Shown here: positions 1 through 64,000 of the stretch, piece after piece
How positions within the stretch are numbered: position 1 is the first letter of the stretch
How the letters are laid out: each line of letters begins with the position of its first letter
DNA from: a virus
DNA length: 64,000 nt
Virus record (IMG/VR): IMGVR_UViG_3300031885_000010
Span: 1 to 64,000 of that record
Direction: 5' to 3' (one strand)
Made by a program: the position numbers and the translations under genes
The notes under the pieces: generated by a model
The model's database searches: none
What the model was told of the DNA's origin: nothing
Seen by the model: the letters and a program-made list of their open reading frames with translations, nothing else

Positions 1-87
1 ATCATTGTGGGACTACTAAGGGAAGTCGATCCCTTACGTGTAATAGACGGTCTGGATATGGTGGATGAACATGACCATATTCACTGA
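1..87 (+). CDS. 3' end of an unknown upstream gene
   Basis: An open frame enters from the left edge of the window and stops at TGA 85-87, giving the last 28 residues of a protein whose body lies outside. The tail is acidic and has no recognisable motif. It overlaps the start of the ERCC4-type nuclease gene, so the two are probably co-transcribed. Function cannot be judged from this fragment. Confidence 0.5.
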   Translation: MIVGLLREVDPLRVIDGLDMVDEHDHIH

Positions 88-787
88 TTCCCGTACCGGA
101 TCTGTAGAGCTGGCAGACTTACTCAAGGATGCAATTGTAACCACTTTGGAGTTCGGAGATTGTGCATTCTCCGGTAATGGTCCAAACGGGGTTATCAAGG
201 TGGGCGTGGAGCGCAAGGTTATTTCAGACTTAATTCAGTCCATTAACTCTGGGCGATTAAGTGGACACCAACTACCAGGACTCCTTGAGACCTATGATCG
301 GGTCTACTTGTTGGTGGAAGGCCAATGGAGAGCCAGTCGCAAGGATGGTACAGTGGAAGTATTCAGGCATGGGAAGTTCAAGCCTCTTGGGTCGAGCAGA
401 TTCACGAGTAAACGTGTATGGGGATACCTGACGGCCCTTAATGCATCTACAGGAGTTACCGTGTTTATTACGCCAACCATGGAGGAGACGGTACTGGTGA
501 TTGAGGAATTGGAGCATTGGTGGAACCAACCATGGGAGAAGCATGTATCACATCTGATGGTGAACAAACTCAGTCCTCCATCAGCATATATGCGACCTGG
601 GAGACCATCACTGATAAGACAGATAGCTCTTTGTTTACCAGGTATCGGATATGATCGAGTGATGGAAGTAGAGAAGAAATTTAGGACTGTAGGAAAGATG
701 TGGGAGGCAGATGAGAAGGCATGGCAGGAGGTGGAGGGGATTGGTAAAATTACAGCCAAGAGAGCTTATGAATCGCTCCATACTTGA
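65..787 (+). CDS. ERCC4-family nuclease with HhH tail
   Basis: A structure-specific DNA nuclease of the XPF/ERCC4 type, probably acting on branched replication or recombination intermediates. The active-site signature GVERKVISDL (ERKxxxD) lies near residues 47-56, and an upstream acidic residue sits in TDSRTGS near residue 8. The C-terminal third (CLPGIGYDRVMEVEKKF ... EGIGKITAKRAYE) is a tandem helix-hairpin-helix DNA-binding region. At 240 residues it matches the short phage and archaeal form without a helicase domain. ATG 65 or ATG 71 could be the start; a GGTGG at 60-64 is better placed for 71. It begins inside the end of the preceding gene and heads the left plus-strand operon. Confidence 0.85.
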   Translation: MNMTIFTDSRTGSVELADLLKDAIVTTLEFGDCAFSGNGPNGVIKVGVERKVISDLIQSINSGRLSGHQLPGLLETYDRVYLLVEGQWRASRKDGTVEVFRHGKFKPLGSSRFTSKRVWGYLTALNASTGVTVFITPTMEETVLVIEELEHWWNQPWEKHVSHLMVNKLSPPSAYMRPGRPSLIRQIALCLPGIGYDRVMEVEKKFRTVGKMWEADEKAWQEVEGIGKITAKRAYESLHT

Positions 788-938
788 TTACTGGGCATAT
801 AGTAATTGTGGAACAGAGTTCACCAATCCGGCAGATTGTGCCAATGAGAGGCTATTACTGTGTGTGTATTGTGAGGATGAGAGGATGCAGGCAGAAGGAG
901 GAACCGATGTACCTTATCTTAATGAATCCCACCGATAA
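768..938 (+). CDS. small zinc-ribbon-like protein
   Basis: A 56-residue product starting within the last codons of the ERCC4-type nuclease gene. Cysteines at NCGTEF, DCANE and LCVYCE suggest a metal-binding ribbon, a common fold in tiny phage DNA-binding or regulatory proteins. It overlaps the next gene at its 3' end in another frame, the compact coupling typical of this operon. The family is not recognised. Confidence 0.5.
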   Translation: MNRSILDYWAYSNCGTEFTNPADCANERLLLCVYCEDERMQAEGGTDVPYLNESHR

Positions 939-1194
939 CCATAAACCATACTATGGAGCTATCACTATTATGAATGGTGTCCCATGGTACGTTACATCCC
1001 TTGCTCATCCAACACTGTTCAAGACTGAACAAGATGCATTGAAGATGACAAGGAAGTTGGCGAAGGATAGGCCAGAGGATACATTCACGGCGGTAGATGT
1101 AGATACCTACTTGACGATTGTAGATCAGGATTTCACCTGTCCATGGATAGTACAGATGAGGCAGGAACAGATGGAATTGGTGATGCCGAAATGA
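907..1194 (+). CDS. hypothetical protein, 95 aa
   Basis: I chose ATG 907 because AAGGAGGAACCG directly precedes it; the longer frame from 784 has no such site. The middle (AITIMNGVPWYVTSLAHP ... FKTEQDALKMTRKLA) alternates strands and one helix, as in small 'dressing' proteins encoded in many phage early operons. No function is assigned. Its TGA overlaps the next ATG (ATGA). Confidence 0.6.
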   Translation: MYLILMNPTDNHKPYYGAITIMNGVPWYVTSLAHPTLFKTEQDALKMTRKLAKDRPEDTFTAVDVDTYLTIVDQDFTCPWIVQMRQEQMELVMPK

Positions 1195-1316
1195 TACAAA
1201 ACTCTATGCCAATACAAACAAGGATGTGGAAAGGATTAAACGGAGAATGGATAGTTGAGTGGGATGGAGTATTATTGATATATCCTGATCTATATGGAGA
1301 TTCATATGACTGTTGA
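1191..1316 (+). CDS. micro-protein, 41 aa
   Basis: A short gene coupled to its upstream neighbour through an ATGA overlap at 1191-1194. The product is rich in Trp and aromatic residues (MWKGLNGEWIVEWDG) and looks like one small beta-sheet unit. It overlaps the next gene's start. Translation is supported only by the coupling geometry and uninterrupted frame. Confidence 0.45.
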   Translation: MIQNSMPIQTRMWKGLNGEWIVEWDGVLLIYPDLYGDSYDC

Positions 1317-1653
1317 TGAATACAAAACCAAATACGGCGATCACTCAGTAACTGGATTCTGGGGAATAAAAAGTATTGTTCATACTTACAAAATTCCCGT
1401 GGCACTCCATGCACTTCTCGATAATACCATCAAGAAACTTAATCTCATCTATATTCCTTATGCATGGTCATGGATGAGATTCAAGAAGAGAGATATATAT
1501 CAAGAGATATTGGAGATTGAGGAATCCATTAATGTAGCTGTTGAAGGAGAGAATGAGGAATACTTGAAGGAAGCATTGAGGATGTATTATGAGAAATGGG
1601 TAACTATTATTAAAGAGTTTAAACCAATTAAGGATAGCTATGTGCCATTTTAG
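1306..1653 (+). CDS. hypothetical protein, 115 aa
   Basis: ATG 1306 is preferred (GGAGATTCAT just upstream) over ATG 1294. The product is mostly helical, with an acidic helical C-terminal half (YQEILEIEESINVAVEGE). There is no signal peptide or membrane segment. It lies between a 41-aa gene and the YopX-like gene in the same operon. Function unknown. Confidence 0.55.
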   Translation: MTVDEYKTKYGDHSVTGFWGIKSIVHTYKIPVALHALLDNTIKKLNLIYIPYAWSWMRFKKRDIYQEILEIEESINVAVEGENEEYLKEALRMYYEKWVTIIKEFKPIKDSYVPF

Positions 1654-1665
1654 AAAGGAGGAGAG

Positions 1666-2091
1666 ATGAGAGAATCAAAATTTAGGGTATGGTGTAAGGA
1701 AAAAAATGAATGGGAAAAAGATTCTGTTGTTTTATTCCCAGATGGAAGGTTAGGACATTGGCTCGGTAATAGATTTATCAGTTTACGACAAGAAAATCAT
1801 ATTTTGGTATTCTTCACTGGTCTCTTCGACAAGAATGGGAAGGAGATTTGGGAGGGAGATATTGTTGAATGTACCAGCGAACTTATTTTAATTAATAGAA
1901 ATATCCCAACTGGGAAAATGGTGACAAAACGTTGTTCTATTGAATATCAGGCTGATCGAGCTATGTTTGGAAGAAAAAGTATTCCAGATGGACATTTTGA
2001 ACCATGGTCTATGACTCAAGAACAAATGACCGAGTTTTATATTGTCATCGGCAATATCTATAAGAATCCAACACTATTAGAGCAGAATTAA
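1666..2091 (+). CDS. YopX-family protein
   Basis: The N-terminus (ESKFRVWCKEKNEW) and the central FTGLFDKNGKEIWEGDIVE are the hallmark segments of the YopX family, beta-rich proteins of unknown molecular role common in phage accessory regions. Length (141 aa) is normal for the family. An AAAGGAGGAGAG site precedes ATG 1666. The C-terminus (EFYIVIGNIYKNP) also matches the family. Confidence 0.85.
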   Translation: MRESKFRVWCKEKNEWEKDSVVLFPDGRLGHWLGNRFISLRQENHILVFFTGLFDKNGKEIWEGDIVECTSELILINRNIPTGKMVTKRCSIEYQADRAMFGRKSIPDGHFEPWSMTQEQMTEFYIVIGNIYKNPTLLEQN

Positions 2092-2094
2092 TCT

Positions 2095-2268
2095 ATGTGG
2101 GCACAAGCCACTAAAGAACTAATCATGCATGTATGGAGACATACTATTGATGGCAAACTCATCTCTGTATGCGGGAAGGAAGGAGAGTTTCCGGTAGATT
2201 ATATGGCGAGGTTGCCCAAATGTGAGAAATGTGCATCATTACTGCCAAAGTATAAGGAGGGAAAATGA
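2095..2268 (+). CDS. small Cys-containing protein, 57 aa
   Basis: Starts four bases after the YopX-like gene and ends in an ATGA overlap with the next. SVCGKEG and CEKCASLL suggest a single metal-binding centre. The arrangement, helical start plus ribbon, recurs in several tiny genes of this phage. Unrecognised family. Confidence 0.5.
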   Translation: MWAQATKELIMHVWRHTIDGKLISVCGKEGEFPVDYMARLPKCEKCASLLPKYKEGK

Positions 2269-2456
2269 ATAGTTGGAGAGAACTTATCATCATCTTGTTA
2301 TTAGGTTTCTTTATAGGTGTTTATGTTGGACAATATGATGGTAGAAAGAAAACTATTGATGGATTAGTTCCTTTTTATGAAAAAGAAATAGGAAGATTAC
2401 AAACTTGGAATGATCTTCTACTAAAAACAATGTTATCTACGTTACCTAAAAAGTAG
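2265..2456 (+). CDS. small membrane protein, 63 aa
   Basis: One N-terminal membrane segment (LIIILLLGFFIGVYVGQ, about residues 7-23) is followed by a polar helical tail. It overlaps the preceding stop and has GGAGGGAAA upstream. It is the last gene before the attC-like cassette array. The role is unknown; superinfection or membrane modulation would be guesses. Confidence 0.55.
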   Translation: MNSWRELIIILLLGFFIGVYVGQYDGRKKTIDGLVPFYEKEIGRLQTWNDLLLKTMLSTLPKK

Positions 2457-2468
2457 AATATGAAAATC

Positions 2469-2554
2469 AAATAACGAAAAGGGTGAGACGGCGAGCACCC
2501 ACCCCGATCTTTAGTAGCGGGACATTGACGCTCGTCTCCACCCGATGGTTATGA
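2469..2554 (+). repeat. attC-like site 1 (complete)
   Basis: Read on the plus strand: ATAAC box (2471-2475), 5-base spacer GAAAA, left arm GGGTGAGACG (2481-2490), central loop, right arm GCTCGTCTCCACCC (2530-2543), 4-base spacer GATG, GTTAT box (2548-2552). The arms pair with an unpaired C in the right arm and extra bases in the left. This reproduces the R''-spacer-L''-loop-L'-spacer-R' layout and the extrahelical base of integron attC sites. It follows a stop codon and precedes a ribosome site; it has no U-tract. Confidence 0.7.
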
Positions 2555-2568
2555 GAAAGGAGATCATT

Positions 2569-2733
2569 ATGAAACATTTTTTTCAAGAACCAGAAAAATC
2601 TTTTTTCCAAAATGATGAAATAGGATGGATTGCTAAGCCTGGCCGTGAATATTGGGCCGAAGAAGGACAAGTTTCAAATCATTGTTGGATATATGAGCAT
2701 TCAAATCAATGCCCTTGTCGAAAAAAAGTTTAA
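2569..2733 (+). CDS. cassette 1 protein, 54 aa
   Basis: Starts after AAAGGAGATCATT. The product is 54 residues with Cys near the C-terminus (HCWIYEHSNQCPCRKKV). It is the single gene of the first attC-bounded unit. Unrecognised, as is usual for integron cassette products. The longer frame from 2545 begins inside the recombination-like site and is not preferred. Confidence 0.55.
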   Translation: MKHFFQEPEKSFFQNDEIGWIAKPGREYWAEEGQVSNHCWIYEHSNQCPCRKKV

Positions 2734-2736
2734 TCC

Positions 2737-2764
2737 AAATAACGCTCCGGCTCACTTGGCCGGC
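2737..2764 (+). repeat. attC-like site 2 (left half only)
   Basis: ATAAC box (2739-2743), then a short CCGGC/GCCGG hairpin (2747-2751 with 2759-2763), then directly the ribosome site of the next gene. The GTTAT half is absent, so this is a degraded or half site. Confidence 0.4.
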
Positions 2765-2775
2765 AAGGAGGAAAC

Positions 2776-2970
2776 ATGAAATCTAAAAGAGCTATTCCGG
2801 CTCAAGTGCAGTCGGTTGTTAGCGAAAAAGACCTTATTATTTCATATATAAAAGGACTCCTTGACAATGGATTCTTTCTTGTTTTAACTCCTACTCAGTA
2901 CAGATTGTGTCCCAAAGAATTAAAGGGGCATCCAAATCTTAAAGTAAATAAACTCTTACCATTACGCTAA
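2776..2970 (+). CDS. cassette 2 protein, 64 aa
   Basis: A GCAAGGAGGAAAC site precedes ATG 2776. The product contains a helix (SEKDLIISYIKGLLDNGF) followed by a short beta region. The stop TAA lies inside the GCTAAC box of the following site, the usual relation of a cassette gene to its attC. Function unknown. Confidence 0.55.
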   Translation: MKSKRAIPAQVQSVVSEKDLIISYIKGLLDNGFFLVLTPTQYRLCPKELKGHPNLKVNKLLPLR

Positions 2971-2992
2971 CGACTGAACTCAGCGGCGGCGA
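2964..2992 (+). repeat. attC-like site 3 (left half only)
   Basis: GCTAAC (2966-2971), spacer GACTG, left arm AACTCAGCGGCGG, then the ribosome site. The left arm has the same sequence as site 4, and its CAGCGG core is shared with site 5; the right half is missing. Confidence 0.4.
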
Positions 2993-3003
2993 AAGGAGTT
3001 GAT

Positions 3004-3192
3004 ATGCTAAACAGAGACGAAGAAGTTGAAAGGATTTTCTTGAGTGATTTGTTAGACGGAGGATTTATGTTATTTTACTCTTTTATTTGGCAAGCTCAAA
3101 CTTCAACAGAAGGTGTCTATATTTTTTATAGAAATAAATGCGAAGTTATTGGGCACAAAGAAATTTGTTGGGATCTTTGTTACTCCGTCTAA
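3004..3192 (+). CDS. cassette 3 protein, 62 aa
   Basis: Preceded by AAAGGAGTTGAT. The start (DEEVERIFLSDLLDGGF) resembles the helical start of cassette 2 (LLDNGF versus LLDGGF), so the two may be distant paralogues. The stop TAA is part of the next site's GTCTAAT box. No known family. Confidence 0.55.
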   Translation: MLNRDEEVERIFLSDLLDGGFMLFYSFIWQAQTSTEGVYIFYRNKCEVIGHKEICWDLCYSV

Positions 3193-3242
3193 TGATTGAA
3201 CTCAGCGGGCCATTGACACTCGCCTCGAACCGCTGGTTATAC
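3188..3242 (+). repeat. attC-like site 4 (hybrid)
   Basis: A left GTCTAAT box with spacer GATTG and CAGCGG arm (3203-3208) is joined to CCGCTG (3230-3235) and GTTAT (3236-3240). Its left half matches site 3, while its right half is related to site 1 (CATTGACRCTCG ... TGGTTAT), so it looks like a recombinant of two attC subfamilies. The left box has T instead of the usual terminal C. Confidence 0.55.
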
Positions 3243-3257
3243 AGAATGGAGGAATCA

Positions 3258-3461
3258 ATGACAGTACAAGAGTTTGAGGAGAAAATTCAATCTATCCGTG
3301 CTAAAAATGGTTGGCGTATAGTTTTAGATTGTTCAGGAATTTGGGAAATTAGAGTATACGATAAAGAGACAGACAAACTTCTTGCAAGGACTGGAGGATC
3401 AGGCATTGAACCAGTTCCTGAAATACTCGAAATGCCGTTTGATAAATGCCCTTGGGTTTAG
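3258..3461 (+). CDS. cassette 4 protein, 67 aa
   Basis: The start follows GGAGGAATCA. The order is helix, then beta strands: TVQEFEEKIQSIRAKNGW then IVLDCSGIWEIRVYDKET. It looks like a small, soluble, complete domain. Unrecognised; single gene of its unit. Confidence 0.55.
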   Translation: MTVQEFEEKIQSIRAKNGWRIVLDCSGIWEIRVYDKETDKLLARTGGSGIEPVPEILEMPFDKCPWV

Positions 3462-3464
3462 ACT

Positions 3465-3519
3465 GTATAACGTAGAAATCAGCGGCGTTTTGAACGTCCG
3501 CTGGAATGATTGGTTATGC
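3465..3519 (+). repeat. attC-like site 5 (complete)
   Basis: ATAAC (3467-3471), then CAGCGGCGTT (3480-3489), loop TTG, AACG-T-CCGCTG (3493-3503) with one unpaired T, then GTTAT (3513-3517). A 55-base imperfect palindrome bounded by inverse core boxes, as expected of a short attC. Confidence 0.65.
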
Positions 3520-3538
3520 CTTTGGAGGAAATAAGAAT

Positions 3539-3715
3539 ATGATTGTTGAAACGGTGAAAATGAAATTAGTGGATAAAACAATACCAATAAATTTACAGGT
3601 TGGTCAAACTATAAATGTTTTTTGCGAAGAAATAGAAGGTGAAGTTAAAATGACTGTGATTAGGTTATATAAAGATGGGAGTTTTGATGGAGAGGTAATT
3701 TGGGAGGAGGCATAA
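3539..3715 (+). CDS. cassette 5 protein, 58 aa
   Basis: ATG 3539 has a TGGAGGAAATAAGAAT leader. The product looks like a small beta barrel (KLVDKTIPINLQVGQTINVF ... VIRLYKDGSFDGEV). Its TAA stop is embedded in the ATAAC box of the next site. No known family. Confidence 0.55.
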   Translation: MIVETVKMKLVDKTIPINLQVGQTINVFCEEIEGEVKMTVIRLYKDGSFDGEVIWEEA

Positions 3716-3763
3716 CGTCAAGGGTGAGGCGTGTTAAACATTGCCTCCACCCGCTGGTTATCT
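3710..3763 (+). repeat. attC-like site 6 (complete, clearest copy)
   Basis: ATAAC (3712-3716), spacer GTCAA, left arm GGGTGAGGC (3722-3730), loop, right arm GCCTCCACCC (3743-3752) with one unpaired C, spacer GCTG, GTTAT (3757-3761). The arm position and unpaired base are the same as in site 1, although the intervening genes differ. Confidence 0.7.
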
Positions 3764-3772
3764 GGAGGACGT

Positions 3773-4006
3773 ATGAGTTTTCTAATAGAAAAACGTTCAT
3801 TCTGGTTTTCCGAGAAACAAAAAAAGGAACGTATGCAACAAGGGCTTGGAGTTATAATTTGCGTTCTTGAAAATGGAAGACAACATGAAGTTACGGAAGC
3901 CGTCAATATCGGAAAGAAGCCGATAGGGTCTTGGGATGATTATAAGTTTGTAGGAAATGAATATCATACTAAATATATTCCATATGACCCAATTTATTTC
4001 AGATAA
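3773..4006 (+). CDS. cassette 6 protein, 77 aa
   Basis: Starts after TCTGGAGGACGT. Basic N-terminal helix, then a beta region (GVIICVLENGRQHEVTEAV). The stop TAA lies in another ATAAC (4003-4007). Function unknown. It closes the cassette array. Confidence 0.55.
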   Translation: MSFLIEKRSFWFSEKQKKERMQQGLGVIICVLENGRQHEVTEAVNIGKKPIGSWDDYKFVGNEYHTKYIPYDPIYFR

Positions 4007-4130
4007 CCACTGATTAACAAGCCATTTTGCCCTGATAATGGTATTCAGGCGGTGATCCAGCCCAAGACAACTTCAAGTACGGGGGGAAGGATATTAGCGA
4101 CCGGATTTCCCTCCATCGCCTGAAAGGAGG
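4001..4130 (+). promoter_or_regulatory. ATAAC remnant and long-loop hairpin before the next gene
   Basis: ATAAC at 4003-4007 resembles a seventh left attC box. An 11-base stem, TTCAGGCGGTG (4044-4054) with CATCGCCTGAA (4114-4124, one G-U pair), closes a 59-base loop and is followed by a GGAGG run and a second ribosome site. The segment CCCTCCATCGCC at 4109-4120 recurs at 4550-4561. Confidence 0.4.
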
Positions 4131-4147
4131 GAAGAAAAGGAGTTGAT

Positions 4148-4351
4148 ATGCCACGAAAGATAAAAGAATCCGTCTTGAACGATTTGTTATGTTGCCCATA
4201 TTGTGGGGCTTACAAATGGGGAATTTCATTTTATGGGATAGGAGAAAGATCATACGCAGAATTAAATCACCAACCAGATTGTTTCTTTCGTGAACCAACC
4301 AGATTATTTCTTCCGTCAGATGCTTATATTAGATGGAATAGAAGAAGGTGA
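4148..4351 (+). CDS. small zinc-finger-like protein, 67 aa
   Basis: ATG 4148 follows AAAAGGAGTTGAT. CCPYCGAYKWG plus a later His/Cys pair (HQPDCFF) suggest one zinc site. It overlaps nothing downstream except the poorly supported start of the next frame. Unrecognised. Confidence 0.5.
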   Translation: MPRKIKESVLNDLLCCPYCGAYKWGISFYGIGERSYAELNHQPDCFFREPTRLFLPSDAYIRWNRRR

Positions 4352-4358
4352 AATAAGA

Positions 4359-4532
4359 ATGGAAAAAGAAGAATGGTTAAAACGTTATAAGGCAAGAATG
4401 GTGGAACGGGGACTACATGAAAGAGAGGCCACAGCGGTTACTGAGGCGACTGGTAATGAACCTGATTTCTTAGATGATGATCCAGAGGGTGCTGCTGATG
4501 ATGAATTAAGCTTTTGGGCAAATGATGATTAA
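4359..4532 (+). CDS. acidic small protein, 57 aa
   Basis: ATG 4359 with upstream GAAGGTGAAATAAGA is chosen over ATG 4290. A basic helix (EEWLKRYKARMVERGLHEREA) leads into a strongly acidic tail (DFLDDDPEGAADDELSF). The stop overlaps the next gene's ATG. Confidence 0.5.
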   Translation: MEKEEWLKRYKARMVERGLHEREATAVTEATGNEPDFLDDDPEGAADDELSFWANDD

Positions 4533-4776
4533 AGAGAATGATCTATTCTGCCCTCCATCGCCCGAAGGAAAGGAGAAGAAGATAGACGAAGAACTTAGAA
4601 AAATATTTTATGAAAGTGACAAGGCTGAATATACTTGTCCTGATTGTAAGGGCCATGATTTTAAAGAAGGCCCACACGGAGGATTATCGGTAAATATAAA
4701 ATGTGCAAATCCGAAGTGTGGTTCTGGATTTAATGTCTGTCCAATAACCAGATTTATAGAAAGGATAAAGATTTGA
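4522..4776 (+). CDS. zinc-ribbon protein, 84 aa
   Basis: Two CxxC-type knuckles (CPDCKGHDF and CANPKCGSGF) plus a third Cys (NVCP) indicate a ribbon domain. Translation starts inside the previous gene (ATGATGATTAA). The early codons overlap a copy of the CCCTCCATCGCC element that is non-coding at 4109, suggesting a former intergenic element was absorbed into the reading frame. Confidence 0.5.
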   Translation: MMIKENDLFCPPSPEGKEKKIDEELRKIFYESDKAEYTCPDCKGHDFKEGPHGGLSVNIKCANPKCGSGFNVCPITRFIERIKI

Positions 4777-4853
4777 GGCAGGATCGGTGGCATAGGAGAC
4801 AGTGTATTGCTATTCGTAGCCTCATTCTGTCCCGAACTGGTCCTGCCTTTTTG
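4776..4853 (+). terminator. large hairpin followed by T5
   Basis: AGGCAGGATCGGT (4776-4788) pairs with ACTGGTCCTGCCT (4836-4848) with two mismatched or wobble pairs, then TTTTTG. The long loop (4789-4835) makes it unlike a standard intrinsic terminator. It lies between two genes and just before a ribosome site, so it may also be a leader structure. Confidence 0.4.
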
Positions 4854-4867
4854 AAAGGAAGGTGAAA

Positions 4868-5260
4868 ATGACTAAAATATGTAAAAGATGCGGATTAGAA
4901 AAATCAATTGATGATTTCTATAATAACCCATTTAGTAAAGATGGGAAAAGATATGCCTGTAAAAATTGTTGGCATAAAATGACCGCCCAAGCTAACATGA
5001 GAATGAGAAAACGCAATCCAGAAATAGTTATAAAAGAAAGAAAATATAAATCTAATTGGAGACAAAAACATCCAGAAGCAATCAAAGCACACAATATTTT
5101 AAATAACGGGATAAGAAATGGTCTTGTTGTAAGAGGAATATGTATTTTTTGTAGTAATAAAAAACCATATGGACATCACGAAGATTATTCTAAACCATTA
5201 GATGTTTTGTGGATATGTCCTAAACATCATACAGAAATTCACAGAATTGATTGGAGGTGA
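4868..5260 (+). CDS. HNH-like zinc endonuclease
   Basis: Two treble-clef-type metal sites: CKRCGLEKS ... CKNCW near the N-terminus, and CIFCSNKKPYGHHEDYSKP ... WICPKHHTEIH at the C-terminus. The latter His-rich ending is typical of phage HNH/VSR-like nucleases. A paralogue with the same C-terminal pattern lies at 54926-55255. It is free-standing and may be mobile. ATG 4868 follows GAAAGGAAGGTGAAA. Confidence 0.65.
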   Translation: MTKICKRCGLEKSIDDFYNNPFSKDGKRYACKNCWHKMTAQANMRMRKRNPEIVIKERKYKSNWRQKHPEAIKAHNILNNGIRNGLVVRGICIFCSNKKPYGHHEDYSKPLDVLWICPKHHTEIHRIDWR

Positions 5261-5266
5261 TGCCGA

Positions 5267-5323
5267 ATGAAAGGTACTCATGGCTCAGGTTGTCAGTGTG
5301 ATGATTGCCAGCGCCTAATGTAG
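5267..5323 (+). CDS. 18-residue Cys peptide
   Basis: A tiny frame after GGAGGTGATGCCGA encoding MKGTHGSGCQCDDCQRLM. HG followed by CxCxxC resembles a short metal-binding module seen in many phage small genes, here stripped to a minimum. Translation is uncertain. Confidence 0.3.
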   Translation: MKGTHGSGCQCDDCQRLM

Positions 5324-5358
5324 TTGCAGGGGGAAATAACCGGTAAAGTATCCTGCAA
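5324..5358 (+). promoter_or_regulatory. hairpin just before a ribosome site
   Basis: TTGCAGG (5324-5330) pairs perfectly with CCTGCAA (5352-5358) around a 21-base loop; AAAGGAGG follows immediately. Its position before the ribosome site recalls the pre-SD hairpins of the 50-53 kb region, but the loop differs. Confidence 0.35.
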
Positions 5359-5369
5359 AGGAGGAAGAG

Positions 5370-5477
5370 ATGACAGCCTTCAGTCAATATCTTAAAGAGC
5401 AAGGTTGGTGGTTTAGAATGAAAGTTTGGATAAGAGTAAAATTACTCAAATTATGGCTGTGGATAAAGTATGGATGA
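5370..5477 (+). CDS. micro-protein, 35 aa
   Basis: Strong AAAGGAGGAAGAG leader. A basic, aromatic peptide (GWWFRMKVWIRVKLLKLWLW) that could be an amphipathic or membrane-binding helix. Unrecognised. Confidence 0.4.
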   Translation: MTAFSQYLKEQGWWFRMKVWIRVKLLKLWLWIKYG

Positions 5478-5491
5478 GGAGGAGGTTTAAG

Positions 5492-5782
5492 ATGACAGAA
5501 GAAAAATGGAAAGAAGAATATTGGAAATGGTTTGGAGGACTTTCTTCTGAAAATAGGGAACTTTCCTATCTCTTATTACAGGAGGCATATTTTCAGGGCC
5601 GTCGAGATGAGGGTAAAGAGAGGCAGGAGGAGATTGAGAGATTGAAGGAAGCTCTCGATCATCCACCATTTCAATCCTATGGCGATGCTTTAAGAGAGGG
5701 ATGTGATTCTGATGGAGCATGGGAATGTTTTATAGAGGATTATCTAAGGCATGTTAAGGCAACTTTTGAGGAGGCCCAATGA
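5492..5782 (+). CDS. hypothetical helical protein, 96 aa
   Basis: ATG 5492 follows GGAGGAGGTTTAAG and is preferred to the frame start at 5426. Helical and acidic, with a central basic stretch (FQGRRDEGKERQEEIERLKEA). The stop overlaps the next ATG (ATGA at 5779). Confidence 0.55.
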   Translation: MTEEKWKEEYWKWFGGLSSENRELSYLLLQEAYFQGRRDEGKERQEEIERLKEALDHPPFQSYGDALREGCDSDGAWECFIEDYLRHVKATFEEAQ

Positions 5783-6315
5783 AAGAGATTGAGAAGATTG
5801 AACCGAGATTAGGTAAGGGAGAACTTTGGGCGGATGAGCATATTCAAACACTTCTCTCCTCTCTCGAATCAACTGAGAAGGAGAGAGAACACTTGGGCAA
5901 AGAATTAATTGAGGCTCGGATGGAGATTGTGGGATTGAGGGATGAAATCTCCGAGCTAAAAGGGCAGATTAGGATCGAGATTGAGAATAATCAGGGATGG
6001 GTAGCTGATCTCGAAAAGGAAAAGGAGAGGGCTGATAGAGAAGAGATTAGTGTTAATGAGCTTTCATTGGCCTTACAGGATACTGAACGACACCTGGATG
6101 AATTAGTAAAGGAGAAGGAGAAAGTAATAGAATTGGTTGAACGACATCAATCTTTAATAAAAATACACAATGATTATGTTAGAAAGAATTGTGAGGATCT
6201 CGAAAAGGAGAAGAAGAGAGTTGATGATTTTCAACACAAGTATCTTGATTTGGGGGAAATTAACCAGCATCTAAGAATGGAGATTTTGGAATTGAAGGAG
6301 AGGGTGAAGGCATAA
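5779..6315 (+). CDS. coiled-coil protein, 178 aa
   Basis: Nearly the whole protein is a charged heptad-rich coiled coil (for example LGKELIEARMEIVGLRDEI and VIELVERHQSLIKIH). It is soluble with no membrane segment. Such proteins in early operons are usually of unknown role. The TAA at 6313-6315 is followed in the same frame by 57 sense codons (next entry), so a longer form is possible. Confidence 0.6.
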   Translation: MKEIEKIEPRLGKGELWADEHIQTLLSSLESTEKEREHLGKELIEARMEIVGLRDEISELKGQIRIEIENNQGWVADLEKEKERADREEISVNELSLALQDTERHLDELVKEKEKVIELVERHQSLIKIHNDYVRKNCEDLEKEKKRVDDFQHKYLDLGEINQHLRMEILELKERVKA

Positions 6316-6489
6316 GAAAAAGCTACAATCTTCTCTGATCTTCATGGAGATATTGCTTGTATTGAATATGCCACCAAACTTGAATCTCGCCTTCAGAAGG
6401 CGGTGGAGAGGCATAAAGCGCTATATCTAACATATCTATACAAATCACAAGATGAAGAACTCTACAAAGTACTTGAGGAAGTAAAATGA
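6316..6489 (+). other. in-frame open extension after TAA
   Basis: The frame of the coiled-coil gene stays open for 57 codons beyond its stop and ends at TGA 6487-6489, overlapping the next ATG. There is no ATG in this frame; an internal GTG exists. The start (ATIFSDLHGDI) recalls a metallophosphoesterase motif, but the rest does not. It could be stop-codon readthrough, a nonsense mutation, or a separate gene with a rare start. Confidence 0.35.
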
Positions 6490-6590
6490 AAGAAATGAAA
6501 CCTTGGACAGTTATTAATCTTTATAACCTTTTGTGTTGGTGGATGGATGGTTATCCAGTACCAATTTCAGAAACTATAAATTCAGAATAA
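6486..6590 (+). CDS. micro-protein, 34 aa
   Basis: Coupled by ATGA to the preceding open frame. Trp- and Leu-rich (NLYNLLCWWMDGYP). It is the last plus-strand gene before the convergent boundary. Function unknown. Confidence 0.35.
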   Translation: MKEMKPWTVINLYNLLCWWMDGYPVPISETINSE

Positions 6591-6593
6591 CCT

Positions 6594-6671
6594 TCAGGTT
6601 GGCCTCGATTCAATGCCATACAGTACCGGCGAAGTACCGGAGATGATATGGGAGATGAAAGGCTGGCCTGA
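6594..6671. terminator. hairpin between converging operons
   Basis: TCAGGTTGGCC (6594-6604) can pair as RNA with GGCTGGCCTGA (6661-6671), 11 pairs including three G-U. The loop holds a GTACCGG direct repeat. It sits exactly between the stops of the two converging operons, so a bidirectional terminator is the likely role, although there is no clear U-tract. Confidence 0.35.
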
Positions 6672-6674
6672 TAT

Positions 6675-7181
6675 TCATTTTCCAATCAACATTCCAGCCA
6701 GAAATAATGCCATTCCTGCAATACCATAGACTTGCCAATTGGAAGTAGGTTTTGAAACTTCACTTAGTTTGATCGCTCTGTCAGCAATTTCCTTCATCTG
6801 ATCAAAATTCCTGTTCAATCCGGCGATTTCCTTATCCTTAATCTCAATCATCTTCTGACAAATTTCGATTTCACGTTTGTCCAATTCACGAGTACGATTC
6901 AGATTGGCAACTTGTCCTTCCAAGTTCTCAATCGTCTTATCTTTCTCCAAGTCCATCTTTCTAAGCAATTCATAATCTTTAAGACGGCGTAGAATCTCTT
7001 GGGAATCGGGTAATCCGATATCGAGATAATCATCTGTGTCTGCGGACTGAGCGAAAGCCAAGTTTGTGGTACTCAACGACAATACTATCAATGTTAGAAG
7101 GCACAATAATAGTCTCACGAGCAACTTGAAGTTCACGAATCTTCTCCTTGTAACCATCTCTCTCTGTAACAAGTTTACCAT
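6675..7181 (-). CDS. secreted coiled-coil protein with C-terminal anchor (spanin-like partner)
   Basis: The N-terminus is a cleavable-type signal (LLVRLLLCLLTLIVLSLS, ending near AFAQ), followed by a long coiled coil and a C-terminal membrane segment (YGIAGMALFLAGMLIGK). It overlaps the upstream membrane coiled-coil gene by 152 bases in another frame, the nested layout of Rz/Rz1 spanins. There is no lipobox Cys, so this is not a standard o-spanin. An AGAGG site precedes ATG 7181 inside the partner gene. Confidence 0.55.
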   Translation of the reverse strand: MVNLLQREMVTRRRFVNFKLLVRLLLCLLTLIVLSLSTTNLAFAQSADTDDYLDIGLPDSQEILRRLKDYELLRKMDLEKDKTIENLEGQVANLNRTRELDKREIEICQKMIEIKDKEIAGLNRNFDQMKEIADRAIKLSEVSKPTSNWQVYGIAGMALFLAGMLIGK

Positions 7182-7428
7182 TCTTAACCTCTAAGGTAAT
7201 CTTCTCCTTTTTGATTTGTTCCTTTTCGGTACTGAGTTTGGCGATCTCATCTTCACAGGATTTTATCCATTCTTCCCTATCTTTAACAATACGGGACTCA
7301 TCCTTTCTGAGATTATCGAGCATCATATTATAGAGTTTTATATTTGTTCCGGTAATAGAACCGATCCAGACCAATAGTACCAAGATTCCAATACCAATAA
7401 GTACCAATTTCCAGTGTGCCTTTATCAT
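7030..7428 (-). CDS. i-spanin-like membrane coiled-coil protein
   Basis: One N-terminal membrane anchor (LVLIGIGILVLLVWIGSITG) and a long charged coiled coil, 132 residues, the size and order of an inner-membrane spanin (Rz). Its 3' end contains the start of the secreted partner gene. It lies in the lysis cassette beside a holin-like gene and the endolysin. The role is inferred from topology, not sequence identity. Confidence 0.6.
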   Translation of the reverse strand: MIKAHWKLVLIGIGILVLLVWIGSITGTNIKLYNMMLDNLRKDESRIVKDREEWIKSCEDEIAKLSTEKEQIKKEKITLEVKNGKLVTERDGYKEKIRELQVARETIIVPSNIDSIVVEYHKLGFRSVRRHR

Positions 7429-7441
7429 TCAGACATCTTCC

Positions 7442-7708
7442 TTAGATTGGAAACTTAGCAGATCCATTTCCTTCCTCAATCTTCTTATAACTGGTTTCGG
7501 TATAGGATTTGAATCCTCTATATCCAAGCCATATTCCCATAGAACCAAGATAAATGGTGGAGTAATTTCCACCAAGAGATTTCCATGCATCCTGAACCAT
7601 TTTATCAAAAAATCCGGCAAGGAGTAGTCCCATTGTCATTACTGTAAACGCAAAACTGACCACCCACCCTTGTATGGCTCCATCTTTTACAAATTCGATT
7701 TTCATCAT
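7442..7708 (-). CDS. holin-like membrane protein, 88 aa
   Basis: Two predicted membrane segments (GWVVSFAFTVMTMGLLLAGF and YSTIYLGSMGIWLGYRG) and a polar C-terminus with size typical of holins. Location between spanin-like genes and the endolysin supports a role in timing lysis by forming inner-membrane lesions. No family match is certain. Confidence 0.55.
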   Translation of the reverse strand: MMKIEFVKDGAIQGWVVSFAFTVMTMGLLLAGFFDKMVQDAWKSLGGNYSTIYLGSMGIWLGYRGFKSYTETSYKKIEEGNGSAKFPI

Positions 7709-7728
7709 ATTCTAAACTCATTTTCCTA

Positions 7729-8229
7729 TTAATAACATTTTGCACTTTTTGTATTATCGAACATAAGATTTTGATAGATAAAAGACATTTTATCATGAAT
7801 CCACCTATGGTATTTTCGATCACATATTAATAAATTTTCATTCCTACCATCCAATTTGTTTCCATTAATATGATGTATTACCTCCATTTTTTTTAGTCTT
7901 CTACCAAGAATTTCTTCAACTTTTAGTCGATAATCTGCAATCTTCTTGCGATCATCATTAGTATGAACCAGTCTGATTCCATTTTTTCTATCAAACATTT
8001 CTGGCTTATAGGCGTGATGATTTTTACCTCTAAATATCTTAGATCTCTGAAGACCATAACACTTTCTACAACATCTTAAATGAAATTTTATTTGGTCTTT
8101 TCTTCTTAAGAACTTATCTCCACATTCTGGACATATTGCCCACTCGTAATATCTCCTACGATTTTTAGACGTAATTCTAAATATTTTGCCATCTTCCGCA
8201 AACACTAAGTCTTTGGAAATAATTTTCAT
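7729..8229 (-). CDS. HNH homing endonuclease
   Basis: The C-terminal half carries the HNH motif (VIHHINGN ... GRNENLLICDRKYHRWIH). The N-terminus has a zinc ribbon (CPECGDKF ... CCRKCYG). This is a free-standing homing nuclease, which cuts DNA lacking its gene so it spreads by recombination. It sits between the endolysin and holin-like genes and splits the lysis cassette; four bases separate it from the endolysin stop. Confidence 0.85.
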   Translation of the reverse strand: MKIISKDLVFAEDGKIFRITSKNRRRYYEWAICPECGDKFLRRKDQIKFHLRCCRKCYGLQRSKIFRGKNHHAYKPEMFDRKNGIRLVHTNDDRKKIADYRLKVEEILGRRLKKMEVIHHINGNKLDGRNENLLICDRKYHRWIHDKMSFIYQNLMFDNTKSAKCY

Positions 8230-8232
8230 CTG

Positions 8233-8640
8233 TTATCTTCCAGTTGCACAAAAGTATAAATCAACAACCCTGTTAATCCATCCCTTTAAAAATGTCGTCT
8301 GAGATATTGAGCAATAAAGTTTTATTCTTAATATTAAAAAATGAATCCAATCCCCATGGCTTTGGTTTAATAATTCTTTTGCCCTCCTACATCCGAGATT
8401 CACGGCAGCATCAAAAACTACCATATCCATCGGCTCATCAAGACTATCACATCCAGAGGCTTCCCAGTATTCTGTTCTATATATTTCCTTGGCTTGATCG
8501 AGAGTGAGATTTGCAATATCAATATCGGGATGAGACCTCTTAGAGATACCATATTTAGTCTCACCCCCTGGGTCCGAAGGATTATTAGAATATCCTCCTT
8601 CCCATTTAAGCGTGAACTCAAGTGCGGATTCGAGACTCAT
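8233..8640 (-). CDS. endolysin, GH108 N-acetylmuramidase
   Basis: The family signature EGGYSNNPSDPGGETKYGIS is present near residues 14-33, with the catalytic Glu in WEGGY. It should hydrolyse the glycan strand of peptidoglycan at the end of infection. At 135 residues it is shorter than many GH108 proteins, which carry a C-terminal binding domain; the HNH gene directly follows, so its 3' end may have been trimmed. There is no signal peptide, consistent with holin-dependent release. Confidence 0.85.
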   Translation of the reverse strand: MSLESALEFTLKWEGGYSNNPSDPGGETKYGISKRSHPDIDIANLTLDQAKEIYRTEYWEASGCDSLDEPMDMVVFDAAVNLGCRRAKELLNQSHGDWIHFLILRIKLYCSISQTTFLKGWINRVVDLYFCATGR

Positions 8641-8654
8641 ACTTTATTCCTTTC

Positions 8655-8804
8655 TTATTTCACCAAATCAGCAAAACTTTTACCCTTAGCCTTGGCCTGC
8701 TCCTCAAGTCTCTTGAACTTTTTCGCATTATTACGATACACGGCCATACCCAATCCGAATCCAATTATCAAACCATAAATGAGTGTCCAGAATGGATGAA
8801 ACAT
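8655..8804 (-). CDS. small membrane protein, 49 aa
   Basis: AAGGAGATGATATT precedes ATG 8804. One membrane helix (FWTLIYGLIIGFGLGMAVY) then a basic helical tail (KKFKRLEEQAKAKGKSF). Its place in the lysis region suggests a holin accessory or antiholin, but this is a guess. Confidence 0.5.
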   Translation of the reverse strand: MFHPFWTLIYGLIIGFGLGMAVYRNNAKKFKRLEEQAKAKGKSFADLVK

Positions 8805-8819
8805 AATATCATCTCCTTT

Positions 8820-8999
8820 CTATTCTCCGTTTTTCCTTAAGATATCAAAGTAATCTCTCTGCCTTCTCAATTGCTTTGCTATCTCTATCCAACCTTGAGC
8901 ATCCGTAATATTCTTTCTTGAGATCCTTCTCAATATTCCACACATGGAGATATAGGCATTTCTGATTTCTGCAATACATTCTTTTTGAAGACTGGTCAT
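8820..8999 (-). CDS. helical small protein, 59 aa
   Basis: Coupled to the upstream gene by an ATGA overlap at 8996-8999. Basic, entirely helical (YISMCGILRRISRKNITDA, GWIEIAKQLRRQRDYF). Unrecognised. Confidence 0.45.
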   Translation of the reverse strand: MTSLQKECIAEIRNAYISMCGILRRISRKNITDAQGWIEIAKQLRRQRDYFDILRKNGE

Positions 9000-9235
9000 T
9001 TTTGGTTTCTCAAATAGTCATTTATACTATCAACTTTTTCAAACAGTTTTCCTTGTCCATTAATAATAATTGTAAACTTATCATCTATTGATTTATGGAT
9101 AACTTCACATACAGACTTATCTTGCTTCTTTTCTTCCATTTTATCCACCTTACTTTTAAGTCCAAGTGCAGTAAGGATTCCAAAAAATATACCAGCAACT
9201 CCTCCACCACCTAAAGATCCAATGTCAAATGCCAT
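8996..9235 (-). CDS. small membrane-anchored protein, 79 aa
   Basis: A Gly-rich membrane segment at the N-terminus (GGGGVAGIFFGILTALGLKS) is followed by a polar helix (LFEKVDSINDYLRNQK). Its size, topology and location resemble XhlA/holin-accessory proteins. GGAGGTTGAT precedes the start. Confidence 0.5.
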   Translation of the reverse strand: MAFDIGSLGGGGVAGIFFGILTALGLKSKVDKMEEKKQDKSVCEVIHKSIDDKFTIIINGQGKLFEKVDSINDYLRNQK

Positions 9236-9294
9236 ATCAACCTCCTATCCAAATTTGATTCCTATTGAATTGAGTTTCTTGATTTCTATTTTCA

Positions 9295-12200
9295 TCACTC
9301 ACCCATGGTGGGGAATTGTTCTGGAGTCATTGGTGGCATACCTCCAGCAGGTGTTCCAACTATACCTCTCGTTGCTTGAAATTTATCTAATATGATTGGA
9401 GCGATTCTCAATTTTTCCTCATCAGTTGCATTTTCCCAAATACCTAAAGCACCCTTCAGATTCAGAAATGGAAGGCTTGATTCAAGCCCTGACCATGGAT
9501 TTCTTCCAATTCTTTGGTTAATGTTTCTTGTAATCTCTATCATCCTTAGATACATTTGTTCTATAAGATTTCTCTTTTCATCTGGATTCATGTCTGGATT
9601 AGCATATACTCTATCAATAACTCCTCTCATATTTGCAAGAGCTTTCTGTGTACGATTTATAGCTAATTCAAAATTCAATATGGCTCTATTTTCTCCAAGA
9701 AGAGTTCTGGCTTCATCAATTTTTCCTTGCTTTCTTAAAGCATTGATTGATGATTTTAAGGCATGGACTTCATGATAAGTCTCATAGAATCTTTGTATAC
9801 TGCTGGCATCACTGCCGGGATATCGTGAAACAAAGGCCCTAATTACAGGTATATCGGCCAGTGTCCTTGATGGTTTAATTTCTTCTGGAACGATTCCAGC
9901 AGAGACGAGTCCCTTATCTAAAATTCTTAATGCATGTCCACCTAATCCTCCAGACCACCCTCTTATAAAGTTTTCAATCTTTGCCGGAGAAGCAGCACCT
10001 TCACCTACGATTGGAAGATAAGAGAGTTGTCTGCCTATCCATTTAGCAGTCTCGGTAGTATAAGGTTGGTATTGATATTCTGGACGTAATGCCTCTTTCC
10101 CTCTTGGAACAATGGGTCTGCCGGTAAAGAAACTTTTGTTTGCCCAATTCTCAACAAAAGGCAATGCAGCAGTTGGTATTATTCCTGGCATAGAACCGGC
10201 AGTTAATGCCTTTCCGATATTCTCAAATGTTTCTGGATCACCAGTTCGTAAGTATCTCATAATATATTCTGGTACACTGCCGAAGATTATTCCAAGCTCA
10301 AATGGTTTAGGAATTCTCCAGAGGTGTTTCTCTGTTGGAATAATCCAGAACAATGCTTTTTGCCATTCTGGAAGTTCTTGGTAACGGGGATCACCTTGAT
10401 TATAATAAGCAAGAAGTAAAGAAGGAATAGTGATACTTATTGTTGCCTTTGTAAAAGTTCTGAGTGCAAGTTCTGGGTTCTTCTTAAAGTTTAGTGAACC
10501 TATTAATTTGTCGATTCCTCTCACATTAGCATTCCAGAAAGCAATGATCATGTTTACTGCTTTTGATCCAGAGGCAATCTTACCAAAATCTAATGTACTC
10601 TCTCTAAACTGCATTGCTGCTTCCGGCAATGGAGCACCCTTCTCTATTGCCTTTATTCCAACACCTAATCGAGTTCCCATTTCAGATAATTCAGTAAGAA
10701 TCCTAAGAGCTTCAATAGGATGTGTAACAAGATTCTTCATTACTTCCGTATAACTATCTCCTGATATTGCTCCACTTAATTTTTTCTTGGCAAGTAATTG
10801 TTTGGCTGTAAGTCTAATATCTGTTCTATCAAGGGAAATAAAAGCTGATTGAGATCCTCCAGACATAAGAAGTTTTTGATAGGCTTCATCTCCCTTTACG
10901 GCACTTACTAAACCTTTAAAAAAATCCCAAGGTGTAAATCCATATTTGGAATAGACAAAAGCTGAGAACCAATCCCTTGGTGGATTTCTCATCCAGAATT
11001 CTGGGGAAAGAATAGCTCCTGCCCTAAGTGTTTTGGCTGGAAAACTTAAAATCCTTGTTGCAATACCAACACTTGATCTATCTAAAGTCTGTAATGCTTT
11101 CCCGATTTCAGGATCAATCTTATTGAGAATAGGTTTCCCATTCTCGTAAGTATAAAACATATCGGTTCTGCCTTTAATAAAATTGGGTCTAAATATCTTT
11201 ATTACTTCATCAACAAGTTCAGATTTAACTCCAGAATTCAATCTGAATCTTCCTTGATTATCGAATCTTCCCATACCTGCTTCTTCCAATAAGGATTGAA
11301 GCAATGGACTTTTCCTCATTTCGTAGAGCGAGACATTATATTGATGAGTTTTAAATCCTGGCATTCCTGGCGTTAATTTTTCAACCAAATTTGGGGCTGA
11401 ATCTGCAAAGTATTTTAACGCCATATTTTGCTCGGCACTTCCAAAAAGCATATAAGTATTCTTGATATCTGATTCCCTTGGATCAATTAATTTCTCTGGT
11501 CTTGCTTCCTTTCCAATCCATCTTTTTAATACTTTTTTCGCAGTGATTCCTGTTCCTATACCTTGTGGCCCAATCTGCTCATGCACTCTAAAAAATGGAA
11601 CATACATTGCATTCTCAGTATCAAGAAGATTAAATCCTTCTTCAGATAACATTCCACTTTTTTGATAATATCTAAGTACTTCTCTTCTAAAATCTCTAAC
11701 ATCGTTAAAAAGTTGTTCATATGTCGTATTTCCAATTGATTGATTTTTGTAAGTATTTACAATAGTATTTGCATCATTGAGATCAATTCCAGTTTTAAGA
11801 CCTTTTGATTCCTGTTCAATGGTTCGTTTTGAAATTTCATATCTCGAAAACTTAGGTCTATCTTCTTTTGATATTGATTCAAATATTGGTGCATAACCCT
11901 TGCTGACAATCCTGATTGATTCGGTAGTTGGTATCTGACCAGTGACCCATCCTTGAATCTGATTAAAATCAGGGACTCCAACCTTTAAAGACTCTGTAGC
12001 CAATCCATATCCTTTTGGATGAGATAATCGTAGGAAAGTTACAGATTGAGGATTTGTTTTCTCTATCTGATACCAAGGATTAACATAATTTTCATAGAGA
12101 TTATTGTAAATATCCTTGACTCTTTCTCTGAATGATATTTTCTCATCAGTCTTACTTGTAATATGATCCTGTATACGCTGTTCTTCTGGAGAAAGTTTGG

Positions 12201-15200
12201 CTAATCGATATTCGGGAAGTCCTACCATTCTTTCTTCTCTGACTCCAAATACTCCAGTTTCCATCTTTCCTTTAGCCTGTGCAATTACTCTCTGTATTTC
12301 AGCATCAGTAATCTCCATACCAGGAAATACCTTGGCTAATTGTTCTCTGATCCATGCGTACATCTGTTTGAGTAGCCCTGGATTCTCACCTGTTTCAGTC
12401 AGCATGGCCAACTTCTCACGAGTAGCAGATAATTTTCCTTCCCGTGTATCAAAATTGAATCTGTATCCTAAATCAGACATTTCTTTCTCAAGTGCCGTCC
12501 GTCCATATTTCATGAATACACGATTGAGAAAAGGATCGAAACTGGGGTCCATAAGAGAATTGAGGGCATAATGGCCTATAGCTTCATGGTTAATAGTATT
12601 AAGGACTTCCGCTTCTGAAATCATGCGATCTCTTGCAATCCAGATGGTACGTGAATCTCGGTCATAGGCACCTGCTGCACCCTTGGTTGCAAGATGAGAT
12701 GGGAACTCTTCGGAGGTCTCAGCAATCATTATTGATGGAGCATTCTTGAGTTCGGAGGTACGCTTGTCGATGATGGATCGGAGAATATCCATGGGAAGTG
12801 GAGCACCTGCTATTGGTTTCTCTTCACCTGCACGGAACATCGGGAAACCTTCACGGAGGGCGGATTCTTTCATGGAGGGAGTGATGTCGAGAGAATGAAC
12901 ACTTTCTGTCCGTGTAGCAAATGGCAAACCTTGGGTAGGTACTAAGTTCCCAAATTCATCTCTCGTAGATTTGGAAATATCTCTCTCTGTAATATCAAGT
13001 TGTGTCTCCCCTACCTTCGCTCCCCACTTCTTTCCAAACTTGTTCATATACTCAGGGAGAATCTTGTCGTAGAAGCCCTTCATGCCCTCGCCACCGACCT
13101 GGAGGTCAAGGCCCTCAAATCCGCCAGCATCCTTTTGGTCTTCTACTATCTTGCGAGCCAGGTCTTTTCCAACATATTTATCTAAATCATTTATCTGTAC
13201 TCGTTCCTCAATAATTCTTTGTCCATTCTTTAATGCCCAAATATCAACTAAATTGTCTTTGGGCGTTGTTGGATGCTTCACAAAGCCAAGGCTGTCAATC
13301 TGCTTACTCAAATCATACCTTGCCGCCTGTTGTTCTCCCGTAGTCCACGCAACCTTATCGTACCCATTCTCAGATGCCCATCTAACCATACGTCTCATCA
13401 TAAGTTCATGCCATGTTTTAGAGAAGGGGGCGGGGGGAACCTTATTAGTTTGATCATACTCTTTATATAATGTACTTAATTCTTGGGACTCTTGAGATGT
13501 TAATTCATTACCTCTTCCGTGTCTCCATTCCATCTGCTTACCAGCAAGTTCGTTATATCTTTTGAGATTAGCATCACTCATTTCACCTATATATCCCTTC
13601 TCCCTCCCCGCCTGATGCCAATCACTCTGAACTTCCTCAATAAACAGCACCTTCTTCCCCTGTGCATCCACACGGTCATTGAAGCGAACATGGGCGAGGA
13701 CGTTAGGTTCATCAAAGTGAGTACCCTTGAACGTAGGAGGTCGTTCAGCAATTAGTTTATTTCCTTCTATCATTAGTGCATCCCATTCTTTCAATATCTC
13801 TGGATGCTCTTTATGCCATTGCGCAGGTTTTGCTGAAATTTCATCCAAACGGGTTTGTACTTCTCGTAATCGTATAAACTCTTTTTGTGGCAATGTAAGT
13901 AACAACTCCCTACAATTCTCCCCACCAGGAAGTTGCCATTGAGAAAACTTAGGAGGAATTAATCCTGCACGTTCTTCTCCAGTAATCGTACCTTCTGCGG
14001 CAGTCCGATGAAGCACTTCTTCTACCCTCACTTCATTCTGCTTCAAAAACTCCATTACCTCAGTTTTACTCACCCTCCCCATCTTAGTCTTCAGCCATTC
14101 ATCCAGTCCTGTCCATTTAATCTCATCAGCCTTAATCCCAGCCCATTTCGCAGGTTCCTTAGTTCCAATACCAAGAACAGTTGCTAATTGTCCCACAGGC
14201 ATAGACTCAGGCATCTTCTCAGAGAGGATACGCTGGAGAGTGGAATACCATGTGGGAGCAAGACGGTACTGTCCTGCCCTATGTAAACCTTGATCAATTT
14301 CCCTTGGAGTTAATGATAATTTTCCTGTTGCACCAAGATACCCTTCAACTGTTTCCCGAAGCATTTGATTTTCAAAACCTATATTGATACCTTCCTGTCC
14401 TTCTGGTACAGGTTTTGCAATATTACGTTTATATTCTTCCCAAGTTTCAATTGCCTCTTCCTTGGTTAAATTTTGGCCTCTGGCATGTGCTTCTTCTGTG
14501 GTCTTAGGTATGTTTACTTCTGGTGCAAGACGGTACTGTGGTTCCCCAGCCACAACTGCCTCTGGTCTTAATGCTGGATACCTTGTTTTCCCCGTTAATC
14601 CAAACAGCAATCCACCCGTAACAGCAGGTGCAATTGCTTGGCGTGGTTCTCCTGTTTCAATGAAAGGTGGAAGGGCAAAAGTACCTGCACCAATAGCTGC
14701 TCTTCCAGCTCGTCCTATCTGTTTCCCTAATAGCTTCTCGACTGGGGCAAGAGGAATCTTCCGTGCAGCAACTTCAGCAGCAGTTAAGGCAGGTCTCCCA
14801 AGAGCAGAGAACACTCCCATTGTGAGTCCTTCCTCAAGGCCCCGTCGCAACATTCTCTCAGGTCTGCCTTCCTGATATTCCTCTGTTGCACCTGCACCAG
14901 CAGCAATTAAGGGACCTGCGATTGGGCCAGCAGCCATCATAGGCATATATTTGAGTGCAGCACCAGGAAGTCCAGCCGCACCTCCAACAATCTGCTGAGG
15001 AATGGTAAATTGTTGCGCTCGTCTTTCTTCCTCTTCAGTAGACTTGAAATATTCGGACATCGGATGAATCTTGCCATATTCTTTTTCAGGGTATATCATC
15101 CGAGCAGGAATCTCCCATGTCCGTAATGCACTTCTTAATCCTGCTTTACCATAGTATTTTAAAGCTTCACCGTAGGAAGGAGCTTCAGGCAGAGGTCGAG

Positions 15201-15315
15201 CAAGCTGTTGCCTTCCCTTTATAAATGGATCTTCAAAGTCCAATCCACTTATAGGCATCCCTTGTGGTACTTGGGATTTGGAAGCATATGGATCTTCAAA
15301 GTCAAGAGTTGCCAT
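9295..15315 (-). CDS. large polyvalent virion/ejection protein, 2006 aa
   Basis: The largest gene here. It is a multidomain protein likely packaged in the virion and ejected into the host. Visible parts: two LDFEDP motifs near residues 4 and 25; an Ala/Gly hydrophobic zone near 110-190; a block with FIEEVQSDWHQAGR (about 555) and AWTTGEQQAARYDL (about 665), shared by many phage polyvalent proteins; a zincin-like HEAIGHYAL (about 908); and a C-terminal region with NPPRDWFSAF (about 1443) and several hydrophobic helices resembling the LPD38 domain. The HEAIGH spacing is one residue longer than classical HExxH. It starts through a TAATG overlap with the upstream gene. Assignments to LPD families are from memory of motif style. 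Confidence 0.7.
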   Translation of the reverse strand: MATLDFEDPYASKSQVPQGMPISGLDFEDPFIKGRQQLARPLPEAPSYGEALKYYGKAGLRSALRTWEIPARMIYPEKEYGKIHPMSEYFKSTEEEERRAQQFTIPQQIVGGAAGLPGAALKYMPMMAAGPIAGPLIAAGAGATEEYQEGRPERMLRRGLEEGLTMGVFSALGRPALTAAEVAARKIPLAPVEKLLGKQIGRAGRAAIGAGTFALPPFIETGEPRQAIAPAVTGGLLFGLTGKTRYPALRPEAVVAGEPQYRLAPEVNIPKTTEEAHARGQNLTKEEAIETWEEYKRNIAKPVPEGQEGINIGFENQMLRETVEGYLGATGKLSLTPREIDQGLHRAGQYRLAPTWYSTLQRILSEKMPESMPVGQLATVLGIGTKEPAKWAGIKADEIKWTGLDEWLKTKMGRVSKTEVMEFLKQNEVRVEEVLHRTAAEGTITGEERAGLIPPKFSQWQLPGGENCRELLLTLPQKEFIRLREVQTRLDEISAKPAQWHKEHPEILKEWDALMIEGNKLIAERPPTFKGTHFDEPNVLAHVRFNDRVDAQGKKVLFIEEVQSDWHQAGREKGYIGEMSDANLKRYNELAGKQMEWRHGRGNELTSQESQELSTLYKEYDQTNKVPPAPFSKTWHELMMRRMVRWASENGYDKVAWTTGEQQAARYDLSKQIDSLGFVKHPTTPKDNLVDIWALKNGQRIIEERVQINDLDKYVGKDLARKIVEDQKDAGGFEGLDLQVGGEGMKGFYDKILPEYMNKFGKKWGAKVGETQLDITERDISKSTRDEFGNLVPTQGLPFATRTESVHSLDITPSMKESALREGFPMFRAGEEKPIAGAPLPMDILRSIIDKRTSELKNAPSIMIAETSEEFPSHLATKGAAGAYDRDSRTIWIARDRMISEAEVLNTINHEAIGHYALNSLMDPSFDPFLNRVFMKYGRTALEKEMSDLGYRFNFDTREGKLSATREKLAMLTETGENPGLLKQMYAWIREQLAKVFPGMEITDAEIQRVIAQAKGKMETGVFGVREERMVGLPEYRLAKLSPEEQRIQDHITSKTDEKISFRERVKDIYNNLYENYVNPWYQIEKTNPQSVTFLRLSHPKGYGLATESLKVGVPDFNQIQGWVTGQIPTTESIRIVSKGYAPIFESISKEDRPKFSRYEISKRTIEQESKGLKTGIDLNDANTIVNTYKNQSIGNTTYEQLFNDVRDFRREVLRYYQKSGMLSEEGFNLLDTENAMYVPFFRVHEQIGPQGIGTGITAKKVLKRWIGKEARPEKLIDPRESDIKNTYMLFGSAEQNMALKYFADSAPNLVEKLTPGMPGFKTHQYNVSLYEMRKSPLLQSLLEEAGMGRFDNQGRFRLNSGVKSELVDEVIKIFRPNFIKGRTDMFYTYENGKPILNKIDPEIGKALQTLDRSSVGIATRILSFPAKTLRAGAILSPEFWMRNPPRDWFSAFVYSKYGFTPWDFFKGLVSAVKGDEAYQKLLMSGGSQSAFISLDRTDIRLTAKQLLAKKKLSGAISGDSYTEVMKNLVTHPIEALRILTELSEMGTRLGVGIKAIEKGAPLPEAAMQFRESTLDFGKIASGSKAVNMIIAFWNANVRGIDKLIGSLNFKKNPELALRTFTKATISITIPSLLLAYYNQGDPRYQELPEWQKALFWIIPTEKHLWRIPKPFELGIIFGSVPEYIMRYLRTGDPETFENIGKALTAGSMPGIIPTAALPFVENWANKSFFTGRPIVPRGKEALRPEYQYQPYTTETAKWIGRQLSYLPIVGEGAASPAKIENFIRGWSGGLGGHALRILDKGLVSAGIVPEEIKPSRTLADIPVIRAFVSRYPGSDASSIQRFYETYHEVHALKSSINALRKQGKIDEARTLLGENRAILNFELAINRTQKALANMRGVIDRVYANPDMNPDEKRNLIEQMYLRMIEITRNINQRIGRNPWSGLESSLPFLNLKGALGIWENATDEEKLRIAPIILDKFQATRGIVGTPAGGMPPMTPEQFPTMGE

Positions 15316-16976
15316 TATTTTACCTGTCCATAGGTATCAGTATAATATTTCCTGAGATCCTTCTCACCCATCTTTGATCCACGTTCTTTTGCAACTGCCT
15401 TAAATTGTTCCCATGTGGGTTTTGTAGTACTTTCAGGAAGTTCTATAGGTGGTAAACCAAAGGAACGTCTGGTTTGATTAATATATTCTTTATAATTAAA
15501 GGGTTCTCCCCACATTGCAGCCTCTCTTCGTGCAGCAGGCTCTGCTTGTAGAATATGAGACTGCCATCTCTCCTCGGCTGTCTCTTTTGGCTGAGGCACA
15601 AAGCCTTTATCAGGTAGCCAATATCCGCCTGGTACGGTAGTTGGTCTTCCCATAGCATCTAAAGCATGAGCACCCATAGCCCTTTTATAATAACTCTCTG
15701 TTGGCAATTCTGCGGCTCTCAAAGAAGCTAAGTACTTTGAAGGTTCGGCACCAACTTCATGTCCATACATAAGTCCTTTAGTACCATAAACACCCTTCTC
15801 AAATTCTGCTGGGCTTACAGCAAGCCGTTCAAGCATGTCTGCAAAATGTGCCTGTGCTGCAAGTTGCTTTGGCCCATATTTGGCTCCCGATACCATTCCC
15901 CAACCCCTGCTTGGTCCTAAGTAGCCATAAACAGGACCTCGTGGTACCATTAGATTCTCATAGATAGATTTTAGCATCCCCATAGCTTCTGGAGAAGTAC
16001 GATACTCTGGAGTAGTAGGTCGTATAGGAGAAGGACCTCTTTCAGGAATAGTTAATTCAGGAGGCATTGGAATTGCTGGAGCTGGAGCAACCCCTTCACC
16101 AGAGACAGGAGCAGTCGGCAGTTTTTCAGTAGTAATTGGTGCAGGTACATTTCCAGAAGGTTTTGCCTCATAAGTTCCAGCTGGTCCTTTTACCATTTCA
16201 GTTGGTTCTCCAAATACTGATTTCTCAAACTCAAATCCAGGTGTCCCCTTTCTTTCAATTCTTCCTATTCCAATATCAACACTTGTAGGCCAGTTTGTAA
16301 ATTGGCTTGCTTGTCCTTTTAGCCAGCCAACAGGATCAGCCAAAGATTGTTTGGATCTTTCTAACCAATCAGAAATATTTTTTACACCTCTATTAATAAG
16401 TCCCTTTTCTCCTGAATATTGTAATGGTAATGGAGTACCAAGTTCATTAACCCTTGGTCCCTGTCGTGTGTCAGTCTGCCCTTCTGGAGTCCCAAAGTAC
16501 CTTGAAATAGGTGTTATTTGTCCAGGTACTTCAGGGGTAAATAGTTCAGGTCCACCTTCACCTACAAGATAGGGTTGCGTAGGTCCACTCGGCAATCCCA
16601 TAGCCGGATTCTCAGTAGGAGGTTGCATCCCACCTTCCGGCAATCCCATTATCTTCCTACCTAAATCTACAAGAAACCTTGCTACATAATCAGGAACTGA
16701 AGATAATTGACCCATGGATATAGTGTCTTGTGGACGAGGAGGAGGCGGAACTGGTACTGCTTTCCCAGATGGAGCAGGAGTTGGAGTACCTCCGCCGGAC
16801 GGTTGCGATGTAGGTGCAGATGGTAAGTTCATACCTTGATTAGGTGTACCCATCGGTCCCATGTCCATAGCAGGCGGCATCATGCCTCCCGTAGCCATAT
16901 TAGGAACCATATTGTTCATCATATAATTGTTCACCCATTCTTTAGCCCTGCTTAATCCTTCATCATAGAGTGGCAT
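15315..16976 (-). CDS. Pro/Gly/Met-rich virion protein
   Basis: ATG 16976 follows GGAGGATAGT. The N-terminal 100 residues are low complexity (GGMMPPAMDMGPMGTPNQG). PYLVGEGGPELFTP near residue 140 matches a motif frequent in tape-measure and internal virion proteins (VGExGPELFxP). The rest is Pro-rich linker and a helical C-terminal region. Upstream of and coupled to the 2006-residue protein, so probably an internal or injected virion component. Confidence 0.55.
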   Translation of the reverse strand: MPLYDEGLSRAKEWVNNYMMNNMVPNMATGGMMPPAMDMGPMGTPNQGMNLPSAPTSQPSGGGTPTPAPSGKAVPVPPPPRPQDTISMGQLSSVPDYVARFLVDLGRKIMGLPEGGMQPPTENPAMGLPSGPTQPYLVGEGGPELFTPEVPGQITPISRYFGTPEGQTDTRQGPRVNELGTPLPLQYSGEKGLINRGVKNISDWLERSKQSLADPVGWLKGQASQFTNWPTSVDIGIGRIERKGTPGFEFEKSVFGEPTEMVKGPAGTYEAKPSGNVPAPITTEKLPTAPVSGEGVAPAPAIPMPPELTIPERGPSPIRPTTPEYRTSPEAMGMLKSIYENLMVPRGPVYGYLGPSRGWGMVSGAKYGPKQLAAQAHFADMLERLAVSPAEFEKGVYGTKGLMYGHEVGAEPSKYLASLRAAELPTESYYKRAMGAHALDAMGRPTTVPGGYWLPDKGFVPQPKETAEERWQSHILQAEPAARREAAMWGEPFNYKEYINQTRRSFGLPPIELPESTTKPTWEQFKAVAKERGSKMGEKDLRKYYTDTYGQVK

Positions 16977-16989
16977 ACTATCCTCCATT

Positions 16990-17301
16990 TTATTCCGTGC
17001 TTTTACTTCTATAGTTTAAATATATTGGTACTGGTACTACTGCGTTGGCAGGTAATTGAGTACTATCTAAAATTCCCTCAATCACACCAGTGAGAAGTAT
17101 TCTTATTGTTTTAATGTTATTACTCACAGGACAGCTGAGCCTGAAGTCTGAGTGCGTTACCACGCATGGTTGGTTATTTGTATTGCCTGCACCTACTCTG
17201 AGAAATAACTGGCCTACGCAAACCTCTGGATTTAACCAGCATCCCCCAGAGAAATGCCACGAGCCGGAGCTGACCCAACCGGACAGCCCGTTCACGCTTC
17301 A
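16990..17301 (-). other. in-frame extension behind a TGA stop (101 codons plus)
   Basis: Directly behind the TGA of the next gene (17299-17301) the same frame stays open to TAA at 16990. A GTG codon at 17295 could start it, but no ribosome site is visible. The product looks beta-rich with four Cys. It could be a readthrough extension of the virion protein, a nonsense-split gene, or a weakly started gene. The bases around 17215-17345 are clearly GC-richer than the surroundings. Confidence 0.4.
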
Positions 17302-18213
17302 GATCGGTGCGTAATCAGCGTTTTCGAGGCCCACGGATCCTCCAAAGTAAGCTGGATTCTCGGTTTCCAGTGTTATGTCAAAACTTAACTTGTTGCCAAT
17401 CTTTCCAATGTATCCGTCCTTAATTGTTACTGGAACCCAGACCGTTTCTGAAGGATCAGAAAAGGTTAAGTTGAGTACGACTGGGTCTATGGGACTTAGA
17501 ATGTTCTCAAAATTTTCCAAAGAGAAAGCAAATATATCATTGGATACTGTAACTAAATCATCAATCCGTGAACCGTATGATCCAAGTACCAATGTGTCGA
17601 TAGGAGAAGCACCGATGATTCCGTCATTATCTATTTGCCATGTTTCCAACTTGCAATCTCCATAGAGATAAGTCCAGTATGTAACTGCGAATATTCCTGG
17701 ATGAACCTGAAATATTGTATAGTCATAAATTTGAGTATCTGATATCTCCCTTGCATCCACATAATCTGGATCTATAATTCCCTCGGCTGAAATGTTGTAG
17801 GTAAAAATGTATCCCTTGAAGATGGTGGGATCAACCTCATCCTGGTACTTGGTTATGACAGCAAAGATTGAATCAGACACTCTGGCTGCAAATACGGGAA
17901 GCGGATAACTCCCAGATGAGGTGGTTTGATCAATCCAATCCTCACCTAAAGTTCCATCATCTGTTATTGCCAATGTGCTTGCCCTAATTTGCTTAAGAGA
18001 CGAATATCCAAAGAATACAAGAACATTTTTACCGTGGAGAAAGAGTGAATCAAATTCTCCAGCGAGAGAAACTTTTGAAATAAAATCTGTACTGATTATA
18101 CCTGCGTTACTAATTTTTCTGGTTTGAATATTATAATACGGATAATCCGAAAGTGCAATAACCTTAATATTATCCGTGAAATTAATCATACTTTCGAAAC
18201 AAACTCCTGGCAT
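17299..18213 (-). CDS. beta-propeller-like structural protein
   Basis: 304 residues with recurring short strand patterns (KVIALSDYPYYNIQT, NVLVFFGYSS, SIFAVITKYQDE, GIFAVTYWTYL, DIFAFSLENF), suggesting a propeller or WD-like repeat fold. It is in the tail gene cluster with a GGAGGATAAT start site. Likely a tail-tip or receptor-binding accessory. The C-terminus may be extended (previous entry). Confidence 0.5.
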   Translation of the reverse strand: MPGVCFESMINFTDNIKVIALSDYPYYNIQTRKISNAGIISTDFISKVSLAGEFDSLFLHGKNVLVFFGYSSLKQIRASTLAITDDGTLGEDWIDQTTSSGSYPLPVFAARVSDSIFAVITKYQDEVDPTIFKGYIFTYNISAEGIIDPDYVDAREISDTQIYDYTIFQVHPGIFAVTYWTYLYGDCKLETWQIDNDGIIGASPIDTLVLGSYGSRIDDLVTVSNDIFAFSLENFENILSPIDPVVLNLTFSDPSETVWVPVTIKDGYIGKIGNKLSFDITLETENPAYFGGSVGLENADYAPI

Positions 18214-18225
18214 ATTATCCTCCGC

Positions 18226-18762
18226 TTATATTTGTTTCAAATCTGTCTCTTCCCCAATTTCTCCACTTGCATTAATTGGTCTCGTTTCTAAAGATGGAAG
18301 GTAAAAAACATTATCAATATAGGGTGAAGCTAAAGAGGATGTTCCAACAAGTCGTGGATGAAGAAATCCCCTTCCGTAAATTATAACTGAACTTATTATG
18401 GAGCTAATAATACCAGTCGCTTCATCCACCAGATAAGAACTAACCGTTATTTCTTCGGATCCAGAATTAGAGGAATCAAAGGATACCAAAAGCACCTCAC
18501 CTATCACTTCAACCACTACTTCTATCTTTCCTTCTTCCACCACGATTTGAGACACAGTAATCTCAATCATATCCACACCAAAGAAAGATGAAGCTCTAAT
18601 AAGACCAAAATTTCCGACAGGTTGTTGTAAACTAAACTGTTCAAGTTTATTAAAACTTGCCAGATTTCTCACTTTCAGTAGAAGTTGTAGGCCAAGACCA
18701 ATAAGGGAATCTCCTATGGTTCTATCACCATTTATGATTATTCTTGGCCCTATATTAACCAA
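18226..18762 (-). CDS. structural protein, 178 aa
   Basis: Beta-rich, with repeated Val/Ile strands (EGKIEVVVEVIGEVLLVSF). It lies between two tail-region genes with only short spacers. No family recognised; virion location inferred from context. Confidence 0.45.
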   Translation of the reverse strand: MVNIGPRIIINGDRTIGDSLIGLGLQLLLKVRNLASFNKLEQFSLQQPVGNFGLIRASSFFGVDMIEITVSQIVVEEGKIEVVVEVIGEVLLVSFDSSNSGSEEITVSSYLVDEATGIISSIISSVIIYGRGFLHPRLVGTSSLASPYIDNVFYLPSLETRPINASGEIGEETDLKQI

Positions 18763-18767
18763 GATGA

Positions 18768-20105
18768 TTACTCCGTCATGTCATATTTATATTCAAAACT
18801 TGCTTGCTCGCTCGCCGATACGGATTGACTTGCACTATTCTGAAATCCATAATGTATATCACTCCCAATGGAAGCCGAAGCATGAACCATTGTCAATGCA
18901 GATGCAGTAATCTGTGCAGCCACGTGTGAAATCGCTTCCATAGCTTTTTCTTTAAGACTATTTAGAAGTTCATAATTCTTCATCTCAATTTCTTTATCTT
19001 TAATCAGTATATTAGCGTTTGCAACAGCTTGACTGATTTTTGCATCAATAACTTTCAGATCAAGTCCTGCTTTAGATATCTCAAAATCTGCAACAGACCT
19101 GAATTCTGCGACTTCAGCCTCATATCCTCTGGCAACCGCATTAACCCTATCTGTTTCTCCTCTAATTTTAGCAGAATAGGCACTTAGTTTAGCAGTATAC
19201 ATCTCAATAAGGCTTATATTATACTGTATCTTAGTCTTGGCTGTCTCAAGGATAGATGCAATCTTAGCACTTACTGCCTCACGTCTCTCCCTGAATGCAA
19301 CAAGGGCATTCTTGATTATCTCATCAGCAACCTGGAAGGCTAATGTGGCAACAGAATGAGCATAACCCATAAGTTGTGATTCAAGTGCAATTCCCTGCTG
19401 GATAATGAAATGGTAATTCTGTAATGCCAATTCAAAAGACTTGATTGCCGTATCTCTGCTCATATCCAGACGCTTATTAGTGAAGTTGATTTCCTCTTCC
19501 TCGTAAGCACCTAACAAGGCTCCATTGGGTAGCGGATATCCATTTCTTGCCCATGTCGCAGCAATACGATCCTGAGTATCATTGTGAATTATGAGTGCTC
19601 TTTCGTATTCTCTCTGGAATATAGCATCCTCAATAGCAGGAGTAAGGCCGGTAGAACCAGTATTAACATCACTGAGTAATTTAGACTTGATGGCGGTAAG
19701 CAAGGAAGTTGCATATGTCTCATCGGGCATCTGCAAGTCTCCTACTACCAGATCAGGAAACTCTGGCAGAGTACCAATGGAGGCATCCACAATTACCGGC
19801 TCAGTCGGCAAAATAGGCATATCTACTGTAAACTCATCGGGATCAATGGTTGGAGGAGAGATAGAGATTTCCGGTATAGAGATCGAAGTCGTATCTATTG
19901 GTATCGTCCTACTAATTAACTCCAATGCCAACGCAATGTCTCTAAGAGCATTCAAAGCAGCTACTGTTGTGGCATAAGCAGAATTGGCAAATGTCTCCGA
20001 ATCTGCAAATCTATTTAACACAGTAGAAGGAGCATAATTAAGTAAAGTCGATGGTGTAATGGATGATGTAATGGGTATTAGTTGTGGTCTAAAATATTCA
20101 GTCAT
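18768..20105 (-). CDS. helical internal/tail protein, 445 aa
   Basis: After a Pro-rich N-terminal region (SISIPEISISPPTIDPDEFT) the protein is a long series of Ala-rich helices (residues about 150-420). A conserved-looking WARNGYPLPNGALLGAYE sits before the helical rod. Such proteins in podovirus tail clusters are thought to be internal or needle components. The precise role is unknown. Confidence 0.5.
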   Translation of the reverse strand: MTEYFRPQLIPITSSITPSTLLNYAPSTVLNRFADSETFANSAYATTVAALNALRDIALALELISRTIPIDTTSISIPEISISPPTIDPDEFTVDMPILPTEPVIVDASIGTLPEFPDLVVGDLQMPDETYATSLLTAIKSKLLSDVNTGSTGLTPAIEDAIFQREYERALIIHNDTQDRIAATWARNGYPLPNGALLGAYEEEEINFTNKRLDMSRDTAIKSFELALQNYHFIIQQGIALESQLMGYAHSVATLAFQVADEIIKNALVAFRERREAVSAKIASILETAKTKIQYNISLIEMYTAKLSAYSAKIRGETDRVNAVARGYEAEVAEFRSVADFEISKAGLDLKVIDAKISQAVANANILIKDKEIEMKNYELLNSLKEKAMEAISHVAAQITASALTMVHASASIGSDIHYGFQNSASQSVSASEQASFEYKYDMTE

Positions 20106-20117
20106 ATTAGTCTCCTT

Positions 20118-21017
20118 TTATCTTGTCTTTCTACTTATCATCTCACCAAGAACCCTAAATGAATCAATTGAAAATTGTGATCCACCCTCATTCTTAATTC
20201 CAAAGGTGAAGAAACGTCCCTTCACTCCCTTACCTATTTTGGCTCTACCCTCATGTCCATTTCCATCTTTGATAAACGGATATGAGTATGCGTCCGTACT
20301 TTCATCTATCCTCATCTTCATACTCATATCTCCGACTGATCGATACGACATCCATCCTTCTATAGGAACCTGTACAGCCTTCCTTGATAAATCTATAGCC
20401 CCAGATTCCAATTCAGCTTCAATCATCTGTCCATTATCATTATCTCCACCAATGAGATATATTCCATTCTCATTTGCTCCAAGCAATACTCCATTGAACA
20501 GTACGAGAGAATTGAAATTGAAGTTCTCATAATGGGATACGGCATGAGTATAAAGGTTCATCACTATGGCTCTACGGTTGAAGGTTACAACTGTAACTTT
20601 TCCATAACCATTAATCTCAAGCAGAGGAAGAGTAATAGCACCTGTGCAACGAGTATCTGAAGATGTAATGGAAGATATGGTAAGCAATGGGAGAATAATT
20701 GATCCATTGGCAATAACTCCAGATAATGCTGTTCCATTAATTTTGAATACTGGAAGACTTATAGATGCATTGGCAAGAACTTCACTATATCCTTGCCCAG
20801 TAATCTGTAATAAGGGAAGGATGATATTCCCTCTTGCTACTTCTCCTACTTCTGCATGTCCTGAGATAGAAAAACATGGAAGAGTAATACTCCCTTCGCT
20901 AAGAGGAGATATGGCTGTACCTGTAACCTCAAGAAGAGGTAGAATGATAATTCCAGTTGATCCTGCTCCTCCCAAGACTTGCAGTAGGGGAAGAGTTATA
21001 GTCCCATTATTAGACAT
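20118..21017 (-). CDS. repeat protein with seven xIxLPLL units
   Basis: The first 140 residues are a tandem array with the LP of each unit at residues 10, 27, 47, 68, 89, 110 and 131, so a regular 21-residue period after the second copy. Each unit reads roughly G-S-I-x-L-P-L-L-x-I-x-G. A unique C-terminal domain follows (residues about 150-299, YLIGGDNDNGQMIEAELESG). The same LPLL unit ends the two neighbouring proteins. Probably a tail-surface beta-repeat protein. Confidence 0.55.
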   Translation of the reverse strand: MSNNGTITLPLLQVLGGAGSTGIIILPLLEVTGTAISPLSEGSITLPCFSISGHAEVGEVARGNIILPLLQITGQGYSEVLANASISLPVFKINGTALSGVIANGSIILPLLTISSITSSDTRCTGAITLPLLEINGYGKVTVVTFNRRAIVMNLYTHAVSHYENFNFNSLVLFNGVLLGANENGIYLIGGDNDNGQMIEAELESGAIDLSRKAVQVPIEGWMSYRSVGDMSMKMRIDESTDAYSYPFIKDGNGHEGRAKIGKGVKGRFFTFGIKNEGGSQFSIDSFRVLGEMISRKTR

Positions 21018-21028
21018 GGACTAACCTC

Positions 21029-21844
21029 TTATACTAACAATGGCAATGTCACTGAAAAAGTATCAATGGTGCATGTAGCATCCTCAGTAAGAGTGGTATT
21101 GGACATATTGATTTCTGCCCCACTGGCTGCACATGCTCCTTGTAATCTTACTTGCGTTGTACTAAGAGTTGCGTCATCTTCTGGAGCTACAAGTCTGAAC
21201 CATCCTGCTACTCCAGTAGCCAGATTTAGTCCTGACCATGTACCACTTGCCTTTGAAATTACACCAGCAACCGGTTTTCCAAACTGAAGAGTATTAACTC
21301 TGGAAGCCGTCGTAATCAAAGTGCCTGTACTTATTGTTGGTCCCGTAGATGCCCTTTGTGCAATCTCAAAACTCAATCCTGCTATTCTCGACTTAACCAG
21401 AATAATGTTTCCCTTTCCAGTTGTGGCTCCTGGCATTGATAAGGCAGAAAGCTGAGGAATGTCATCGAGCATCTGAGCAAATTCACGAGTAACAGCCGTA
21501 GTTGTGCGAAGAGAGGCAGATGTGGCATGTATGGTGAAGACATAATGTGCAGTAGTAGCATCAGCCAAGGTTACTTTAACAGAACAAGTTTTTCCTGCGG
21601 TACGTGTTCCTGACATGGTATATCTCTTCAATTTAGGTACGGACCTGTCAGTACGAGAAGTAGTAACCACTGCCCCACTTCCGATTGTAATTTTGCAGAG
21701 TAAATTTGCTGCTGGAGCTATTGCGTCTGCCGTGGCTGGGGGAGTCCCAGAATAAATGTTTAAGATTGCATCCTCGAAGGCTTTCCTGAGACCACTTTCA
21801 TCATCTAAAAACTGAGCTAATCCTGTACTAAGTTTGACTGCCAT
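21029..21844 (-). CDS. beta-rich structural protein ending in LPLL unit
   Basis: 271 residues, Thr/Ala/Ser-rich strands, typical of tail or baseplate proteins. It opens with a helical stretch (LAQFLDDESGLRKAFEDAIL) and closes with TIDTFSVTLPLLV, one copy of the repeat found in the next gene. Virion role inferred from context. Confidence 0.5.
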   Translation of the reverse strand: MAVKLSTGLAQFLDDESGLRKAFEDAILNIYSGTPPATADAIAPAANLLCKITIGSGAVVTTSRTDRSVPKLKRYTMSGTRTAGKTCSVKVTLADATTAHYVFTIHATSASLRTTTAVTREFAQMLDDIPQLSALSMPGATTGKGNIILVKSRIAGLSFEIAQRASTGPTISTGTLITTASRVNTLQFGKPVAGVISKASGTWSGLNLATGVAGWFRLVAPEDDATLSTTQVRLQGACAASGAEINMSNTTLTEDATCTIDTFSVTLPLLV

Positions 21845-21856
21845 TTCTCTACCTCC

Positions 21857-22843
21857 TTAAATTGTAGTTGCTTCCACTGAGAGTAAAGGAAGATTAATAC
21901 TTCCATCTATACCAGCAATCTCTGCTGGAGCCTGAGCCATAAATACATATTGCCTATAATTACCATGCCACCTGATGATGGATGAACCAATTTCAATGTC
22001 ATTTACTCCATAATAATCCCCAGTAAGATTCTTCAATTCACCACCAGGCATTCCCATAAATATCCCAATACTGGTAGAGAATATTACACATTTACCTATT
22101 GCTCTATCCTTTAATGTGGTACTTGTGTAAGTCATCCTTTCTACTACAACTGGGCTTCCCTTGATGGCCGGTACATTCAGAAGTTCCTTATACTTCATAT
22201 CGAACAAATCTGAGCCGTGATGGAAGCTAACTGTATTTCCAGCACTAATATACATTCCATCAATGACGGCATTCATCATGGTAATTGGTCCATCAAGCAC
22301 TATGAAGTTACGTTTCTTTTCCATCTCCATGGGACTTGCAGCAACAGAGAAATAGATATGATCTCCATAAGAAGCATATAGACGTGCATTGTAATATTCA
22401 ATTAATTCCCCACCTACCATCTTTTGTCGCATGGTACGATCTGCATTTGGAAACCCATAAGCTACTCCATTCTTGATATATCCTACCTTCTCAAGGTTGG
22501 AGAAAAAAATCCTATCATCAACTTTTACGAAATTCATTTTGGATGGTCCAGCAGCAGTAAGAATAGTTGAAGAAGTCCAGTCCAGATTGATCTGTTTTAG
22601 ATCATTATTCCTGACTCCAAAGCAGAGTGTATTCTCATCTGACCATAGACTATGCCAACTACCAGAAAATATTTCACTGAGTATTCCTACACGCCTATGC
22701 ATCATTCCTTCTTCATCAAAGTCCACATTGTTAGCTACTCTGACGAAACCAGAAGGAAGACGCATATCGTCCGTAACCTGATTATTGATGCCTCGAAATA
22801 CTTTAAATTCGATTAGAGGTATAAGTCGTTCTTGTCCAATCAT
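21857..22843 (-). CDS. tail nozzle-like protein (gp12 type)
   Basis: The N-terminus (FRGINNQVTDDMRLPSGF, then VANNVDFDEEGMMHRR) matches the start of podovirus tail-nozzle or tail-tubular B proteins, which form the distal tube through which DNA leaves. Repeated strands fit a propeller. The C-terminus ends with GSINLPLLSVEATTI, the shared LPLL unit. It overlaps the adaptor gene upstream by four bases. Confidence 0.6.
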   Translation of the reverse strand: MIGQERLIPLIEFKVFRGINNQVTDDMRLPSGFVRVANNVDFDEEGMMHRRVGILSEIFSGSWHSLWSDENTLCFGVRNNDLKQINLDWTSSTILTAAGPSKMNFVKVDDRIFFSNLEKVGYIKNGVAYGFPNADRTMRQKMVGGELIEYYNARLYASYGDHIYFSVAASPMEMEKKRNFIVLDGPITMMNAVIDGMYISAGNTVSFHHGSDLFDMKYKELLNVPAIKGSPVVVERMTYTSTTLKDRAIGKCVIFSTSIGIFMGMPGGELKNLTGDYYGVNDIEIGSSIIRWHGNYRQYVFMAQAPAEIAGIDGSINLPLLSVEATTI

Positions 22844-23787
22844 AATGTACCCAATCTCGGTCTGGCCGTCTCATTAGAATTGCGCAACCAGTCCCGTGTA
22901 GCCTTACCCTTGCGTTTACTTGTTTCAAATAATCCTCGATGCTCCATGGCTAACTGTTTATTGTAACACTGTGAATCCTGCTTCATATAGGCATCTCGCA
23001 GTATCCCATCTATAAGGTAGATATGATACTGGGATGCAATCTCTGGGGATTCAGTAGCAATGCCTGCAATAGTGAGATCGGCCAATGGAAGTCTGGATAC
23101 GGTAAGCCACAATGTATCTATAACTTTCTGCATGATTCCACCTGATGCCACAGTTTCATCCGTTATTGTCTCGGATACGGTGAATGAAGTAGTAGAGACC
23201 GTTACCACAGTGAATGTCTTTGGCACAGCCGTAGTACCATTGGAAACTGTTCCTGTCATCCATACCTGATCTCCTACCTCAAGCAAGTCGGAGAATGTTG
23301 CTCCAGTCTGGAAAATGGACTTGGTTGTTCCACCCGTGAAGGTGAATGCTCCCGTCCAGTATCCATCATCAGGACTGCCATACCTTACAATACGAAAGTG
23401 GCCATAATCATAGTCTGGAATCAAATATCCTGTTCCACCATAAGCTGTTCTCCATCCGGTCATCATGTCATCTACATATGAGTCTGAGATTACCTCTACT
23501 TTCTTGGTAGTATATTGTTCCAAGACGGAATCATAATTGATAATGTTGCAGGGAGTATGGATCTCCGTGATTCGGGGGTCTAAAGCGTAGGTATGCTGAT
23601 TTGCAAGGAGGAGGGTCTTACAAATAGCAGACGTAGTGGTATCACGGATGCATCCTGTCTCCCTGCACCACTCGTTTAAAGCTTTATTAAGATGCCTAAG
23701 TAATTCTACATCCGACCATTTGTATGGGATTACAATATCATCAAGATAGTCGGTTCTTGCGGCTAATAAGATGTCGGTTGTAAACAT
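22840..23787 (-). CDS. head-tail adaptor
   Basis: The helical start (WSDVELLRHLNKALNEWCRE) and end (YLIDGILRDAYMKQDSQCYN) resemble podovirus head-tail adaptor proteins that sit under the portal. A beta, Ig-like insertion occupies about residues 125-215 (TFTGGTTKSIFQTGATFS). It sits directly upstream of the nozzle-like gene, as usual for this pair. Confidence 0.6.
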   Translation of the reverse strand: MFTTDILLAARTDYLDDIVIPYKWSDVELLRHLNKALNEWCRETGCIRDTTTSAICKTLLLANQHTYALDPRITEIHTPCNIINYDSVLEQYTTKKVEVISDSYVDDMMTGWRTAYGGTGYLIPDYDYGHFRIVRYGSPDDGYWTGAFTFTGGTTKSIFQTGATFSDLLEVGDQVWMTGTVSNGTTAVPKTFTVVTVSTTSFTVSETITDETVASGGIMQKVIDTLWLTVSRLPLADLTIAGIATESPEIASQYHIYLIDGILRDAYMKQDSQCYNKQLAMEHRGLFETSKRKGKATRDWLRNSNETARPRLGTL

Positions 23788-23797
23788 ATCTTTTCTC

Positions 23798-24424
23798 CTA
23801 TACGAATATTCTCTCTACTTCAAACCTTTCCACATGAAGTATTCCATGGGAGAGGGAGTATGGATCAGAGTGAAATGCATTAAGATATGTCTTATTCATA
23901 TATGGCTTTAATGCTTGACTCTTATGCAATTGTAAACTCTTCAATTTGGAACCCATAAACCCGCTGATATTCACAAATAGTCTTGGATTAAAGTCAAGGG
24001 TATTACTGGGAAGCCCATAACATAGAACGGTAGCATTAGTTTGTCTGAGAGCAGTCATAGTTATTTCATGCAGTAAACGATGATCCTGATGCGTATGGTG
24101 TTGGCTCATCACCAATACCATATTAATCTGATGCTCATCCACGATGTCTTCTATACGACGTACTTCAAAATGATAATCCTCTCTTTTAATCCCTACTTTC
24201 TCATCCCAGATCATGATATCAGGATGCACACATACGAGAGCCAAGTCGGATTCAATCCTCCTATTGGCGAATTCATTAGAGAGATCCCCTTCTCCTCCAA
24301 CTGTAGCAATGTAACAACAGAGAAGATTCATATCTTCTCTATATTTGAGCAAGGTTCCCAATGTACCCAGCTCGATATCATCTGGATGACTGCCTATTGC
24401 TAATACATTTCTTCCACGGAACAT
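23798..24424 (-). CDS. PIG-L family deacetylase
   Basis: The zinc-site signature GSHPDDIELG lies near residue 12 and the distal His motif QHHTHQDHRLLHE follows near residue 100, as in LmbE/PIG-L N-acetylglucosamine deacetylases. ATG 24424 is preferred over GTG 24430 because AGGTG is well placed. First gene of the sugar island; it probably deacetylates an amino sugar carried by the adjacent transferases' product. Confidence 0.85.
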   Translation of the reverse strand: MFRGRNVLAIGSHPDDIELGTLGTLLKYREDMNLLCCYIATVGGEGDLSNEFANRRIESDLALVCVHPDIMIWDEKVGIKREDYHFEVRRIEDIVDEHQINMVLVMSQHHTHQDHRLLHEITMTALRQTNATVLCYGLPSNTLDFNPRLFVNISGFMGSKLKSLQLHKSQALKPYMNKTYLNAFHSDPYSLSHGILHVERFEVERIFV

Positions 24425-24430
24425 ATTCAC

Positions 24431-25270
24431 CTATAAAACTTTACTGAGAATATTTTCCAACCTATGAAACAAACTGTACTTATTCTCGTAGGTTTTCACC
24501 AAAGCGTTATAACCTATTTCCTGTCTTTCTTTAGTTTTATCCAAATAGTATAGAAACTTATCGGCATATTCCTTTTCATCTTTCGCTATTGCCATATCCT
24601 TCTCGGAATAAAACTTATTTAAGATTGCGGGATTATCCACCAGCTGGAAACCGCCACAGGCCGAGATAACAAAGGTTCTTTCATTAATCTCATTCTCTGA
24701 ATCTCTTTGCATTTGTAAATGGTAATTCAAATTTATCTTAGCTCTGTTGTAAAAGAACCTACTATCATTAGGATGGAGTTCCAGAATTGATTCATCCCAG
24801 TATGTTCCCATCAATACACCGTTATAATGATTGACTATTGGAAGCAAGTATTTTTTGGTTTCTTCCACCTTTCTATAACTGTTTGTTCCCACGAAAAAGT
24901 AATCATATATCTCCTTACTCTCTTCAGGGTAATAGATAATAGGATTAAAACCAAAGGGAATGGATTTTATATTAAAATCATTTTTAAAATCTTTCTCTGA
25001 ATTACTAATGTAGAATTTATCTCCTATGATGTCTACAAAGATGTCATACCCCTTATCAAACAGGTCATTTTCCATACTATATATGATGTCGGTCTCAATC
25101 CCCATGTACTCAAGTATCTGCTTCCATGATATAAATGCGTACTTCCAGAATCCATTACTGGTGGAATGTATCGAAACTCGTAAATGTCTATTGGAGTATT
25201 TGTCTTTATACTCTTCCAACAGGTTTTGTCTTAATTTCTGTCCTTCATGACACGTCTCAGCAGATGGCAT
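24431..25270 (-). CDS. CgeB-like glycosyltransferase
   Basis: The C-terminal half (NERTFVISACGGFQLVDN, then AKDEKEYADKFLYYL) is the nucleotide-sugar-binding end typical of CgeB/GT4-like transferases. The N-terminal half has a Rossmann-like start. It transfers an unknown sugar. Adjacent to the deacetylase with no gap. Confidence 0.7.
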   Translation of the reverse strand: MPSAETCHEGQKLRQNLLEEYKDKYSNRHLRVSIHSTSNGFWKYAFISWKQILEYMGIETDIIYSMENDLFDKGYDIFVDIIGDKFYISNSEKDFKNDFNIKSIPFGFNPIIYYPEESKEIYDYFFVGTNSYRKVEETKKYLLPIVNHYNGVLMGTYWDESILELHPNDSRFFYNRAKINLNYHLQMQRDSENEINERTFVISACGGFQLVDNPAILNKFYSEKDMAIAKDEKEYADKFLYYLDKTKERQEIGYNALVKTYENKYSLFHRLENILSKVL

Positions 25271-25281
25271 AATACTCTTCT

Positions 25282-26109
25282 CTAAAAGTTGAATTTGCTT
25301 ACAAATGGTCTTTCAGTATAGATTCTTATTCCCCACCTTCGCATATAATCCCGAAAATCATCTGTCTCATCGTCTTCTTCACCTACATATTCAAATGTCT
25401 CAACATTGATTGTCATTCCTCTAAATCGAACAAAAGGATATTCAATACTTATTCCACCAACAACCTCATGATACTTTGCAACTGGCATATACTTATTGAT
25501 AATATCGTTTAGTTTATCTACCTTTTGATCAGTGGTAAAAGGAATAATATCCCTGATGAACCTTGCTGGAGATCCGGCATAAACACCCTTCTTGGTAATA
25601 CTCTTTGTAACCACACTTTGAGCGCCGATCACGGAACCATCAGCTATCTCAACTCCCATCATAATCAAACTTCTATAGCCTATGATGACACCATTTCCGA
25701 TCTTGATGCCTGAAAATGAAGTCGGAAATCCATCAAGGACTGATAGCCAAAATCCATGTGTAAGTAGTGTTGAATCAGGAGACAATCCTACATCATCACC
25801 AATCTCAATAGGTTCACAGGTATTGATGAAATTGTTATGAACCGTACATCTACTCCCGATAGAACAATTTGAAACTGGGTTTTGTGACCCACCTCCTCCT
25901 ATTCTGAGTCCAGAAGAATTAAATAAATGTTGGCCTATCTTTACATTATTACCTCTTATCTGTACATCATCTCCTAATCGACTATAATTTCCAATACTGA
26001 ACTCTCCTTTTAATAAGATGGAAATGTCTTTACCAAACTGAACATTGGTTCCTATCTCAATTGAGCTTGCTTCGATCCTGACATTCTTACTTTCATCTAC
26101 ATATATCAC
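25282..26109 (-). CDS. left-handed beta-helix acyltransferase
   Basis: Hexapeptide repeats run from about residue 10 to 190 (IEIGTNVQFGKDISI, IKIGNGVIIGYRSLIMMGV, GSVIGAQSVVTKSI), the fold of LbH O- or N-acyltransferases. YAGSPARFIR matches the usual ending of the helix. A 75-residue C-terminal extension follows. It likely acetylates the same glycan. The start overlaps the SDR gene end. Confidence 0.8.
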   Translation of the reverse strand: MIYVDESKNVRIEASSIEIGTNVQFGKDISILLKGEFSIGNYSRLGDDVQIRGNNVKIGQHLFNSSGLRIGGGGSQNPVSNCSIGSRCTVHNNFINTCEPIEIGDDVGLSPDSTLLTHGFWLSVLDGFPTSFSGIKIGNGVIIGYRSLIMMGVEIADGSVIGAQSVVTKSITKKGVYAGSPARFIRDIIPFTTDQKVDKLNDIINKYMPVAKYHEVVGGISIEYPFVRFRGMTINVETFEYVGEEDDETDDFRDYMRRWGIRIYTERPFVSKFNF

Positions 26110-26786
26110 GATAACCCACCATTGATATCCAAATTTGCTCCATTCACATAACTGTTTTCGATCAAGAAATTGACGGCATTATAGATGGTTTCAGGATTCC
26201 CAAACTCGTGAGAAGGTATCTTCTCTTTAATCATACTCCTTAGCTCAGGAGCAAGGTCTTCTCCCATTCCTATTTGAAAATATCCAAGATTAAGATTATT
26301 GATAGTAATACCCTTTGAACCATTCTCCGCCACCAGAGCCTTGGTTAATCCCATGAGACCGGCCTTTGAAGTTGCATAGGCACTTGTGCCTGGGATTCCA
26401 GATAGACCGACAATGGATGAAAAGTTAATAATTCTTCCATAACTGTTTTTCCTCATCCATGGAAGCAATGCATGGATAACATTGAAAGTACCAACCAGAT
26501 TTATCAATATCGTTTTTTCCCATTTATCAGGCTCAGCCTTATGTGCAAATGAGTTGCAGTTTATGGCTGCACAGTTTATGAGTTCCACTTTATTCGTAAG
26601 AGGAATTGAGTTTATCCAACCTACAACTTCCTGATAGTTCGAGACATCCACCTTAGAGTAACAATTATGGAACTCTGGAGATGGGTCAGTTGATAAAAAA
26701 GTGCCATAAACCGTCTCTCCAAGATTCATATATTTCTCAAGCAGGTATTTTCCAATTCCCTTAGATGCACCAGTGATAATCTTCAT
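26106..26786 (-). CDS. short-chain dehydrogenase/reductase
   Basis: NAD(P)-binding GASKGIGK near residue 6, NCAA in place of the NNAG motif, and catalytic Ser/Tyr/Lys in SSIVGLSGIPGTSAYATSK. The C-terminal NGANLDINGG is also typical of FabG-like SDRs. It probably oxidises or reduces a sugar nucleotide intermediate. ATGA-type overlaps join it to both neighbours. Confidence 0.85.
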   Translation of the reverse strand: MKIITGASKGIGKYLLEKYMNLGETVYGTFLSTDPSPEFHNCYSKVDVSNYQEVVGWINSIPLTNKVELINCAAINCNSFAHKAEPDKWEKTILINLVGTFNVIHALLPWMRKNSYGRIINFSSIVGLSGIPGTSAYATSKAGLMGLTKALVAENGSKGITINNLNLGYFQIGMGEDLAPELRSMIKEKIPSHEFGNPETIYNAVNFLIENSYVNGANLDINGGLS

Positions 26787-27541
26787 TCTTCTCCATGCAG
26801 TAATGCAACAATATTATTGTATCCGAATACCGATATCATTTTCTCAGTAAGGTCTTTTTGCATCTGGGATCTTTCATGTTCTAAATGAGCTGTTCTCGAT
26901 CCATCATGCATCCATCTATATTTTACTACCTGTTGTTTGATCCTGCTGATATTGGGCCATGATGTATACCAGTCTATAGCTGTTGATGCATCAATGGAGA
27001 ATGTAGTATTCGGAAATCTGGATAATTTCTTATCCTTAAGGAACTTGGTTGAAAACAGAGAACCTAATGTTGTCCCAAGACTTTTATGAATCCACATATA
27101 TGAGATGGCATCTGGAACAGATTCTGGGAACCCATCATATGTCCACCTATCAACTAAAATTCCATCTGGATCAATGATATCTAATCCGCCATACACCCAG
27201 TCTGCTGAAGTTTTCTCTGCATGATCTACCAGAATACTTATGGAATTATCGTATAGGATATCATCTCCAGAGAAGAAGTATACGTAGTCATAATCCTCAG
27301 CCCTTTTTATTATCTCATGAAATCCCCTTCTTTCATCCCCTGAGTTTTCCGAATGTAACTCATAACTCATATTAGGAGAATCTTTCAAATACCGGCGGAT
27401 TATTTCTACAGTCTTATCGGTGGATGCATCATCCGTTACGAATACATCACATTTATAACTCTGGCCTAATGCACTCTGTAGGCATTCTGCTACGTATTTC
27501 TCATGGTTATATGTCAGGATTCCTATCAGAACACTTTTCAT
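26783..27541 (-). CDS. family 2 glycosyltransferase
   Basis: A GT-A fold is clear from GILTYNHEKYVAECL, FVTDDASTDKTVEI and the metal-binding FFSGDDILYDN. It transfers a sugar from a nucleotide donor. ATG 27541 with GGAAGGATAT is preferred to 27553. It overlaps the upstream transferase. Confidence 0.85.
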   Translation of the reverse strand: MKSVLIGILTYNHEKYVAECLQSALGQSYKCDVFVTDDASTDKTVEIIRRYLKDSPNMSYELHSENSGDERRGFHEIIKRAEDYDYVYFFSGDDILYDNSISILVDHAEKTSADWVYGGLDIIDPDGILVDRWTYDGFPESVPDAISYMWIHKSLGTTLGSLFSTKFLKDKKLSRFPNTTFSIDASTAIDWYTSWPNISRIKQQVVKYRWMHDGSRTAHLEHERSQMQKDLTEKMISVFGYNNIVALLHGEE

Positions 27542-28353
27542 ATATCCTTCCATTCATATGCTTTTAAATATTTCTCTCTTAATACATAATTAGGAGTTAC
27601 CTGTTCCTTGAGCAATCCCAAGTATTTGATTATTTCTGCTTTGTCAGGTGCATACCATACTCCATCCAGTTGGTTGACGGATATAGGATACTGAGCCATG
27701 AATGCAGATTTTAGACAGACCTGAGAAATACGAGTGTTTACAGAATTTGAGTATGGGAAGAAGCATCCCTGGAAATGTTTGATCTCTTCATCCATAACTT
27801 CTTCATCCACCCAACCATGGTAGATTATATTCTCGGTATTCTTCCCATCAATCCCATAGATATGGAATCTGACTTCCGGCATCTCTTTAGCTACTTCCAA
27901 CGCCAATGGAATACCGTATTCTTCTTCCCTCTGTGGATGAGTATTCAAATACACTTGTGGCGTATCCGACTGGTGGTAGGATACCTGATACTTATTGATG
28001 TCTCCAAAGAACAGTGGATGGACAATGGCATTTACTCCTGCCTTGGACAATACCTTTTGATCCATGGTTGTATGGCAATAATGTCTGGCCGGATTCTCCT
28101 GCATGATGAGTTGCCACCCATAAGATACTAACAGGTTTCTAATATCTGTCCCATTCCAGAACACAGACCGTTCCCCATGATGGTTAATAAATATTCGATA
28201 GTCCTCTGGAAAGTATAATCCCTCGAACAATACTGATTTATCAATATCAATTTCTGGATCATATCTCCGATAGCCGAAGTGTCGTATAAGCCTTTCACCA
28301 AAGAATTTCATTGTCTCACAGTAATAAACGATTCTCCCATTTTGCTCACTCAC
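27538..28353 (-). CDS. GT4-like glycosyltransferase
   Basis: GT-B style ending (VYLNTHPQREEEYGIPLALE, FHIYGIDGKNTENIIYHGWV, then a YAPDKAEIIKYL donor loop). No signal peptide or membrane segment. It is in the middle of the sugar operon. Donor and acceptor are unknown. Confidence 0.65.
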   Translation of the reverse strand: MSEQNGRIVYYCETMKFFGERLIRHFGYRRYDPEIDIDKSVLFEGLYFPEDYRIFINHHGERSVFWNGTDIRNLLVSYGWQLIMQENPARHYCHTTMDQKVLSKAGVNAIVHPLFFGDINKYQVSYHQSDTPQVYLNTHPQREEEYGIPLALEVAKEMPEVRFHIYGIDGKNTENIIYHGWVDEEVMDEEIKHFQGCFFPYSNSVNTRISQVCLKSAFMAQYPISVNQLDGVWYAPDKAEIIKYLGLLKEQVTPNYVLREKYLKAYEWKDI

Positions 28354-28363
28354 ACTATCCTCC

Positions 28364-29041
28364 TCATGCCATCTTTATATCTATATGCCACGCACCATCC
28401 TCACTCCTGCGAGGCCAGATACCCATGTGGTTGATATGACCTATAGGATTGTCGAGATCAATAAACACCTTGAATCCTGCTCTCTGGGCAGCATGACAGA
28501 AATAGAGATCAGAACCTGAAAATTCAGGGCTTAATTTACCTGCCCGAAACCATGGCTCCTCGATCTTATCGAAAACATGCTTTCGGATGAGCATACCAGC
28601 ATTACCTGTAGTCCCATTCCATTCTATCATCCCAGATTTATCAATAAGATAAGGCCAACTATCTTCTATGGCAGCAAAGTTTCCTGCTGCATCGTTATTC
28701 AATATTGGAGTAAAATCACTTCTGCGCAGGCATAATGGCACCACTATATCCACATCTCTTTCATATAATTTGAGCCACAAATCTTGACAGAATAGATGAT
28801 CATCTCCCAGTATCCATAACCAATCAAGATTTCGTTCCCTCATCCTTCTCACCATCTCATTGTAATGGTGACAGGGATCAACCCCCAAGAAGTACTCCTT
28901 AATAGTTCCTGGAGGAAACCAAGCGGTATTTAAGCATGTATCAAATTCCCGATACCTACCGAGGAAGTGGGTTGCTGCTCCCACTTCCCCTGGTGGTATC
29001 TTATTTAATCTTTCCTGAATATCAGGTATAGCATCACTCAT
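28364..29041 (-). CDS. GT-A type glycosyltransferase
   Basis: WLWILGDDHLFCQDLWLKL gives a DxD-like site, and the C-terminal GHINHMG adds the expected His. The internal SGSDLYFCHAAQRAGFKVF is typical of phage GT-A enzymes. First transcribed gene of the sugar island after the virion genes upstream. Confidence 0.7.
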   Translation of the reverse strand: MSDAIPDIQERLNKIPPGEVGAATHFLGRYREFDTCLNTAWFPPGTIKEYFLGVDPCHHYNEMVRRMRERNLDWLWILGDDHLFCQDLWLKLYERDVDIVVPLCLRRSDFTPILNNDAAGNFAAIEDSWPYLIDKSGMIEWNGTTGNAGMLIRKHVFDKIEEPWFRAGKLSPEFSGSDLYFCHAAQRAGFKVFIDLDNPIGHINHMGIWPRRSEDGAWHIDIKMA

Positions 29042-29081
29042 TACTTTATCCTCCTCTACTAAAAGTTTATGATGCTTCTAC

Positions 29082-29330
29082 TTATACATCCAACTTGACC
29101 ATGATATCATCAAGATTGCTACTAATTTTATTAAGTTTGATATCCATGGCATCCAATTTTTCGTTGAGGTCTATGTTCTCATTATGCCCTGACTCTATAT
29201 AACCAGAAGCAGAACAATCTGGGCAATCATACTGGCTGTTAATAACAGCAACACCACCACTTATGCCCATAACCTGAACAACACCATCCCCATTGCATCT
29301 TCCACATTTAAGAACAATTTTATCAGCCAT
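29082..29330 (-). CDS. DnaJ-type zinc-finger protein, 82 aa
   Basis: CGRCNGDGVVQVMG and CPDCSASGY reproduce half of the DnaJ central CxxCxGxG zinc module. A short coiled coil (DAMDIKLNKISSNLDDIM) follows. It lies between a beta-helix protein and the sugar island; it could assist folding or assembly of virion proteins. Confidence 0.65.
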   Translation of the reverse strand: MADKIVLKCGRCNGDGVVQVMGISGGVAVINSQYDCPDCSASGYIESGHNENIDLNEKLDAMDIKLNKISSNLDDIMVKLDV

Positions 29331-29349
29331 TCTAAACTCCTAATTAGAA

Positions 29350-30333
29350 TTATCCAACAGTCGTTTGTTGTGCAATACCGATCTTTGTAGTTGTCTCACC
29401 GTATGCTGTAAAGACAGCACGGCTCACATTCCCAGTTGCGATGATGTCATCGACACCAACAAACACGCAATCTTCAAACACATGTTGCAATCCACCACCA
29501 GTTTCCGCCCAAGATATTGCATATGTCAGGGTTTGAGCCTGTCCACGTACGTTAATGAACGAACATCTCTTGAACAAAGAACCAGTACCCTGACCAGTTG
29601 TGCCCTGATCATAAATAAAGAATGGGGTTTTATTGGTGTTATTCTGCATCAAGAATCGGCAATCCTCGAAGAAATTCATAGGATGATTAACACCTGCGGC
29701 CCCAAAACTGAGAAGCCCATTAGCGGCAGACATCGGAGCAGTATCCAATCCGATAACACAATCCTTGAATAAATTGTAAGCACCCGTCACTGTCAAGGTT
29801 CTGTAAGCTGTATCAGCACCATTACCTAACGGTCCTGCAAAATTCACTCGATCAAACCTGTTGTAACTACCACTAACAAGGGCAGTACCATGAGCATCGC
29901 TGCTGCTGTCAGAGAGGTAGAAATCTGAAAAGTAATTTCCAGTACCAGCAACCGTCAGTATTGGTGTTACTCCACTTGATGCATTGAAGATCCTTGACCT
30001 TGCGCCCTGAGCATTGCCTGAATTAACTCCACAAAGCTTGCTGTAATTAAGAGTTGTTCCACCAGTAAGACCAGTGGTTGACCAAAACATAGCAGCCGTG
30101 AGTGTAATTCCGCTTGTTCCAGAAATATAATAAATCATGTCATGTCTGTTGTTCTGGATTAATGACAAAGCAGAAGCCATAGTCCTTCTGGCACTATCTA
30201 TTTTCTTACCACTATATCCATCACTTCCATTAGTCGGATCAAGATAGATAACTCTTCTGACAAATGGATTGATACCTCCACCAATGATGTTATCAACCGT
30301 TAATTGTCCAACTGAATATTCTTCCTTTCTCAT
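29350..30333 (-). CDS. parallel beta-helix protein
   Basis: The body shows rungs typical of a right-handed beta-helix (NYFSDFYLSDSSSD, YNRFDRVNFAGPLG, YNLFKDCVIGLD, MNFFEDCRFLMQ, GSLFKRCSFI, QHVFEDCVFVG). The N-terminus IYLDPTNGSDGYSG is a common opening in such phage proteins. A decoration or tailspike-type virion protein is likely. Preceded by AAAAAGGAGGTTTATT. Confidence 0.65.
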   Translation of the reverse strand: MRKEEYSVGQLTVDNIIGGGINPFVRRVIYLDPTNGSDGYSGKKIDSARRTMASALSLIQNNRHDMIYYISGTSGITLTAAMFWSTTGLTGGTTLNYSKLCGVNSGNAQGARSRIFNASSGVTPILTVAGTGNYFSDFYLSDSSSDAHGTALVSGSYNRFDRVNFAGPLGNGADTAYRTLTVTGAYNLFKDCVIGLDTAPMSAANGLLSFGAAGVNHPMNFFEDCRFLMQNNTNKTPFFIYDQGTTGQGTGSLFKRCSFINVRGQAQTLTYAISWAETGGGLQHVFEDCVFVGVDDIIATGNVSRAVFTAYGETTTKIGIAQQTTVG

Positions 30334-30425
30334 AATAAACCTCCTTTTTTATTCACAAGCGTCTGTGCTTCCCAGCCTTGTTACTCAAAGAGGGAGGATT
30401 ATGAGTCCCCCCTCCGTCAAATTGT

Positions 30426-30908
30426 TTATGCCGGATAAATAGTATCCGTATCATTTGTCGTATTCACATTCAAATCTAAAAGCTTGGCAAATACGTCAAT
30501 GACAACCGTGTTGGCAGCCCCTACTGACTTAGCAATAATGTCAATGGTTCCTGCAACCTCAAAGAACTTACCTTGACTGGCAGCCGTACCTGAAGTTGAG
30601 GATATATATGCATATTTCCCTGCAGTAGTAGCAAGCGATGCAGACGTAATCAGTCTTGCACTTGATACGGGAGTCTTAGCCCGAATTGTCATCACGGTAC
30701 TCGAAATATTACTCTTCGTGACAATCCTGTATGCCACTCTCTCAACATATGCTCCTGCCGGAATATTCATAATTCTGTAAACGGTGCTTCCTACAAGAGG
30801 CTTAGCCGTTGTTGCAGTTACCCTTTGATGAATCCAAGTAGACTTATCCTTTCCATCCCAAGGGAACCCTGCACTTCCTACCGCAATGTTTGCTGAAGTT
30901 GTTGCCAT
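30426..30908 (-). CDS. head decoration-like protein, 160 aa
   Basis: Ala/Thr/Ser-rich, all-beta, no Cys (TVYRIMNIPAGAYVERVAYR). It is directly downstream of the coat gene, the usual place for capsid decoration or head-fibre proteins. Function inferred from position and composition. Confidence 0.55.
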   Translation of the reverse strand: MATTSANIAVGSAGFPWDGKDKSTWIHQRVTATTAKPLVGSTVYRIMNIPAGAYVERVAYRIVTKSNISSTVMTIRAKTPVSSARLITSASLATTAGKYAYISSTSGTAASQGKFFEVAGTIDIIAKSVGAANTVVIDVFAKLLDLNVNTTNDTDTIYPA

Positions 30909-30935
30909 AAGTAATCTACCTCCTTATTACAGAAT

Positions 30936-30960
30936 CCTCCGGCCATTAAGAAGCCGGAGG
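30936..30960 (-). terminator. hairpin after coat gene
   Basis: CCTCCGGC (30936-30943) pairs perfectly with GCCGGAGG (30953-30960). It lies between the coat and decoration genes. There is no long U-tract, so partial termination or mRNA end protection is likely, favouring excess coat message. Confidence 0.5.
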
Positions 30961-30968
30961 GTTAGTGA

Positions 30969-33220
30969 TTATGTGAAAACTACAGTAGCATAGATTCTGC
31001 CGACTGCCACAGGCTTAATCATCTCATACCCATACACGTGCAGGGATTTGATGTGCTTCCCAAATGTGGATTCCGGCTTATCTATATAATCTGTCTCTAC
31101 GAACTGAGATGCATAGGTGATACCATATGGGTGTCCGAAAATGATATCCCAGCACAACTGACCCGTAGTAGAATCAGTATAGGATGGAAGTAGGTTGGAG
31201 GCATAAAGAGTAAAGTTACCCAACCGTCCCAGTCTCCCACTTCTTAATGTTGACTGGTTATCTCCCATCATGGATGCATCCTTTACATCGGAGTTCCTGA
31301 GCAATACTGCTGCTGCTTCCGGCATAACGATGAACCATCCACCCTGTGGCACGTTCTGTTCACCCAGTACCCCACCAGCCATGAGAATATATTTGACCAT
31401 ATTGGCGCTGGTGAGTTCCACGGGTGCGCCTGATGCACCAATATTATAGAGTCCTGAGACTCTTCCTGCTGCAATGCCGACATTATGCGAATCACACTTC
31501 GCAGCGATCCATGCTAATACTTCCGTATCCCTGTCGATCTTCTCATTCTCGATAGCATCCTCTGCCCACTGATTCATAAGGTCAATGTCGGACTGATACT
31601 TATCAATATCATCAATCCCGAATCTGGCATAGGCTGCCTTGTCAATGAGAAGCTGAATATATGGAGATTCAACCCTGTCCACAGCTTGCAATTGCATACC
31701 CTTCTGATAGGTATGCCACGGAACTGTACCACGGGTTCTGATCCAGACGGTATCACCTTGGGCCTTAATCGACCCTTCATACGCTATGTTATCCTTGAGG
31801 CTCTTTATCCCCAAGTTCTTGCGGTTTATTTTCCACGCAAGGCCGGACTATCTCATCACCCTTATAAAAACTACCATCCTTTTTCTTAGATTTTCTACCA
31901 TCACGAAATCTTGAAACTTCCCTGTAATACTTTCGTGAATAGCATCTAACGCAAAGTCCTTTCCTACGAATATCGTAGATTGAAGCAGAGCATTTAGAAC
32001 AGTAGGCTAAGGGTGCTCGGTGCTCGTGCAAACCAAGATTTGCCACATGTGCAATTTTATACATCATTGATGGAATAATATATGGCTGGATAAGCCCAAC
32101 AAACTCCCGACTATTTTGGGTATTAGCTTCAATCAGCCATTGTTTACCTTCGGAAACTTGTTTCATAAATCTCAGATTAAATGTGATTCCATATTCATCC
32201 TGAAAATACTTTTGGATTATATGAATCTCATCCTCATTACACATTGTAGCAATGTTAGTAGCAACAGAGGAAATCCATCCTTCTTTATTTCTATTTACTC
32301 TCGCATTCCCATCATCCATATACCAGATTGCTATTCCTTCTGGAGTTAACATCCTTAATACTCTTTCAGAAAAGGTCTTAACTCCATTAGGATATAACCA
32401 TTCTCTTATTTGCTTGAAATATGGATTAGACACGGAGAACGCACAATATCTATATTTTTTCTTTGGACCATGCATTCCAAATGTTACTGAGAAGTTTCCA
32501 CCCAAATGTTTCTTTATCAACCCAGCCTTGTGTTCACAATAGTCAAGTTGAGAAACTGAGTGAAGAATTCTCATCTCTGAACTTACATAGCCATTATATC
32601 CATTATGTCTATAACGGACATTCAGATATGAATCACCCAAACACATCCCAATCAGAATTCCCCTTGTCTCTACTTTCATCTTGCCTCCATCAGGGCATGA
32701 AGCCCAGGAGAATTAATCTTAGCTTGTAGTCTCTGAACCTTCTCCTTACGGAGCTTGGCTGCGGATAACCATTTCAGGCTTCCCCGCAATTCGCCGAGTT
32801 TTACACGAACTATGTGGCTAATTCGTGTTACTGATGTGAGTTATTACTGTTGCCGTTTCTGTTATCACTGAGGCTCTTTATCCTCAGTATCTTACGGTTC
32901 ATTTCCTGTAAGACCGGACTATATCATCACCCCATAGGGTGTCGGGCACTCGTGTGGGGATTATTCTTTCGTCACCCCTTAGTCTCTGAACCTTCCGCAT
33001 CCCTTGAGTTTCCTCTACATATGCGACTTGGCTGCTGATTGGCATTTCAGCGTTCCAGCAATTCACCCGATTCACAGTGTCAAATTTCTCTGACATGGGA
33101 CTGCAACATTTAGCAATCATACCACTTTTCAACCAGCTTCGTACTCCATATTTGAGGTATGAAGGCGCTGGTTCCTGCTGAACTATAATCGGGATACCCC
33201 GATACTCTTGCGACTGCCAT
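30969..33220 (-). CDS. major capsid protein, three exons split by two group I introns
   Basis: Proposed exons on the minus strand are 33220-33116 (35 codons), 32853-32821 (11 codons, ATVITHISNTN) and 31781-30969 (270 codons plus stop). Joined, they read ...STKLVEKWYD + ATVITHISNTN + YEGSIKAQGDTVWIR..., a continuous HK97/P22-like coat start; without splicing the frame ends after 37 codons. Each proposed 5' exon ends in T and each intron ends in G, as group I splicing requires. Start ATG 33220 follows AAGGAGGTAACATCTT. Product 316 aa, the capsid shell subunit. It lies directly after the scaffold gene. Confidence 0.8.
31782..32820 (-). ncRNA. group I intron 2 of the capsid gene, with LAGLIDADG gene
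   Basis: 1039 bases. The conserved core elements are visible: P AATTGCGGGG (32791-32782), Q ATCCGCAGCC (32766-32757), R GTTCAGAGACTA (32738-32727) and S GATGAGATAGTCC (31857-31845). The nuclease gene is inserted between R and S. The last 80 bases resemble those of intron 1. Self-splicing would remove it from capsid mRNA. Confidence 0.85.
31789..32679 (-). CDS. LAGLIDADG homing endonuclease (intron-encoded)
   Basis: Two helices of the family are visible: GILIGMCLGDSYLNV near the N-terminus and GIAIWYMDDGNARV near residue 115, each with its catalytic Asp. The C-terminus adds a zinc ribbon (CSKCSASIYDIRRKGLCVRC). Its reading frame runs through the intron S element and stops seven bases before the 3' splice site, so 3' intron core bases are also codons. 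A GATGGAGGCAAG site precedes the start. It should cut intron-less capsid genes. Confidence 0.85.
   Translation of the reverse strand: MKVETRGILIGMCLGDSYLNVRYRHNGYNGYVSSEMRILHSVSQLDYCEHKAGLIKKHLGGNFSVTFGMHGPKKKYRYCAFSVSNPYFKQIREWLYPNGVKTFSERVLRMLTPEGIAIWYMDDGNARVNRNKEGWISSVATNIATMCNEDEIHIIQKYFQDEYGITFNLRFMKQVSEGKQWLIEANTQNSREFVGLIQPYIIPSMMYKIAHVANLGLHEHRAPLAYCSKCSASIYDIRRKGLCVRCYSRKYYREVSRFRDGRKSKKKDGSFYKGDEIVRPCVENKPQELGDKEPQG
32854..33115 (-). ncRNA. group I intron 1 of the capsid gene
   Basis: 262 bases without a gene. Core elements: P AATTGCTGG (33063-33055), Q AATCAGCAGCC (33040-33030), R GTTCAGAGACTA (32991-32980) and S GATGATATAGTCC (32928-32916). P and Q are complementary (P4 pairing). 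The 3' end (ATAAAGAGCCTCA, GATAAC) resembles intron 2, indicating common ancestry. Confidence 0.85.
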
Positions 33221-33250
33221 AAGATGTTACCTCCTTAATGATTAATGCAC

Positions 33251-33308
33251 TAACCATATTGGTTAATGTTTATTGCTTAACCATTAAGGATAATCCCTAA
33301 TGGTTAAG
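33251..33308 (-). promoter_or_regulatory. two perfect hairpins before the capsid start
   Basis: CTTAACCATTA (33276-33286) pairs over 11 bases with TAATGGTTAAG (33298-33308); the stop of the scaffold gene lies in the second arm. A second stem, TAACCA-TAT-TGGTTA (33251-33265), follows in the direction of transcription. They separate scaffold and coat genes and may act as mRNA processing or termination signals that set the coat/scaffold ratio. Confidence 0.5.
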
Positions 33309-34383
33309 GTTGCACACGGCTTCCTACACTGATAATCTTGCGGAGAGTAGCATCACGCTTAACGTATTCATCCTGCGTACCCTTCCACAATCCACAATTC
33401 TTCAGTTGAGACATGCTGGTTAATTCCTTAATTGCCTCGGCTACCGTCATCTTGGCTGGAGGTGCAGTGGAGACTGGAGGTCCATCACTTCTATTCGGTG
33501 CCACCTTACTTGCCAGCTTATCCTGAACAGCAGCCGGATTGCCTACAGGTGGAACCACAGATGGTTTCTTTTTCCCTGTTGCAATATCCAGAAACTTTAT
33601 TACTCTTCCCAAATCCCGTCTGTCAAAAGCATCCTTGATAATGGCATACTTTGAGATTCCGGTAAGTGGGTCTTCTTCGTTGACGAATGCCTGAAATTCT
33701 GGACTGGCCTTAATTGTTACCCAATCAGAGTACTCCCTATTGAAATCCGCCCAGAATCTCTGTTCTGCGGTTTGAGCAAACTTAGCATCTACCTTACCTA
33801 CTTCCTGAACAATAGTCTGATTTGCCTGCTTCTGAGCACGTTCCAATGCAAGATTATAGACTCGTTCTTGGCTTCCTAAAAGAGCCTCAAAAGCTTCAGG
33901 AACCATGTTATCCTTAAGCGTCTTGAATTCAGGCATCTCCATAAGAACTTCCCGTACAGGCTTCTCTGGAACCTCTGTCTTAACAGGCGGTGTCTCCTTA
34001 ATCTCAGTAAGTCTCAGTACCTGTTCCGTCAGAAAGTTGACCTGTCTCTGTAATTCAGCAGGTTCCTTATCATACTTACCCTTGAGGCTACTGTATTCCT
34101 GCTGAAGCCTATCGAACTCCTCTTGAGTGTAGGTCTTTGGTGCAGGAGACTCAACTGGCGGTTCCACTACAGGTTCCACAGGCGGTTCCACGAGTGGTTC
34201 TATAGGTGGCTCTACCGGAGGTGTTACTGCAACAACCGGAGGAGGCTCTATAATAGACTCCACAGGTGGTGCCGGAGGCGGAGTACCCGCTTCCTTAGCC
34301 TTCTGCCTGTCAATGATGAATTGGTCAGCTTTCTTCACTCTACTCTTAATGTCCAATGGCAAATCAGTGTACTTATCACTCAT
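33304..34383 (-). CDS. scaffolding protein
   Basis: ATG 34383 follows AAGGAGGATATT. Pro/Val/Glu repeats (PPVEPPIEPLVEPPVEPVVE) occupy about residues 35-80, then a coiled coil (YTQEEFDRLQQEYSSLKGKY) and helical body. Acidic, Cys-poor and directly upstream of the coat gene, as expected of a capsid assembly scaffold that leaves the mature head. Confidence 0.75.
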   Translation of the reverse strand: MSDKYTDLPLDIKSRVKKADQFIIDRQKAKEAGTPPPAPPVESIIEPPPVVAVTPPVEPPIEPLVEPPVEPVVEPPVESPAPKTYTQEEFDRLQQEYSSLKGKYDKEPAELQRQVNFLTEQVLRLTEIKETPPVKTEVPEKPVREVLMEMPEFKTLKDNMVPEAFEALLGSQERVYNLALERAQKQANQTIVQEVGKVDAKFAQTAEQRFWADFNREYSDWVTIKASPEFQAFVNEEDPLTGISKYAIIKDAFDRRDLGRVIKFLDIATGKKKPSVVPPVGNPAAVQDKLASKVAPNRSDGPPVSTAPPAKMTVAEAIKELTSMSQLKNCGLWKGTQDEYVKRDATLRKIISVGSRVQP

Positions 34384-34503
34384 AATATCCTCCTTGTGAG
34401 CGCCATACGGAATCAATGTTCCATGGTCTGCTCAATGTATTAGATTTCCTACCGCCGCCATTACGTGGTCTGGTAGAATGGTGGCCAATCAAACTACCCA
34501 AAC

Positions 34504-34542
34504 AAAAAAGCCCACTGTCAGTCATGCATGACAATGGGCTTT
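34504..34542 (-). terminator. intrinsic terminator (minus strand)
   Basis: Reading the minus strand, AAAGCCCA (34542-34535) pairs with TGGGCTTT (34514-34507), with an inner TGTCA/TGACA stem, followed by a T-run. It ends transcription of the genes upstream before the scaffold-coat block, implying a separate promoter for the latter. Confidence 0.75.
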
Positions 34543-34632
34543 CTGTTATCCGTTTGGTTTCTCCCAGGAGGCGTGGCCAACGCACTGGAATAGGTTATTA
34601 TCTATTATCCACTTGTATCTTTCATATCTTAT

Positions 34633-34848
34633 TTATCCCGTAATATTCCTCAATGTTACTCTCGCACTTGCAATCTTGTGTTGTATATCCATTAACTCAG
34701 CAATTCTTCCGGCGTTAAAATGATTAACCCCTAACTCTTTATGTATACTCCATATAGAATCATTAATCCACGAAAGTATCATATCCCAGTTGGGATTACC
34801 TTCAATGGCTACTATTGCCCGTAAGGTTTCTTCGTCTGGGTGTATCAT
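34633..34848 (-). CDS. hypothetical protein, 71 aa
   Basis: Helical (ETLRAIVAIEGNPNWDMILS, IAELMDIQHKIASAR). Starts in an ATGA overlap with its upstream neighbour and is the last gene before the terminator. Small helical proteins of this kind in head clusters are of unknown function. Confidence 0.5.
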   Translation of the reverse strand: MIHPDEETLRAIVAIEGNPNWDMILSWINDSIWSIHKELGVNHFNAGRIAELMDIQHKIASARVTLRNITG

Positions 34849-35243
34849 TCAATCCACTCCGGTTGCCTTCCATCAGGATAGTGTTTAAGTTTCCTTACCG
34901 ACAACTCCTTGTCCTGTGAATCATATCTGGTGAAGATCATTATGTCTCTTTCCCGATCCTTCGTATCGTAATAAGTTACGGTCATCTTTTCCTTAGAGAT
35001 CATATTTCCAAGAACATCTCTTGTTACGTTGATCCGTTCTTTTATCTGGCCATCAGGCCAATATTCCTCACTTGGTCTACCCTGAATCTCAAGATTCTCA
35101 ATATCAAGATCATTCCCCTTTAAATAGAGAATGATAAGTTGCTTTTTGGTCATCAGGTCAAGTTTCTGTTTAAATTTGGTTCTGATAACGGTCACATCTG
35201 CATCTTTTAGTTGCTGTAAGGTGTAATCCCCTAAAATTCCCAT
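34845..35243 (-). CDS. hypothetical protein, 132 aa
   Basis: ATG 35243 has a GGAGG site inside the end of the HNH gene; TTG 35249 is the alternative. N-terminal helix (LMTKKQLIILYLKG) then beta strands (MTVTYYDTKDRERDIMIF). Similar proteins occur near phage head genes. Function unknown. Confidence 0.55.
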   Translation of the reverse strand: MGILGDYTLQQLKDADVTVIRTKFKQKLDLMTKKQLIILYLKGNDLDIENLEIQGRPSEEYWPDGQIKERINVTRDVLGNMISKEKMTVTYYDTKDRERDIMIFTRYDSQDKELSVRKLKHYPDGRQPEWIE

Positions 35244-35245
35244 TT

Positions 35246-35722
35246 TCAACCTCCAGTCTGAATATTATTTAGTTTGGCAAAATCCCCATAATATAATTTA
35301 GCCGCTTCATTATAGGCTAATGCTGCATCATCCCTTTGGATGAATACGCCGAGATGAATCGACTTATTTTCTACACTAATTCCAGATTCCCACTTTTTAA
35401 GTCGGGGATACCACCAAACACCTTTATAACCAGATGTATTCCCTTTCTGTATTCTACGATTTCGGTTATTATCAAGGGGTCTACATACTCTCATATTCTC
35501 ACGAATGCAGTTCAAACCATTTCCATCTTTATGGTCAACTTCCATTTTGATAGAAGGTTGCATTAAAAAGCGATGAAGATAAACGAGATGATTCTCAATT
35601 TGTGCTCTTGCATACCATATTTTTTTAATACATACAGCGCACCATTTATATTTAGAAACAGCATCAAAATCTTCGTCATCAATGATTGCAACCTTGTTTT
35701 GAGAAAGAAAAATCTCTTTCAT
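35246..35722 (-). CDS. HNH-AP2 homing endonuclease
   Basis: HNH core (MEVDHKDGNGLNCIRENMRV) and C-terminal AP2 DNA-binding domain (GYKGVWWYPRLKKWESGISV). A mobile free-standing nuclease. Its ATG lies four bases after the stop of the lectin-fold variable protein, immediately beside the proposed variable region. Confidence 0.85.
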   Translation of the reverse strand: MKEIFLSQNKVAIIDDEDFDAVSKYKWCAVCIKKIWYARAQIENHLVYLHRFLMQPSIKMEVDHKDGNGLNCIRENMRVCRPLDNNRNRRIQKGNTSGYKGVWWYPRLKKWESGISVENKSIHLGVFIQRDDAALAYNEAAKLYYGDFAKLNNIQTGG

Positions 35723-35725
35723 CCC

Positions 35726-36553
35726 TTACCCCCCCCTGACCAAAGCAACAAAACAGGGAGCAGTCTTAAGGACGCTGTACACGTTGCCATAGCCGAAACT
35801 CACGATAATGGCGTAAGCAACGTTGCTAGGGTGCGTAGTAGCCGACCAAAAGTAATCGCTCGTAGGCCACCCAGGGAATGCCACCGCATCGGGCGCTGCG
35901 ATGGGTTGCTCCATATGACGTAAGCTGAAAAGTTCTACATCATCAGCTATTTTCCAATCCCCGTATCCCCCTAACAATGCAGCGTTTACCGCTAACACAT
36001 AGGGAAATATTCCATACCCACTTATGGTAGTCCAGGGAAGTTTACCATCGCTGGCAGGTCCCATCTTGTCCGAGACTGTTTGAGACCACATCAAGCCTGT
36101 GTTATTATCTAACACACAGGCATTACTGTGTGCCTCACGTTTCTTGATGGTAATACTTGCACCTTCGACCTCACTCGTTAAGACATTACTTGAAGTCAAT
36201 GTGATTGTCCCAGCCGCAACGCCTCCTGCTGCAATCGTATGTGCTATATTGTTTCCTGGCGTTGGAGACCCAGAGACGGGAATAACATCACCAGCCACGA
36301 ACAGGGTGGTAAAGTTGGTTGTGTCAGAAGTTAATGTATCGGGTGTTCCCTTCACGAATGCAATATGGGTTGAAACCAGATGGGTAAGGTCAATCGTGGT
36401 AGTACCAGAGAATGTTCCAGCGGTAAAAACCGTGTAGGATTTGGCCATTCCCTTCTCATAATAACCATCATCGTAATCCACATAACTGGTCGTCTGGCCG
36501 GTTACTAATAATCTTGCCCTATTTAAAAGAACACCATTTCTATAGGTACTCAT
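35726..36553 (-). CDS. DUF1566/Lcl lectin-fold protein, probable DGR target
   Basis: The C-terminal domain (VLDNNTGLMWSQTV, LLGGYGDWKIADDVELFS, DYFWSATTHPSN ... FVALVRGG) is the C-type-lectin-like DUF1566 fold that diversity-generating retroelements often mutate. Through the last 33 codons before the final AGG GGG GGG nearly every codon ends in C or T (AGC AAC GTT GCT TAC GCC ATT ATC ...), the trace left when AAY codons are randomised at their first two bases. This segment is GC-richer than neighbouring genes. N-terminal half: beta domains, with FVAGDVIPVSGSPTPGN. Probably a receptor-binding tip. No reverse transcriptase or template repeat is in the window. Confidence 0.7.
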   Translation of the reverse strand: MSTYRNGVLLNRARLLVTGQTTSYVDYDDGYYEKGMAKSYTVFTAGTFSGTTTIDLTHLVSTHIAFVKGTPDTLTSDTTNFTTLFVAGDVIPVSGSPTPGNNIAHTIAAGGVAAGTITLTSSNVLTSEVEGASITIKKREAHSNACVLDNNTGLMWSQTVSDKMGPASDGKLPWTTISGYGIFPYVLAVNAALLGGYGDWKIADDVELFSLRHMEQPIAAPDAVAFPGWPTSDYFWSATTHPSNVAYAIIVSFGYGNVYSVLKTAPCFVALVRGG

Positions 36554-37809
36554 ACCAAATATCCTCCATTAACATTAGCTCGATAATGAATTATCACATC
36601 ACAGGTTGTAGGATTAGTATCTGCCGTTCCGCCAGCAATCGTTAATTGCACCAAATTTCCAGTCTGAAGAAGTATCTTTCCAGTCCAACTTAATTGTGCA
36701 TATGCAGTTAGATTTGCTATTGCCCCTTCAGTTGAAGAAATAATGACTTGCGGAGTGGTATGATCGGTTTGAACCGAAATTGAAGTAATTCCACCAGTAT
36801 CATCGGCAACATTCAATCTTGGAGAAAAAATCACAGACTCAATAGTTACATTCTGAGTTGTTCCAGTTGCAATGGTATAATTACCTGCACTATTATGGAG
36901 ATCAACTGTCGCAGAAAGAATTTGAAGGTTGCCTACTGCACGATTGATAGCATTCACAGAACCTTCAAGACCGCTTTGTGCATATTCCTGTCTCTCAAAT
37001 ACATTCCCATCTGCATTTGATGTAACCCATGCAGAATTATAGACACCTGCAATAAACTGCTCTCCACCACTACCATAAACAATATATCTGAAATGCCCGA
37101 AGTCTCCCTGAACAATCTCTGAGGTACTGGTTCCTTTGGAGTATGACTCAAAGAAGAGTGTAACTTGATTCGTCATGTAATTAGATGGATCTTCGACCTT
37201 GGTTATTAGTACCCAATTGTAAAGTGGATATTGGACTGTTGAGTAATAAAGATTCCACGATTTTCCCCATCGTTCAATCTTAAATGCCACTGCATCATCA
37301 GTCGTATTCACACTGGCAGTGACCTCTGCTGCGTTATTCAACTTGGATCGAACTTGATATCTATTAATGGACGTTCCTTTCTGTCTCTCAATGGCAATAT
37401 AGTTGGTGGAATCGTAGGTTGTCCCTTTCGACAATAGCATCCCTGCTGCTTTTGCAGTCGCACTATCCACAGATCCCCAAGTTAATGACAGGTCACAAAT
37501 GATACTGAATATATCAGCATAAAATGGGATAGCGTGATTGACTGCATATCTGGCTTCGGTAGGGGTTCCATCGGGGTCGAGTTTTACCATTAATCTATTT
37601 GCCGTAGTAGTATTGATGTCTGCCGACCCACCTTCCGTACCCGTTATGTATCCTACATTCCACCTCTCATTATCAGCATCGGCATCAGCAACATCAAAGT
37701 CATCCATATCAGCAATGGCAGGAACCAATGACATGATGGCACCTGGAGTATAATAAGGTGGATAGCCGAAACCAAGATGATATATGTCTGCCCAATTCTT
37801 TCGTGACAT
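36550..37809 (-). CDS. lectin-like virion fibre protein, 419 aa
   Basis: Residues about 80-230 look like a concanavalin-type sandwich (YAVNHAIPFYADIFSII, VAFKIERWGKSWNLYYS), and the C-terminal 120 residues are another beta domain (TVDLHNSAGNYTIATGTTQN). Overlaps the variable protein's start by four bases; the two may form one fibre, this being the trunk. Confidence 0.55.
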   Translation of the reverse strand: MSRKNWADIYHLGFGYPPYYTPGAIMSLVPAIADMDDFDVADADADNERWNVGYITGTEGGSADINTTTANRLMVKLDPDGTPTEARYAVNHAIPFYADIFSIICDLSLTWGSVDSATAKAAGMLLSKGTTYDSTNYIAIERQKGTSINRYQVRSKLNNAAEVTASVNTTDDAVAFKIERWGKSWNLYYSTVQYPLYNWVLITKVEDPSNYMTNQVTLFFESYSKGTSTSEIVQGDFGHFRYIVYGSGGEQFIAGVYNSAWVTSNADGNVFERQEYAQSGLEGSVNAINRAVGNLQILSATVDLHNSAGNYTIATGTTQNVTIESVIFSPRLNVADDTGGITSISVQTDHTTPQVIISSTEGAIANLTAYAQLSWTGKILLQTGNLVQLTIAGGTADTNPTTCDVIIHYRANVNGGYLV

Positions 37810-37823
37810 TTAAATTCCTCCTT

Positions 37824-38201
37824 TTATATTAATTCCATGAAGTGATCTGGAATATAATCCATATCAACTGTAACCGTACCATTAGAGCCAGGATCTCCGC
37901 TTGGTTGTGCCGTTACATACTCCCCATAAGTAATAGGGATACTGGAAGGAAGTACATATCCTGCGGCTCCTGAGTTCTTGTCTAATGGTTCGGATTCAGC
38001 CAGAAGTATTCCATTCCGATCATAAAGGCGAACCAAAGTCGTAACATTATTTGTGAAGTCTGGAGTAACTATTTTTACCATGCATAACATTCCCTGACAT
38101 CTTCCAGTATTGGCTGATATACTTGCTGGATTGGATTGCCGAACTTCTGCGGATGCTCCATCTGGAAGTATAATTGATATTCTTGGTATAATCTTAGCCA
38201 T
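37824..38201 (-). CDS. beta structural protein, 125 aa
   Basis: Compact beta-sandwich pattern (CMVKIVTPDFTNNVTTLVRL, GTVTVDMDYIPDHF). Lies between portal and fibre-like genes; probably a head or tail accessory. Unrecognised. Confidence 0.5.
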   Translation of the reverse strand: MAKIIPRISIILPDGASAEVRQSNPASISANTGRCQGMLCMVKIVTPDFTNNVTTLVRLYDRNGILLAESEPLDKNSGAAGYVLPSSIPITYGEYVTAQPSGDPGSNGTVTVDMDYIPDHFMELI

Positions 38202-38215
38202 CTTACTATCCTCCT

Positions 38216-40285
38216 TTATTGCATAGACGGTCCTGTAGGAACCATTCTATTAGCCGTTCCCTGCACGGGATTGCCTGCTGCATCTACCTGTGGTGCACCT
38301 GCCGGTGGAGGCACAGCCCCCTGCATCGGTAAGGGATTGAGTTGATCCTCCGGCACCAACTTACTGGCATCCAGATGCATACTCTTAGCCGATTCCTTCA
38401 GCCCATACTTTAATCCTTCACGTCCCATAAGTTCCTGAAACACTGGGATAGTACCAGCATTACGCAGGAAGTCATTGAGTCGGAGTGCCTGTTGTTCTCT
38501 GAGCATAAGCCATGCTGAACCCTTAGCCTGTATTTTCGTATCTCCGATGTATTCCAATGTTTCATCAAGATTGTAGTTCTCATAGTATTGAGCCTTGATT
38601 AAAGGTATGATGATATTGGTATCAACAGTAAATGCTACTTCCCTAATTCCACGATTCTGCTGACCCATGAACATGGAAAGGCCCGATGCAGTATTGCCAG
38701 CTCCTGACACGTTGGGATCTCCATGCGCATATCCGGCAATCCCACAGTGTTCATCAGCAATCTTGGAGGCATCATGATAAGCACTAAGGAGTTCAGAAGC
38801 ATGCATTTGTGCTTGGAAAAACTGCATGAAGGGTTCAGTCTGGGAAGAGAATGCATTCTTAACAAACTTCCAAATCTTCCATGGCCATATTTTGGTTACA
38901 TCTTGTCCAGGTGCAAGAGATTCAGTATCAAATGCCACCTGTGGTCCACTTGCTAATGCTATATTATTCTGTAATGCCCTAATAGCTGAGTTAGCTAATG
39001 ACTGTGCATCAGGAATTGTTTCCGGCAATCCCCTTCCCCAAAAAGAATTCTTCTCCTCCACATAGGAGGCTTTATAATAAGGTTTTAGGCCGAGTGGATT
39101 ATCATTAAGCCTGACTGCTAATATCCATCTATCAATGAGCCATGTCTGGACACGGTACACCAAGTCTGGATCAATCTTAACTCCAAAAAGGGTCTCTCCC
39201 TGATCCTCACTTTCTCCTGCCCAGCTAAGAAGCAATCTTCCTTCTACGGCATCATGGTACTCCAAGCATTCTATCTTATCCCAGGTATAATACTGAGACG
39301 ACTCTCTACCTTCTGCCTCGATGCGTTCCTGCTCATCCCAAGTCCATTCATGCCAACCTCTATCGGTGAAAGTACGAAGGATCTCTCGAATCGCCACTTC
39401 ATCGAAGCCAGGAAGCTCGATCATATCTTGCAGATCGGTACGGGTAAAGAATAGACGTTCTATGATTCCTGTATCATTAATATTAGTGGCCCCTGGAAGC
39501 GGGAACATATCGAAGGGAGATGGAGAATCCCAGGTAGGAATGGTCTCATCCTTCACCTTTACTTTCCCACGTCCATCTGCACTCTCCTCAATATCCATGG
39601 CTTTCTTCTTACGGTAGATAGGCCCCTTTATGAATCCAGCCTTGAGATCCACAATATCCATTAGACATGATGCTAATGCTTCGTAGAATCCTCCCTCTAC
39701 CAGCTGATCCTCTATCTTAGCCGCCATCATCTCGGACTTATCTTTAGCAATGTCCATGATAATAGCCTTATACTGATCCTTAAATTTAGGAAGAGCTTGC
39801 ATCATGGACTGCTGGATGGCTGATGGGTCTAAACCGGATGCGATTACCTGTTGCATGAATTTGTTGACTTCGGCCATAAAGGTGATTTCAGCAAGCCTTT
39901 CGTTTTGTGGACTGAGAGATGGAAGAGGAGTTGGCTCGATGGAGTATGGGCGCTCGCCTGATTGGAAGTAAACTTCCTTGAGCATAGCCTTAGCAGTTCT
40001 GGATTTTACATCTGTTATCATCATGAACAGGTCGGAGCCAAGTTGTTTAATATCGGCTAATTTGGCTGGCTCATACTCTCCACGGATCTGGAGAAGGTTG
40101 GCAATCATCTGATTATGGAACTTTATCTTTTCGAGTTTGGCCTTCTCCCATGCGGTACGGACATGACCTGAGAGTTGGTTCACCATCATATCTGATGGCG
40201 TATCTCCCTTGGCCTTCATCTCACGATCTGCCTTGGCCTTGGCTTCCTCTTCTAATTTGAGTTGATCGTTGCCTATAAGTTGCAT
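38216..40285 (-). CDS. portal protein
   Basis: A 689-residue podovirus-style portal. Signs are a helical N-terminus, a central WDSPSPFDMFPLPGAT, ARG/ASN-rich wing regions, ASYVEEKNSFWGRGLPETIPD, and SGAGNTASGLSMFMGQQNR, all in the order of such proteins, with a Pro-rich C-terminus (PMQGAVPPPAGAPQ). It forms the dodecameric ring through which DNA is packaged. It lies between terminase and scaffold genes. Confidence 0.8.
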   Translation of the reverse strand: MQLIGNDQLKLEEEAKAKADREMKAKGDTPSDMMVNQLSGHVRTAWEKAKLEKIKFHNQMIANLLQIRGEYEPAKLADIKQLGSDLFMMITDVKSRTAKAMLKEVYFQSGERPYSIEPTPLPSLSPQNERLAEITFMAEVNKFMQQVIASGLDPSAIQQSMMQALPKFKDQYKAIIMDIAKDKSEMMAAKIEDQLVEGGFYEALASCLMDIVDLKAGFIKGPIYRKKKAMDIEESADGRGKVKVKDETIPTWDSPSPFDMFPLPGATNINDTGIIERLFFTRTDLQDMIELPGFDEVAIREILRTFTDRGWHEWTWDEQERIEAEGRESSQYYTWDKIECLEYHDAVEGRLLLSWAGESEDQGETLFGVKIDPDLVYRVQTWLIDRWILAVRLNDNPLGLKPYYKASYVEEKNSFWGRGLPETIPDAQSLANSAIRALQNNIALASGPQVAFDTESLAPGQDVTKIWPWKIWKFVKNAFSSQTEPFMQFFQAQMHASELLSAYHDASKIADEHCGIAGYAHGDPNVSGAGNTASGLSMFMGQQNRGIREVAFTVDTNIIIPLIKAQYYENYNLDETLEYIGDTKIQAKGSAWLMLREQQALRLNDFLRNAGTIPVFQELMGREGLKYGLKESAKSMHLDASKLVPEDQLNPLPMQGAVPPPAGAPQVDAAGNPVQGTANRMVPTGPSMQ

Positions 40286-40476
40286 TTAACTCCTGCAAAT
40301 ACATTGGGAAATGGATTTCCCGTATATGATGGAGAAAAAGGACTCCAAGGAATTACCCAAGGATTAGTTGGTTCTATTGGATAAGTTATCGTATCTCGAT
40401 ATGGAGGATTACAATTACACTCCCTTACCCACGGTGCATATACCTTCTGACAACGTGGACATACCCATCCTTCCAT
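40273..40476 (-). CDS. zinc-ribbon micro-protein, 67 aa
   Basis: ATG 40476 with GGAGGGAATA. CPRCQKVYAPWVRECNC forms one metal site, then a Pro/aromatic-rich tail (PTNPWVIPWSPFSPSYTG). Its end overlaps the portal start by 13 bases. Role unknown. Confidence 0.5.
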   Translation of the reverse strand: MEGWVCPRCQKVYAPWVRECNCNPPYRDTITYPIEPTNPWVIPWSPFSPSYTGNPFPNVFAGVKCNL

Positions 40477-40497
40477 TATTCCCTCCATTTCACCCAA

Positions 40498-40538
40498 CAA
40501 AAAAGCCACCTCCAGCCGGTGCACCGAAGATGGCTTTT
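40498..40538 (-). terminator. intrinsic terminator (minus strand)
   Basis: On the minus strand AAAGCCATCT pairs with AGGTGGCTTT (one wobble) around a CGGTGCACCG palindrome, followed by a T6 run. It separates the small-gene/terminase block from portal and downstream virion genes. A nested hairpin (40546-40586) precedes it. Confidence 0.7.
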
Positions 40539-40655
40539 CCAATTACATTGGGGAGGGATTTATCGGGAGCTACCCGACTATCCCCAAAGATTATTAATTA
40601 ATATTCTGTTTCTATCATGTCCATGCCCTTGGCGATATACCCAAATGTTAGAATT

Positions 40656-40814
40656 CTATTTTATAGTCACTTTCTTAGTTCCAACTTCTCTGCCTTCATC
40701 AACTACAACAATAAACTCCTCTTTGTATAAAATATCTATATCAATATAATCAACTTGTGTCTGATTTGTCATTCCCTTATTCTCAATTAATTCTTTCAAG
40801 TCTTCCCATGTCAT
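40656..40814 (-). CDS. small protein, 52 aa
   Basis: ATG 40814 preceded by AGGGATAATAG. Acidic helix first (WEDLKELIENKGMTNQ), then strands (EEFIVVVDEGREVGTKKV). Conserved-looking but unrecognised; last gene before the hairpin and terminator. Confidence 0.5.
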   Translation of the reverse strand: MTWEDLKELIENKGMTNQTQVDYIDIDILYKEEFIVVVDEGREVGTKKVTIK

Positions 40815-40853
40815 GTCTATTATCCCTGATAATATATCCTTTTTTTAATAGAA

Positions 40854-41069
40854 TTAACTCATAATAAAACAATTCTTTCGACCTATTTCTCTCCACATAT
40901 CTTCCGTTAAGGGAAATGTATCAGGTTCCATTTTCACATTGTGGATAATATCTGTTGGCCAAAACCAAGAACACTGATCACAAACATGATGTTTTCTATT
41001 TGTTAAATGCACTTCTCCTTTTTCTATATCAAGTTGCTTTTCACAAATGAAACATTTAATTATATTCAT
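40854..41069 (-). CDS. zinc-binding small protein, 71 aa
   Basis: CFICEKQLD and HVCDQCSWF give a four-Cys metal site. AGAGGAGATAT lies before the start. It is one of many tiny ribbon proteins in this genome. Function unknown. Confidence 0.55.
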   Translation of the reverse strand: MNIIKCFICEKQLDIEKGEVHLTNRKHHVCDQCSWFWPTDIIHNVKMEPDTFPLTEDMWREIGRKNCFIMS

Positions 41070-41079
41070 ATCTCCTCTC

Positions 41080-41718
41080 TTATGTCCACGCTCTTGGGTT
41101 TATCCCTTTCTCCACTACCTTCACTGGTTGCTGAGCATCACTCACCTCAAACTCCGCCAGTACATACCGTAAAGCATTAATCGCAAAGAACCTCTCAGGC
41201 GGGTCATCCTTCTTAATCTCCCTAAGCTGTGAATGTATCACAAATTCCCGTGGAATGTCAAGTCCTTTTATTTCCCGAAGCCAACGCTTAATCATTTCTA
41301 TGCCATAGAAGAAGTCATAGGCTTTAGGTGCATCCCTCAACCGAACCTCTTGTTTAGGACGTTTCTTACGATGTGTCTCATAAAGAGACTGAGAAAATGA
41401 GTCATACTTGCTATTGAAATCGGTGCATATCTCAGTCACTCCGAATATTCCCATTTCATCAAAAAGCTTGTCGAATAGCCCACTGACGGTTGGAGCCTTG
41501 AATTCTCCTACCATAGATAGAGTGTACTGTCCGGTCAACAGTTTGATGTCCCTCTGTGCAAGGATGCAGAAGTATCCGCCTGGATTATCGGGAGTCGGCC
41601 ATGCCAATCCTACTCTGGCTCCACGGAAGAACTCCTTGTCTGTTCTGCCATCAGTATTGGTTTCGATGGTGAATGGCCCACCTGCCGTATGGATTCTACG
41701 GTTTGACATGAGATGCAT
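41080..41718 (-). CDS. conserved-looking protein near terminase, 212 aa
   Basis: A soluble alpha/beta protein. The N-terminus is strand-rich (RVGLAWPTPDNPGGYFCILA), the middle has TEICTDFNSKYDSFSQ, and the C-terminus is helical (ERFFAINALRYVLAEFEV). Asp residues in TDFNSKYD could belong to a nuclease-like core, but no family is recognised. It sits between terminase and portal. Confidence 0.5.
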   Translation of the reverse strand: MHLMSNRRIHTAGGPFTIETNTDGRTDKEFFRGARVGLAWPTPDNPGGYFCILAQRDIKLLTGQYTLSMVGEFKAPTVSGLFDKLFDEMGIFGVTEICTDFNSKYDSFSQSLYETHRKKRPKQEVRLRDAPKAYDFFYGIEMIKRWLREIKGLDIPREFVIHSQLREIKKDDPPERFFAINALRYVLAEFEVSDAQQPVKVVEKGINPRAWT

Positions 41719-41983
41719 ACCTCTTATCTAAAGGTGGAGAGGGTGGAGGCGGAATTGTAGGTGGTTCAACAACTCTGCCTAATAGCGGTTCTCCAGCCAT
41801 CTTATCCACCATTTTTGGTTCTTCCGATCTCCCGCTTGCCCATTCAAAGATTGTTTTAGCAGTCTCCATTACATCATCTGCAAAATTCTTCTTGTTGGCC
41901 TTAACATAGGTGGTAGATGGATGTGGACCAATAATATCAGTTGCCAATCTTACACACTGCAATTTCAAATCTTCTTTTTCCAT
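41696..41983 (-). CDS. hypothetical protein, 95 aa
   Basis: Helical N-terminal 50 residues (DVMETAKTIFEWASG) and a Pro-rich tail (PPTIPPPPSPPLDKRY). It overlaps the next gene by 23 bases. Unrecognised. Confidence 0.5.
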   Translation of the reverse strand: MEKEDLKLQCVRLATDIIGPHPSTTYVKANKKNFADDVMETAKTIFEWASGRSEEPKMVDKMAGEPLLGRVVEPPTIPPPPSPPLDKRYASHVKP

Positions 41984-41985
41984 GA

Positions 41986-42210
41986 TTAATCCTCCTCTTT
42001 TAAGTTTTCTAATTCAGATTCAAGTTCTTCCATCCTGCTATAGCATAATTTAACCACCTCTTTTTTGTGTTCTTCTTGCAGACGGTTCAGGTGGATATCA
42101 TCAGCATAGAATACCTGTGCGCTTCCATTTTGGTTTTGCTGAAGACACGCTGATATCCTTTTTCTATCATCTACTATCCGAAGCACCTTTCTGGCCGTAT
42201 CAAACTTCAT
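41986..42210 (-). CDS. small coiled-coil protein, 74 aa
   Basis: Short beta start (VLRIVDDRKRISACLQQ) and a C-terminal coiled coil (LCYSRMEELESELENLKEE). GGAGGATATAAA precedes the start. Function unknown. Confidence 0.5.
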   Translation of the reverse strand: MKFDTARKVLRIVDDRKRISACLQQNQNGSAQVFYADDIHLNRLQEEHKKEVVKLCYSRMEELESELENLKEED

Positions 42211-42239
42211 TTTATATCCTCCTCTCTAATGGTTAATTG

Positions 42240-42283
42240 TTATAGCAACTCAGGGAACAATAAGTCCACCTGATATTGATTTA
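42240..42283 (-). pseudogene. orphan copy 3 of the terminase C-terminal tail
   Basis: Immediately after the stop of the 55-aa gene an in-frame string NQYQVDLLFPELL-stop is encoded (stop at 42240-42242). It repeats the last residues of the terminase large subunit, with many synonymous changes. No start codon or ribosome site. Confidence 0.7.
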
Positions 42284-42451
42284 TTAAATTGGATGTTCTT
42301 TACGATATTCATAATATTTATCCCACATTTGATGTCTTTCCTCATCATTCATCTCAAATAAATAATGAAAGAGATGGGAACAATACTTCTTTTTCCATTC
42401 ATGATCGCTCAAGAATACTTTGTCCAACTGTATCCTGATCCAATGTAACAT
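42284..42451 (-). CDS. small protein inserted between terminase tails, 55 aa
   Basis: GAGGAGGGATATTAT precedes ATG 42451. Helical, aromatic (HLFHYLFEMNDEERHQMWDK). It is flanked by terminase-tail copies 2 and 3. Unrecognised. Confidence 0.5.
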   Translation of the reverse strand: MLHWIRIQLDKVFLSDHEWKKKYCSHLFHYLFEMNDEERHQMWDKYYEYRKEHPI

Positions 42452-42464
42452 ATAATATCCCTCC

Positions 42465-42521
42465 TCATAACAATTCTGGAAACAGCAAATCAACTTGATA
42501 CCGCCTCACCATGCACTCATG
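42465..42521 (-). pseudogene. orphan copy 2 of the terminase C-terminal tail
   Basis: Encodes HECMVRRYQVDLLFPELL-stop (stop 42465-42467), nearly identical to the terminase ending NYECMARQYQVDLLFPELL. Most base changes are third-position, so it was once under protein selection. It overlaps the stop of the 69-aa gene and holds the ribosome site of the next. Confidence 0.75.
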
Positions 42522-42726
42522 TCCAAGTATGTTTATAATTTTTTATCTCTATTGGATTAATTCTAAGTCCACATAAAACACAAACGGTTGATCCGACAAC
42601 AGAATATTCTGGTCCTAACTTAGAATAATGATCTTCAAAAACATGAAATGGACAAGAGAGTTGCTCCATTTCGATTTCCTTACATTTCTTTAATAAACTT
42701 TCTAATCTGTTTTCTTGATCTGTCAT
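42517..42726 (-). CDS. zinc-site small protein inserted between terminase tails, 69 aa
   Basis: CPFHVFEDH and CVLCGLRINP give a possible His/Cys metal site. N-terminal helix (NRLESLLKKCKEIEME). It starts 15 bases after the terminase stop and ends in tail copy 2. Confidence 0.5.
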   Translation of the reverse strand: MTDQENRLESLLKKCKEIEMEQLSCPFHVFEDHYSKLGPEYSVVGSTVCVLCGLRINPIEIKNYKHTWT

Positions 42727-42740
42727 CGCAACATTCTCTC

Positions 42741-44762
42741 TTACAATAATTCAGGAAATAATAAATCAACTTGGTACTGCCTTGCCATACATTCATAATT
42801 AAAGCTGTGCCTGAAATGGTCTTCCCCCAGCTTTTTATACACATATCTCTTAGCCCCAGTGGGCTTCCCATCTTTATCCTTTTCTTCAATTAGCTCCTTA
42901 CCAGCATTATGAAGTTGTTCTGCAAACTTCTTCATAAGATCACAATCCTTGGGAAAAGTGATATTCCCCTCTTGTACCTCGTAATGGGACGCATCGAGAC
43001 TCTCGGTACGATTGCATAGAACCATCATCTTCTCTTCATCCCAGATGTAATCTCCCTTCTGGCGCTCTCTGTAGAAATTCAGGAATACTCTGCCCTTATG
43101 TTTCGTTGCAAATGCACGGGCATTACGGGTTTCCGGCTGGAGGTCACACACACAGCGATTAACATGAAATTTCTCCATTAGTGTATTAAGTTCGCTCCAA
43201 TCCTTATAAATTCCAATATGGACTATCTTTCCTGCTTTCTCCAGCACTCGTTTCCCTATTGTTACATGAAGCGAGTGTGACATCTGATCTACACCCATAG
43301 TGCATGGCCCAGGATCAGAATCGGCTATTCCATCATCCCTGCACAGATCAAGTACTTCCCTAACAGTAAGTCTATTCTCTGCTTCGACAAAGGCTGATCC
43401 TATAGTAAGGTTATAGAACTGTTTAATATTAGATGTAGTGTTATATTCATCCAATATTTCTTGTGGAGATACAAACCAACTCCATAACTGGCTGTAGTGT
43501 CTGCCTCTAATATTAGTAATGGCCGGACGTTTGGCCACCCATTCACCTACCGATGGATTCAACTCGGCATCTCTACACGACTGGCATAGTCTCACCACTC
43601 CTCCATCCCATTCCACAATACACTCAGGGAATGTATCTTCCATGCAGGTGTATTTATTGCACTTGGGACATTTCAATAACCAGTATCTCATGTCACTGCG
43701 CTGAAATTGCTTGTTTATGCCATAGTCAGGAAGAGTAGGATTAGAGAGCATGGCTATTTCTTTAAACTGAGAATGTGATAATCTTTTTAATGCCATCGCC
43801 ATTCGATCTTCAGTTGCTTCATCCAATTCATCGAATATAATGTAATCCCCAGGAGCACTTTTGACACCAATAGCACTATTCATTCCACGGAAAAGAAGGA
43901 ATGTATTCCAGAGACGTTTAACAGTAGTATTGTTTGTTTCCTGTATCCAATTGCCTATTGTGTCTGGATTTTCTTCAATAAGGGGAGCAATACGAGTTCT
44001 ACTGAAGTCTATAACGTCTGTCTTGGATGGAAAATAATAAAGAATATTCCTATATTTCCTAAATCTGGCTCGATGTATTACCCTACACATTTCCATAGAA
44101 GTAATACACATCTGCGTTGCTTTTTCATTTACAGTAAACGGATGATCCTCAGTATAAGGTTCTATTAAGTATTCATGCTTTCTAAATGTTAATGGTTCAC
44201 CATCAAGGATGATGGCATTCTTTTCTACCCACTCCTTGAGTGAAGGAACAGTTTCCCGAATCCCAAGTGGTATGGCTTCTCCAGTATCAAGGGCTACCCG
44301 TTTCGCTTCTACATCAGCCAATGATGCCACAAGGGGAGTCTGTTTCGCACTCCCACGCCTTCCCCTTCTTGGTTGTGGTTCGGCAATCTGTGTCCTAAAT
44401 ATTAGTCTTGGCCGATCAGAGAATAGAGCTTCTTTATCAATGTTGTGAAGCCCTAATTGTTTATTGAGTCTGGATTTAAAATTATAGTAACTATTAATGT
44501 TAATATTAAATCGTTTGGCAATCTCTGCCCCTCTAACACCCTTAGCAGATAGTTTTCGGATTGCTGTCTTCTCCTCACGGGTAAGAGGAGAACGGTGAGG
44601 CATACCAGGTCTGCCCCCTCCGCCAAAAAACCTGTGTCCCTTGGCTGCACCTCTTCTAAATGCAGGCTCACCTTCAGGTTCACTCTCAGACTCTAAGGCG
44701 GGAGTATCAGTCTCTAAGGCAGGAGTGTCTTCTAAAGTAGAAGTATCTATTGCAGCTTCCAT
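42741..44762 (-). CDS. terminase large subunit with fused N-terminal HTH
   Basis: DNA-packaging motor. The ATPase shows YYFPSKTDVIDFSRTRI and the Walker B strand YIIFDELDEA; a GpA-like zinc site (CPKCNKYTC ... CQSCRD) follows; the nuclease domain has GVDQMSHSLHV and VCDLQPETRN. Residues about 60-105 form a helix-turn-helix (LTREEKTAIRKLSAKGVRGA), the kind usually found in a separate small subunit, so the two functions may be fused. Acidic N-terminal tail. ATG 44762 or TTG 44765. Confidence 0.85.
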   Translation of the reverse strand: MEAAIDTSTLEDTPALETDTPALESESEPEGEPAFRRGAAKGHRFFGGGGRPGMPHRSPLTREEKTAIRKLSAKGVRGAEIAKRFNININSYYNFKSRLNKQLGLHNIDKEALFSDRPRLIFRTQIAEPQPRRGRRGSAKQTPLVASLADVEAKRVALDTGEAIPLGIRETVPSLKEWVEKNAIILDGEPLTFRKHEYLIEPYTEDHPFTVNEKATQMCITSMEMCRVIHRARFRKYRNILYYFPSKTDVIDFSRTRIAPLIEENPDTIGNWIQETNNTTVKRLWNTFLLFRGMNSAIGVKSAPGDYIIFDELDEATEDRMAMALKRLSHSQFKEIAMLSNPTLPDYGINKQFQRSDMRYWLLKCPKCNKYTCMEDTFPECIVEWDGGVVRLCQSCRDAELNPSVGEWVAKRPAITNIRGRHYSQLWSWFVSPQEILDEYNTTSNIKQFYNLTIGSAFVEAENRLTVREVLDLCRDDGIADSDPGPCTMGVDQMSHSLHVTIGKRVLEKAGKIVHIGIYKDWSELNTLMEKFHVNRCVCDLQPETRNARAFATKHKGRVFLNFYRERQKGDYIWDEEKMMVLCNRTESLDASHYEVQEGNITFPKDCDLMKKFAEQLHNAGKELIEEKDKDGKPTGAKRYVYKKLGEDHFRHSFNYECMARQYQVDLLFPELL

Positions 44763-44817
44763 CAATCTTTGCGTTCACCAATCAATGCATATTCACTATT
44801 TAGTAAACACTGTGAAT

Positions 44818-44982
44818 TTATAGTGGACTCGCAGGCCCCTTACTTCCCGTTCCACCCTGTTCCTTGGGTGCAATCACATTCTTCTTATGTCCCTTCAATC
44901 CCTCACTGGTATTGGGATCAGGGGTATTACCTTGATTGGAACTGGACTTTGGCGATGCTTTCGTGTTAGCTATCTTCTTCAT
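44818..44982 (-). CDS. basic micro-protein, 54 aa
   Basis: Coupled by ATGA to the upstream gene. Lys/Ser/Gly-rich and unstructured (KASPKSSSNQGNTPDPNTSE), ending in GPASPL. Its short PL ending recalls the tails of three upstream genes. Unrecognised. Confidence 0.45.
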   Translation of the reverse strand: MKKIANTKASPKSSSNQGNTPDPNTSEGLKGHKKNVIAPKEQGGTGSKGPASPL

Positions 44983-45305
44983 AATCTTTCTCCTTTTTTT
45001 GCAATGGCTAATAATATCTCTGAATTATCCCTTAATACTTGATGAATAGCCGATCCAAAGGTAGCAATGGTCTGATGATTTAGGTTGAGACTGTAGGTAT
45101 CATTAATCATTTCTGCAACCTCATGCCACAGATCACTCATTAATCCATCAGTTTTCCTGTCATCGGAACATATGACTATTCTTTGATGCCAGCCAGCAGC
45201 AGATGCGGAAGTGGTTTTAAGACTATCTTTGCTATCAATAAATGATAACTCGAAATCTCTATCTCCAATACGCATCTTCAGTTTAGATTCGGCAGATGGT
45301 TTCAT
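44979..45305 (-). CDS. possible zincin-like protein, 108 aa
   Basis: WHEVAEMINDTYSLNLNHQ has the spacing of a metal-binding HExxE plus downstream His helix pair seen in a family of small phage proteins. The preceding strands (QRIVICSDDRKTDGLMSDL) fit. A metallopeptidase-like fold is possible, with activity doubtful. Starts in an ATGA overlap. Confidence 0.5.
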   Translation of the reverse strand: MKPSAESKLKMRIGDRDFELSFIDSKDSLKTTSASAAGWHQRIVICSDDRKTDGLMSDLWHEVAEMINDTYSLNLNHQTIATFGSAIHQVLRDNSEILLAIAKKGERL

Positions 45306-45496
45306 AGTGGTTTCGCCGTACTATGATCTCCCTTTCCATCTATCTCCCTACTCTTCTCACCTTTCCATGGTCTTGGTCCCGTCCATTCTCTCGCCTGTTC
45401 CCCACTCTTGATTCTCTCACCCTTTTTATAAGGCATTACTGGCTCTGGAGTTTCTATCCCAGCAGCTATTTCCATCTTTCTAATACCGTTTGGCAT
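45302..45496 (-). CDS. small protein ending GKGDHSTAKPL, 64 aa
   Basis: ATAGGAGGATATA precedes the start. Charged, low complexity (SGEQAREWTGPRPWKGE). Its last 11 residues repeat the ending of the gene at 45722 (GKGDHSTAQPL), although the bodies are unrelated. Confidence 0.5.
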   Translation of the reverse strand: MPNGIRKMEIAAGIETPEPVMPYKKGERIKSGEQAREWTGPRPWKGEKSREIDGKGDHSTAKPL

Positions 45497-45520
45497 ATTA
45501 TATCCTCCTATAATGTAAAG

Positions 45521-45712
45521 TTATAATGGTTGTGCCGTAACATAGAAATACCCTCTGGGACATTTTATATCCTCAATTACAGTTAATCCAAGAATATATT
45601 TGTCTAAAATTATCCCAGGACTTACATAGAGATACTTTGCCGAAGAACCATTGTGCTTATTATACTCCTTCAATAATTCTGTAACCATGTCTTCAAGACT
45701 ATCAAGTTTCAT
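45521..45712 (-). CDS. small protein ending TAQPL, 63 aa
   Basis: Helical start (LEDMVTELLKEYNKHNG) then strands (YILGLTVIEDIKC). It ends YVTAQPL, the same final codons as its upstream neighbour, as if its 3' end were fused to a copied tail. Unrecognised. Confidence 0.5.
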   Translation of the reverse strand: MKLDSLEDMVTELLKEYNKHNGSSAKYLYVSPGIILDKYILGLTVIEDIKCPRGYFYVTAQPL

Positions 45713-45721
45713 TACAGGTTC

Positions 45722-45955
45722 CTATAATGGTTGTGCAGTACTGTGATCCCCCTTCCCAGACTTCTTACTGGACTCAGGTAGATCCTTACCTCCAGCCTCC
45801 TTAAGATGAGATTTCAATTCTGCTTTAGTAATACCAGGCATCTGAGAACCTTTGCCAGCTTTCCTCCGAGCATATTCTGCGCCGAACAGTCCTCTCTGTT
45901 TTTCTGAAGTAATTGGTGTGTGTGCCCTTCCACTTTTACATGCTTTAGTTGTCAT
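45722..45955 (-). CDS. basic protein ending GKGDHSTAQPL, 77 aa
   Basis: ITSEKQRGLFGAEYARRKAG resembles a motif common in small phage proteins of unknown function (EKQRGLFGAE). Basic throughout, suggesting nucleic-acid or protein binding. The C-terminal tail recurs in the two genes downstream. Confidence 0.55.
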   Translation of the reverse strand: MTTKACKSGRAHTPITSEKQRGLFGAEYARRKAGKGSQMPGITKAELKSHLKEAGGKDLPESSKKSGKGDHSTAQPL

Positions 45956-45957
45956 TT

Positions 45958-46167
45958 TCAGCTTCCTCCTTTCTTTCCCTTAAACAATGATAGATTACCA
46001 ATAGGCATATTGCTGACAGGTTGCACCATTGGAGGTTCCTCAAAGTTGCGTACCACATCTCTTGCTTGCTCCAGCATCCCATAACAGAGTAGCTTATTGA
46101 CCAATGGCCCATTCACATTCAAGCTTCCATCCTCCCTCAATGTAATAATGATTTTCATCTCCGGCAT
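45958..46167 (-). CDS. hypothetical protein, 69 aa
   Basis: GGAGGATGAT precedes ATG 46167. Beta hairpin (KIIITLREDGSLNVNG) and helix (KLLCYGMLEQARDVVRNF). This small fold recurs in phages with unknown role. Confidence 0.5.
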   Translation of the reverse strand: MPEMKIIITLREDGSLNVNGPLVNKLLCYGMLEQARDVVRNFEEPPMVQPVSNMPIGNLSLFKGKKGGS

Positions 46168-46168
46168 A

Positions 46169-46381
46169 TCATCCTCCATCTATCATAAAGGTTGGCAGAG
46201 CTTCATAATCCCTTTCCCGTACTTCTCCACAATTTACACAGCATCTAACCTTGCCTGCAAAATGTCCAGGTGCCCACATATAATCAATCCAATTAGTCAA
46301 TTCAATATGTGAACAGTTGGCACGCAGTTCAGCTATCTCTCGCTCATGACGATCCCGCATTTGCCCAATATTTTCAGTCAT
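46169..46381 (-). CDS. zinc-site small protein, 70 aa
   Basis: Helical N-terminus (RDRHEREIAELRANCSH) and CCVNCGEVRERDYE. Probable single metal site. Overlaps nothing essential downstream. Confidence 0.45.
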   Translation of the reverse strand: MTENIGQMRDRHEREIAELRANCSHIELTNWIDYMWAPGHFAGKVRCCVNCGEVRERDYEALPTFMIDGG

Positions 46382-46390
46382 CTATTCCTC

Positions 46391-46579
46391 CTACATCGGA
46401 TGACTTTCATCAATCTTCTTCCCTGTCAACTCATGCCATGCAAACAGAACTTTTTGGAATAGTTTTATTGTATCAAATATTTCTTGCGGAGACATACGTA
46501 ATGTATCCTCATTACCTTGTACGAAAAAGGATGCACCATCATCTCTTACTTCATAAAGTTCTATTGGTGGCCTACCCAT
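46391..46579 (-). CDS. small protein with YEVRDDG beta module, 62 aa
   Basis: The N-terminal IELYEVRDDGASFFVQG resembles the start of the Acb2/Tad1-like gene two genes upstream (FYEMRDDGTIINGTT), followed by helices (DTIKLFQKVLFAWHEL). It may be a relative with a different second half. Confidence 0.5.
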   Translation of the reverse strand: MGRPPIELYEVRDDGASFFVQGNEDTLRMSPQEIFDTIKLFQKVLFAWHELTGKKIDESHPM

Positions 46580-46838
46580 AGTATAAACACCCCATATTCC
46601 TCAACCATGCCTGTGGCCCAAAGTTCATAGGGAACATCTTACAGAACTCCGGTTTCTCTTCATGTATCTCACATTTATTATCCTTTGTCAACCACTTGCA
46701 ACGGGAAGGCAGGAATGCCTCCATACCTTTAATAGTTCCCCCTCGGCCTTCTACCCACTTGAGATCGAAGCCTATAGATGAGAGAGGGATGCAAAGTACC
46801 TGACAGCATCGGGCACATCCATGGCAATGCGGCTTCAT
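46572..46838 (-). CDS. YkgJ-family cysteine-cluster protein
   Basis: CHGCARCCQVLCIP at the N-terminus, CKWLTKDNKCEIHEEKPEFC in the middle and a further Cys near the end match the YkgJ pattern, which binds an Fe-S or zinc centre. Function in phages is unknown. Overlaps both neighbours by a few bases. Confidence 0.75.
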   Translation of the reverse strand: MKPHCHGCARCCQVLCIPLSSIGFDLKWVEGRGGTIKGMEAFLPSRCKWLTKDNKCEIHEEKPEFCKMFPMNFGPQAWLRNMGCLYYG

Positions 46839-47125
46839 GGCTCCATCTTCCCCTCTACTCCTCTGGCTTCCCGATCCGCCGTCCTACGCTCCAACCAAGA
46901 AAGGGCCTCTCGCAGTTTCCCTATGGCGACAGCATTTTCCCGACAAGGGAACTTTGCATTCATCCTACGTATCCTGTCAATCAACACTTTAATCACTTCC
47001 TCGTTCGTCGTTCCATTGATGATCGTACCATCATCCCTCATTTCATAGAAGGATAATATGGGTGCAACCTTGCTCTGCTTCATCTGCTTCAATTGGTAAT
47101 TATGACCGTCATCTAACGCTTTCAT
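46835..47125 (-). CDS. Acb2/Tad1-hairpin-like protein, candidate anti-defence sponge
   Basis: After a beta start (LSFYEMRDDGTIINGTTNEE) come two helices with the conserved-style NAKFPCRENAVAIGKLREAL and RTADREARGVEG. From memory this pattern belongs to the Acb2/Tad1 hairpin group, small oligomeric proteins that bind cyclic nucleotide or gcADPR-type signals and so block CBASS or Thoeris immunity. I could not confirm this by search. 96 aa, GAGGAGAAAACC start site. Confidence 0.55.
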   Translation of the reverse strand: MKALDDGHNYQLKQMKQSKVAPILSFYEMRDDGTIINGTTNEEVIKVLIDRIRRMNAKFPCRENAVAIGKLREALSWLERRTADREARGVEGKMEP

Positions 47126-47135
47126 GGTTTTCTCC

Positions 47136-47423
47136 TCATCCTTGGTTGTAGAGAGCCGTAGTTTTTAAACACTCACGGCAAAAGTAGACAGCCACCGCAC
47201 AACAATCATGTAACCAATAGTTCCCCTTGCCTTCATTGGGATGCAGGTCTGCTACAAATTGGATAAAATCCCGTGGACAGATTGGCTTATCTTCTTTATT
47301 CATACCCTCATGTGCCACAAACCCAATTCTTGCTTCGCCTTGACATCGACAACACTCCGTTGTTTCTGGAAATTCATTTTGCCATGAATATTGTAATCCT
47401 TCTTTACCGATTGTTATTTTCAT
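47136..47423 (-). CDS. zinc-ribbon protein, 95 aa
   Basis: CCRCQGEARIGFVAHEG, CPRDF, HDCCAVAVYFCREC: two metal half-sites around a small beta domain. Unrecognised. Shares the GGAGAAAACC leader of its neighbours. Confidence 0.55.
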   Translation of the reverse strand: MKITIGKEGLQYSWQNEFPETTECCRCQGEARIGFVAHEGMNKEDKPICPRDFIQFVADLHPNEGKGNYWLHDCCAVAVYFCRECLKTTALYNQG

Positions 47424-47442
47424 GGTTTTCTCCTCTCACCTT

Positions 47443-47682
47443 TCATTTCATCTTTTGAAATGAAATATCACATTGTGATAGATCGATATTGATTCCACCC
47501 CCAAGCCATTTGTAGCCCAATTTTCTAAGGGCCTTCTCGATCTTATGCCTTTCTGCCGGCAACAATGCAGGTTTGATCGTTAAAATATAAACCTGCTTCG
47601 TCTGGGTTTTCATGGATTTCTCTAACTGACTTGCCGTTAATCCACTACCTGTACAACTTACTTCTATACCTTTCATTCTCAT
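47443..47682 (-). CDS. hypothetical protein, 79 aa
   Basis: ATG 47682 follows GGAGGAAACC. A small alpha/beta domain (VYILTIKPALLPAERHKI, LRKLGYKWLGGGINID), of ferredoxin-like pattern. Function unknown. Confidence 0.5.
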   Translation of the reverse strand: MRMKGIEVSCTGSGLTASQLEKSMKTQTKQVYILTIKPALLPAERHKIEKALRKLGYKWLGGGINIDLSQCDISFQKMK

Positions 47683-47700
47683 GGTTTCCTCCTCCATAGA

Positions 47701-47928
47701 TTACACGACTTTTGAAATACAACACTTTTTAAATTTTAACCCGCTTCCACATGGACACAGATCATTCCGTCCAATCTTTACACGTTGAATGAGAGTATAT
47801 TTCTGCTCCTGAAGCTCATCCAACCTTTTATCCATTTTGGACATAACTTCGGAATCTGTACTTCCTTTAAAGAACTCCATTAACCTCTTGGATTCTTCTT
47901 CTGATATTTTATATTCTGTTTCTTGCAT
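47701..47928 (-). CDS. SEC-C motif protein, 75 aa
   Basis: The C-terminal [17 protein letters not shown] is the SEC-C zinc motif of SecA tails, often a protein-binding tag. The N-terminal part is a coiled coil. ATG 47928 follows GGAGGAAACC. Confidence 0.75.
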
Positions 47929-47965
47929 GGTTTCCTCCTCCATACACCTGATTGGTGTATGATTG

Positions 47966-48193
47966 TTAATGTTGAATTGATCTTACCTTTTTAATACTCT
48001 CCCTTGCCACCAGATCCTTCGGATGAGATGCAAGATGCATACTCCAAGCTTTCTCTTTATTCTTGGCCGTCCTATCAAATTGCCGTTGGTATTTTCGCAG
48101 GTGTGCCACATGCTGTGCTCCCTTCTTACTCTGCCCGCCAACCTTTGTCTTAGACTTTGTTATCGTTTTTTCAATAGTCTGAGATTTACCCAT
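47966..48193 (-). CDS. basic protein, 75 aa
   Basis: Very Lys/Arg-rich ([20 protein letters not shown]), helical. May bind nucleic acid. It overlaps the upstream gene's 3' end. Unrecognised. Confidence 0.45.
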
Positions 48194-48431
48194 TGATTTT
48201 CACCATAGTCATCTCATTCATTTCTTCCATCATTGTATTTAAGCAGTCAATAAAAGTGGAGACGGACATTTCTTTATCAAGCATTAAAATAGTATACACA
48301 CGATCATTCTTTTCAGGCCGATCAAATATCCCCTTGAGAAAAAGATTTTCCAATTCATCACGGATAATTCCCAACTCCAAAAGATTAGGATGATTTCTAA
48401 TGTTAGAAAATTTTATACAAACACCATCCAT
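48186..48431 (-). CDS. hypothetical protein, 81 aa
   Basis: Alpha/beta pattern (VYTILMLDKEMSVSTFIDCL) with an acidic helix at the end. Ribosome site is weak (AGGAAATTAGC). Function unknown. Confidence 0.45.
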   Translation of the reverse strand: MDGVCIKFSNIRNHPNLLELGIIRDELENLFLKGIFDRPEKNDRVYTILMLDKEMSVSTFIDCLNTMMEEMNEMTMVKING

Positions 48432-48452
48432 GCTAATTTCCTATAAATAGTT

Positions 48453-48489
48453 GAGGCCCACAAGCATTAACGTTCCGCCGATGGGCCTC
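48453..48489. promoter_or_regulatory. perfect 8-bp hairpin in a 227-base gap
   Basis: GAGGCCCA (48453-48460) and TGGGCCTC (48482-48489). The gap 48432-48658 otherwise contains a plus-strand AAAGGAGGG with a 13-codon frame (48512-48553) and degenerate minus-strand frames without ribosome sites; no gene is convincing. Confidence 0.4.
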
Positions 48490-48658
48490 GCCGAAAGGAG
48501 GGTAAATCGAGATGTACCATATATTTATGTTAGTCTTAGACTACCTGCTGTAAATGTCGCACAACGAGAACCACTTGATATATAATAGCCACTCTCTGTT
48601 TGAATTCCCCAGGAAGGATTGTGCGAGCCAATACTGGGGCTATCATTTGACCCGCTTT

Positions 48659-48856
48659 TTAGAAAGGGCGTACAAGCACTTTCATCCGTGTCATATCTAC
48701 CTTTATACCTTTTCCCAGTATTGTGTTAATAGCTGCTGACTGACCATCATTGGCCACGATTGGCTCTGGTCCGAATATCAATTTCTCCTGTGCATTAACC
48801 TCCTCTACTTCTTTTTTCGTCGGTGTCTCCAAAATAGCTACTTCAAATAACGGCAT
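48659..48856 (-). CDS. first leftward gene, 65 aa
   Basis: GAGGAGGTGATAAAT precedes ATG 48856, chosen over the frame start at 48901. Small alpha/beta protein (LFEVAILETPTKKEVEEVNA ... MTRMKVLVRPF). Proteins of this pattern are frequent in phages, with unknown role. It heads the long leftward operon behind a likely promoter. Confidence 0.6.
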   Translation of the reverse strand: MPLFEVAILETPTKKEVEEVNAQEKLIFGPEPIVANDGQSAAINTILGKGIKVDMTRMKVLVRPF

Positions 48857-48905
48857 ATTTATCACCTCCTCTATAATTAATATTTTATTTTTCCTATGCA
48901 CCTAT

Positions 48906-48934
48906 CCCATATCATAATCTCCGCCGTTTGTCAA
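48906..48934 (-). promoter_or_regulatory. leftward sigma70-type promoter
   Basis: On the minus strand TTGACA (48934-48929), 17-base spacer, TATGGG (48911-48906). The predicted start lies about 40 bases before the first leftward gene. The -35 is perfect; the -10 is weak. Confidence 0.5.
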
Positions 48935-48976
48935 CCCCATCCTACAACAATCCATCCATCAAAATACATTTAGCCA

Positions 48977-49064
48977 TTGGCACGATAATTTCCATCATGG
49001 TTTGGCACGAATATTTCCCACATATAGATCCAAATTTAATTATGGAGTTGGCATAATAATTGAC
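48977..49064 (+). repeat. three TTGGCA-type elements (operator or -24/-12-like)
   Basis: TTGGCACGATAATTTCC (48977-48993), TTGGCACGAATATTTCC (49002-49018) and TTGGCATAATAATTGAC (49048-49064). The first two are near-identical direct repeats 25 bases apart. All have the -24 GG of sigma54 promoters but imperfect -12 GC, so a regulator-binding role is equally possible. Confidence 0.45.
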
Positions 49065-49100
49065 GATATCAATATATGTACCATCTATACACTACAAGTA

Positions 49101-49320
49101 ATGTATCATATTAGGTTTACCATAATAACTTGATGTAACTATTGATGTATCAGGTTACATTCACTACGATAACTTCAGGTTACATTCACTACGATAACTT
49201 GATGTATCACATTAGATTTAATTTTAATATCCATTAATATCCATTAATATCCAATACCTATATGTACAATCTTAATGTGTTAGATTAAGTTTTATTAATG
49301 TATCACGTTAGGTTTACTAC
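49101..49320. repeat. iteron cluster, possible replication origin
   Basis: ATGTATCA occurs at 49101, 49145, 49202 and 49298, each in the context R-ATGTATCA-NN-TTA. An exact 25-base unit is repeated in tandem (49151-49175 and 49176-49200), and TTAATATCCA is repeated three times (49224-49253). ATGTAAC/GTTACAT form an inverted pair (49134-49160). Clustered iterons in AT-rich DNA suggest an initiator-binding origin. Confidence 0.5.
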
Positions 49321-49763
49321 TGTAACTACTTGTATGTGTGAGATATACTCTGTGTATGGGGGAGGGTAGAGTCACATATATGTAGAAGGGATCACGCAGG
49401 CATGGGCCTTTCACGACTATGGGGTATGGGGTATGTCTGGGGTTGACATAGGTATAAATAACGTCTGATAAGAAAGAATTATGTCTGCTGTATAACTTTT
49501 GTATTACTTAATACATTCAATACTTTATATTATAATACTTAAAGGATCATTTTTCCTACCACCAGCAAACCCTTGATAATAGGACATTGTGAAATAGCTA
49601 TAAATCAGATCACAAGCACATAATCCGGGATAGTACTAATGTCTGATTATCTGTTGATAGTATAATCGTATTATCAAATTAACTGTTTAACTCCCTATCA
49701 AGTTGTCTATACAACCTTACAACCTACTTGTATAGTTATCTATACAACTTTACATCTATCTCT

Positions 49764-49816
49764 TATACGCAGGCGTATAGATGCATATGAGCATACATAT
49801 TACATATGAGCGTACA
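49764..49816. promoter_or_regulatory. palindromic operator and direct repeat
   Basis: TATACGC-AG-GCGTATA is a perfect dyad (49764-49779), typical of a dimeric repressor site. CATATGAGC-R-TACA is repeated directly at 49784 and 49803 (19-base period). A short XRE-type protein is encoded at 59499 and might bind here. Confidence 0.45.
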
Positions 49817-50073
49817 CGTGAGTGTGAGCAATCAAGTGCAGGTGCATAGTGAATGAGCGGATACAGGTGCAGGTGTGTATCATTAAAAGAGAGAAGCCGG
49901 TTTTCAGTTGACAAACTTTGTTACTCAGTATATAAAATTTTATTCTCAATCAAATTATGGGCTTAAATGAATTATCGACATTTCAACAGTCCGTAAATTG
50001 TCACCGGGTTGCAGAATACTGCACTTGTTCAAAAGTGGGCAGTATGAAATCATTAAGGAATTATTATTTTGGG

Positions 50074-50090
50074 TTGGCATGGAGTTTGCT
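50074..50090 (+). promoter_or_regulatory. sigma54-like promoter of the rightward operon
   Basis: TTGGCATGGAGTTTGCT matches the -24/-12 consensus YTGGCACGRNNNTTGCW at all but one position, with GG and GC twelve bases apart. The first rightward gene begins at 50140. A TATAAA at 50095 leaves a sigma70 reading possible. Confidence 0.45.
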
Positions 50091-50139
50091 ACAATATAAA
50101 TTGAAATTTGGAATTAACCCTTAATGGATAAGATATAAT

Positions 50140-50304
50140 ATGAAAACTCTATTAGAAATTACTGAATATTGTAAGTTAAAATCTTGTTACTCAAAGGAAG
50201 GGAAAATAGAACGATGTAATTATCTGAAAAAGGCTCGTTGCAATAAAACCTTTTGTGGAATAGTTTATGTTAAACGAGGTCAATGGTATTGTAATAAACC
50301 TTGA
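50140..50304 (+). CDS. Cys-rich micro-protein, 54 aa
   Basis: First rightward gene. Six Cys (TEYCKLKSCY, ERCNYL, ARCNKTFC, WYCNKP) suggest one or two metal sites. No strong ribosome site. An early host-takeover role is plausible by position only. Confidence 0.5.
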   Translation: MKTLLEITEYCKLKSCYSKEGKIERCNYLKKARCNKTFCGIVYVKRGQWYCNKP

Positions 50305-50306
50305 CA

Positions 50307-50325
50307 GTCTGATAAAACAACAGAC
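50307..50325 (+). promoter_or_regulatory. pre-SD hairpin 1
   Basis: Stem GTCTG/CAGAC with 9-base loop ATAAAACAA, followed by AGAAAGAGAGG. First of a family sharing position and loop consensus but different stems. Confidence 0.6.
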
Positions 50326-50344
50326 AAGAAAGAGAGGTTATAAA

Positions 50345-50758
50345 ATGAATGAAAGAATATTTCAAACAGGTAAGAGATTACAAATAGCTATTGATAATCC
50401 AGAGAAATTTGAAGGAATGCAAGACTATCTTGATCGAGCCTTTGCTTATTTAATGTTCGATCAAGATGGAGATGCACCGGAAAAAATCTTTAATGGTGCA
50501 TGGTTTGAAGTGCCATATTGGATTGAGAAGTATCATAACAAATTGGATGATGATTTAAATGATAAATATCTGTGTGAATATATTCCAGGACACTATGAAC
50601 CATTGAAATATGGCCATATTCAAGAGTATGAAGGAAAACAGTATAAATATATTGATAGTCAATCCTTAAGTGAAGAAATGGAACACCAAACAAAGGATGG
50701 AAAATATATTTATGAAAATAGGGGTTATTCATTTCTCAGAATATGGCGGTTAGTATAG
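50345..50758 (+). CDS. early protein, 137 aa
   Basis: ATG 50345 after AAAGAGAGGTTATAAA; the frame from 50267 would run through the hairpin. Acidic, aromatic, soluble (FNGAWFEVPYWIEKYHN, HYEPLKYGHIQEYEGKQYKY). Unrecognised. Confidence 0.6.
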   Translation: MNERIFQTGKRLQIAIDNPEKFEGMQDYLDRAFAYLMFDQDGDAPEKIFNGAWFEVPYWIEKYHNKLDDDLNDKYLCEYIPGHYEPLKYGHIQEYEGKQYKYIDSQSLSEEMEHQTKDGKYIYENRGYSFLRIWRLV

Positions 50759-50774
50759 TAGGATTAACCTTTGA

Positions 50775-50798
50775 TTGCTCGATAGATCATCGAAGCAA
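50775..50798 (+). promoter_or_regulatory. pre-SD hairpin 2
   Basis: TTGCTCG pairs with CGA-a-GCAA (one bulged A) around loop ATAGATCAT, then AGAAAGAGAGG before ATG 50815. Confidence 0.65.
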
Positions 50799-50814
50799 GA
50801 AAGAGAGGTGATAA

Positions 50815-51003
50815 ATGAGATTTATTCCTAATAATTTGGATGATGATTTTATTGGAAGGAATGATGACGAAGAAATGGATACAGGCAATCTTGACACATA
50901 TATAAAGGATGGAGTGAAAACGTATGCTCTGGGTCATGATTGGTTTGAGAATGAGAAAGCGCCGTATCCTTTATACTCTGTTGAAACAGAAAAAGAGATT
51001 TAA
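50815..51003 (+). CDS. acidic early protein, 62 aa
   Basis: Strongly acidic (LDDDFIGRNDDEEMDTGNLD), short and soluble. Possibly a DNA mimic or inhibitor by composition, but no family is recognised. Confidence 0.5.
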   Translation: MRFIPNNLDDDFIGRNDDEEMDTGNLDTYIKDGVKTYALGHDWFENEKAPYPLYSVETEKEI

Positions 51004-51025
51004 TCTATCATTATTATATAAACCT

Positions 51026-51044
51026 ATCCGATAGAATACCGGAT
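51026..51044 (+). promoter_or_regulatory. pre-SD hairpin 3
   Basis: ATCCG/CGGAT with loop ATAGAATAC, then AAGAAAGAGAGG before ATG 51064. Confidence 0.65.
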
Positions 51045-51063
51045 GAAGAAAGAGAGGGTTGAC

Positions 51064-51891
51064 ATGGAATATGAAAGATTGACTAAAAGGGAAGTAACAC
51101 AAGAGTTAATGAAGGATTGTAAGAATCACGTGAAATGTCTCGTTTGTGGAGAGTGTGTCACGTGTAATTTGAGGCCATGCAGAGACAGTAAAGAACATAT
51201 TGCAATGTCTTATAACCTTGAAGTAAAAAGGTTAGATAATAATACGTTTGAGGTTACTTATCCAAATGGGAATAAGGCTATCCGTTATCACCATACGGAC
51301 ATTATAACTTACCATCCAAATGGCAATATTATCATTAATGTGAATGGATGGTTGACCAGTACAACAAAAGAGCGTCTCAACAATTACTTACCCTCACAAT
51401 GGCGAATCAATCAGATTAATAAGATTTGGTATCTTGCTAACAACTCCCATTCATACGCCTATAAGGATGGAATAACCATTCATGTAGACGGCACAGTCAC
51501 AGGCAATGGCACAGATCCAAAGAAGCTATTGAAGCTTGATAAACAGATCAAGAAGTATATTGAAGGATATGTCAAGGCTCTGTTTGATGGGAAGATTAAG
51601 AAGCCTGGACCTGGTGACTGTTGGGGTTGTTTAATGAAGGATATAAAGACAGGCCAAACAGTATTTGGAACAGATCATTTGTTAGATCATTTTAGAGAAA
51701 GATATTATGTCCCTTCATTGTTAATAAATGCAATCGAAGTATTTCCTGTCTCAATCGCTGCAAAGTCATCAATCGGTTATTATCTGAAATATTACAACCA
51801 AGAATGCAAAGACTTTGAAGATATTGCAAGGGCGCAAATCAAGTCATCCTTGCGCCGGTATCTGCGCCGTCAATTAGGAATGACGACATAA
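51064..51891 (+). CDS. early protein with Cys cluster, 275 aa
   Basis: N-terminal CLVCGECVTCNLRPC, then a beta domain (RLDNNTFEVTYPNGNKAIRY, DIITYHPNGNIIINVNGWL, TTKERLNNYLP) found in many phage and plasmid proteins of unknown function, then a helical C-terminal region (CWGCLMKDIKTGQTVFGTDH, LLDHFRERYYVPSLL). ATG 51064 is chosen for its ribosome site. Confidence 0.6.
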   Translation: MEYERLTKREVTQELMKDCKNHVKCLVCGECVTCNLRPCRDSKEHIAMSYNLEVKRLDNNTFEVTYPNGNKAIRYHHTDIITYHPNGNIIINVNGWLTSTTKERLNNYLPSQWRINQINKIWYLANNSHSYAYKDGITIHVDGTVTGNGTDPKKLLKLDKQIKKYIEGYVKALFDGKIKKPGPGDCWGCLMKDIKTGQTVFGTDHLLDHFRERYYVPSLLINAIEVFPVSIAAKSSIGYYLKYYNQECKDFEDIARAQIKSSLRRYLRRQLGMTT

Positions 51892-51914
51892 ACAGATTGA
51901 GTTAACCTTAACTA

Positions 51915-51933
51915 CCTCGATAGATCACCGAGG
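51915..51933 (+). promoter_or_regulatory. pre-SD hairpin 4
   Basis: CCTCG/CGAGG around loop ATAGATCAC, then AATGGAG before ATG 51948. Confidence 0.65.
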
Positions 51934-51947
51934 GAATGGAGAATAAA

Positions 51948-52088
51948 ATGGAAAACGGAAGGGTATTTTATATTTATGACGTGGTTTTGAATGCATTAAT
52001 AGGAATGAGATTGACAGATGAGGGAATCGAACCAATATATAATGATTCTCTATCTGGTCAAGAAATTACTTCCATTAGTGCTCAATAG
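51948..52088 (+). CDS. micro-protein, 46 aa
   Basis: Starts 14 bases after hairpin 4. Opens YIYDVVLNALIGMRLTDEGI, looks like a small fold with one helix. Its existence is supported by having its own hairpin and ribosome site. Unrecognised. Confidence 0.45.
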   Translation: MENGRVFYIYDVVLNALIGMRLTDEGIEPIYNDSLSGQEITSISAQ

Positions 52089-52106
52089 GAATGAACCCTT
52101 GACCTA

Positions 52107-52123
52107 TCCAGCACAACACCGGA
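52107..52123 (+). promoter_or_regulatory. pre-SD hairpin 5 (degenerate)
   Basis: TCC/GGA stem with an A-C mismatch and loop GCACAACAC, then ATATGGAGG before ATG 52138. The weakest member of the family. Confidence 0.4.
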
Positions 52124-52137
52124 GATATGGAGGCACT

Positions 52138-52569
52138 ATGAAAGATGTAGAATTTATGACAGCTAAAGAGAAAGAAATGGTATTGAAGCAATGGATAACG
52201 TTTATAAAGAATGGAATGAAAGTAGAACATTTTACAGATAGACTTTATAAGCACCTATCGCTTCATTGCTCATTCATTGCTCATTATAACAGGATGGGTT
52301 TTTATTCAACCTATTTTGAGAGGCCAGAAGATACAATCAGATTCATAGGTCAATTTGACGAAGATCAAGGTCATAAATCCATTGAATACGGAAGTCAATA
52401 CTGGTTTACCGATTCAGATTATAATGACCTCAATCAAGCCATGTGTGAGGCTGTCGAACCGTACAAAAAAGAAATATACCAAACTCGAAGAAATACAGAA
52501 ATGGAAAGAGATATTGAAATATCTAAGGCATTAATGAGAAAACATGGTTTAACTCATTTGGAAGTTTAA
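52138..52569 (+). CDS. early protein, 143 aa
   Basis: ATG 52138 after ATGGAGGCACT. HCSFIAHYNRMGFYSTYFER and YWFTDSDYNDLNQAM are segments recurrent in phage early proteins of unknown function. Charged helical C-terminus. Confidence 0.6.
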   Translation: MKDVEFMTAKEKEMVLKQWITFIKNGMKVEHFTDRLYKHLSLHCSFIAHYNRMGFYSTYFERPEDTIRFIGQFDEDQGHKSIEYGSQYWFTDSDYNDLNQAMCEAVEPYKKEIYQTRRNTEMERDIEISKALMRKHGLTHLEV

Positions 52570-52652
52570 AATTGATGTCCAAGATGACGCAGGACAAGAG
52601 ATAAGGGATAGGTGAAGGGTAAACCATGAACCAGTATTCAATAACTTAGACG

Positions 52653-52673
52653 CTTCCGATAGAACACCGGAGG
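52653..52673 (+). promoter_or_regulatory. pre-SD hairpin 6
   Basis: CTTCCG/CGGAGG (one G-U) with loop ATAGAACAC, then GAAGGGAGAT before ATG 52684. Confidence 0.65.
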
Positions 52674-52683
52674 GAAGGGAGAT

Positions 52684-53106
52684 ATGCCAATGGAAGAACA
52701 AAAAAAATGCAAAGACAGAATAAGGGAGCATTACAAAGGACGAATGGAAGACTTGACTACTCTCTGGAATCTCTACAAAAAGGATTGTGAAGCCAGCGAT
52801 CCCGACCTTGGAACATGGAATGAATACGGATTATGCTTTGACTATGTAGCTCCTGGGACATTCAACGAACAACGAAGAGGATATTGGAGATATCAACTAT
52901 CCTGGGGTGGACCCTCAGATGAATTCAGATTCTATGCAGATGAAAATCTAAATATAACAAAAGTTGAATATTGGTTTATGGACTGGTTTGATGGTGCAAA
53001 GGTCAATGTCTCAGGGAAAAGTCTTGAGCTTCTTATTGAGATATGGGAAGATCTTAAGGAATGCGGAACTATCGAGCATACACAAAAAGAAGCAATGGCA
53101 GCCTAA
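52684..53106 (+). CDS. conserved phage early protein, 140 aa
   Basis: WNEYGLCFDYVAPGTF, YWRYQLSWGGPSDEFRF and YWFMDWFDGA form a recognisable, strongly conserved phage protein whose function is, to my knowledge, unknown. Helical ends flank the beta core. Confidence 0.65.
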   Translation: MPMEEQKKCKDRIREHYKGRMEDLTTLWNLYKKDCEASDPDLGTWNEYGLCFDYVAPGTFNEQRRGYWRYQLSWGGPSDEFRFYADENLNITKVEYWFMDWFDGAKVNVSGKSLELLIEIWEDLKECGTIEHTQKEAMAA

Positions 53107-53125
53107 TCATTTAACCCTTATTCCC

Positions 53126-53154
53126 TCCCTGCATTGCCTTTAAGGTGGTGCAGG
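53126..53154 (+). promoter_or_regulatory. hairpin before a ribosome site (different family)
   Basis: CCCTGCA (53126-53132) with TGCAGGG (53148-53154) and an inner CCTT/AAGG. AAAGGAGACACC follows. Same position as hairpins 1-6 but another loop. Confidence 0.45.
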
Positions 53155-53174
53155 GAAGAAAGGAGACACCAAAA

Positions 53175-53342
53175 ATGAAAGAGCATGAACCTATAAAGAA
53201 TTATTTTGATTTGTGTGAAGCAATCAATTCTCCAACATTGGGAAGAGATTTACAATATATGGCTGATACAGGGGAGAATCCTGCAGGATATTTTCTCGAT
53301 GAACTCCAACTGATGAGGGAATATTTACAGAGAGAGGAGTAA
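53175..53342 (+). CDS. small helical protein, 55 aa
   Basis: ATG 53175 after GGAGACACCAAAA. Helical, acidic (YFDLCEAINSPTLGRDLQYM, LDELQLMREYLQ). Function unknown. Confidence 0.5.
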   Translation: MKEHEPIKNYFDLCEAINSPTLGRDLQYMADTGENPAGYFLDELQLMREYLQREE

Positions 53343-53345
53343 GCT

Positions 53346-53438
53346 ATAACTGCCGAGACCGAGACCATCATTATATTTATAGCTTTGTTGGTGGCTTATG
53401 GATTGATAAGGGGAGAGAAAGGAGAGAAGAAAGAATGA
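53346..53438 (+). CDS. possible membrane micro-protein with ATA start
   Basis: The frame after the TAA of the previous gene stays open to TGA 53436-53438 and encodes a membrane helix (TIIIFIALLVAYGLI) with a basic tail. There is no ATG; ATA 53346 sits a normal distance after GAGGAG. Its TGA overlaps the next ATG. Translation is unproven. Confidence 0.3.
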   Translation: MTAETETIIIFIALLVAYGLIRGEKGEKKE

Positions 53439-53602
53439 AGATCATAAATAGTCATTGCTTACCATTCTTTTGGGATAAGACAGTGAGTATTTTCGATGCT
53501 ATAACGGGTAAAGAAATAGTTATTCAGAAAGATAAGTTTAAAGATGTGACAACGGACGGCGGAAGATTCGTTCAGTTTTATACATTTGAGATTGAAGATT
53601 AA
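53435..53602 (+). CDS. small beta protein, 55 aa
   Basis: ATG overlaps the preceding TGA. Strand-rich (KTVSIFDAITGKEIVIQKDK, GRFVQFYTFEIED). Leader AAAGGAGAGAAGAAAGA. Unrecognised. Confidence 0.5.
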   Translation: MKIINSHCLPFFWDKTVSIFDAITGKEIVIQKDKFKDVTTDGGRFVQFYTFEIED

Positions 53603-53617
53603 GAAAGGAAAAACAGA

Positions 53618-53830
53618 ATGCCTGTTAGAAAGTATAAAGATTGGTATATTGAGACGGTTGGAGGCCATATCACAATAAAGAGATTTGAAGCTGAAAAAGG
53701 AGATCGATTCAATGATCCGAATCATTATCAATGGCACTGGGCTTTTAAGCTAAAAGATTGTAAGGAACTTTGTGACAAAAGAGATAGGGGAGAAGAAATA
53801 GACGGATTATATCTTAAATCACTTTATTGA
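53618..53830 (+). CDS. small protein, 70 aa
   Basis: Beta start (KDWYIETVGGHITIKRFE) and helical end. GAAAGGAAAAACAGA leader. Unrecognised. Confidence 0.5.
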   Translation: MPVRKYKDWYIETVGGHITIKRFEAEKGDRFNDPNHYQWHWAFKLKDCKELCDKRDRGEEIDGLYLKSLY

Positions 53831-53855
53831 TTCAGAGTAGTATTTAACCCTCGAT

Positions 53856-54053
53856 ATGAATGATGAAGAAAGAAAACAGATTCAAAATGAGATGGAAAAA
53901 GAACATAAATATAGACAGGTCAAATCATTGCATTGTGATCGACCCTTTGAAACCAGAATATTTGGTCGATGGATAACGATTAGATCGAATAAAGAAATAA
54001 TTCAGTGGTTAAGGATTAGAGATAAAAGAATGAAAAAAGAAAGGAGAAAGTAG
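53856..54053 (+). CDS. basic small protein, 65 aa
   Basis: Charged helices at both ends (MNDEERKQIQNEMEKEHKY, RIRDKRMKKERRK) around a short beta part. Possibly nucleic-acid binding. No clear ribosome site. Confidence 0.4.
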   Translation: MNDEERKQIQNEMEKEHKYRQVKSLHCDRPFETRIFGRWITIRSNKEIIQWLRIRDKRMKKERRK

Positions 54054-54054
54054 A

Positions 54055-54180
54055 ATGGATAAAGGAAAAAAGATTTGCATCATTTGTAAGATCCGGCCGG
54101 GGATCAACTATGATGGCAGGGATATTTGCTGTTGCTGTTGGCCGAAGGAGGCTAAGAAGAAAGGAGGAAATGAGAAATGA
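54055..54180 (+). CDS. zinc micro-protein, 41 aa
   Basis: CIICKIRPG and DICCCCWPKE form a four-or-more-Cys metal site. The stop overlaps the next ATG (ATGA 54177). GGAGAAAGTAGA leader. Confidence 0.5.
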   Translation: MDKGKKICIICKIRPGINYDGRDICCCCWPKEAKKKGGNEK

Positions 54181-54362
54181 GCTATTGCTGGACGGGAAAG
54201 TGTAAGATGTATATCTGCACCATCTGTGGGGATCTCAATTACTCCATTATTGCATTGCGTACTGGTAACGTGGAGGTCCAATACTGCCATGAGTGCTGGA
54301 CGGCAAGAACGACACAGGAAGCATGGCGGATTGAGAATGAAGCAATAGCCATGATTAATTAA
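54177..54362 (+). CDS. zinc-finger small protein, 61 aa
   Basis: CKMYICTICGDLN and YCHECWTAR give a standard two-knuckle ribbon. Coupled to the preceding zinc gene. AGGAGGAAATGAGAA leader. Function unknown. Confidence 0.55.
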   Translation: MSYCWTGKCKMYICTICGDLNYSIIALRTGNVEVQYCHECWTARTTQEAWRIENEAIAMIN

Positions 54363-54385
54363 TAACGAGGTAATGGTAACGAGGC

Positions 54386-54493
54386 ATGAAGAATGGTATG
54401 AAGCTAAGAATATACCGCATATGCAGAATGGTAACATGGATCGTTGGAATAATAATTGCAATTGGGGCAGGAATAGTAATTGTGATGTATTGA
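54386..54493 (+). CDS. membrane micro-protein, 35 aa
   Basis: Basic N-terminus (MKNGMKLRIYRICR) then one membrane helix (WIVGIIIAIGAGIVIVMY). AACGAGG lies just upstream. The topology resembles small phage or toxin-like membrane peptides. Unproven. Confidence 0.4.
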   Translation: MKNGMKLRIYRICRMVTWIVGIIIAIGAGIVIVMY

Positions 54494-54507
54494 AAGGAGA
54501 TAGGAAT

Positions 54508-54720
54508 ATGCATACAACAGAAGGGAAGCAATTTACATTCGTTCATCATGGAGATTATTCGGGGGAGATTAAGATCATAAATAATAAATCTCAAAAAATG
54601 GTTGCTGAGATTCCGTTTGAGGACATCAAGCGATTGGTGGCTGAATGGGTGCGAGGAGAATGGATTGAAGCGATTGAAGGTATGGAAGATGACACACTTC
54701 TTGTGGGAAAATTACCCTGA
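54508..54720 (+). CDS. small protein, 70 aa
   Basis: ATG 54508 after GAAAGGAGATAGGAAT. Beta hairpin (QFTFVHHGDYSGEIKIIN) and acidic helix (DIKRLVAEWVRGEWIEAIEG). Similar small proteins are common in phages. Function unknown. Confidence 0.55.
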   Translation: MHTTEGKQFTFVHHGDYSGEIKIINNKSQKMVAEIPFEDIKRLVAEWVRGEWIEAIEGMEDDTLLVGKLP

Positions 54721-54763
54721 ACCACAAGCTATTGTGATATTAATTTCCCTTTGCCTCGGAGGC

Positions 54764-54792
54764 TTGACATTTCTGAACTTATGTTATATTGT
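54764..54792 (+). promoter_or_regulatory. sigma70-type promoter
   Basis: TTGACA (54764-54769), 17-base spacer, TATTGT (54787-54792). A GCCTC-G-GAGGC dyad (54753-54763) abuts the -35 and could be an operator. Transcription would start at about 54799, the first base of a stable hairpin. Confidence 0.5.
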
Positions 54793-54799
54793 AAAAGTT

Positions 54800-54910
54800 G
54801 AGGCGGTTGAAATGGCTTTTTTATTAGGAAAATTTAGAGGCTTTATTCCGAGGGTATTGACTAACAAGCCATTACCGCCTCGACTCGGTTTAAAGCCTTT
54901 TTTATTTTTC
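54800..54910 (+). terminator. attenuator-like leader with terminator
   Basis: Two pairings compete. GAGGCGGT/ACCGCCTC (54800-54807, 54874-54881) plus ATGGCTT/AAGCCAT (54812-54818, 54866-54872) form one long hairpin. Alternatively AGGCTTT (54838-54844), inside its loop, pairs with AAAGCCT (54892-54898), which is followed by a T-rich run as in a terminator. A possible leader frame begins at ATG 54812. Confidence 0.5.
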
Positions 54911-54925
54911 TAATTTGGAGACATA

Positions 54926-55255
54926 ATGAGAAGATTTATTCACCGTGAGAAAGTCAAAGGAGAAAGATGGCATCCATGCATGTGCAAACAGTGTGAGAAA
55001 GATAATAAAAGAAAGGCTCAATGTAGAAAGACATTTCATTATTTTTTGAAAAAGTTTTCTATTAGTTATTTAGACAGTATATGCTCTATTTGTGGTAGTC
55101 CATTCTTTGTTGTTGCACATCATCCAGATTATAATAAACCATTTCAAGTGATTTGGATATGCGTAAGTTGCCACCGACGTATCCATGAAGGAAAACTTCA
55201 TTTTTCAAAAAGATTAATTTTCGATTACATAAAAACACAAGATTTAGTGATGTAA
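54926..55255 (+). CDS. HNH-like zinc endonuclease (second copy)
   Basis: CMCKQCEKDNKRKAQCRKTF and CSICGSPFFVVAHHPDYNKP ... WICVSCHRRIH repeat the pattern of the gene at 4868, so the two are paralogues. Probably a free-standing mobile nuclease, here right behind the attenuator-like leader. TTTGGAGACATA leader. Confidence 0.65.
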   Translation: MRRFIHREKVKGERWHPCMCKQCEKDNKRKAQCRKTFHYFLKKFSISYLDSICSICGSPFFVVAHHPDYNKPFQVIWICVSCHRRIHEGKLHFSKRLIFDYIKTQDLVM

Positions 55256-55269
55256 AAAACTAAAATCAT

Positions 55270-55315
55270 TATATGTGGACTCTTTGCCTATTAGGCAAAA
55301 TTCATGCCACATATA
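55270..55315 (+). terminator. nested hairpins
   Basis: Outer TATATGTGG/CCACATATA (55270-55278, 55307-55315), inner TTTGCCT/AGGCAAA (55283-55289, 55293-55299). Located just after the HNH-like gene; probably an end-of-transcript structure. Confidence 0.5.
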
Positions 55316-55415
55316 TTTTGAGCAAATGCTTGACAAATAAAGGCTGGCGTGATATTTGGTATGGCACACTGAAAATTAGAAATCATAACTTTTTAGCTGA
55401 AATTTGGAGGAGAAA

Positions 55416-55469
55416 ATGAAACAGCAATTAACCATCCAACAATTAATTGGGAATCTCATTGAAGTATGA
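55416..55469 (+). CDS. 17-residue leader peptide
   Basis: GGAGGAGAAA precedes ATG 55416; the peptide MKQQLTIQQLIGNLIEV ends in an ATGA overlap with the next gene. Likely translated only to couple the downstream start. Confidence 0.4.
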   Translation: MKQQLTIQQLIGNLIEV

Positions 55470-55780
55470 TAAATAGATTCCCAAGTGAGTTTTGCGATCA
55501 TGTGATAGCCAGATTGAGGAGGTATCCCATGCAGAAATTCCCAGAAATTGATGCATCAAGGTTAAAGCAGGAAGTAATTTATCAAGGAGTCACCTTTACC
55601 CTCACCCGCCTCACTTATACCAATAATACTTATTCTATAATTGCAGAAGGACTATCGAGACGATCCCATGTTGATCCACCGGATGATAACCTTGGCAGAG
55701 AGATTAGTCTTGGCAGAGCGATGAAGGCACTGAGGAAGAAGTTGAAGCACGAGATTATTCGTCATACCTTAATGGGATGA
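55466..55780 (+). CDS. basic small protein, 104 aa
   Basis: Coupled to the leader peptide. N-terminal helix (CDHVIARLRRYPMQKF), central strands (VIYQGVTFTLTRLTYTNNTY), basic C-terminal helix. Possibly DNA-binding. Unrecognised. Confidence 0.5.
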   Translation: MINRFPSEFCDHVIARLRRYPMQKFPEIDASRLKQEVIYQGVTFTLTRLTYTNNTYSIIAEGLSRRSHVDPPDDNLGREISLGRAMKALRKKLKHEIIRHTLMG

Positions 55781-55785
55781 GCCAT

Positions 55786-55858
55786 CGGGGAGTAAGTCAG
55801 CGGCAGACGGCACGGCTTGGGACCGTGCAGTTCGGAGGTTCGAGTCCTCTCTCCTCGA
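55786..55858 (+). tRNA. tRNA-Pro (anticodon TGG)
   Basis: Cloverleaf: acceptor CGGGGAG/CTCCTCG (one G-U), D stem GTC/GAC, anticodon stem CACGG/CCGTG with loop CTTGGGA, T arm GGAGG-TTCGAGT-CCTCT. The genomic ATACCA after the acceptor would allow a 9-base acceptor (AT...AT) followed by ACCA, so end definition is ambiguous. Sole tRNA seen. Confidence 0.85.
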
Positions 55859-55902
55859 TACCAATTAACCTTTAACCAATCTAACTAAAGGAGGTAATTA
55901 TT

Positions 55903-56838
55903 ATGGGAGGCGGAAGTTACAGTTCAAGGGATTGGGATAGTTTTTCAACGTCAAGAAAGTATCATGATCCAAAAACCACAACAAAACATATTTATAGTAA
56001 GGGGGCACTCGATGATGTCCTTGATCCAAAGAAGTTCCGTATTCGAGAATCAGTTGATGGTTTAGATAATCCTGAATCAACCCCTATCATCTTGGCTCTG
56101 GATGTAACAGGCTCAATGTCTCCGGTTCTTGACAGTATTGCCAGGAAAGGACTCAAGACAATCTGCGAGGAAATTTACAATCGGAAACCAATTACAAATC
56201 CTCATATCTGCATTTTGGGTATCGGAGATGTTGAATGCGATCATGCTCCATTCCAGGCCACTCAATTTGAGGCGGACATTCGGATCTTTGAACAGTTGGA
56301 AAAACTTTTTCTGGAGGGAGGTGGAGGTGGAAACAACTACGAATCCTATATCCTTGCTTGGTACTTTGCAGTCTACAGGACGAAAATAGATTCATTTTCC
56401 AAAAGGGGCCGAAAGGGATTTATCTTCACCGTGGGAGATGAAGAAATTACCCCCAAAATAACCGCCCATGCAATAAAGGAATTTATGGGAGATGGGCAAA
56501 TGAGAGACTTCTCGGCAGAAGAACTTTTCGATCTCGTATCAATGGAATGGAATGTATACCATGTGATCATCAAAGAAGGAGACTACGCATCCAGACAATT
56601 CACTGAAGTCAAGAAATCATGGGAAAACGTGATCGGGATAGAGAGAACAATTCCGCTTGACGATCACATGAAACTCGGAGAAGTAGTAGTTTCTGTTCTC
56701 GAAATGATGGCTGGGAAAAAACCAGAAGAGATTGTGGCATCATGGGACGGAAAGACAGCAATAGTTGTAAAGTCTGCCATTAAGTCTGTGACACCAAGTA
56801 CCGTCACTAAAACAAAGAATATTGATGCCTTCCTATAG
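55903..56838 (+). CDS. von Willebrand A-domain protein
   Basis: LALDVTGSMS near residues 65-73 is the MIDAS metal motif of a vWA domain; the fold continues to about residue 250 (HICILGIGDVECDHAPF, GGGGGNNYESYILAWYF, GFIFTVGDEEI). 311 aa, AAAGGAGGTAATTATT leader. vWA proteins often pair with MoxR-type ATPases; none is adjacent. It lies directly before the PurA/PurZ-like gene. Role unknown. Confidence 0.75.
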   Translation: MGGGSYSSRDWDSFSTSRKYHDPKTTTKHIYSKGALDDVLDPKKFRIRESVDGLDNPESTPIILALDVTGSMSPVLDSIARKGLKTICEEIYNRKPITNPHICILGIGDVECDHAPFQATQFEADIRIFEQLEKLFLEGGGGGNNYESYILAWYFAVYRTKIDSFSKRGRKGFIFTVGDEEITPKITAHAIKEFMGDGQMRDFSAEELFDLVSMEWNVYHVIIKEGDYASRQFTEVKKSWENVIGIERTIPLDDHMKLGEVVVSVLEMMAGKKPEEIVASWDGKTAIVVKSAIKSVTPSTVTKTKNIDAFL

Positions 56839-56847
56839 GAGAAGATT

Positions 56848-58062
56848 ATGGAAGCAACTGCGGTCATTGGTATGAATTATGGCGATGAAGGAAAAGGACA
56901 TATCACAAATTATCTTTCCGATTCAAATACACTTAACATCCGATTTAACGGAGGTGCCCAAGCATCTCACGCTGTTTTTCTTTCTGATGGCCGCAGTCAC
57001 CTCTTCCATCATTTTGGGTCAGGTTCTCTTCAGGGAGCAAGAACACTTTTGGCAAGTCATTTTATTGTGAACCCAATTATTTTTGCTTGGGAGATGCAGG
57101 AACTTATAGAAAAAGCCCCCATGCGTGAGGTTTTTATTGATCCAAGATGCCGAGTTACTACTCCTTACGATATGTTTATTAATGAATTTTCTGCCAAATT
57201 TCATGGAAAAAAAGATACTGTGGGAATTGGAATAAATGAGACTGTTGAGCGTAGTACCTTTAGGCAACTCAAAATTAATATGCGAGACTTTGTTGAAAAG
57301 AGTAATGACGAAATTACATCTATACTGAGAACTATTGAAAATGAATATATGCCCTTTCGTATAAAACAATTAAATATTCCATGGAGTGATTTTGTAAAGC
57401 ATTATTCTGATAGTATTAAAAAATCGGTTGAATCATTCTTAAAGATTAGAACATGGATGACCGACCACATGATTGTAATATGGCCCGATGATGGCGTGAT
57501 AGACAAATTTCTTGCCAAAGATAAGGATCGCCGTATTGTTTTTGAGGGTGGACAAGGAATGCTTCTTGACCAAAATAGAAAAGAGTTTATGCCATATCTC
57601 ACTCGATCCAATACAGGAATCTTAAATATTTTGGAACTCCTGAAGACTATTAAGACAACATTGGATTTTAAGGTTTATCTTGTAACCCGAACATATCTAA
57701 CTCGACATGGAGATGGACCAATATGGAACCATATCCCAAATACTTTCCCATTTCCAAATATAGAAGAATCCACCAATCCAGATCATACATTCCAGGGGAA
57801 AATGCGCTACGGTCATCTCAATAAAAAATGGTACGATGAAGCAATTGAGGAAACCGAGACGATTATAGAGAACAACATGCCTTCTTGTATAAGCAATATA
57901 GAAATAAGTATTGCTATGACCTGTCTTGATCATCTCGGTAGCGAGTTCTCCTATTCTTTAGATGGAGATGGAAACATTGTTAAGGGAGATATATTTGATC
58001 TTCCAAGAATTAAATTGGTATCGAGCGGAAAAACAGAAAGAAATATTACACAATCTAAATGA
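56848..58062 (+). CDS. adenylosuccinate synthetase family (PurA/PurZ type)
   Basis: GMNYGDEGKGH puts Asp at residue 13 and GGAQASH puts His at residue 41, exactly the two catalytic positions of PurA; FEGGQGMLLDQ, LTRSNTG and TRHGDGP mark the remaining substrate loops, and SSGKTERN the nucleotide-base loop. The reaction joins aspartate to a 6-oxopurine nucleotide using (d)NTP energy. Phage relatives (PurZ) use dGMP to make 2-aminoadenine; typical PurZ lacks Asp13, but a PurZ0 type retains it. 404 aa, GGAGAAGATT leader. No DatZ or MazZ partner is in the window. Confidence 0.8.
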   Translation: MEATAVIGMNYGDEGKGHITNYLSDSNTLNIRFNGGAQASHAVFLSDGRSHLFHHFGSGSLQGARTLLASHFIVNPIIFAWEMQELIEKAPMREVFIDPRCRVTTPYDMFINEFSAKFHGKKDTVGIGINETVERSTFRQLKINMRDFVEKSNDEITSILRTIENEYMPFRIKQLNIPWSDFVKHYSDSIKKSVESFLKIRTWMTDHMIVIWPDDGVIDKFLAKDKDRRIVFEGGQGMLLDQNRKEFMPYLTRSNTGILNILELLKTIKTTLDFKVYLVTRTYLTRHGDGPIWNHIPNTFPFPNIEESTNPDHTFQGKMRYGHLNKKWYDEAIEETETIIENNMPSCISNIEISIAMTCLDHLGSEFSYSLDGDGNIVKGDIFDLPRIKLVSSGKTERNITQSK

Positions 58063-58077
58063 AGGAGGAATGATTTT

Positions 58078-58260
58078 ATGAAATCAATTGAGGTACTTGA
58101 AGTAAGGGCTATACCATGTTTAGGAAGTAATATCGGCGATTGTTTTAAGGAAGCAATGCTTATATCTATTTCTGAATGGAGAGATGTTCGATTAACCTTT
58201 AATGGTAAAGATTACCTTATACGACCAGATCAACTGCTGGCAACTTGTAAAGAACAATAA
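58078..58260 (+). CDS. small protein, 60 aa
   Basis: AAGGAGGAATGATTTT leader. Beta/helix pattern (IEVLEVRAIPC, DVRLTFNGKDYLIRPDQLL). Small proteins of this form occur in phage replication clusters. Function unknown. Confidence 0.5.
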   Translation: MKSIEVLEVRAIPCLGSNIGDCFKEAMLISISEWRDVRLTFNGKDYLIRPDQLLATCKEQ

Positions 58261-58286
58261 CAATCTAACCAAAGGAGGATTAATTT

Positions 58287-58769
58287 ATGAAAGACACAAT
58301 CACATGTTCAGAGTGTAATGCAGAGAATCCAAAGAGTAGGTTGACATGCCAGATTTGCCATTCACCATTAACGGTGAAGAAGGAGAAAACCGAAAAGGGA
58401 ACTTCGGCTGGATCGAAGGTTGATCCAAAGATACCTGCGCCATCTTCACCATCTCCACCATCTCAAACATCTAAGCAATCACCACCTGCACCTCCACTTG
58501 ACCCATTTGGTATATCATCTCCTTCCTCCAAGGATAAATTATTGGGAAAACTTCCCAAAGAAAAAGTATCAAAGACTCCTGTTAAGCATAGGGCCAGACG
58601 CAAATCCCGTATGGTTCCTGAATCCCAGTACTTTATACTCCAGAATGGTACATTGATCCCTGTGCAAATTATCCAGACTGTGAGAACATTAAAGAAGAAA
58701 GTTATCAGTATGCAGGCTCAAGCATTGATGAGTCTGTGGAATCGGAGTAAGGACCTGCTGGCGAAGTAA
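58287..58769 (+). CDS. zinc ribbon with Pro-rich linker, 160 aa
   Basis: N-terminal ribbon (CSECNAENPKSRLTCQIC), then a Pro/Ser-rich disordered linker (residues about 45-90), and a basic C-terminal helix (KHRARRKSRMV). Possibly a nucleic-acid-associated adaptor. AAAGGAGGATTAATTT leader. Confidence 0.55.
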   Translation: MKDTITCSECNAENPKSRLTCQICHSPLTVKKEKTEKGTSAGSKVDPKIPAPSSPSPPSQTSKQSPPAPPLDPFGISSPSSKDKLLGKLPKEKVSKTPVKHRARRKSRMVPESQYFILQNGTLIPVQIIQTVRTLKKKVISMQAQALMSLWNRSKDLLAK

Positions 58770-58818
58770 GCATCAATCATCATACATTGTTAATGAATAA
58801 TTAATAAAGGAGGATAAC

Positions 58819-59172
58819 ATGAAAGAGATTACTCCATTGTTAGAAAAATTGGCAAAGGAACTTGGTACAACTGCATCCTATCTTTGGAGTGTATTAATCC
58901 GACAGGCTTCAATCTCGGCCTCCATCGACTGTTTGCAATATTTGATCTTGGCTATATTCACTTATATAGCGGTGAAATTAACAAAGATGTCTATAGAGCG
59001 GGCAGATGAGAAAGACTGGGATGAGGTATGGATGATAGCCCCTATAATTGGATGGATTGTAATAGGTATTCTATGGATTGTTGTTTTCTTTTGTATCCCG
59101 CAAACCATCACAGGATTCATCAATCCTGAATATTGGGCTTTAGATAAAATCCTAAGCCAGATTAAAAAGTAG
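58819..59172 (+). CDS. membrane protein, 117 aa
   Basis: Two membrane helices (YLILAIFTYIAVKLT and IGWIVIGILWIVVFFCI) separated by a charged loop. AAAGGAGGATAAC leader. Function unknown. Confidence 0.6.
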   Translation: MKEITPLLEKLAKELGTTASYLWSVLIRQASISASIDCLQYLILAIFTYIAVKLTKMSIERADEKDWDEVWMIAPIIGWIVIGILWIVVFFCIPQTITGFINPEYWALDKILSQIKK

Positions 59173-59196
59173 GCTTGAGAATGTGGAGGTGCGCTG

Positions 59197-59502
59197 ATGC
59201 ATTACATGAATTGTGAGGGCGTGAAGTGTACTCCAAGCGGCTTCCCAATTTGTTCAACTGACGAGAAATGTTGTGATGTAGAAGGATGCCGGTATTTCAT
59301 AGTTGCCAGTACCATCGGCAATTGTGTGCTGAGAGTGATGCCTGATGATAAACGTGAACCGAGCATGGAGAAAATCTCGGTATCATTTGGGATGCATGGG
59401 AAGAAGGTGTCCCGTCAATGTATTGATCAGATTGAGAAGAGGGCATTGAGAAAGCTAAGGGAGAGATGGGGAGCAGAATTGAGAGAAGCGAGGAATAGAT
59501 GA
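59197..59502 (+). CDS. sigma-70 region-4-like regulator with Cys cluster
   Basis: The C-terminal SRQCIDQIEKRALRKLRER is the recognition helix of sigma region 4.2, which binds -35 DNA or is used as an anti-sigma/co-factor fold by phages. The first 43 residues hold seven Cys (CEGVKCTPSG, CCDVEGC), a probable zinc or Fe-S site. No region 2 is present, so it cannot be a full sigma factor. The stop overlaps the next ATG. Confidence 0.7.
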   Translation: MHYMNCEGVKCTPSGFPICSTDEKCCDVEGCRYFIVASTIGNCVLRVMPDDKREPSMEKISVSFGMHGKKVSRQCIDQIEKRALRKLRERWGAELREARNR

Positions 59503-59678
59503 ATGAATCGTATACCCTTATGCACAAGCATACGGGAATCTCTATTTCCCATATCTCAAGAGTATTAAGGAAGAAGCGAAAGCCGTCTCTCAGAGTATTA
59601 CTGTTGTTGGCGAGGGAGATGAGAATAGAGACGGATGTACTCATTAAGAGATTGGGATTGCATGGGGTGAATAGATAA
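59499..59678 (+). CDS. short XRE-type HTH protein, 59 aa
   Basis: Missed by length cut-offs but clear: HTGISISHISRVLRKKRKPS is a helix-turn-helix, followed by helices of a Cro/C1-type fold. Overlaps the sigma-like gene (ATGA) and the nuclease gene (TAATG), so all three are translated together. A possible repressor or co-regulator. Confidence 0.65.
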   Translation: MNESYTLMHKHTGISISHISRVLRKKRKPSLRVLLLLAREMRIETDVLIKRLGLHGVNR

Positions 59679-60325
59679 TGAAGAAAGTCGTTCCAGTATT
59701 GATAGGCCAATCACATTATCTCATTAATGGTAAAAGATACTCCCGTGTCTCAGATGTGGCTGGTGCTGGAGAAAAACCATGGTTAGAGCAATGGAAACAA
59801 CGAGTCGGAACCACAGAGGCAGAACGCATATCCAAGGAGACGGCTGAGTATGGGGAGTTAGTACATGAGATTACCATGTATTCAGATTTGCATCGATATA
59901 GGAAGATGGAAAAGATGCTTGAGTTCCATAGAGAATTGTCGGACTCTCTTGTTGCATGGGAAACATGGGTAGCTAATTATATTGAGAAATGGATACTCAT
60001 TGAACAGGTAGTATGGAGTAATAGGTGGATGTGTGCAGGAAGGGTGGATAGGGTAGCCATCATTAAAGGAGATAAGTGGGCTACCATTGTGGATATTAAG
60101 ACCGGCTCACTCTATGATGAAATTGGCATACAGATATATGGGGGCTATCTGCCGATTTATAATGAATGGAGGAAAGGGAGGAAGTTGCCCAAGGCTACAC
60201 GGGCATTGGCAGTTAATCTCCCACGGAACAATCCTGGAGAATTGACGGTGAAGGATTATACTAAGGAGAAGTATATTGCTGAATTTGAATCGAAGGTAGA
60301 ACTATTCCGGTCGATGAATAGATAA
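59678..60325 (+). CDS. PD-(D/E)XK nuclease, Cas4/RecB-like
   Basis: Core motifs are in order: GELVHE (59-64), GRVDR (121-125), DIKTG (139-143), QIYGGY (152-157), matching His, Asp, D/E-x-K and Gln of RecB-type exonucleases. No Cys cluster, so it lacks the Fe-S of Cas4. Probably a recombination exonuclease partnering the SSB-like and Sak4-like proteins downstream. Confidence 0.8.
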   Translation: MKKVVPVLIGQSHYLINGKRYSRVSDVAGAGEKPWLEQWKQRVGTTEAERISKETAEYGELVHEITMYSDLHRYRKMEKMLEFHRELSDSLVAWETWVANYIEKWILIEQVVWSNRWMCAGRVDRVAIIKGDKWATIVDIKTGSLYDEIGIQIYGGYLPIYNEWRKGRKLPKATRALAVNLPRNNPGELTVKDYTKEKYIAEFESKVELFRSMNR

Positions 60326-60335
60326 GGAGGAATGG

Positions 60336-60518
60336 ATGAAGACTATTCCATATAAAGAAAAAGAAGGATTTCAAGAGGCCATGGTTAATCAAATTCCTAA
60401 CCTGTTAGATGATGCTCTTGAATGGATAGGGAATAAATTGGACCCAGAAGATGTTTTCCCAGACAAAGTTTTAGAAACATGGGCCGAAGATAATGGATAT
60501 ATTAAAAAAGAGGAATAA
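60336..60518 (+). CDS. acidic small protein, 60 aa
   Basis: AAGGAGGAATGG leader. Helical, acidic (LDDALEWIGNKLDPEDVFPD). In the nuclease-recombinase cluster. Function unknown. Confidence 0.5.
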   Translation: MKTIPYKEKEGFQEAMVNQIPNLLDDALEWIGNKLDPEDVFPDKVLETWAEDNGYIKKEE

Positions 60519-60520
60519 TC

Positions 60521-60982
60521 ATGCAGATTTTAGACGAAGTAAAAAAGGTACTTGCAAGCAAGATGAAGGGTGATAAATGGGTGGAATCGGCTGTTCCCGC
60601 ATTGGTGGAAGTGGCCATCGAGATAAAGGATCTTGAAGCCAAGAAATCTGATGAATGCAAGGAGTATCGAACAGCCATCAAGAATGTGGATGAGAAGTAT
60701 AAATCTGCCTTGAGCACACTGGGAGCAATAGATGAGAATCTCAGGGATCGGGTGATGAAGGAGCATGAGGGGACTGAGAGTGTGAGGGTAGATGGAATTG
60801 GAGAACTCGTGTTTGCAGAGATATGGGGATACGAGGTAGAGGATATTAAGAAGGTCCCCGCTGAGTATTTGGGGGTGGATGGGAAGTTGGTACGGGAATC
60901 TATAAAAAAGGGTATAAGAAACATCCGTGGGTTAAATATTCTACCCGTGAGAAGTTTACGGGTTATGACGAAGAGAGATTAA
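60521..60982 (+). CDS. Gp157-like helical protein
   Basis: A long N-terminal coiled coil and a C-terminal VPAEYLGVDGKLVRESIKKG ... RGLNILPVRSLRV, the ending shared by Gp157-type phage proteins that accompany recombinases. Probably a recombination or nuclease-control accessory. 153 aa. Confidence 0.55.
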   Translation: MQILDEVKKVLASKMKGDKWVESAVPALVEVAIEIKDLEAKKSDECKEYRTAIKNVDEKYKSALSTLGAIDENLRDRVMKEHEGTESVRVDGIGELVFAEIWGYEVEDIKKVPAEYLGVDGKLVRESIKKGIRNIRGLNILPVRSLRVMTKRD

Positions 60983-60984
60983 TC

Positions 60985-61084
60985 TAATGGCCAGTGCATC
61001 GAGGGCACTCAAGCCATCGTGACTGGTTATCAGAAACATAAGAACCTGACGGACATGAGTGAGAGACCTGGACATTGGCCATTA
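60985..61084 (+). ncRNA. structured RNA element A
   Basis: TAATGGCCA (60985-60993) and TGGCCATTA (61076-61084) close a 100-base structure holding a GTGC/GCAC hairpin and a GGTT...AACC hairpin. No open frame. Starts right after the Gp157-like stop. Family not recognised. Confidence 0.55.
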
Positions 61085-61099
61085 ACTCCATAAAGGATG

Positions 61100-61236
61100 A
61101 GGCAGATCAGTGACGAAAGTACTCATACTCAAATTACAATTGAGTCAGGATTAAAGAGGTGTGGCGAGCCTAAGATGTCCTATCCCCTTATAGAAATCGC
61201 TGGAGATAGGAACCTTTAATCTTGCCTGGTCTGCCT
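61100..61236 (+). ncRNA. structured RNA element B (multibranched)
   Basis: P1 AGGCAGATCAG/CTGGTCTGCCT (61100-61110, 61226-61236, one G-U) encloses P2 ACTCAA/TTGAGT (61127-61132, 61140-61145), P3 GATTAAAG/CTTTAATC (61149-61156, 61214-61221) and, inside P3, P4 TCCTATC/GATAGGA (61178-61184, 61205-61211). No T-run follows. Upstream of the helicase gene, so a riboswitch-like leader or a stand-alone RNA. Confidence 0.6.
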
Positions 61237-61256
61237 TAATAATAGATGAATAAATA

Positions 61257-62444
61257 ATGAATCATACTGGTATTAATTTTCCTCGTTATACTATCAAGGG
61301 AGCGGCCTCACGGTTGGCTTATGTTTATGAGCATTACATTGAAAGTCCATGGCAATTCCTGAGTATGTCTTACCTAACTTGCTTGGGCAGTATGGTTGGA
61401 AACAGGATATATTTAAAAAGCGAAATCAAACCTCAGCCAAGGATGTTTACGGCACTTATTGGAGAGAGTGCCGATGATCGCAAGTCTGAATCCATTCGGC
61501 AAGTAACAGATTTCTTTTATCGAACCATAAACAAATATGGTGTCTCGGATAGCCTGATGCATTCTGGGGAATCGATATTCAAGATGAGTATGGGCGTAGG
61601 AAGCGCTGAAGGATTAGCGAAGAGCTTTGGGGGTCAATCTAATCTCCTGCTTGTTTACGACGAACTCAAAGCATTTGTTTCAAAATCCCAAATAGATGGC
61701 TCCGTTCTTCTCCCTTGTGTTAATACTCTTTTTGACAGAAATGTTTACCACTCAGCGACAAAGAAGACCAATCTTATGTTAGAAAATGTTTTTCTCAGTA
61801 TGTTATCCGCCTGCACTGCCGAAACTTACAGAAGGATGTGGACTCCGGCATTCCTCGATATTGGGTTCATCAATCGATTATTCGTTGTTACGGGAAAAGG
61901 AGAAAGGAAATTCGCCCTTCCTCAATTAATACCTGAAAAAGAGAAAATACCATTGGAAGAAGATTTATTGAACATCATTCGTTTTGTAGATTCTCTGCCG
62001 AAGGTAGATGGAAAATACTCGATGGGAGTTAGCCTTCCAGCACAGAATTACTTTGAAGATTGGTACTTATCCTTGGAACCATCCCCTCTAACAAAACGGC
62101 TTGATACTTACGGCCATCGGCTGATGATGCTATTTGCCGTGAATGAAGAAGAGAAATCGGTAATAGCTGATATCGCCGAGAGGGTAATCGTGTTACTCAA
62201 TTGGGAACTTTGTGCTCGCAGACTCCTTGATCCAGAAGGTTCAGAAACGAAACTTGCAAGCATTCAGACCAGCATCATTAAAAAATTAACACAGGGACCA
62301 CATACAAAAAGAGAATTAGAGAAGGCTTGCCATGCCCCACGCTTTGGAACCTATTTATGGAAAATGGGATTAAGTGGATTGGTAAACGATAATCAAATAA
62401 TCTTAACTCTAAAAGGTAAGTATGAACTTGTTTTGGAAGAATAG
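61257..62444 (+). CDS. DUF3987-like helicase/ATPase
   Basis: TALIGESADDRKSES (P-loop at residues 69-77) and LLLVYDELKAF (Walker B near 131-140) match the DUF3987 helicase-like core; the P-loop is degenerate (Asp-Asp before Lys). The C-terminal part forms a winged-helix (LTQGPHTKRELEKACHAPRF). Probably acts in replication initiation or fork unwinding. 395 aa; no strong ribosome site. Confidence 0.7.
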   Translation: MNHTGINFPRYTIKGAASRLAYVYEHYIESPWQFLSMSYLTCLGSMVGNRIYLKSEIKPQPRMFTALIGESADDRKSESIRQVTDFFYRTINKYGVSDSLMHSGESIFKMSMGVGSAEGLAKSFGGQSNLLLVYDELKAFVSKSQIDGSVLLPCVNTLFDRNVYHSATKKTNLMLENVFLSMLSACTAETYRRMWTPAFLDIGFINRLFVVTGKGERKFALPQLIPEKEKIPLEEDLLNIIRFVDSLPKVDGKYSMGVSLPAQNYFEDWYLSLEPSPLTKRLDTYGHRLMMLFAVNEEEKSVIADIAERVIVLLNWELCARRLLDPEGSETKLASIQTSIIKKLTQGPHTKRELEKACHAPRFGTYLWKMGLSGLVNDNQIILTLKGKYELVLEE

Positions 62445-62446
62445 AG

Positions 62447-62722
62447 TGCCGCCACGTATGCCGCCAAGCGTTTTTAAGGCATTTTATTCAATAATTATAA
62501 GTGATTATATATATATTATATATTGAGATAGATAGTCGTACTCCCTATACATAAGGGGGGTGGAGGCATTTAAGGTAACACATTGAATATAAACAAGAAG
62601 GTGCCATTTTGTGGGTATGGCGTCACCCATGGCGACATTTAAGCATAGAAAGGAGGAATAAAAACACCTCTCCGAATGGTAGAGGAAACAAAAATCTAAC
62701 AATTTAAAGGAGGAATTTAATT
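62447..62722 (+). promoter_or_regulatory. structured leader before the SSB-like gene
   Basis: A 276-base gap without a gene. It has a TGCCGCCA direct repeat, a TA-rich tract (62506-62524), TGGGT/ACCCA and CCTCT/AGAGG hairpins (the latter about 62671-62690), and two AAAGGAGGAAT sites, only the second of which precedes an ATG (62723). It looks like a regulated 5' leader. Confidence 0.4.
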
Positions 62723-63496
62723 ATGGTAGTACAAAAAAGTAAACAGGAAGAAGGGGCAAGTCTTCGGCCATCGGATGCAATGGAAGGTGGAGGTTTGCTC
62801 GACAATGTGAACGTGATATGGGAGGAAGTAAGATTTCAGGAATGGGATTACAATGGCACCCAACCCAAGGCTCCGGCACTGAAGGTCATCATGAGGCTGG
62901 AGGATGGAGATTTGGCGGAGCAGTATTTTAGTTGTGGAAAGATCGCTGCTGACGACTACAAGATAGCGGGAGATGGAATAAGGTTAGATAAGAAAGGCAA
63001 GACTGCAAGAGCCTTAAGCAAGTCATCTAACTTTATTATCCTTATGCAATCTCTCGTTACAGCAGAATTCCCCGAAGACAAGATGGGAATTGATTGCACC
63101 ATCTTTGAGGGAATGGAGTGCCATATGATTAGGGTGAAAGAACCTGAGAGAGTAGGACTGGCACCCAGAAAGCCACGGGCAGATGGAAAGGTGTTTGAAC
63201 GCACCAACTTTGTGGTAGATAATATTATCAAGTTTCCATGGGAAAGGAAGGAGGCAGGTAAAGAGAAAAGCAAGGCTGATGATGCAATATCCCAGAAGAC
63301 CACCGAGGCTGTTATTGCAGTTCTGAAGGCTAATCCCAAGGGCCTTGATCCTAAGAAACTGGCCGGACAGGTATTCAATAAGACCAAGAGTATGCCTGTT
63401 GCACAACTGGCTGCGAAGGAGGATTTCCTGACCGAGGGTGCCATTGAAGGGAATTGGAGCTTCGAGGATGGGATAGTATCATCGGTTCCTTTTTAA
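62723..63496 (+). CDS. SSB-like protein of the recombination cluster
   Basis: Residues about 25-170 look like an OB-type beta domain (NVNVIWEEVRFQEWDYNG, ALKVIMRLEDGDLAEQYF, VVDNIIKFPW); the rest is a helical domain (TEAVIAVLKANPKGLD). It lies directly before the RecA/Sak4-like gene, the usual partner. Single-stranded DNA binding is inferred, not certain. AAAGGAGGAATTTAATT leader. Confidence 0.55.
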   Translation: MVVQKSKQEEGASLRPSDAMEGGGLLDNVNVIWEEVRFQEWDYNGTQPKAPALKVIMRLEDGDLAEQYFSCGKIAADDYKIAGDGIRLDKKGKTARALSKSSNFIILMQSLVTAEFPEDKMGIDCTIFEGMECHMIRVKEPERVGLAPRKPRADGKVFERTNFVVDNIIKFPWERKEAGKEKSKADDAISQKTTEAVIAVLKANPKGLDPKKLAGQVFNKTKSMPVAQLAAKEDFLTEGAIEGNWSFEDGIVSSVPF

Positions 63497-63553
63497 GGAA
63501 TCAGGGCTAAAAAGGCCATCCCGTGCATCCACAATAGCATAAAACGCATGAAT

Positions 63554-63592
63554 TTGGGGTAGGATGGGGTAAATTCCCCATTCTTGCCCCAG
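63554..63592 (+). promoter_or_regulatory. 16-bp hairpin before the recombinase gene
   Basis: T55-A91 through G69-C76 pair almost without interruption (inner and outer TGGGG/CCCCA, one bulged T, a few G-U) around loop TAAATT; GAGAGGAGG follows at once. It is the strongest hairpin in the window. No T-run, so it more likely regulates translation or mRNA stability than termination. Confidence 0.6.
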
Positions 63593-63604
63593 AGAGGAGG
63601 ATAG

Positions 63605-64000
63605 ATGGTAGCACCTAAGCTTAAACACACCGAGGTAACAAAAGGAAGAATGGAGATGGTTCCTGGGTTCGAGGAAGCATCCACCAATGAGATACTCAGG
63701 CTCATACTCAACGTAGAAGGAGGAGAGAAACAAGGGAAGACACATTTTGCATTGACAGCTCCTGGACCGATTGCACTCATTGATATGGATATAGGGTTAG
63801 AGGGAGTAATATCCAAATTTACTAAGGTCAAGAAGATTTATGTAGCCAGTTTCAATTATCGGGATGCCACGGAACCTAAGCAATGGGAAGAAATGTGGAA
63901 GAGAATGAAACAATGCTATATGGATTCTCTTGCCAGCAAGAATATCCGAACATTGATAGTGGATACGGCAACTGAGATGTGGGAACTTGTGCGTATGGCA
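63605..64000 (+). CDS. RecA/Sak4-like ATPase (5' part)
   Basis: Walker A GGEKQGKTHFAL near residue 40 and Walker B RTLIVDTATEMW near 115 define a RecA-fold ATPase of the Sak4/AAA_24 kind, single-strand annealing or recombination proteins of phages. The gene runs off the window edge after 132 codons. GAGAGGAGGATAG leader. Neighbouring SSB-like and Cas4-like genes fit a recombination module. Confidence 0.75.
   Translation, partial: MVAPKLKHTEVTKGRMEMVPGFEEASTNEILRLILNVEGGEKQGKTHFALTAPGPIALIDMDIGLEGVISKFTKVKKIYVASFNYRDATEPKQWEEMWKRMKQCYMDSLASKNIRTLIVDTATEMWELVRMA

Follow-up and report, generated by a model that had tools for sequence, protein, structure and literature searches.

Six consecutive rightward genes of an uncultured phage, with starts at 50345, 50815, 51064, 51948, 52138 and 52690, are each preceded by a small hairpin, and these hairpins form a real family at the RNA level, all on the sense strand and all close to a start codon, with a near-fixed loop on stems that change on both sides while remaining complementary. 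This arrangement suggests that a run of phage genes has a control or processing signal in common. The window, by which the whole stretch of DNA that was analysed is meant, comprises 64,000 of the 66,439 bases of an IMG/VR virus record.

Genome setting and layout of the elements

Left-pointing genes occupy most of the window, including the following:

42744-44765, left-pointing: terminase
38219-40285, left-pointing: portal or head-tail adaptor
30972-31814, left-pointing: major head protein

The rightward block starts after a non-coding stretch of about 1 kb (48,900-49,950), and the hairpin-bearing genes are the first genes of this rightward arm, beside the non-coding region; judging from that position, they would be early genes. 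Several other features of the window may be recorded here. A group I intron core (RF00028, 69.9 bits, 32895-33130, minus strand) lies beside the major head protein gene and is adjoined by a LAGLIDADG homing endonuclease gene (phrog_11023, 31792-32679, minus strand), the region extending over 31792-33130. The sole tRNA in the window is a tRNA-Pro (TGG) at 55785-55859 (plus strand), and an adenylosuccinate synthetase of the phage PurZ type (phrog_1211, 4.6e-50; PF00709) is encoded at 56848-58059 (plus strand), a hint that the phage might use 2-aminoadenine in place of adenine. The only very large protein in the window, of 2006 aa (9298-15315, minus strand), contains the domain LPD38 and has relatives in Pelagibacter, Bacillus and Vibrio phages.

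From 5' to 3', the elements (e1 to e6) consist of an AACC-type box, the hairpin, a purine-rich Shine-Dalgarno (SD) sequence and the start codon, and are given below with stem, loop and stem separated by hyphens, followed by the gene behind each:

50297..50347, plus strand: e1, AACCTTGA, hairpin 50307-50325 (GTCTG-ATAAAACAA-CAGAC), loop 50312-50320, purine-rich SD 50331-50337, ATG 50345; gene 50345..50758 (plus strand), 137 aa, no confident family
50766..50817, plus strand: e2, AACCTTTGA, hairpin 50775-50798 (TTGCTCG-ATAGATCAT-CGA(A)GCAA, one bulged A), loop 50782-50790, SD, ATG 50815; gene 50815..51003 (plus strand), 62 aa, no confident family
51022..51066, plus strand: e3, AACC abutting hairpin 51025-51045 (TATCCG-ATAGAATAC-CGGATG), loop 51031-51039, SD, ATG 51064; gene 51064..51891 (plus strand), 275 aa, phrog_19389, phage protein of unknown function
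51904..51950, plus strand: e4, AACCTTAAC, hairpin 51915-51933 (CCTCG-ATAGATCAC-CGAGG), loop 51920-51928, GGAG, ATG 51948; gene 51948..52088 (plus strand), 46 aa
52094..52140, plus strand: e5 (degenerate), AACCCTTGACC, hairpin 52107-52123 (TCCA-GCACAACAC-CGGA, A.C mismatch beside the loop), GGAGG, ATG 52138; gene 52138..52569 (plus strand), 143 aa, no confident family
52642..52692, plus strand: e6, AACTTAGAC, hairpin 52653-52673 (CTTCCG-ATAGAACAC-CGGAGG), loop 52659-52667, GGGAG, ATG 52690 (or 52684); gene 52690..53106 (plus strand), 138 aa, phrog_36747, function unknown

An earlier note on this DNA had described six genes in a row with an upstream hairpin and a nine-base loop, and all six lie where it placed them, the interval 50307-52673 running exactly from the first stem through the last. 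The loop has nine nucleotides in every copy, is close to AUARAHYAY, and ends 24, 24, 24, 19, 18 and 22 nt before the start codon in e1 to e6, respectively. The AACC box lies 42-49 nt upstream of the start codon in five of the six, e6 having AACTT, which bears out the description of an AACC-type sequence that usually stands before the hairpin and a purine-rich one after it.

No recognisable homology was found among the proteins behind the six hairpins, most of which have no database match either, and gene duplication therefore does not account for the common leader. Relatives of the 51064 gene were found at 32 viral loci, plus in Caulobacter phages near their genome ends, and relatives of the 52690 gene at 8 viral loci. 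A consensus scan found fewer sigma-70-like sites in the hairpin stretch than in shuffles, and a scan for terminators found none on the sense strand at the hairpins; co-transcription of the gene block is plausible on these two grounds. The tails after the stems are purine-rich on the sense strand and have no T run, and the hairpins were accordingly rejected as Rho-independent terminators.

The next spacer after the six repeats the layout with a longer, more stable and unrelated hairpin:

53113..53178, plus strand: possible structural cousin, AACCCTT, long hairpin CCCTGCA...TGCAGGG, GAAGAAAGGAG, ATG at about 53176

This hairpin (-26.5 kcal/mol, z -4.2) is without the conserved loop and was rejected as a family member, a covariance model of the six copies giving it only 11.2 bits (E 4.9).

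Evidence for a covarying family

The letters of the loop alone are not enriched, ATAGATCAC occurring with one mismatch 15 times in the window against 23 expected. It is the combination of loop and stem that is rare: four ATARANNAN loops with 5-bp stems were observed in 2.6 kb, whereas among 2000 dinucleotide shuffles of the region 1903 held no such hairpin, 95 held one and 2 held two. Covariation was measured on a sequence-only MAFFT alignment of the six copies, structure not being used in the fitting, and two-sided changes occur in four of the five stem pairs (seven two-sided cells). The covariation score of 0.600, compared with a mean of 0.285 for shuffled partners, was equalled in none of 500 shuffles, a count that is not a probability and that concerns covariation among six copies in one genome. 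Sliding the partner columns by 1-3 positions lowers the score to 0.24 or less in every register. The claim that the stems differ yet stay complementary is upheld by these values.

A leave-one-out scorer that was blind to the tested copy and ranked over both strands of the 64 kb (2 x 64 kb) placed e1, e2, e3, e4 and e6 all first when the flanks were included; on the hairpin only, their ranks were 8, 24, 1, 1 and 1, respectively. The fifth copy, e5 (52111), fails, ranking 125 even with flanks. The best-ranking non-member, at 7181 on the minus strand, falls in coding sequence. Given these ranks, five copies are firm and e5 is decayed or doubtful, its loop and stem being largely lost and its membership resting on position and partial similarity; one copy had been called degenerate from the start. 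The six-copy covariance model scores e1 at 49.8, e2 at 45.5, e3 at 37.7, e4 at 53.6, e5 at 42.8 (from a model trained with e5 included) and e6 at 44.3 bits, and beyond these six nothing in the 66-kb record scores above 15 bits. The proposal of an RNA element with a near-fixed loop is thus sustained by its constant strand, its narrow distance from the start codon and its rarity in every control.

No copy of the element was seen outside this 66-kb virus record, where it stands before six consecutive starts, and comparative support from other genomes is lacking. Pattern scans of IMG/VR viral contigs and of 84,980 prokaryote genomes gave isolated chance matches only, all of them single, mostly within open frames and none followed by an SD and a start, in collections that may omit records very near the window's own, so that close kin would be out of view. 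One pattern match (L006) sits inside a coding gene and was rejected as a copy. The covariance-model search that the earlier note had called for recovers the six copies in their own record and gave no convincing match over 91 other loci. A candidate at 10721-10770 of another locus, L033 (E 0.36, 55-locus search), is a similar-looking hairpin before an SD and was set aside, its stem closing further into the loop and its letters differing. BLAST of the hairpin region against phage records gave no match, and no relatives of the terminase or of the e1-gene and e5-gene products were found in viral contigs. Presence before orthologous genes in relatives had been set beforehand as a test, and here the result was negative: the element is absent at the 32 loci with a relative of the 51064 gene and at the 8 with a relative of the 52690 gene, all of these relatives being distant and the better ones having 28-48% identity. 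This absence is no refutation, because the relatives are distant and one of them has hammerhead ribozymes in the same spacers.

Possible roles of the hairpins

The reading preferred here, to which about an even chance is given, is that of an operator-like mRNA hairpin whose loop is read by a trans-acting factor controlling translation of the gene block. Each of the six spacers would carry a copy of the same cis-acting RNA hairpin, which is maintained for its shape and its nine-nucleotide loop, and a phage-encoded or host protein would bind this loop on the mRNA, antisense RNA being less likely. Lying 18-24 nt before the start codon, the hairpin would be placed where the footprint of the initiating ribosome ends, and a binder there would therefore alter ribosome loading on all these genes together; the existence of this factor and the direction of its effect are what we infer. 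The operator reading is favoured because the stem is variable yet complementary and the asymmetric loop conserved, because the element is always in the sense orientation with its loop end always 18-24 nt from the start codon, and because it occurs before six consecutive starts and at no other place in the record. It is further favoured by a leader shared without protein homology, by the few sigma-70-like sites and lack of a sense-strand terminator, and by the precedent of T4/RB69 gene 43 (PMC3014915). It is weakened because the covariation comes from six copies in one genome, because e5 has mostly lost loop and stem, because the spacer at 53113-53176 combines a like layout with an unrelated hairpin, as a structural role would lead one to expect, and because no binder was identified, neither a loop-binding protein nor an RNase nor a host factor. 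An outer AACCU/AGGUU helix pairing the AACC box with the SD is predicted in e1-e3 and would hide the SD, providing a direct switch; overall, this helix is not above shuffles (Fisher p 0.38), and the switch, which is not supported, is therefore not relied upon.

More tentatively, and with the balance somewhat against it, the set may be a phage RNA regulon, in which six neighbouring messages would be switched or processed together by one dedicated RNA-binding factor that reads the loop they share, the stems being free to drift, as the RNA counterpart of a transcriptional regulon. Such a family is described neither in Rfam nor in the open-access literature found. If true, a single repeated hairpin would control a whole phage gene block post-transcriptionally, which would be unusual as a regulatory layout; the loop, being near-fixed, offers a clean bait for finding the binder.

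The main rival to the operator reading is a role in mRNA processing or stability, in which each hairpin would be an endoribonuclease recognition or protection site, a long transcript being cut into single-gene messages or its 5' ends protected; it is considered unlikely, if far from negligible. It draws on a distant phage (L017), in which type II hammerhead ribozymes (RF02276) at 9814-9884 and 10602-10669 (plus strand; 45.2 and 49.1 bits, Rfam cut-off 37) occupy the two spacers that border the orthologue of the 51064 gene, one on each side, in exactly the positions that e3 and e4 take in the window; the 45.9-kb record of L017 has no further hammerheads. Tandem hammerheads flanking single genes in prophages have been proposed to cut long transcripts (Perreault and colleagues, PMC3088659). 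In L033, the spacer after the orthologue (10629-10765, plus strand) likewise folds strongly (z -4.3, -54.7 kcal/mol) and ends in a hairpin directly before GAAGGAGAGG and ATG, with no tRNA call and no Rfam match. The analogy of position is, however, drawn from a distant phage whose orthologue has 37% identity, and no Rfam ribozyme match was found in 49300-54600 at E up to 10; at the gathering score the elements match no Rfam family, the only matches in the window being the group I intron and the tRNA elsewhere. The elements were also rejected as hammerheads, being single hairpins without the core letters (CUGANGA, GAAA) or a three-way junction, and stems of 5-7 bp are short for RNase III. The hammerheads in the relative's equivalent spacers hint that the RNA device placed in this position differs among phages. 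The same relative carries at 12100-12710 (plus strand) a gene made almost wholly of 24-base units, encoding a repeat protein of QIGGLSQD with the variants QIGWLSQD and QIGGLSRY.

A passive insulator is improbable; here a small hairpin would prevent the ribosome site from being closed, or would stand in the way of upstream structure or exonucleases, and the loop would descend from a shared ancestral copy without being under selection. The spacer at 53113-53176, with its like layout and its different and more stable hairpin, agrees more readily with such a structural role than with one specific to the loop, but in the six elements the stem letters are less conserved than the loop, whereas neutral inheritance of the loop with selection on the stem would give the reverse, and five copies were recovered by leave-one-out scoring of loop, stem and flanks jointly. 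It is very improbable that each hairpin is an N4-like promoter, a single-stranded DNA hairpin read by a virion RNA polymerase: hairpin, strand and start-codon distance would permit a short SD-containing leader, but the 2006-aa protein has no strict polymerase motif B or C, polymerase family or solved relative (in the search for the T7-type polymerase family the positive control gave no signal either), and the hairpin loops of phage N4 are far shorter. Chance resemblance of unrelated spacers, in keeping with the unenriched loop letters and the weak e5, is contradicted for five of the six copies by the shuffle test, the covariation and the leave-one-out ranks, and is scarcely credible.

Comparison with known systems

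The lambdoid boxB/nut sites resemble the elements of the window in having an upstream box and then a hairpin whose loop is conserved while its stem varies. BoxB, however, has a 5-nt purine loop, acts in antitermination, usually occurs once or twice per genome arm and is not tied to start codons, and the AACCTT box of the window is not boxA. Type II hammerheads (RF02276; PMC3088659) share the intergenic position around the orthologue in L017, but have a core and a three-way junction, whereas the elements of the window have neither, nor an Rfam match.

The start-associated sequences (SAS) and extended SAS (ESAS) of cluster K mycobacteriophages (PMC3203893) are likewise repeated immediately upstream of several unrelated phage gene starts. 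SAS is a fixed 13-bp sequence, GGGATAGGAGCCC, to which ESAS adds an inverted repeat just upstream, with conserved 17-bp arms and a variable spacer (PMC3203893); the elements of the window reverse this pattern, their arms varying with compensation and their loop being near-fixed, and no spacer of the six contains GGGATAGGAGCCC, two mismatches being allowed, close before the start. The T4/RB69 gene 43 operator is, like the element described here, a hairpin upstream of the ribosome site with a near-invariant loop, the same loop standing on stems of different length together with ribosome-site sequence (PMC3014915). That operator serves a single gene, in the autoregulation of DNA polymerase, about 40 nt separating its hairpin, with the loop UAAC, from the start codon (PMC3014915), whereas the element of the window precedes six genes and its binder is a presumed one. 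SAS/ESAS and the gene 43 operator are the nearest known kinds, and the element of the window fits neither definition fully. Start-associated phage repeats have been known since 2011 with no proven mechanism, the function of SAS/ESAS being still unproven in 2025 (PMC12699233); the covarying stem points to RNA, and the question of what such repeats do therefore becomes testable.
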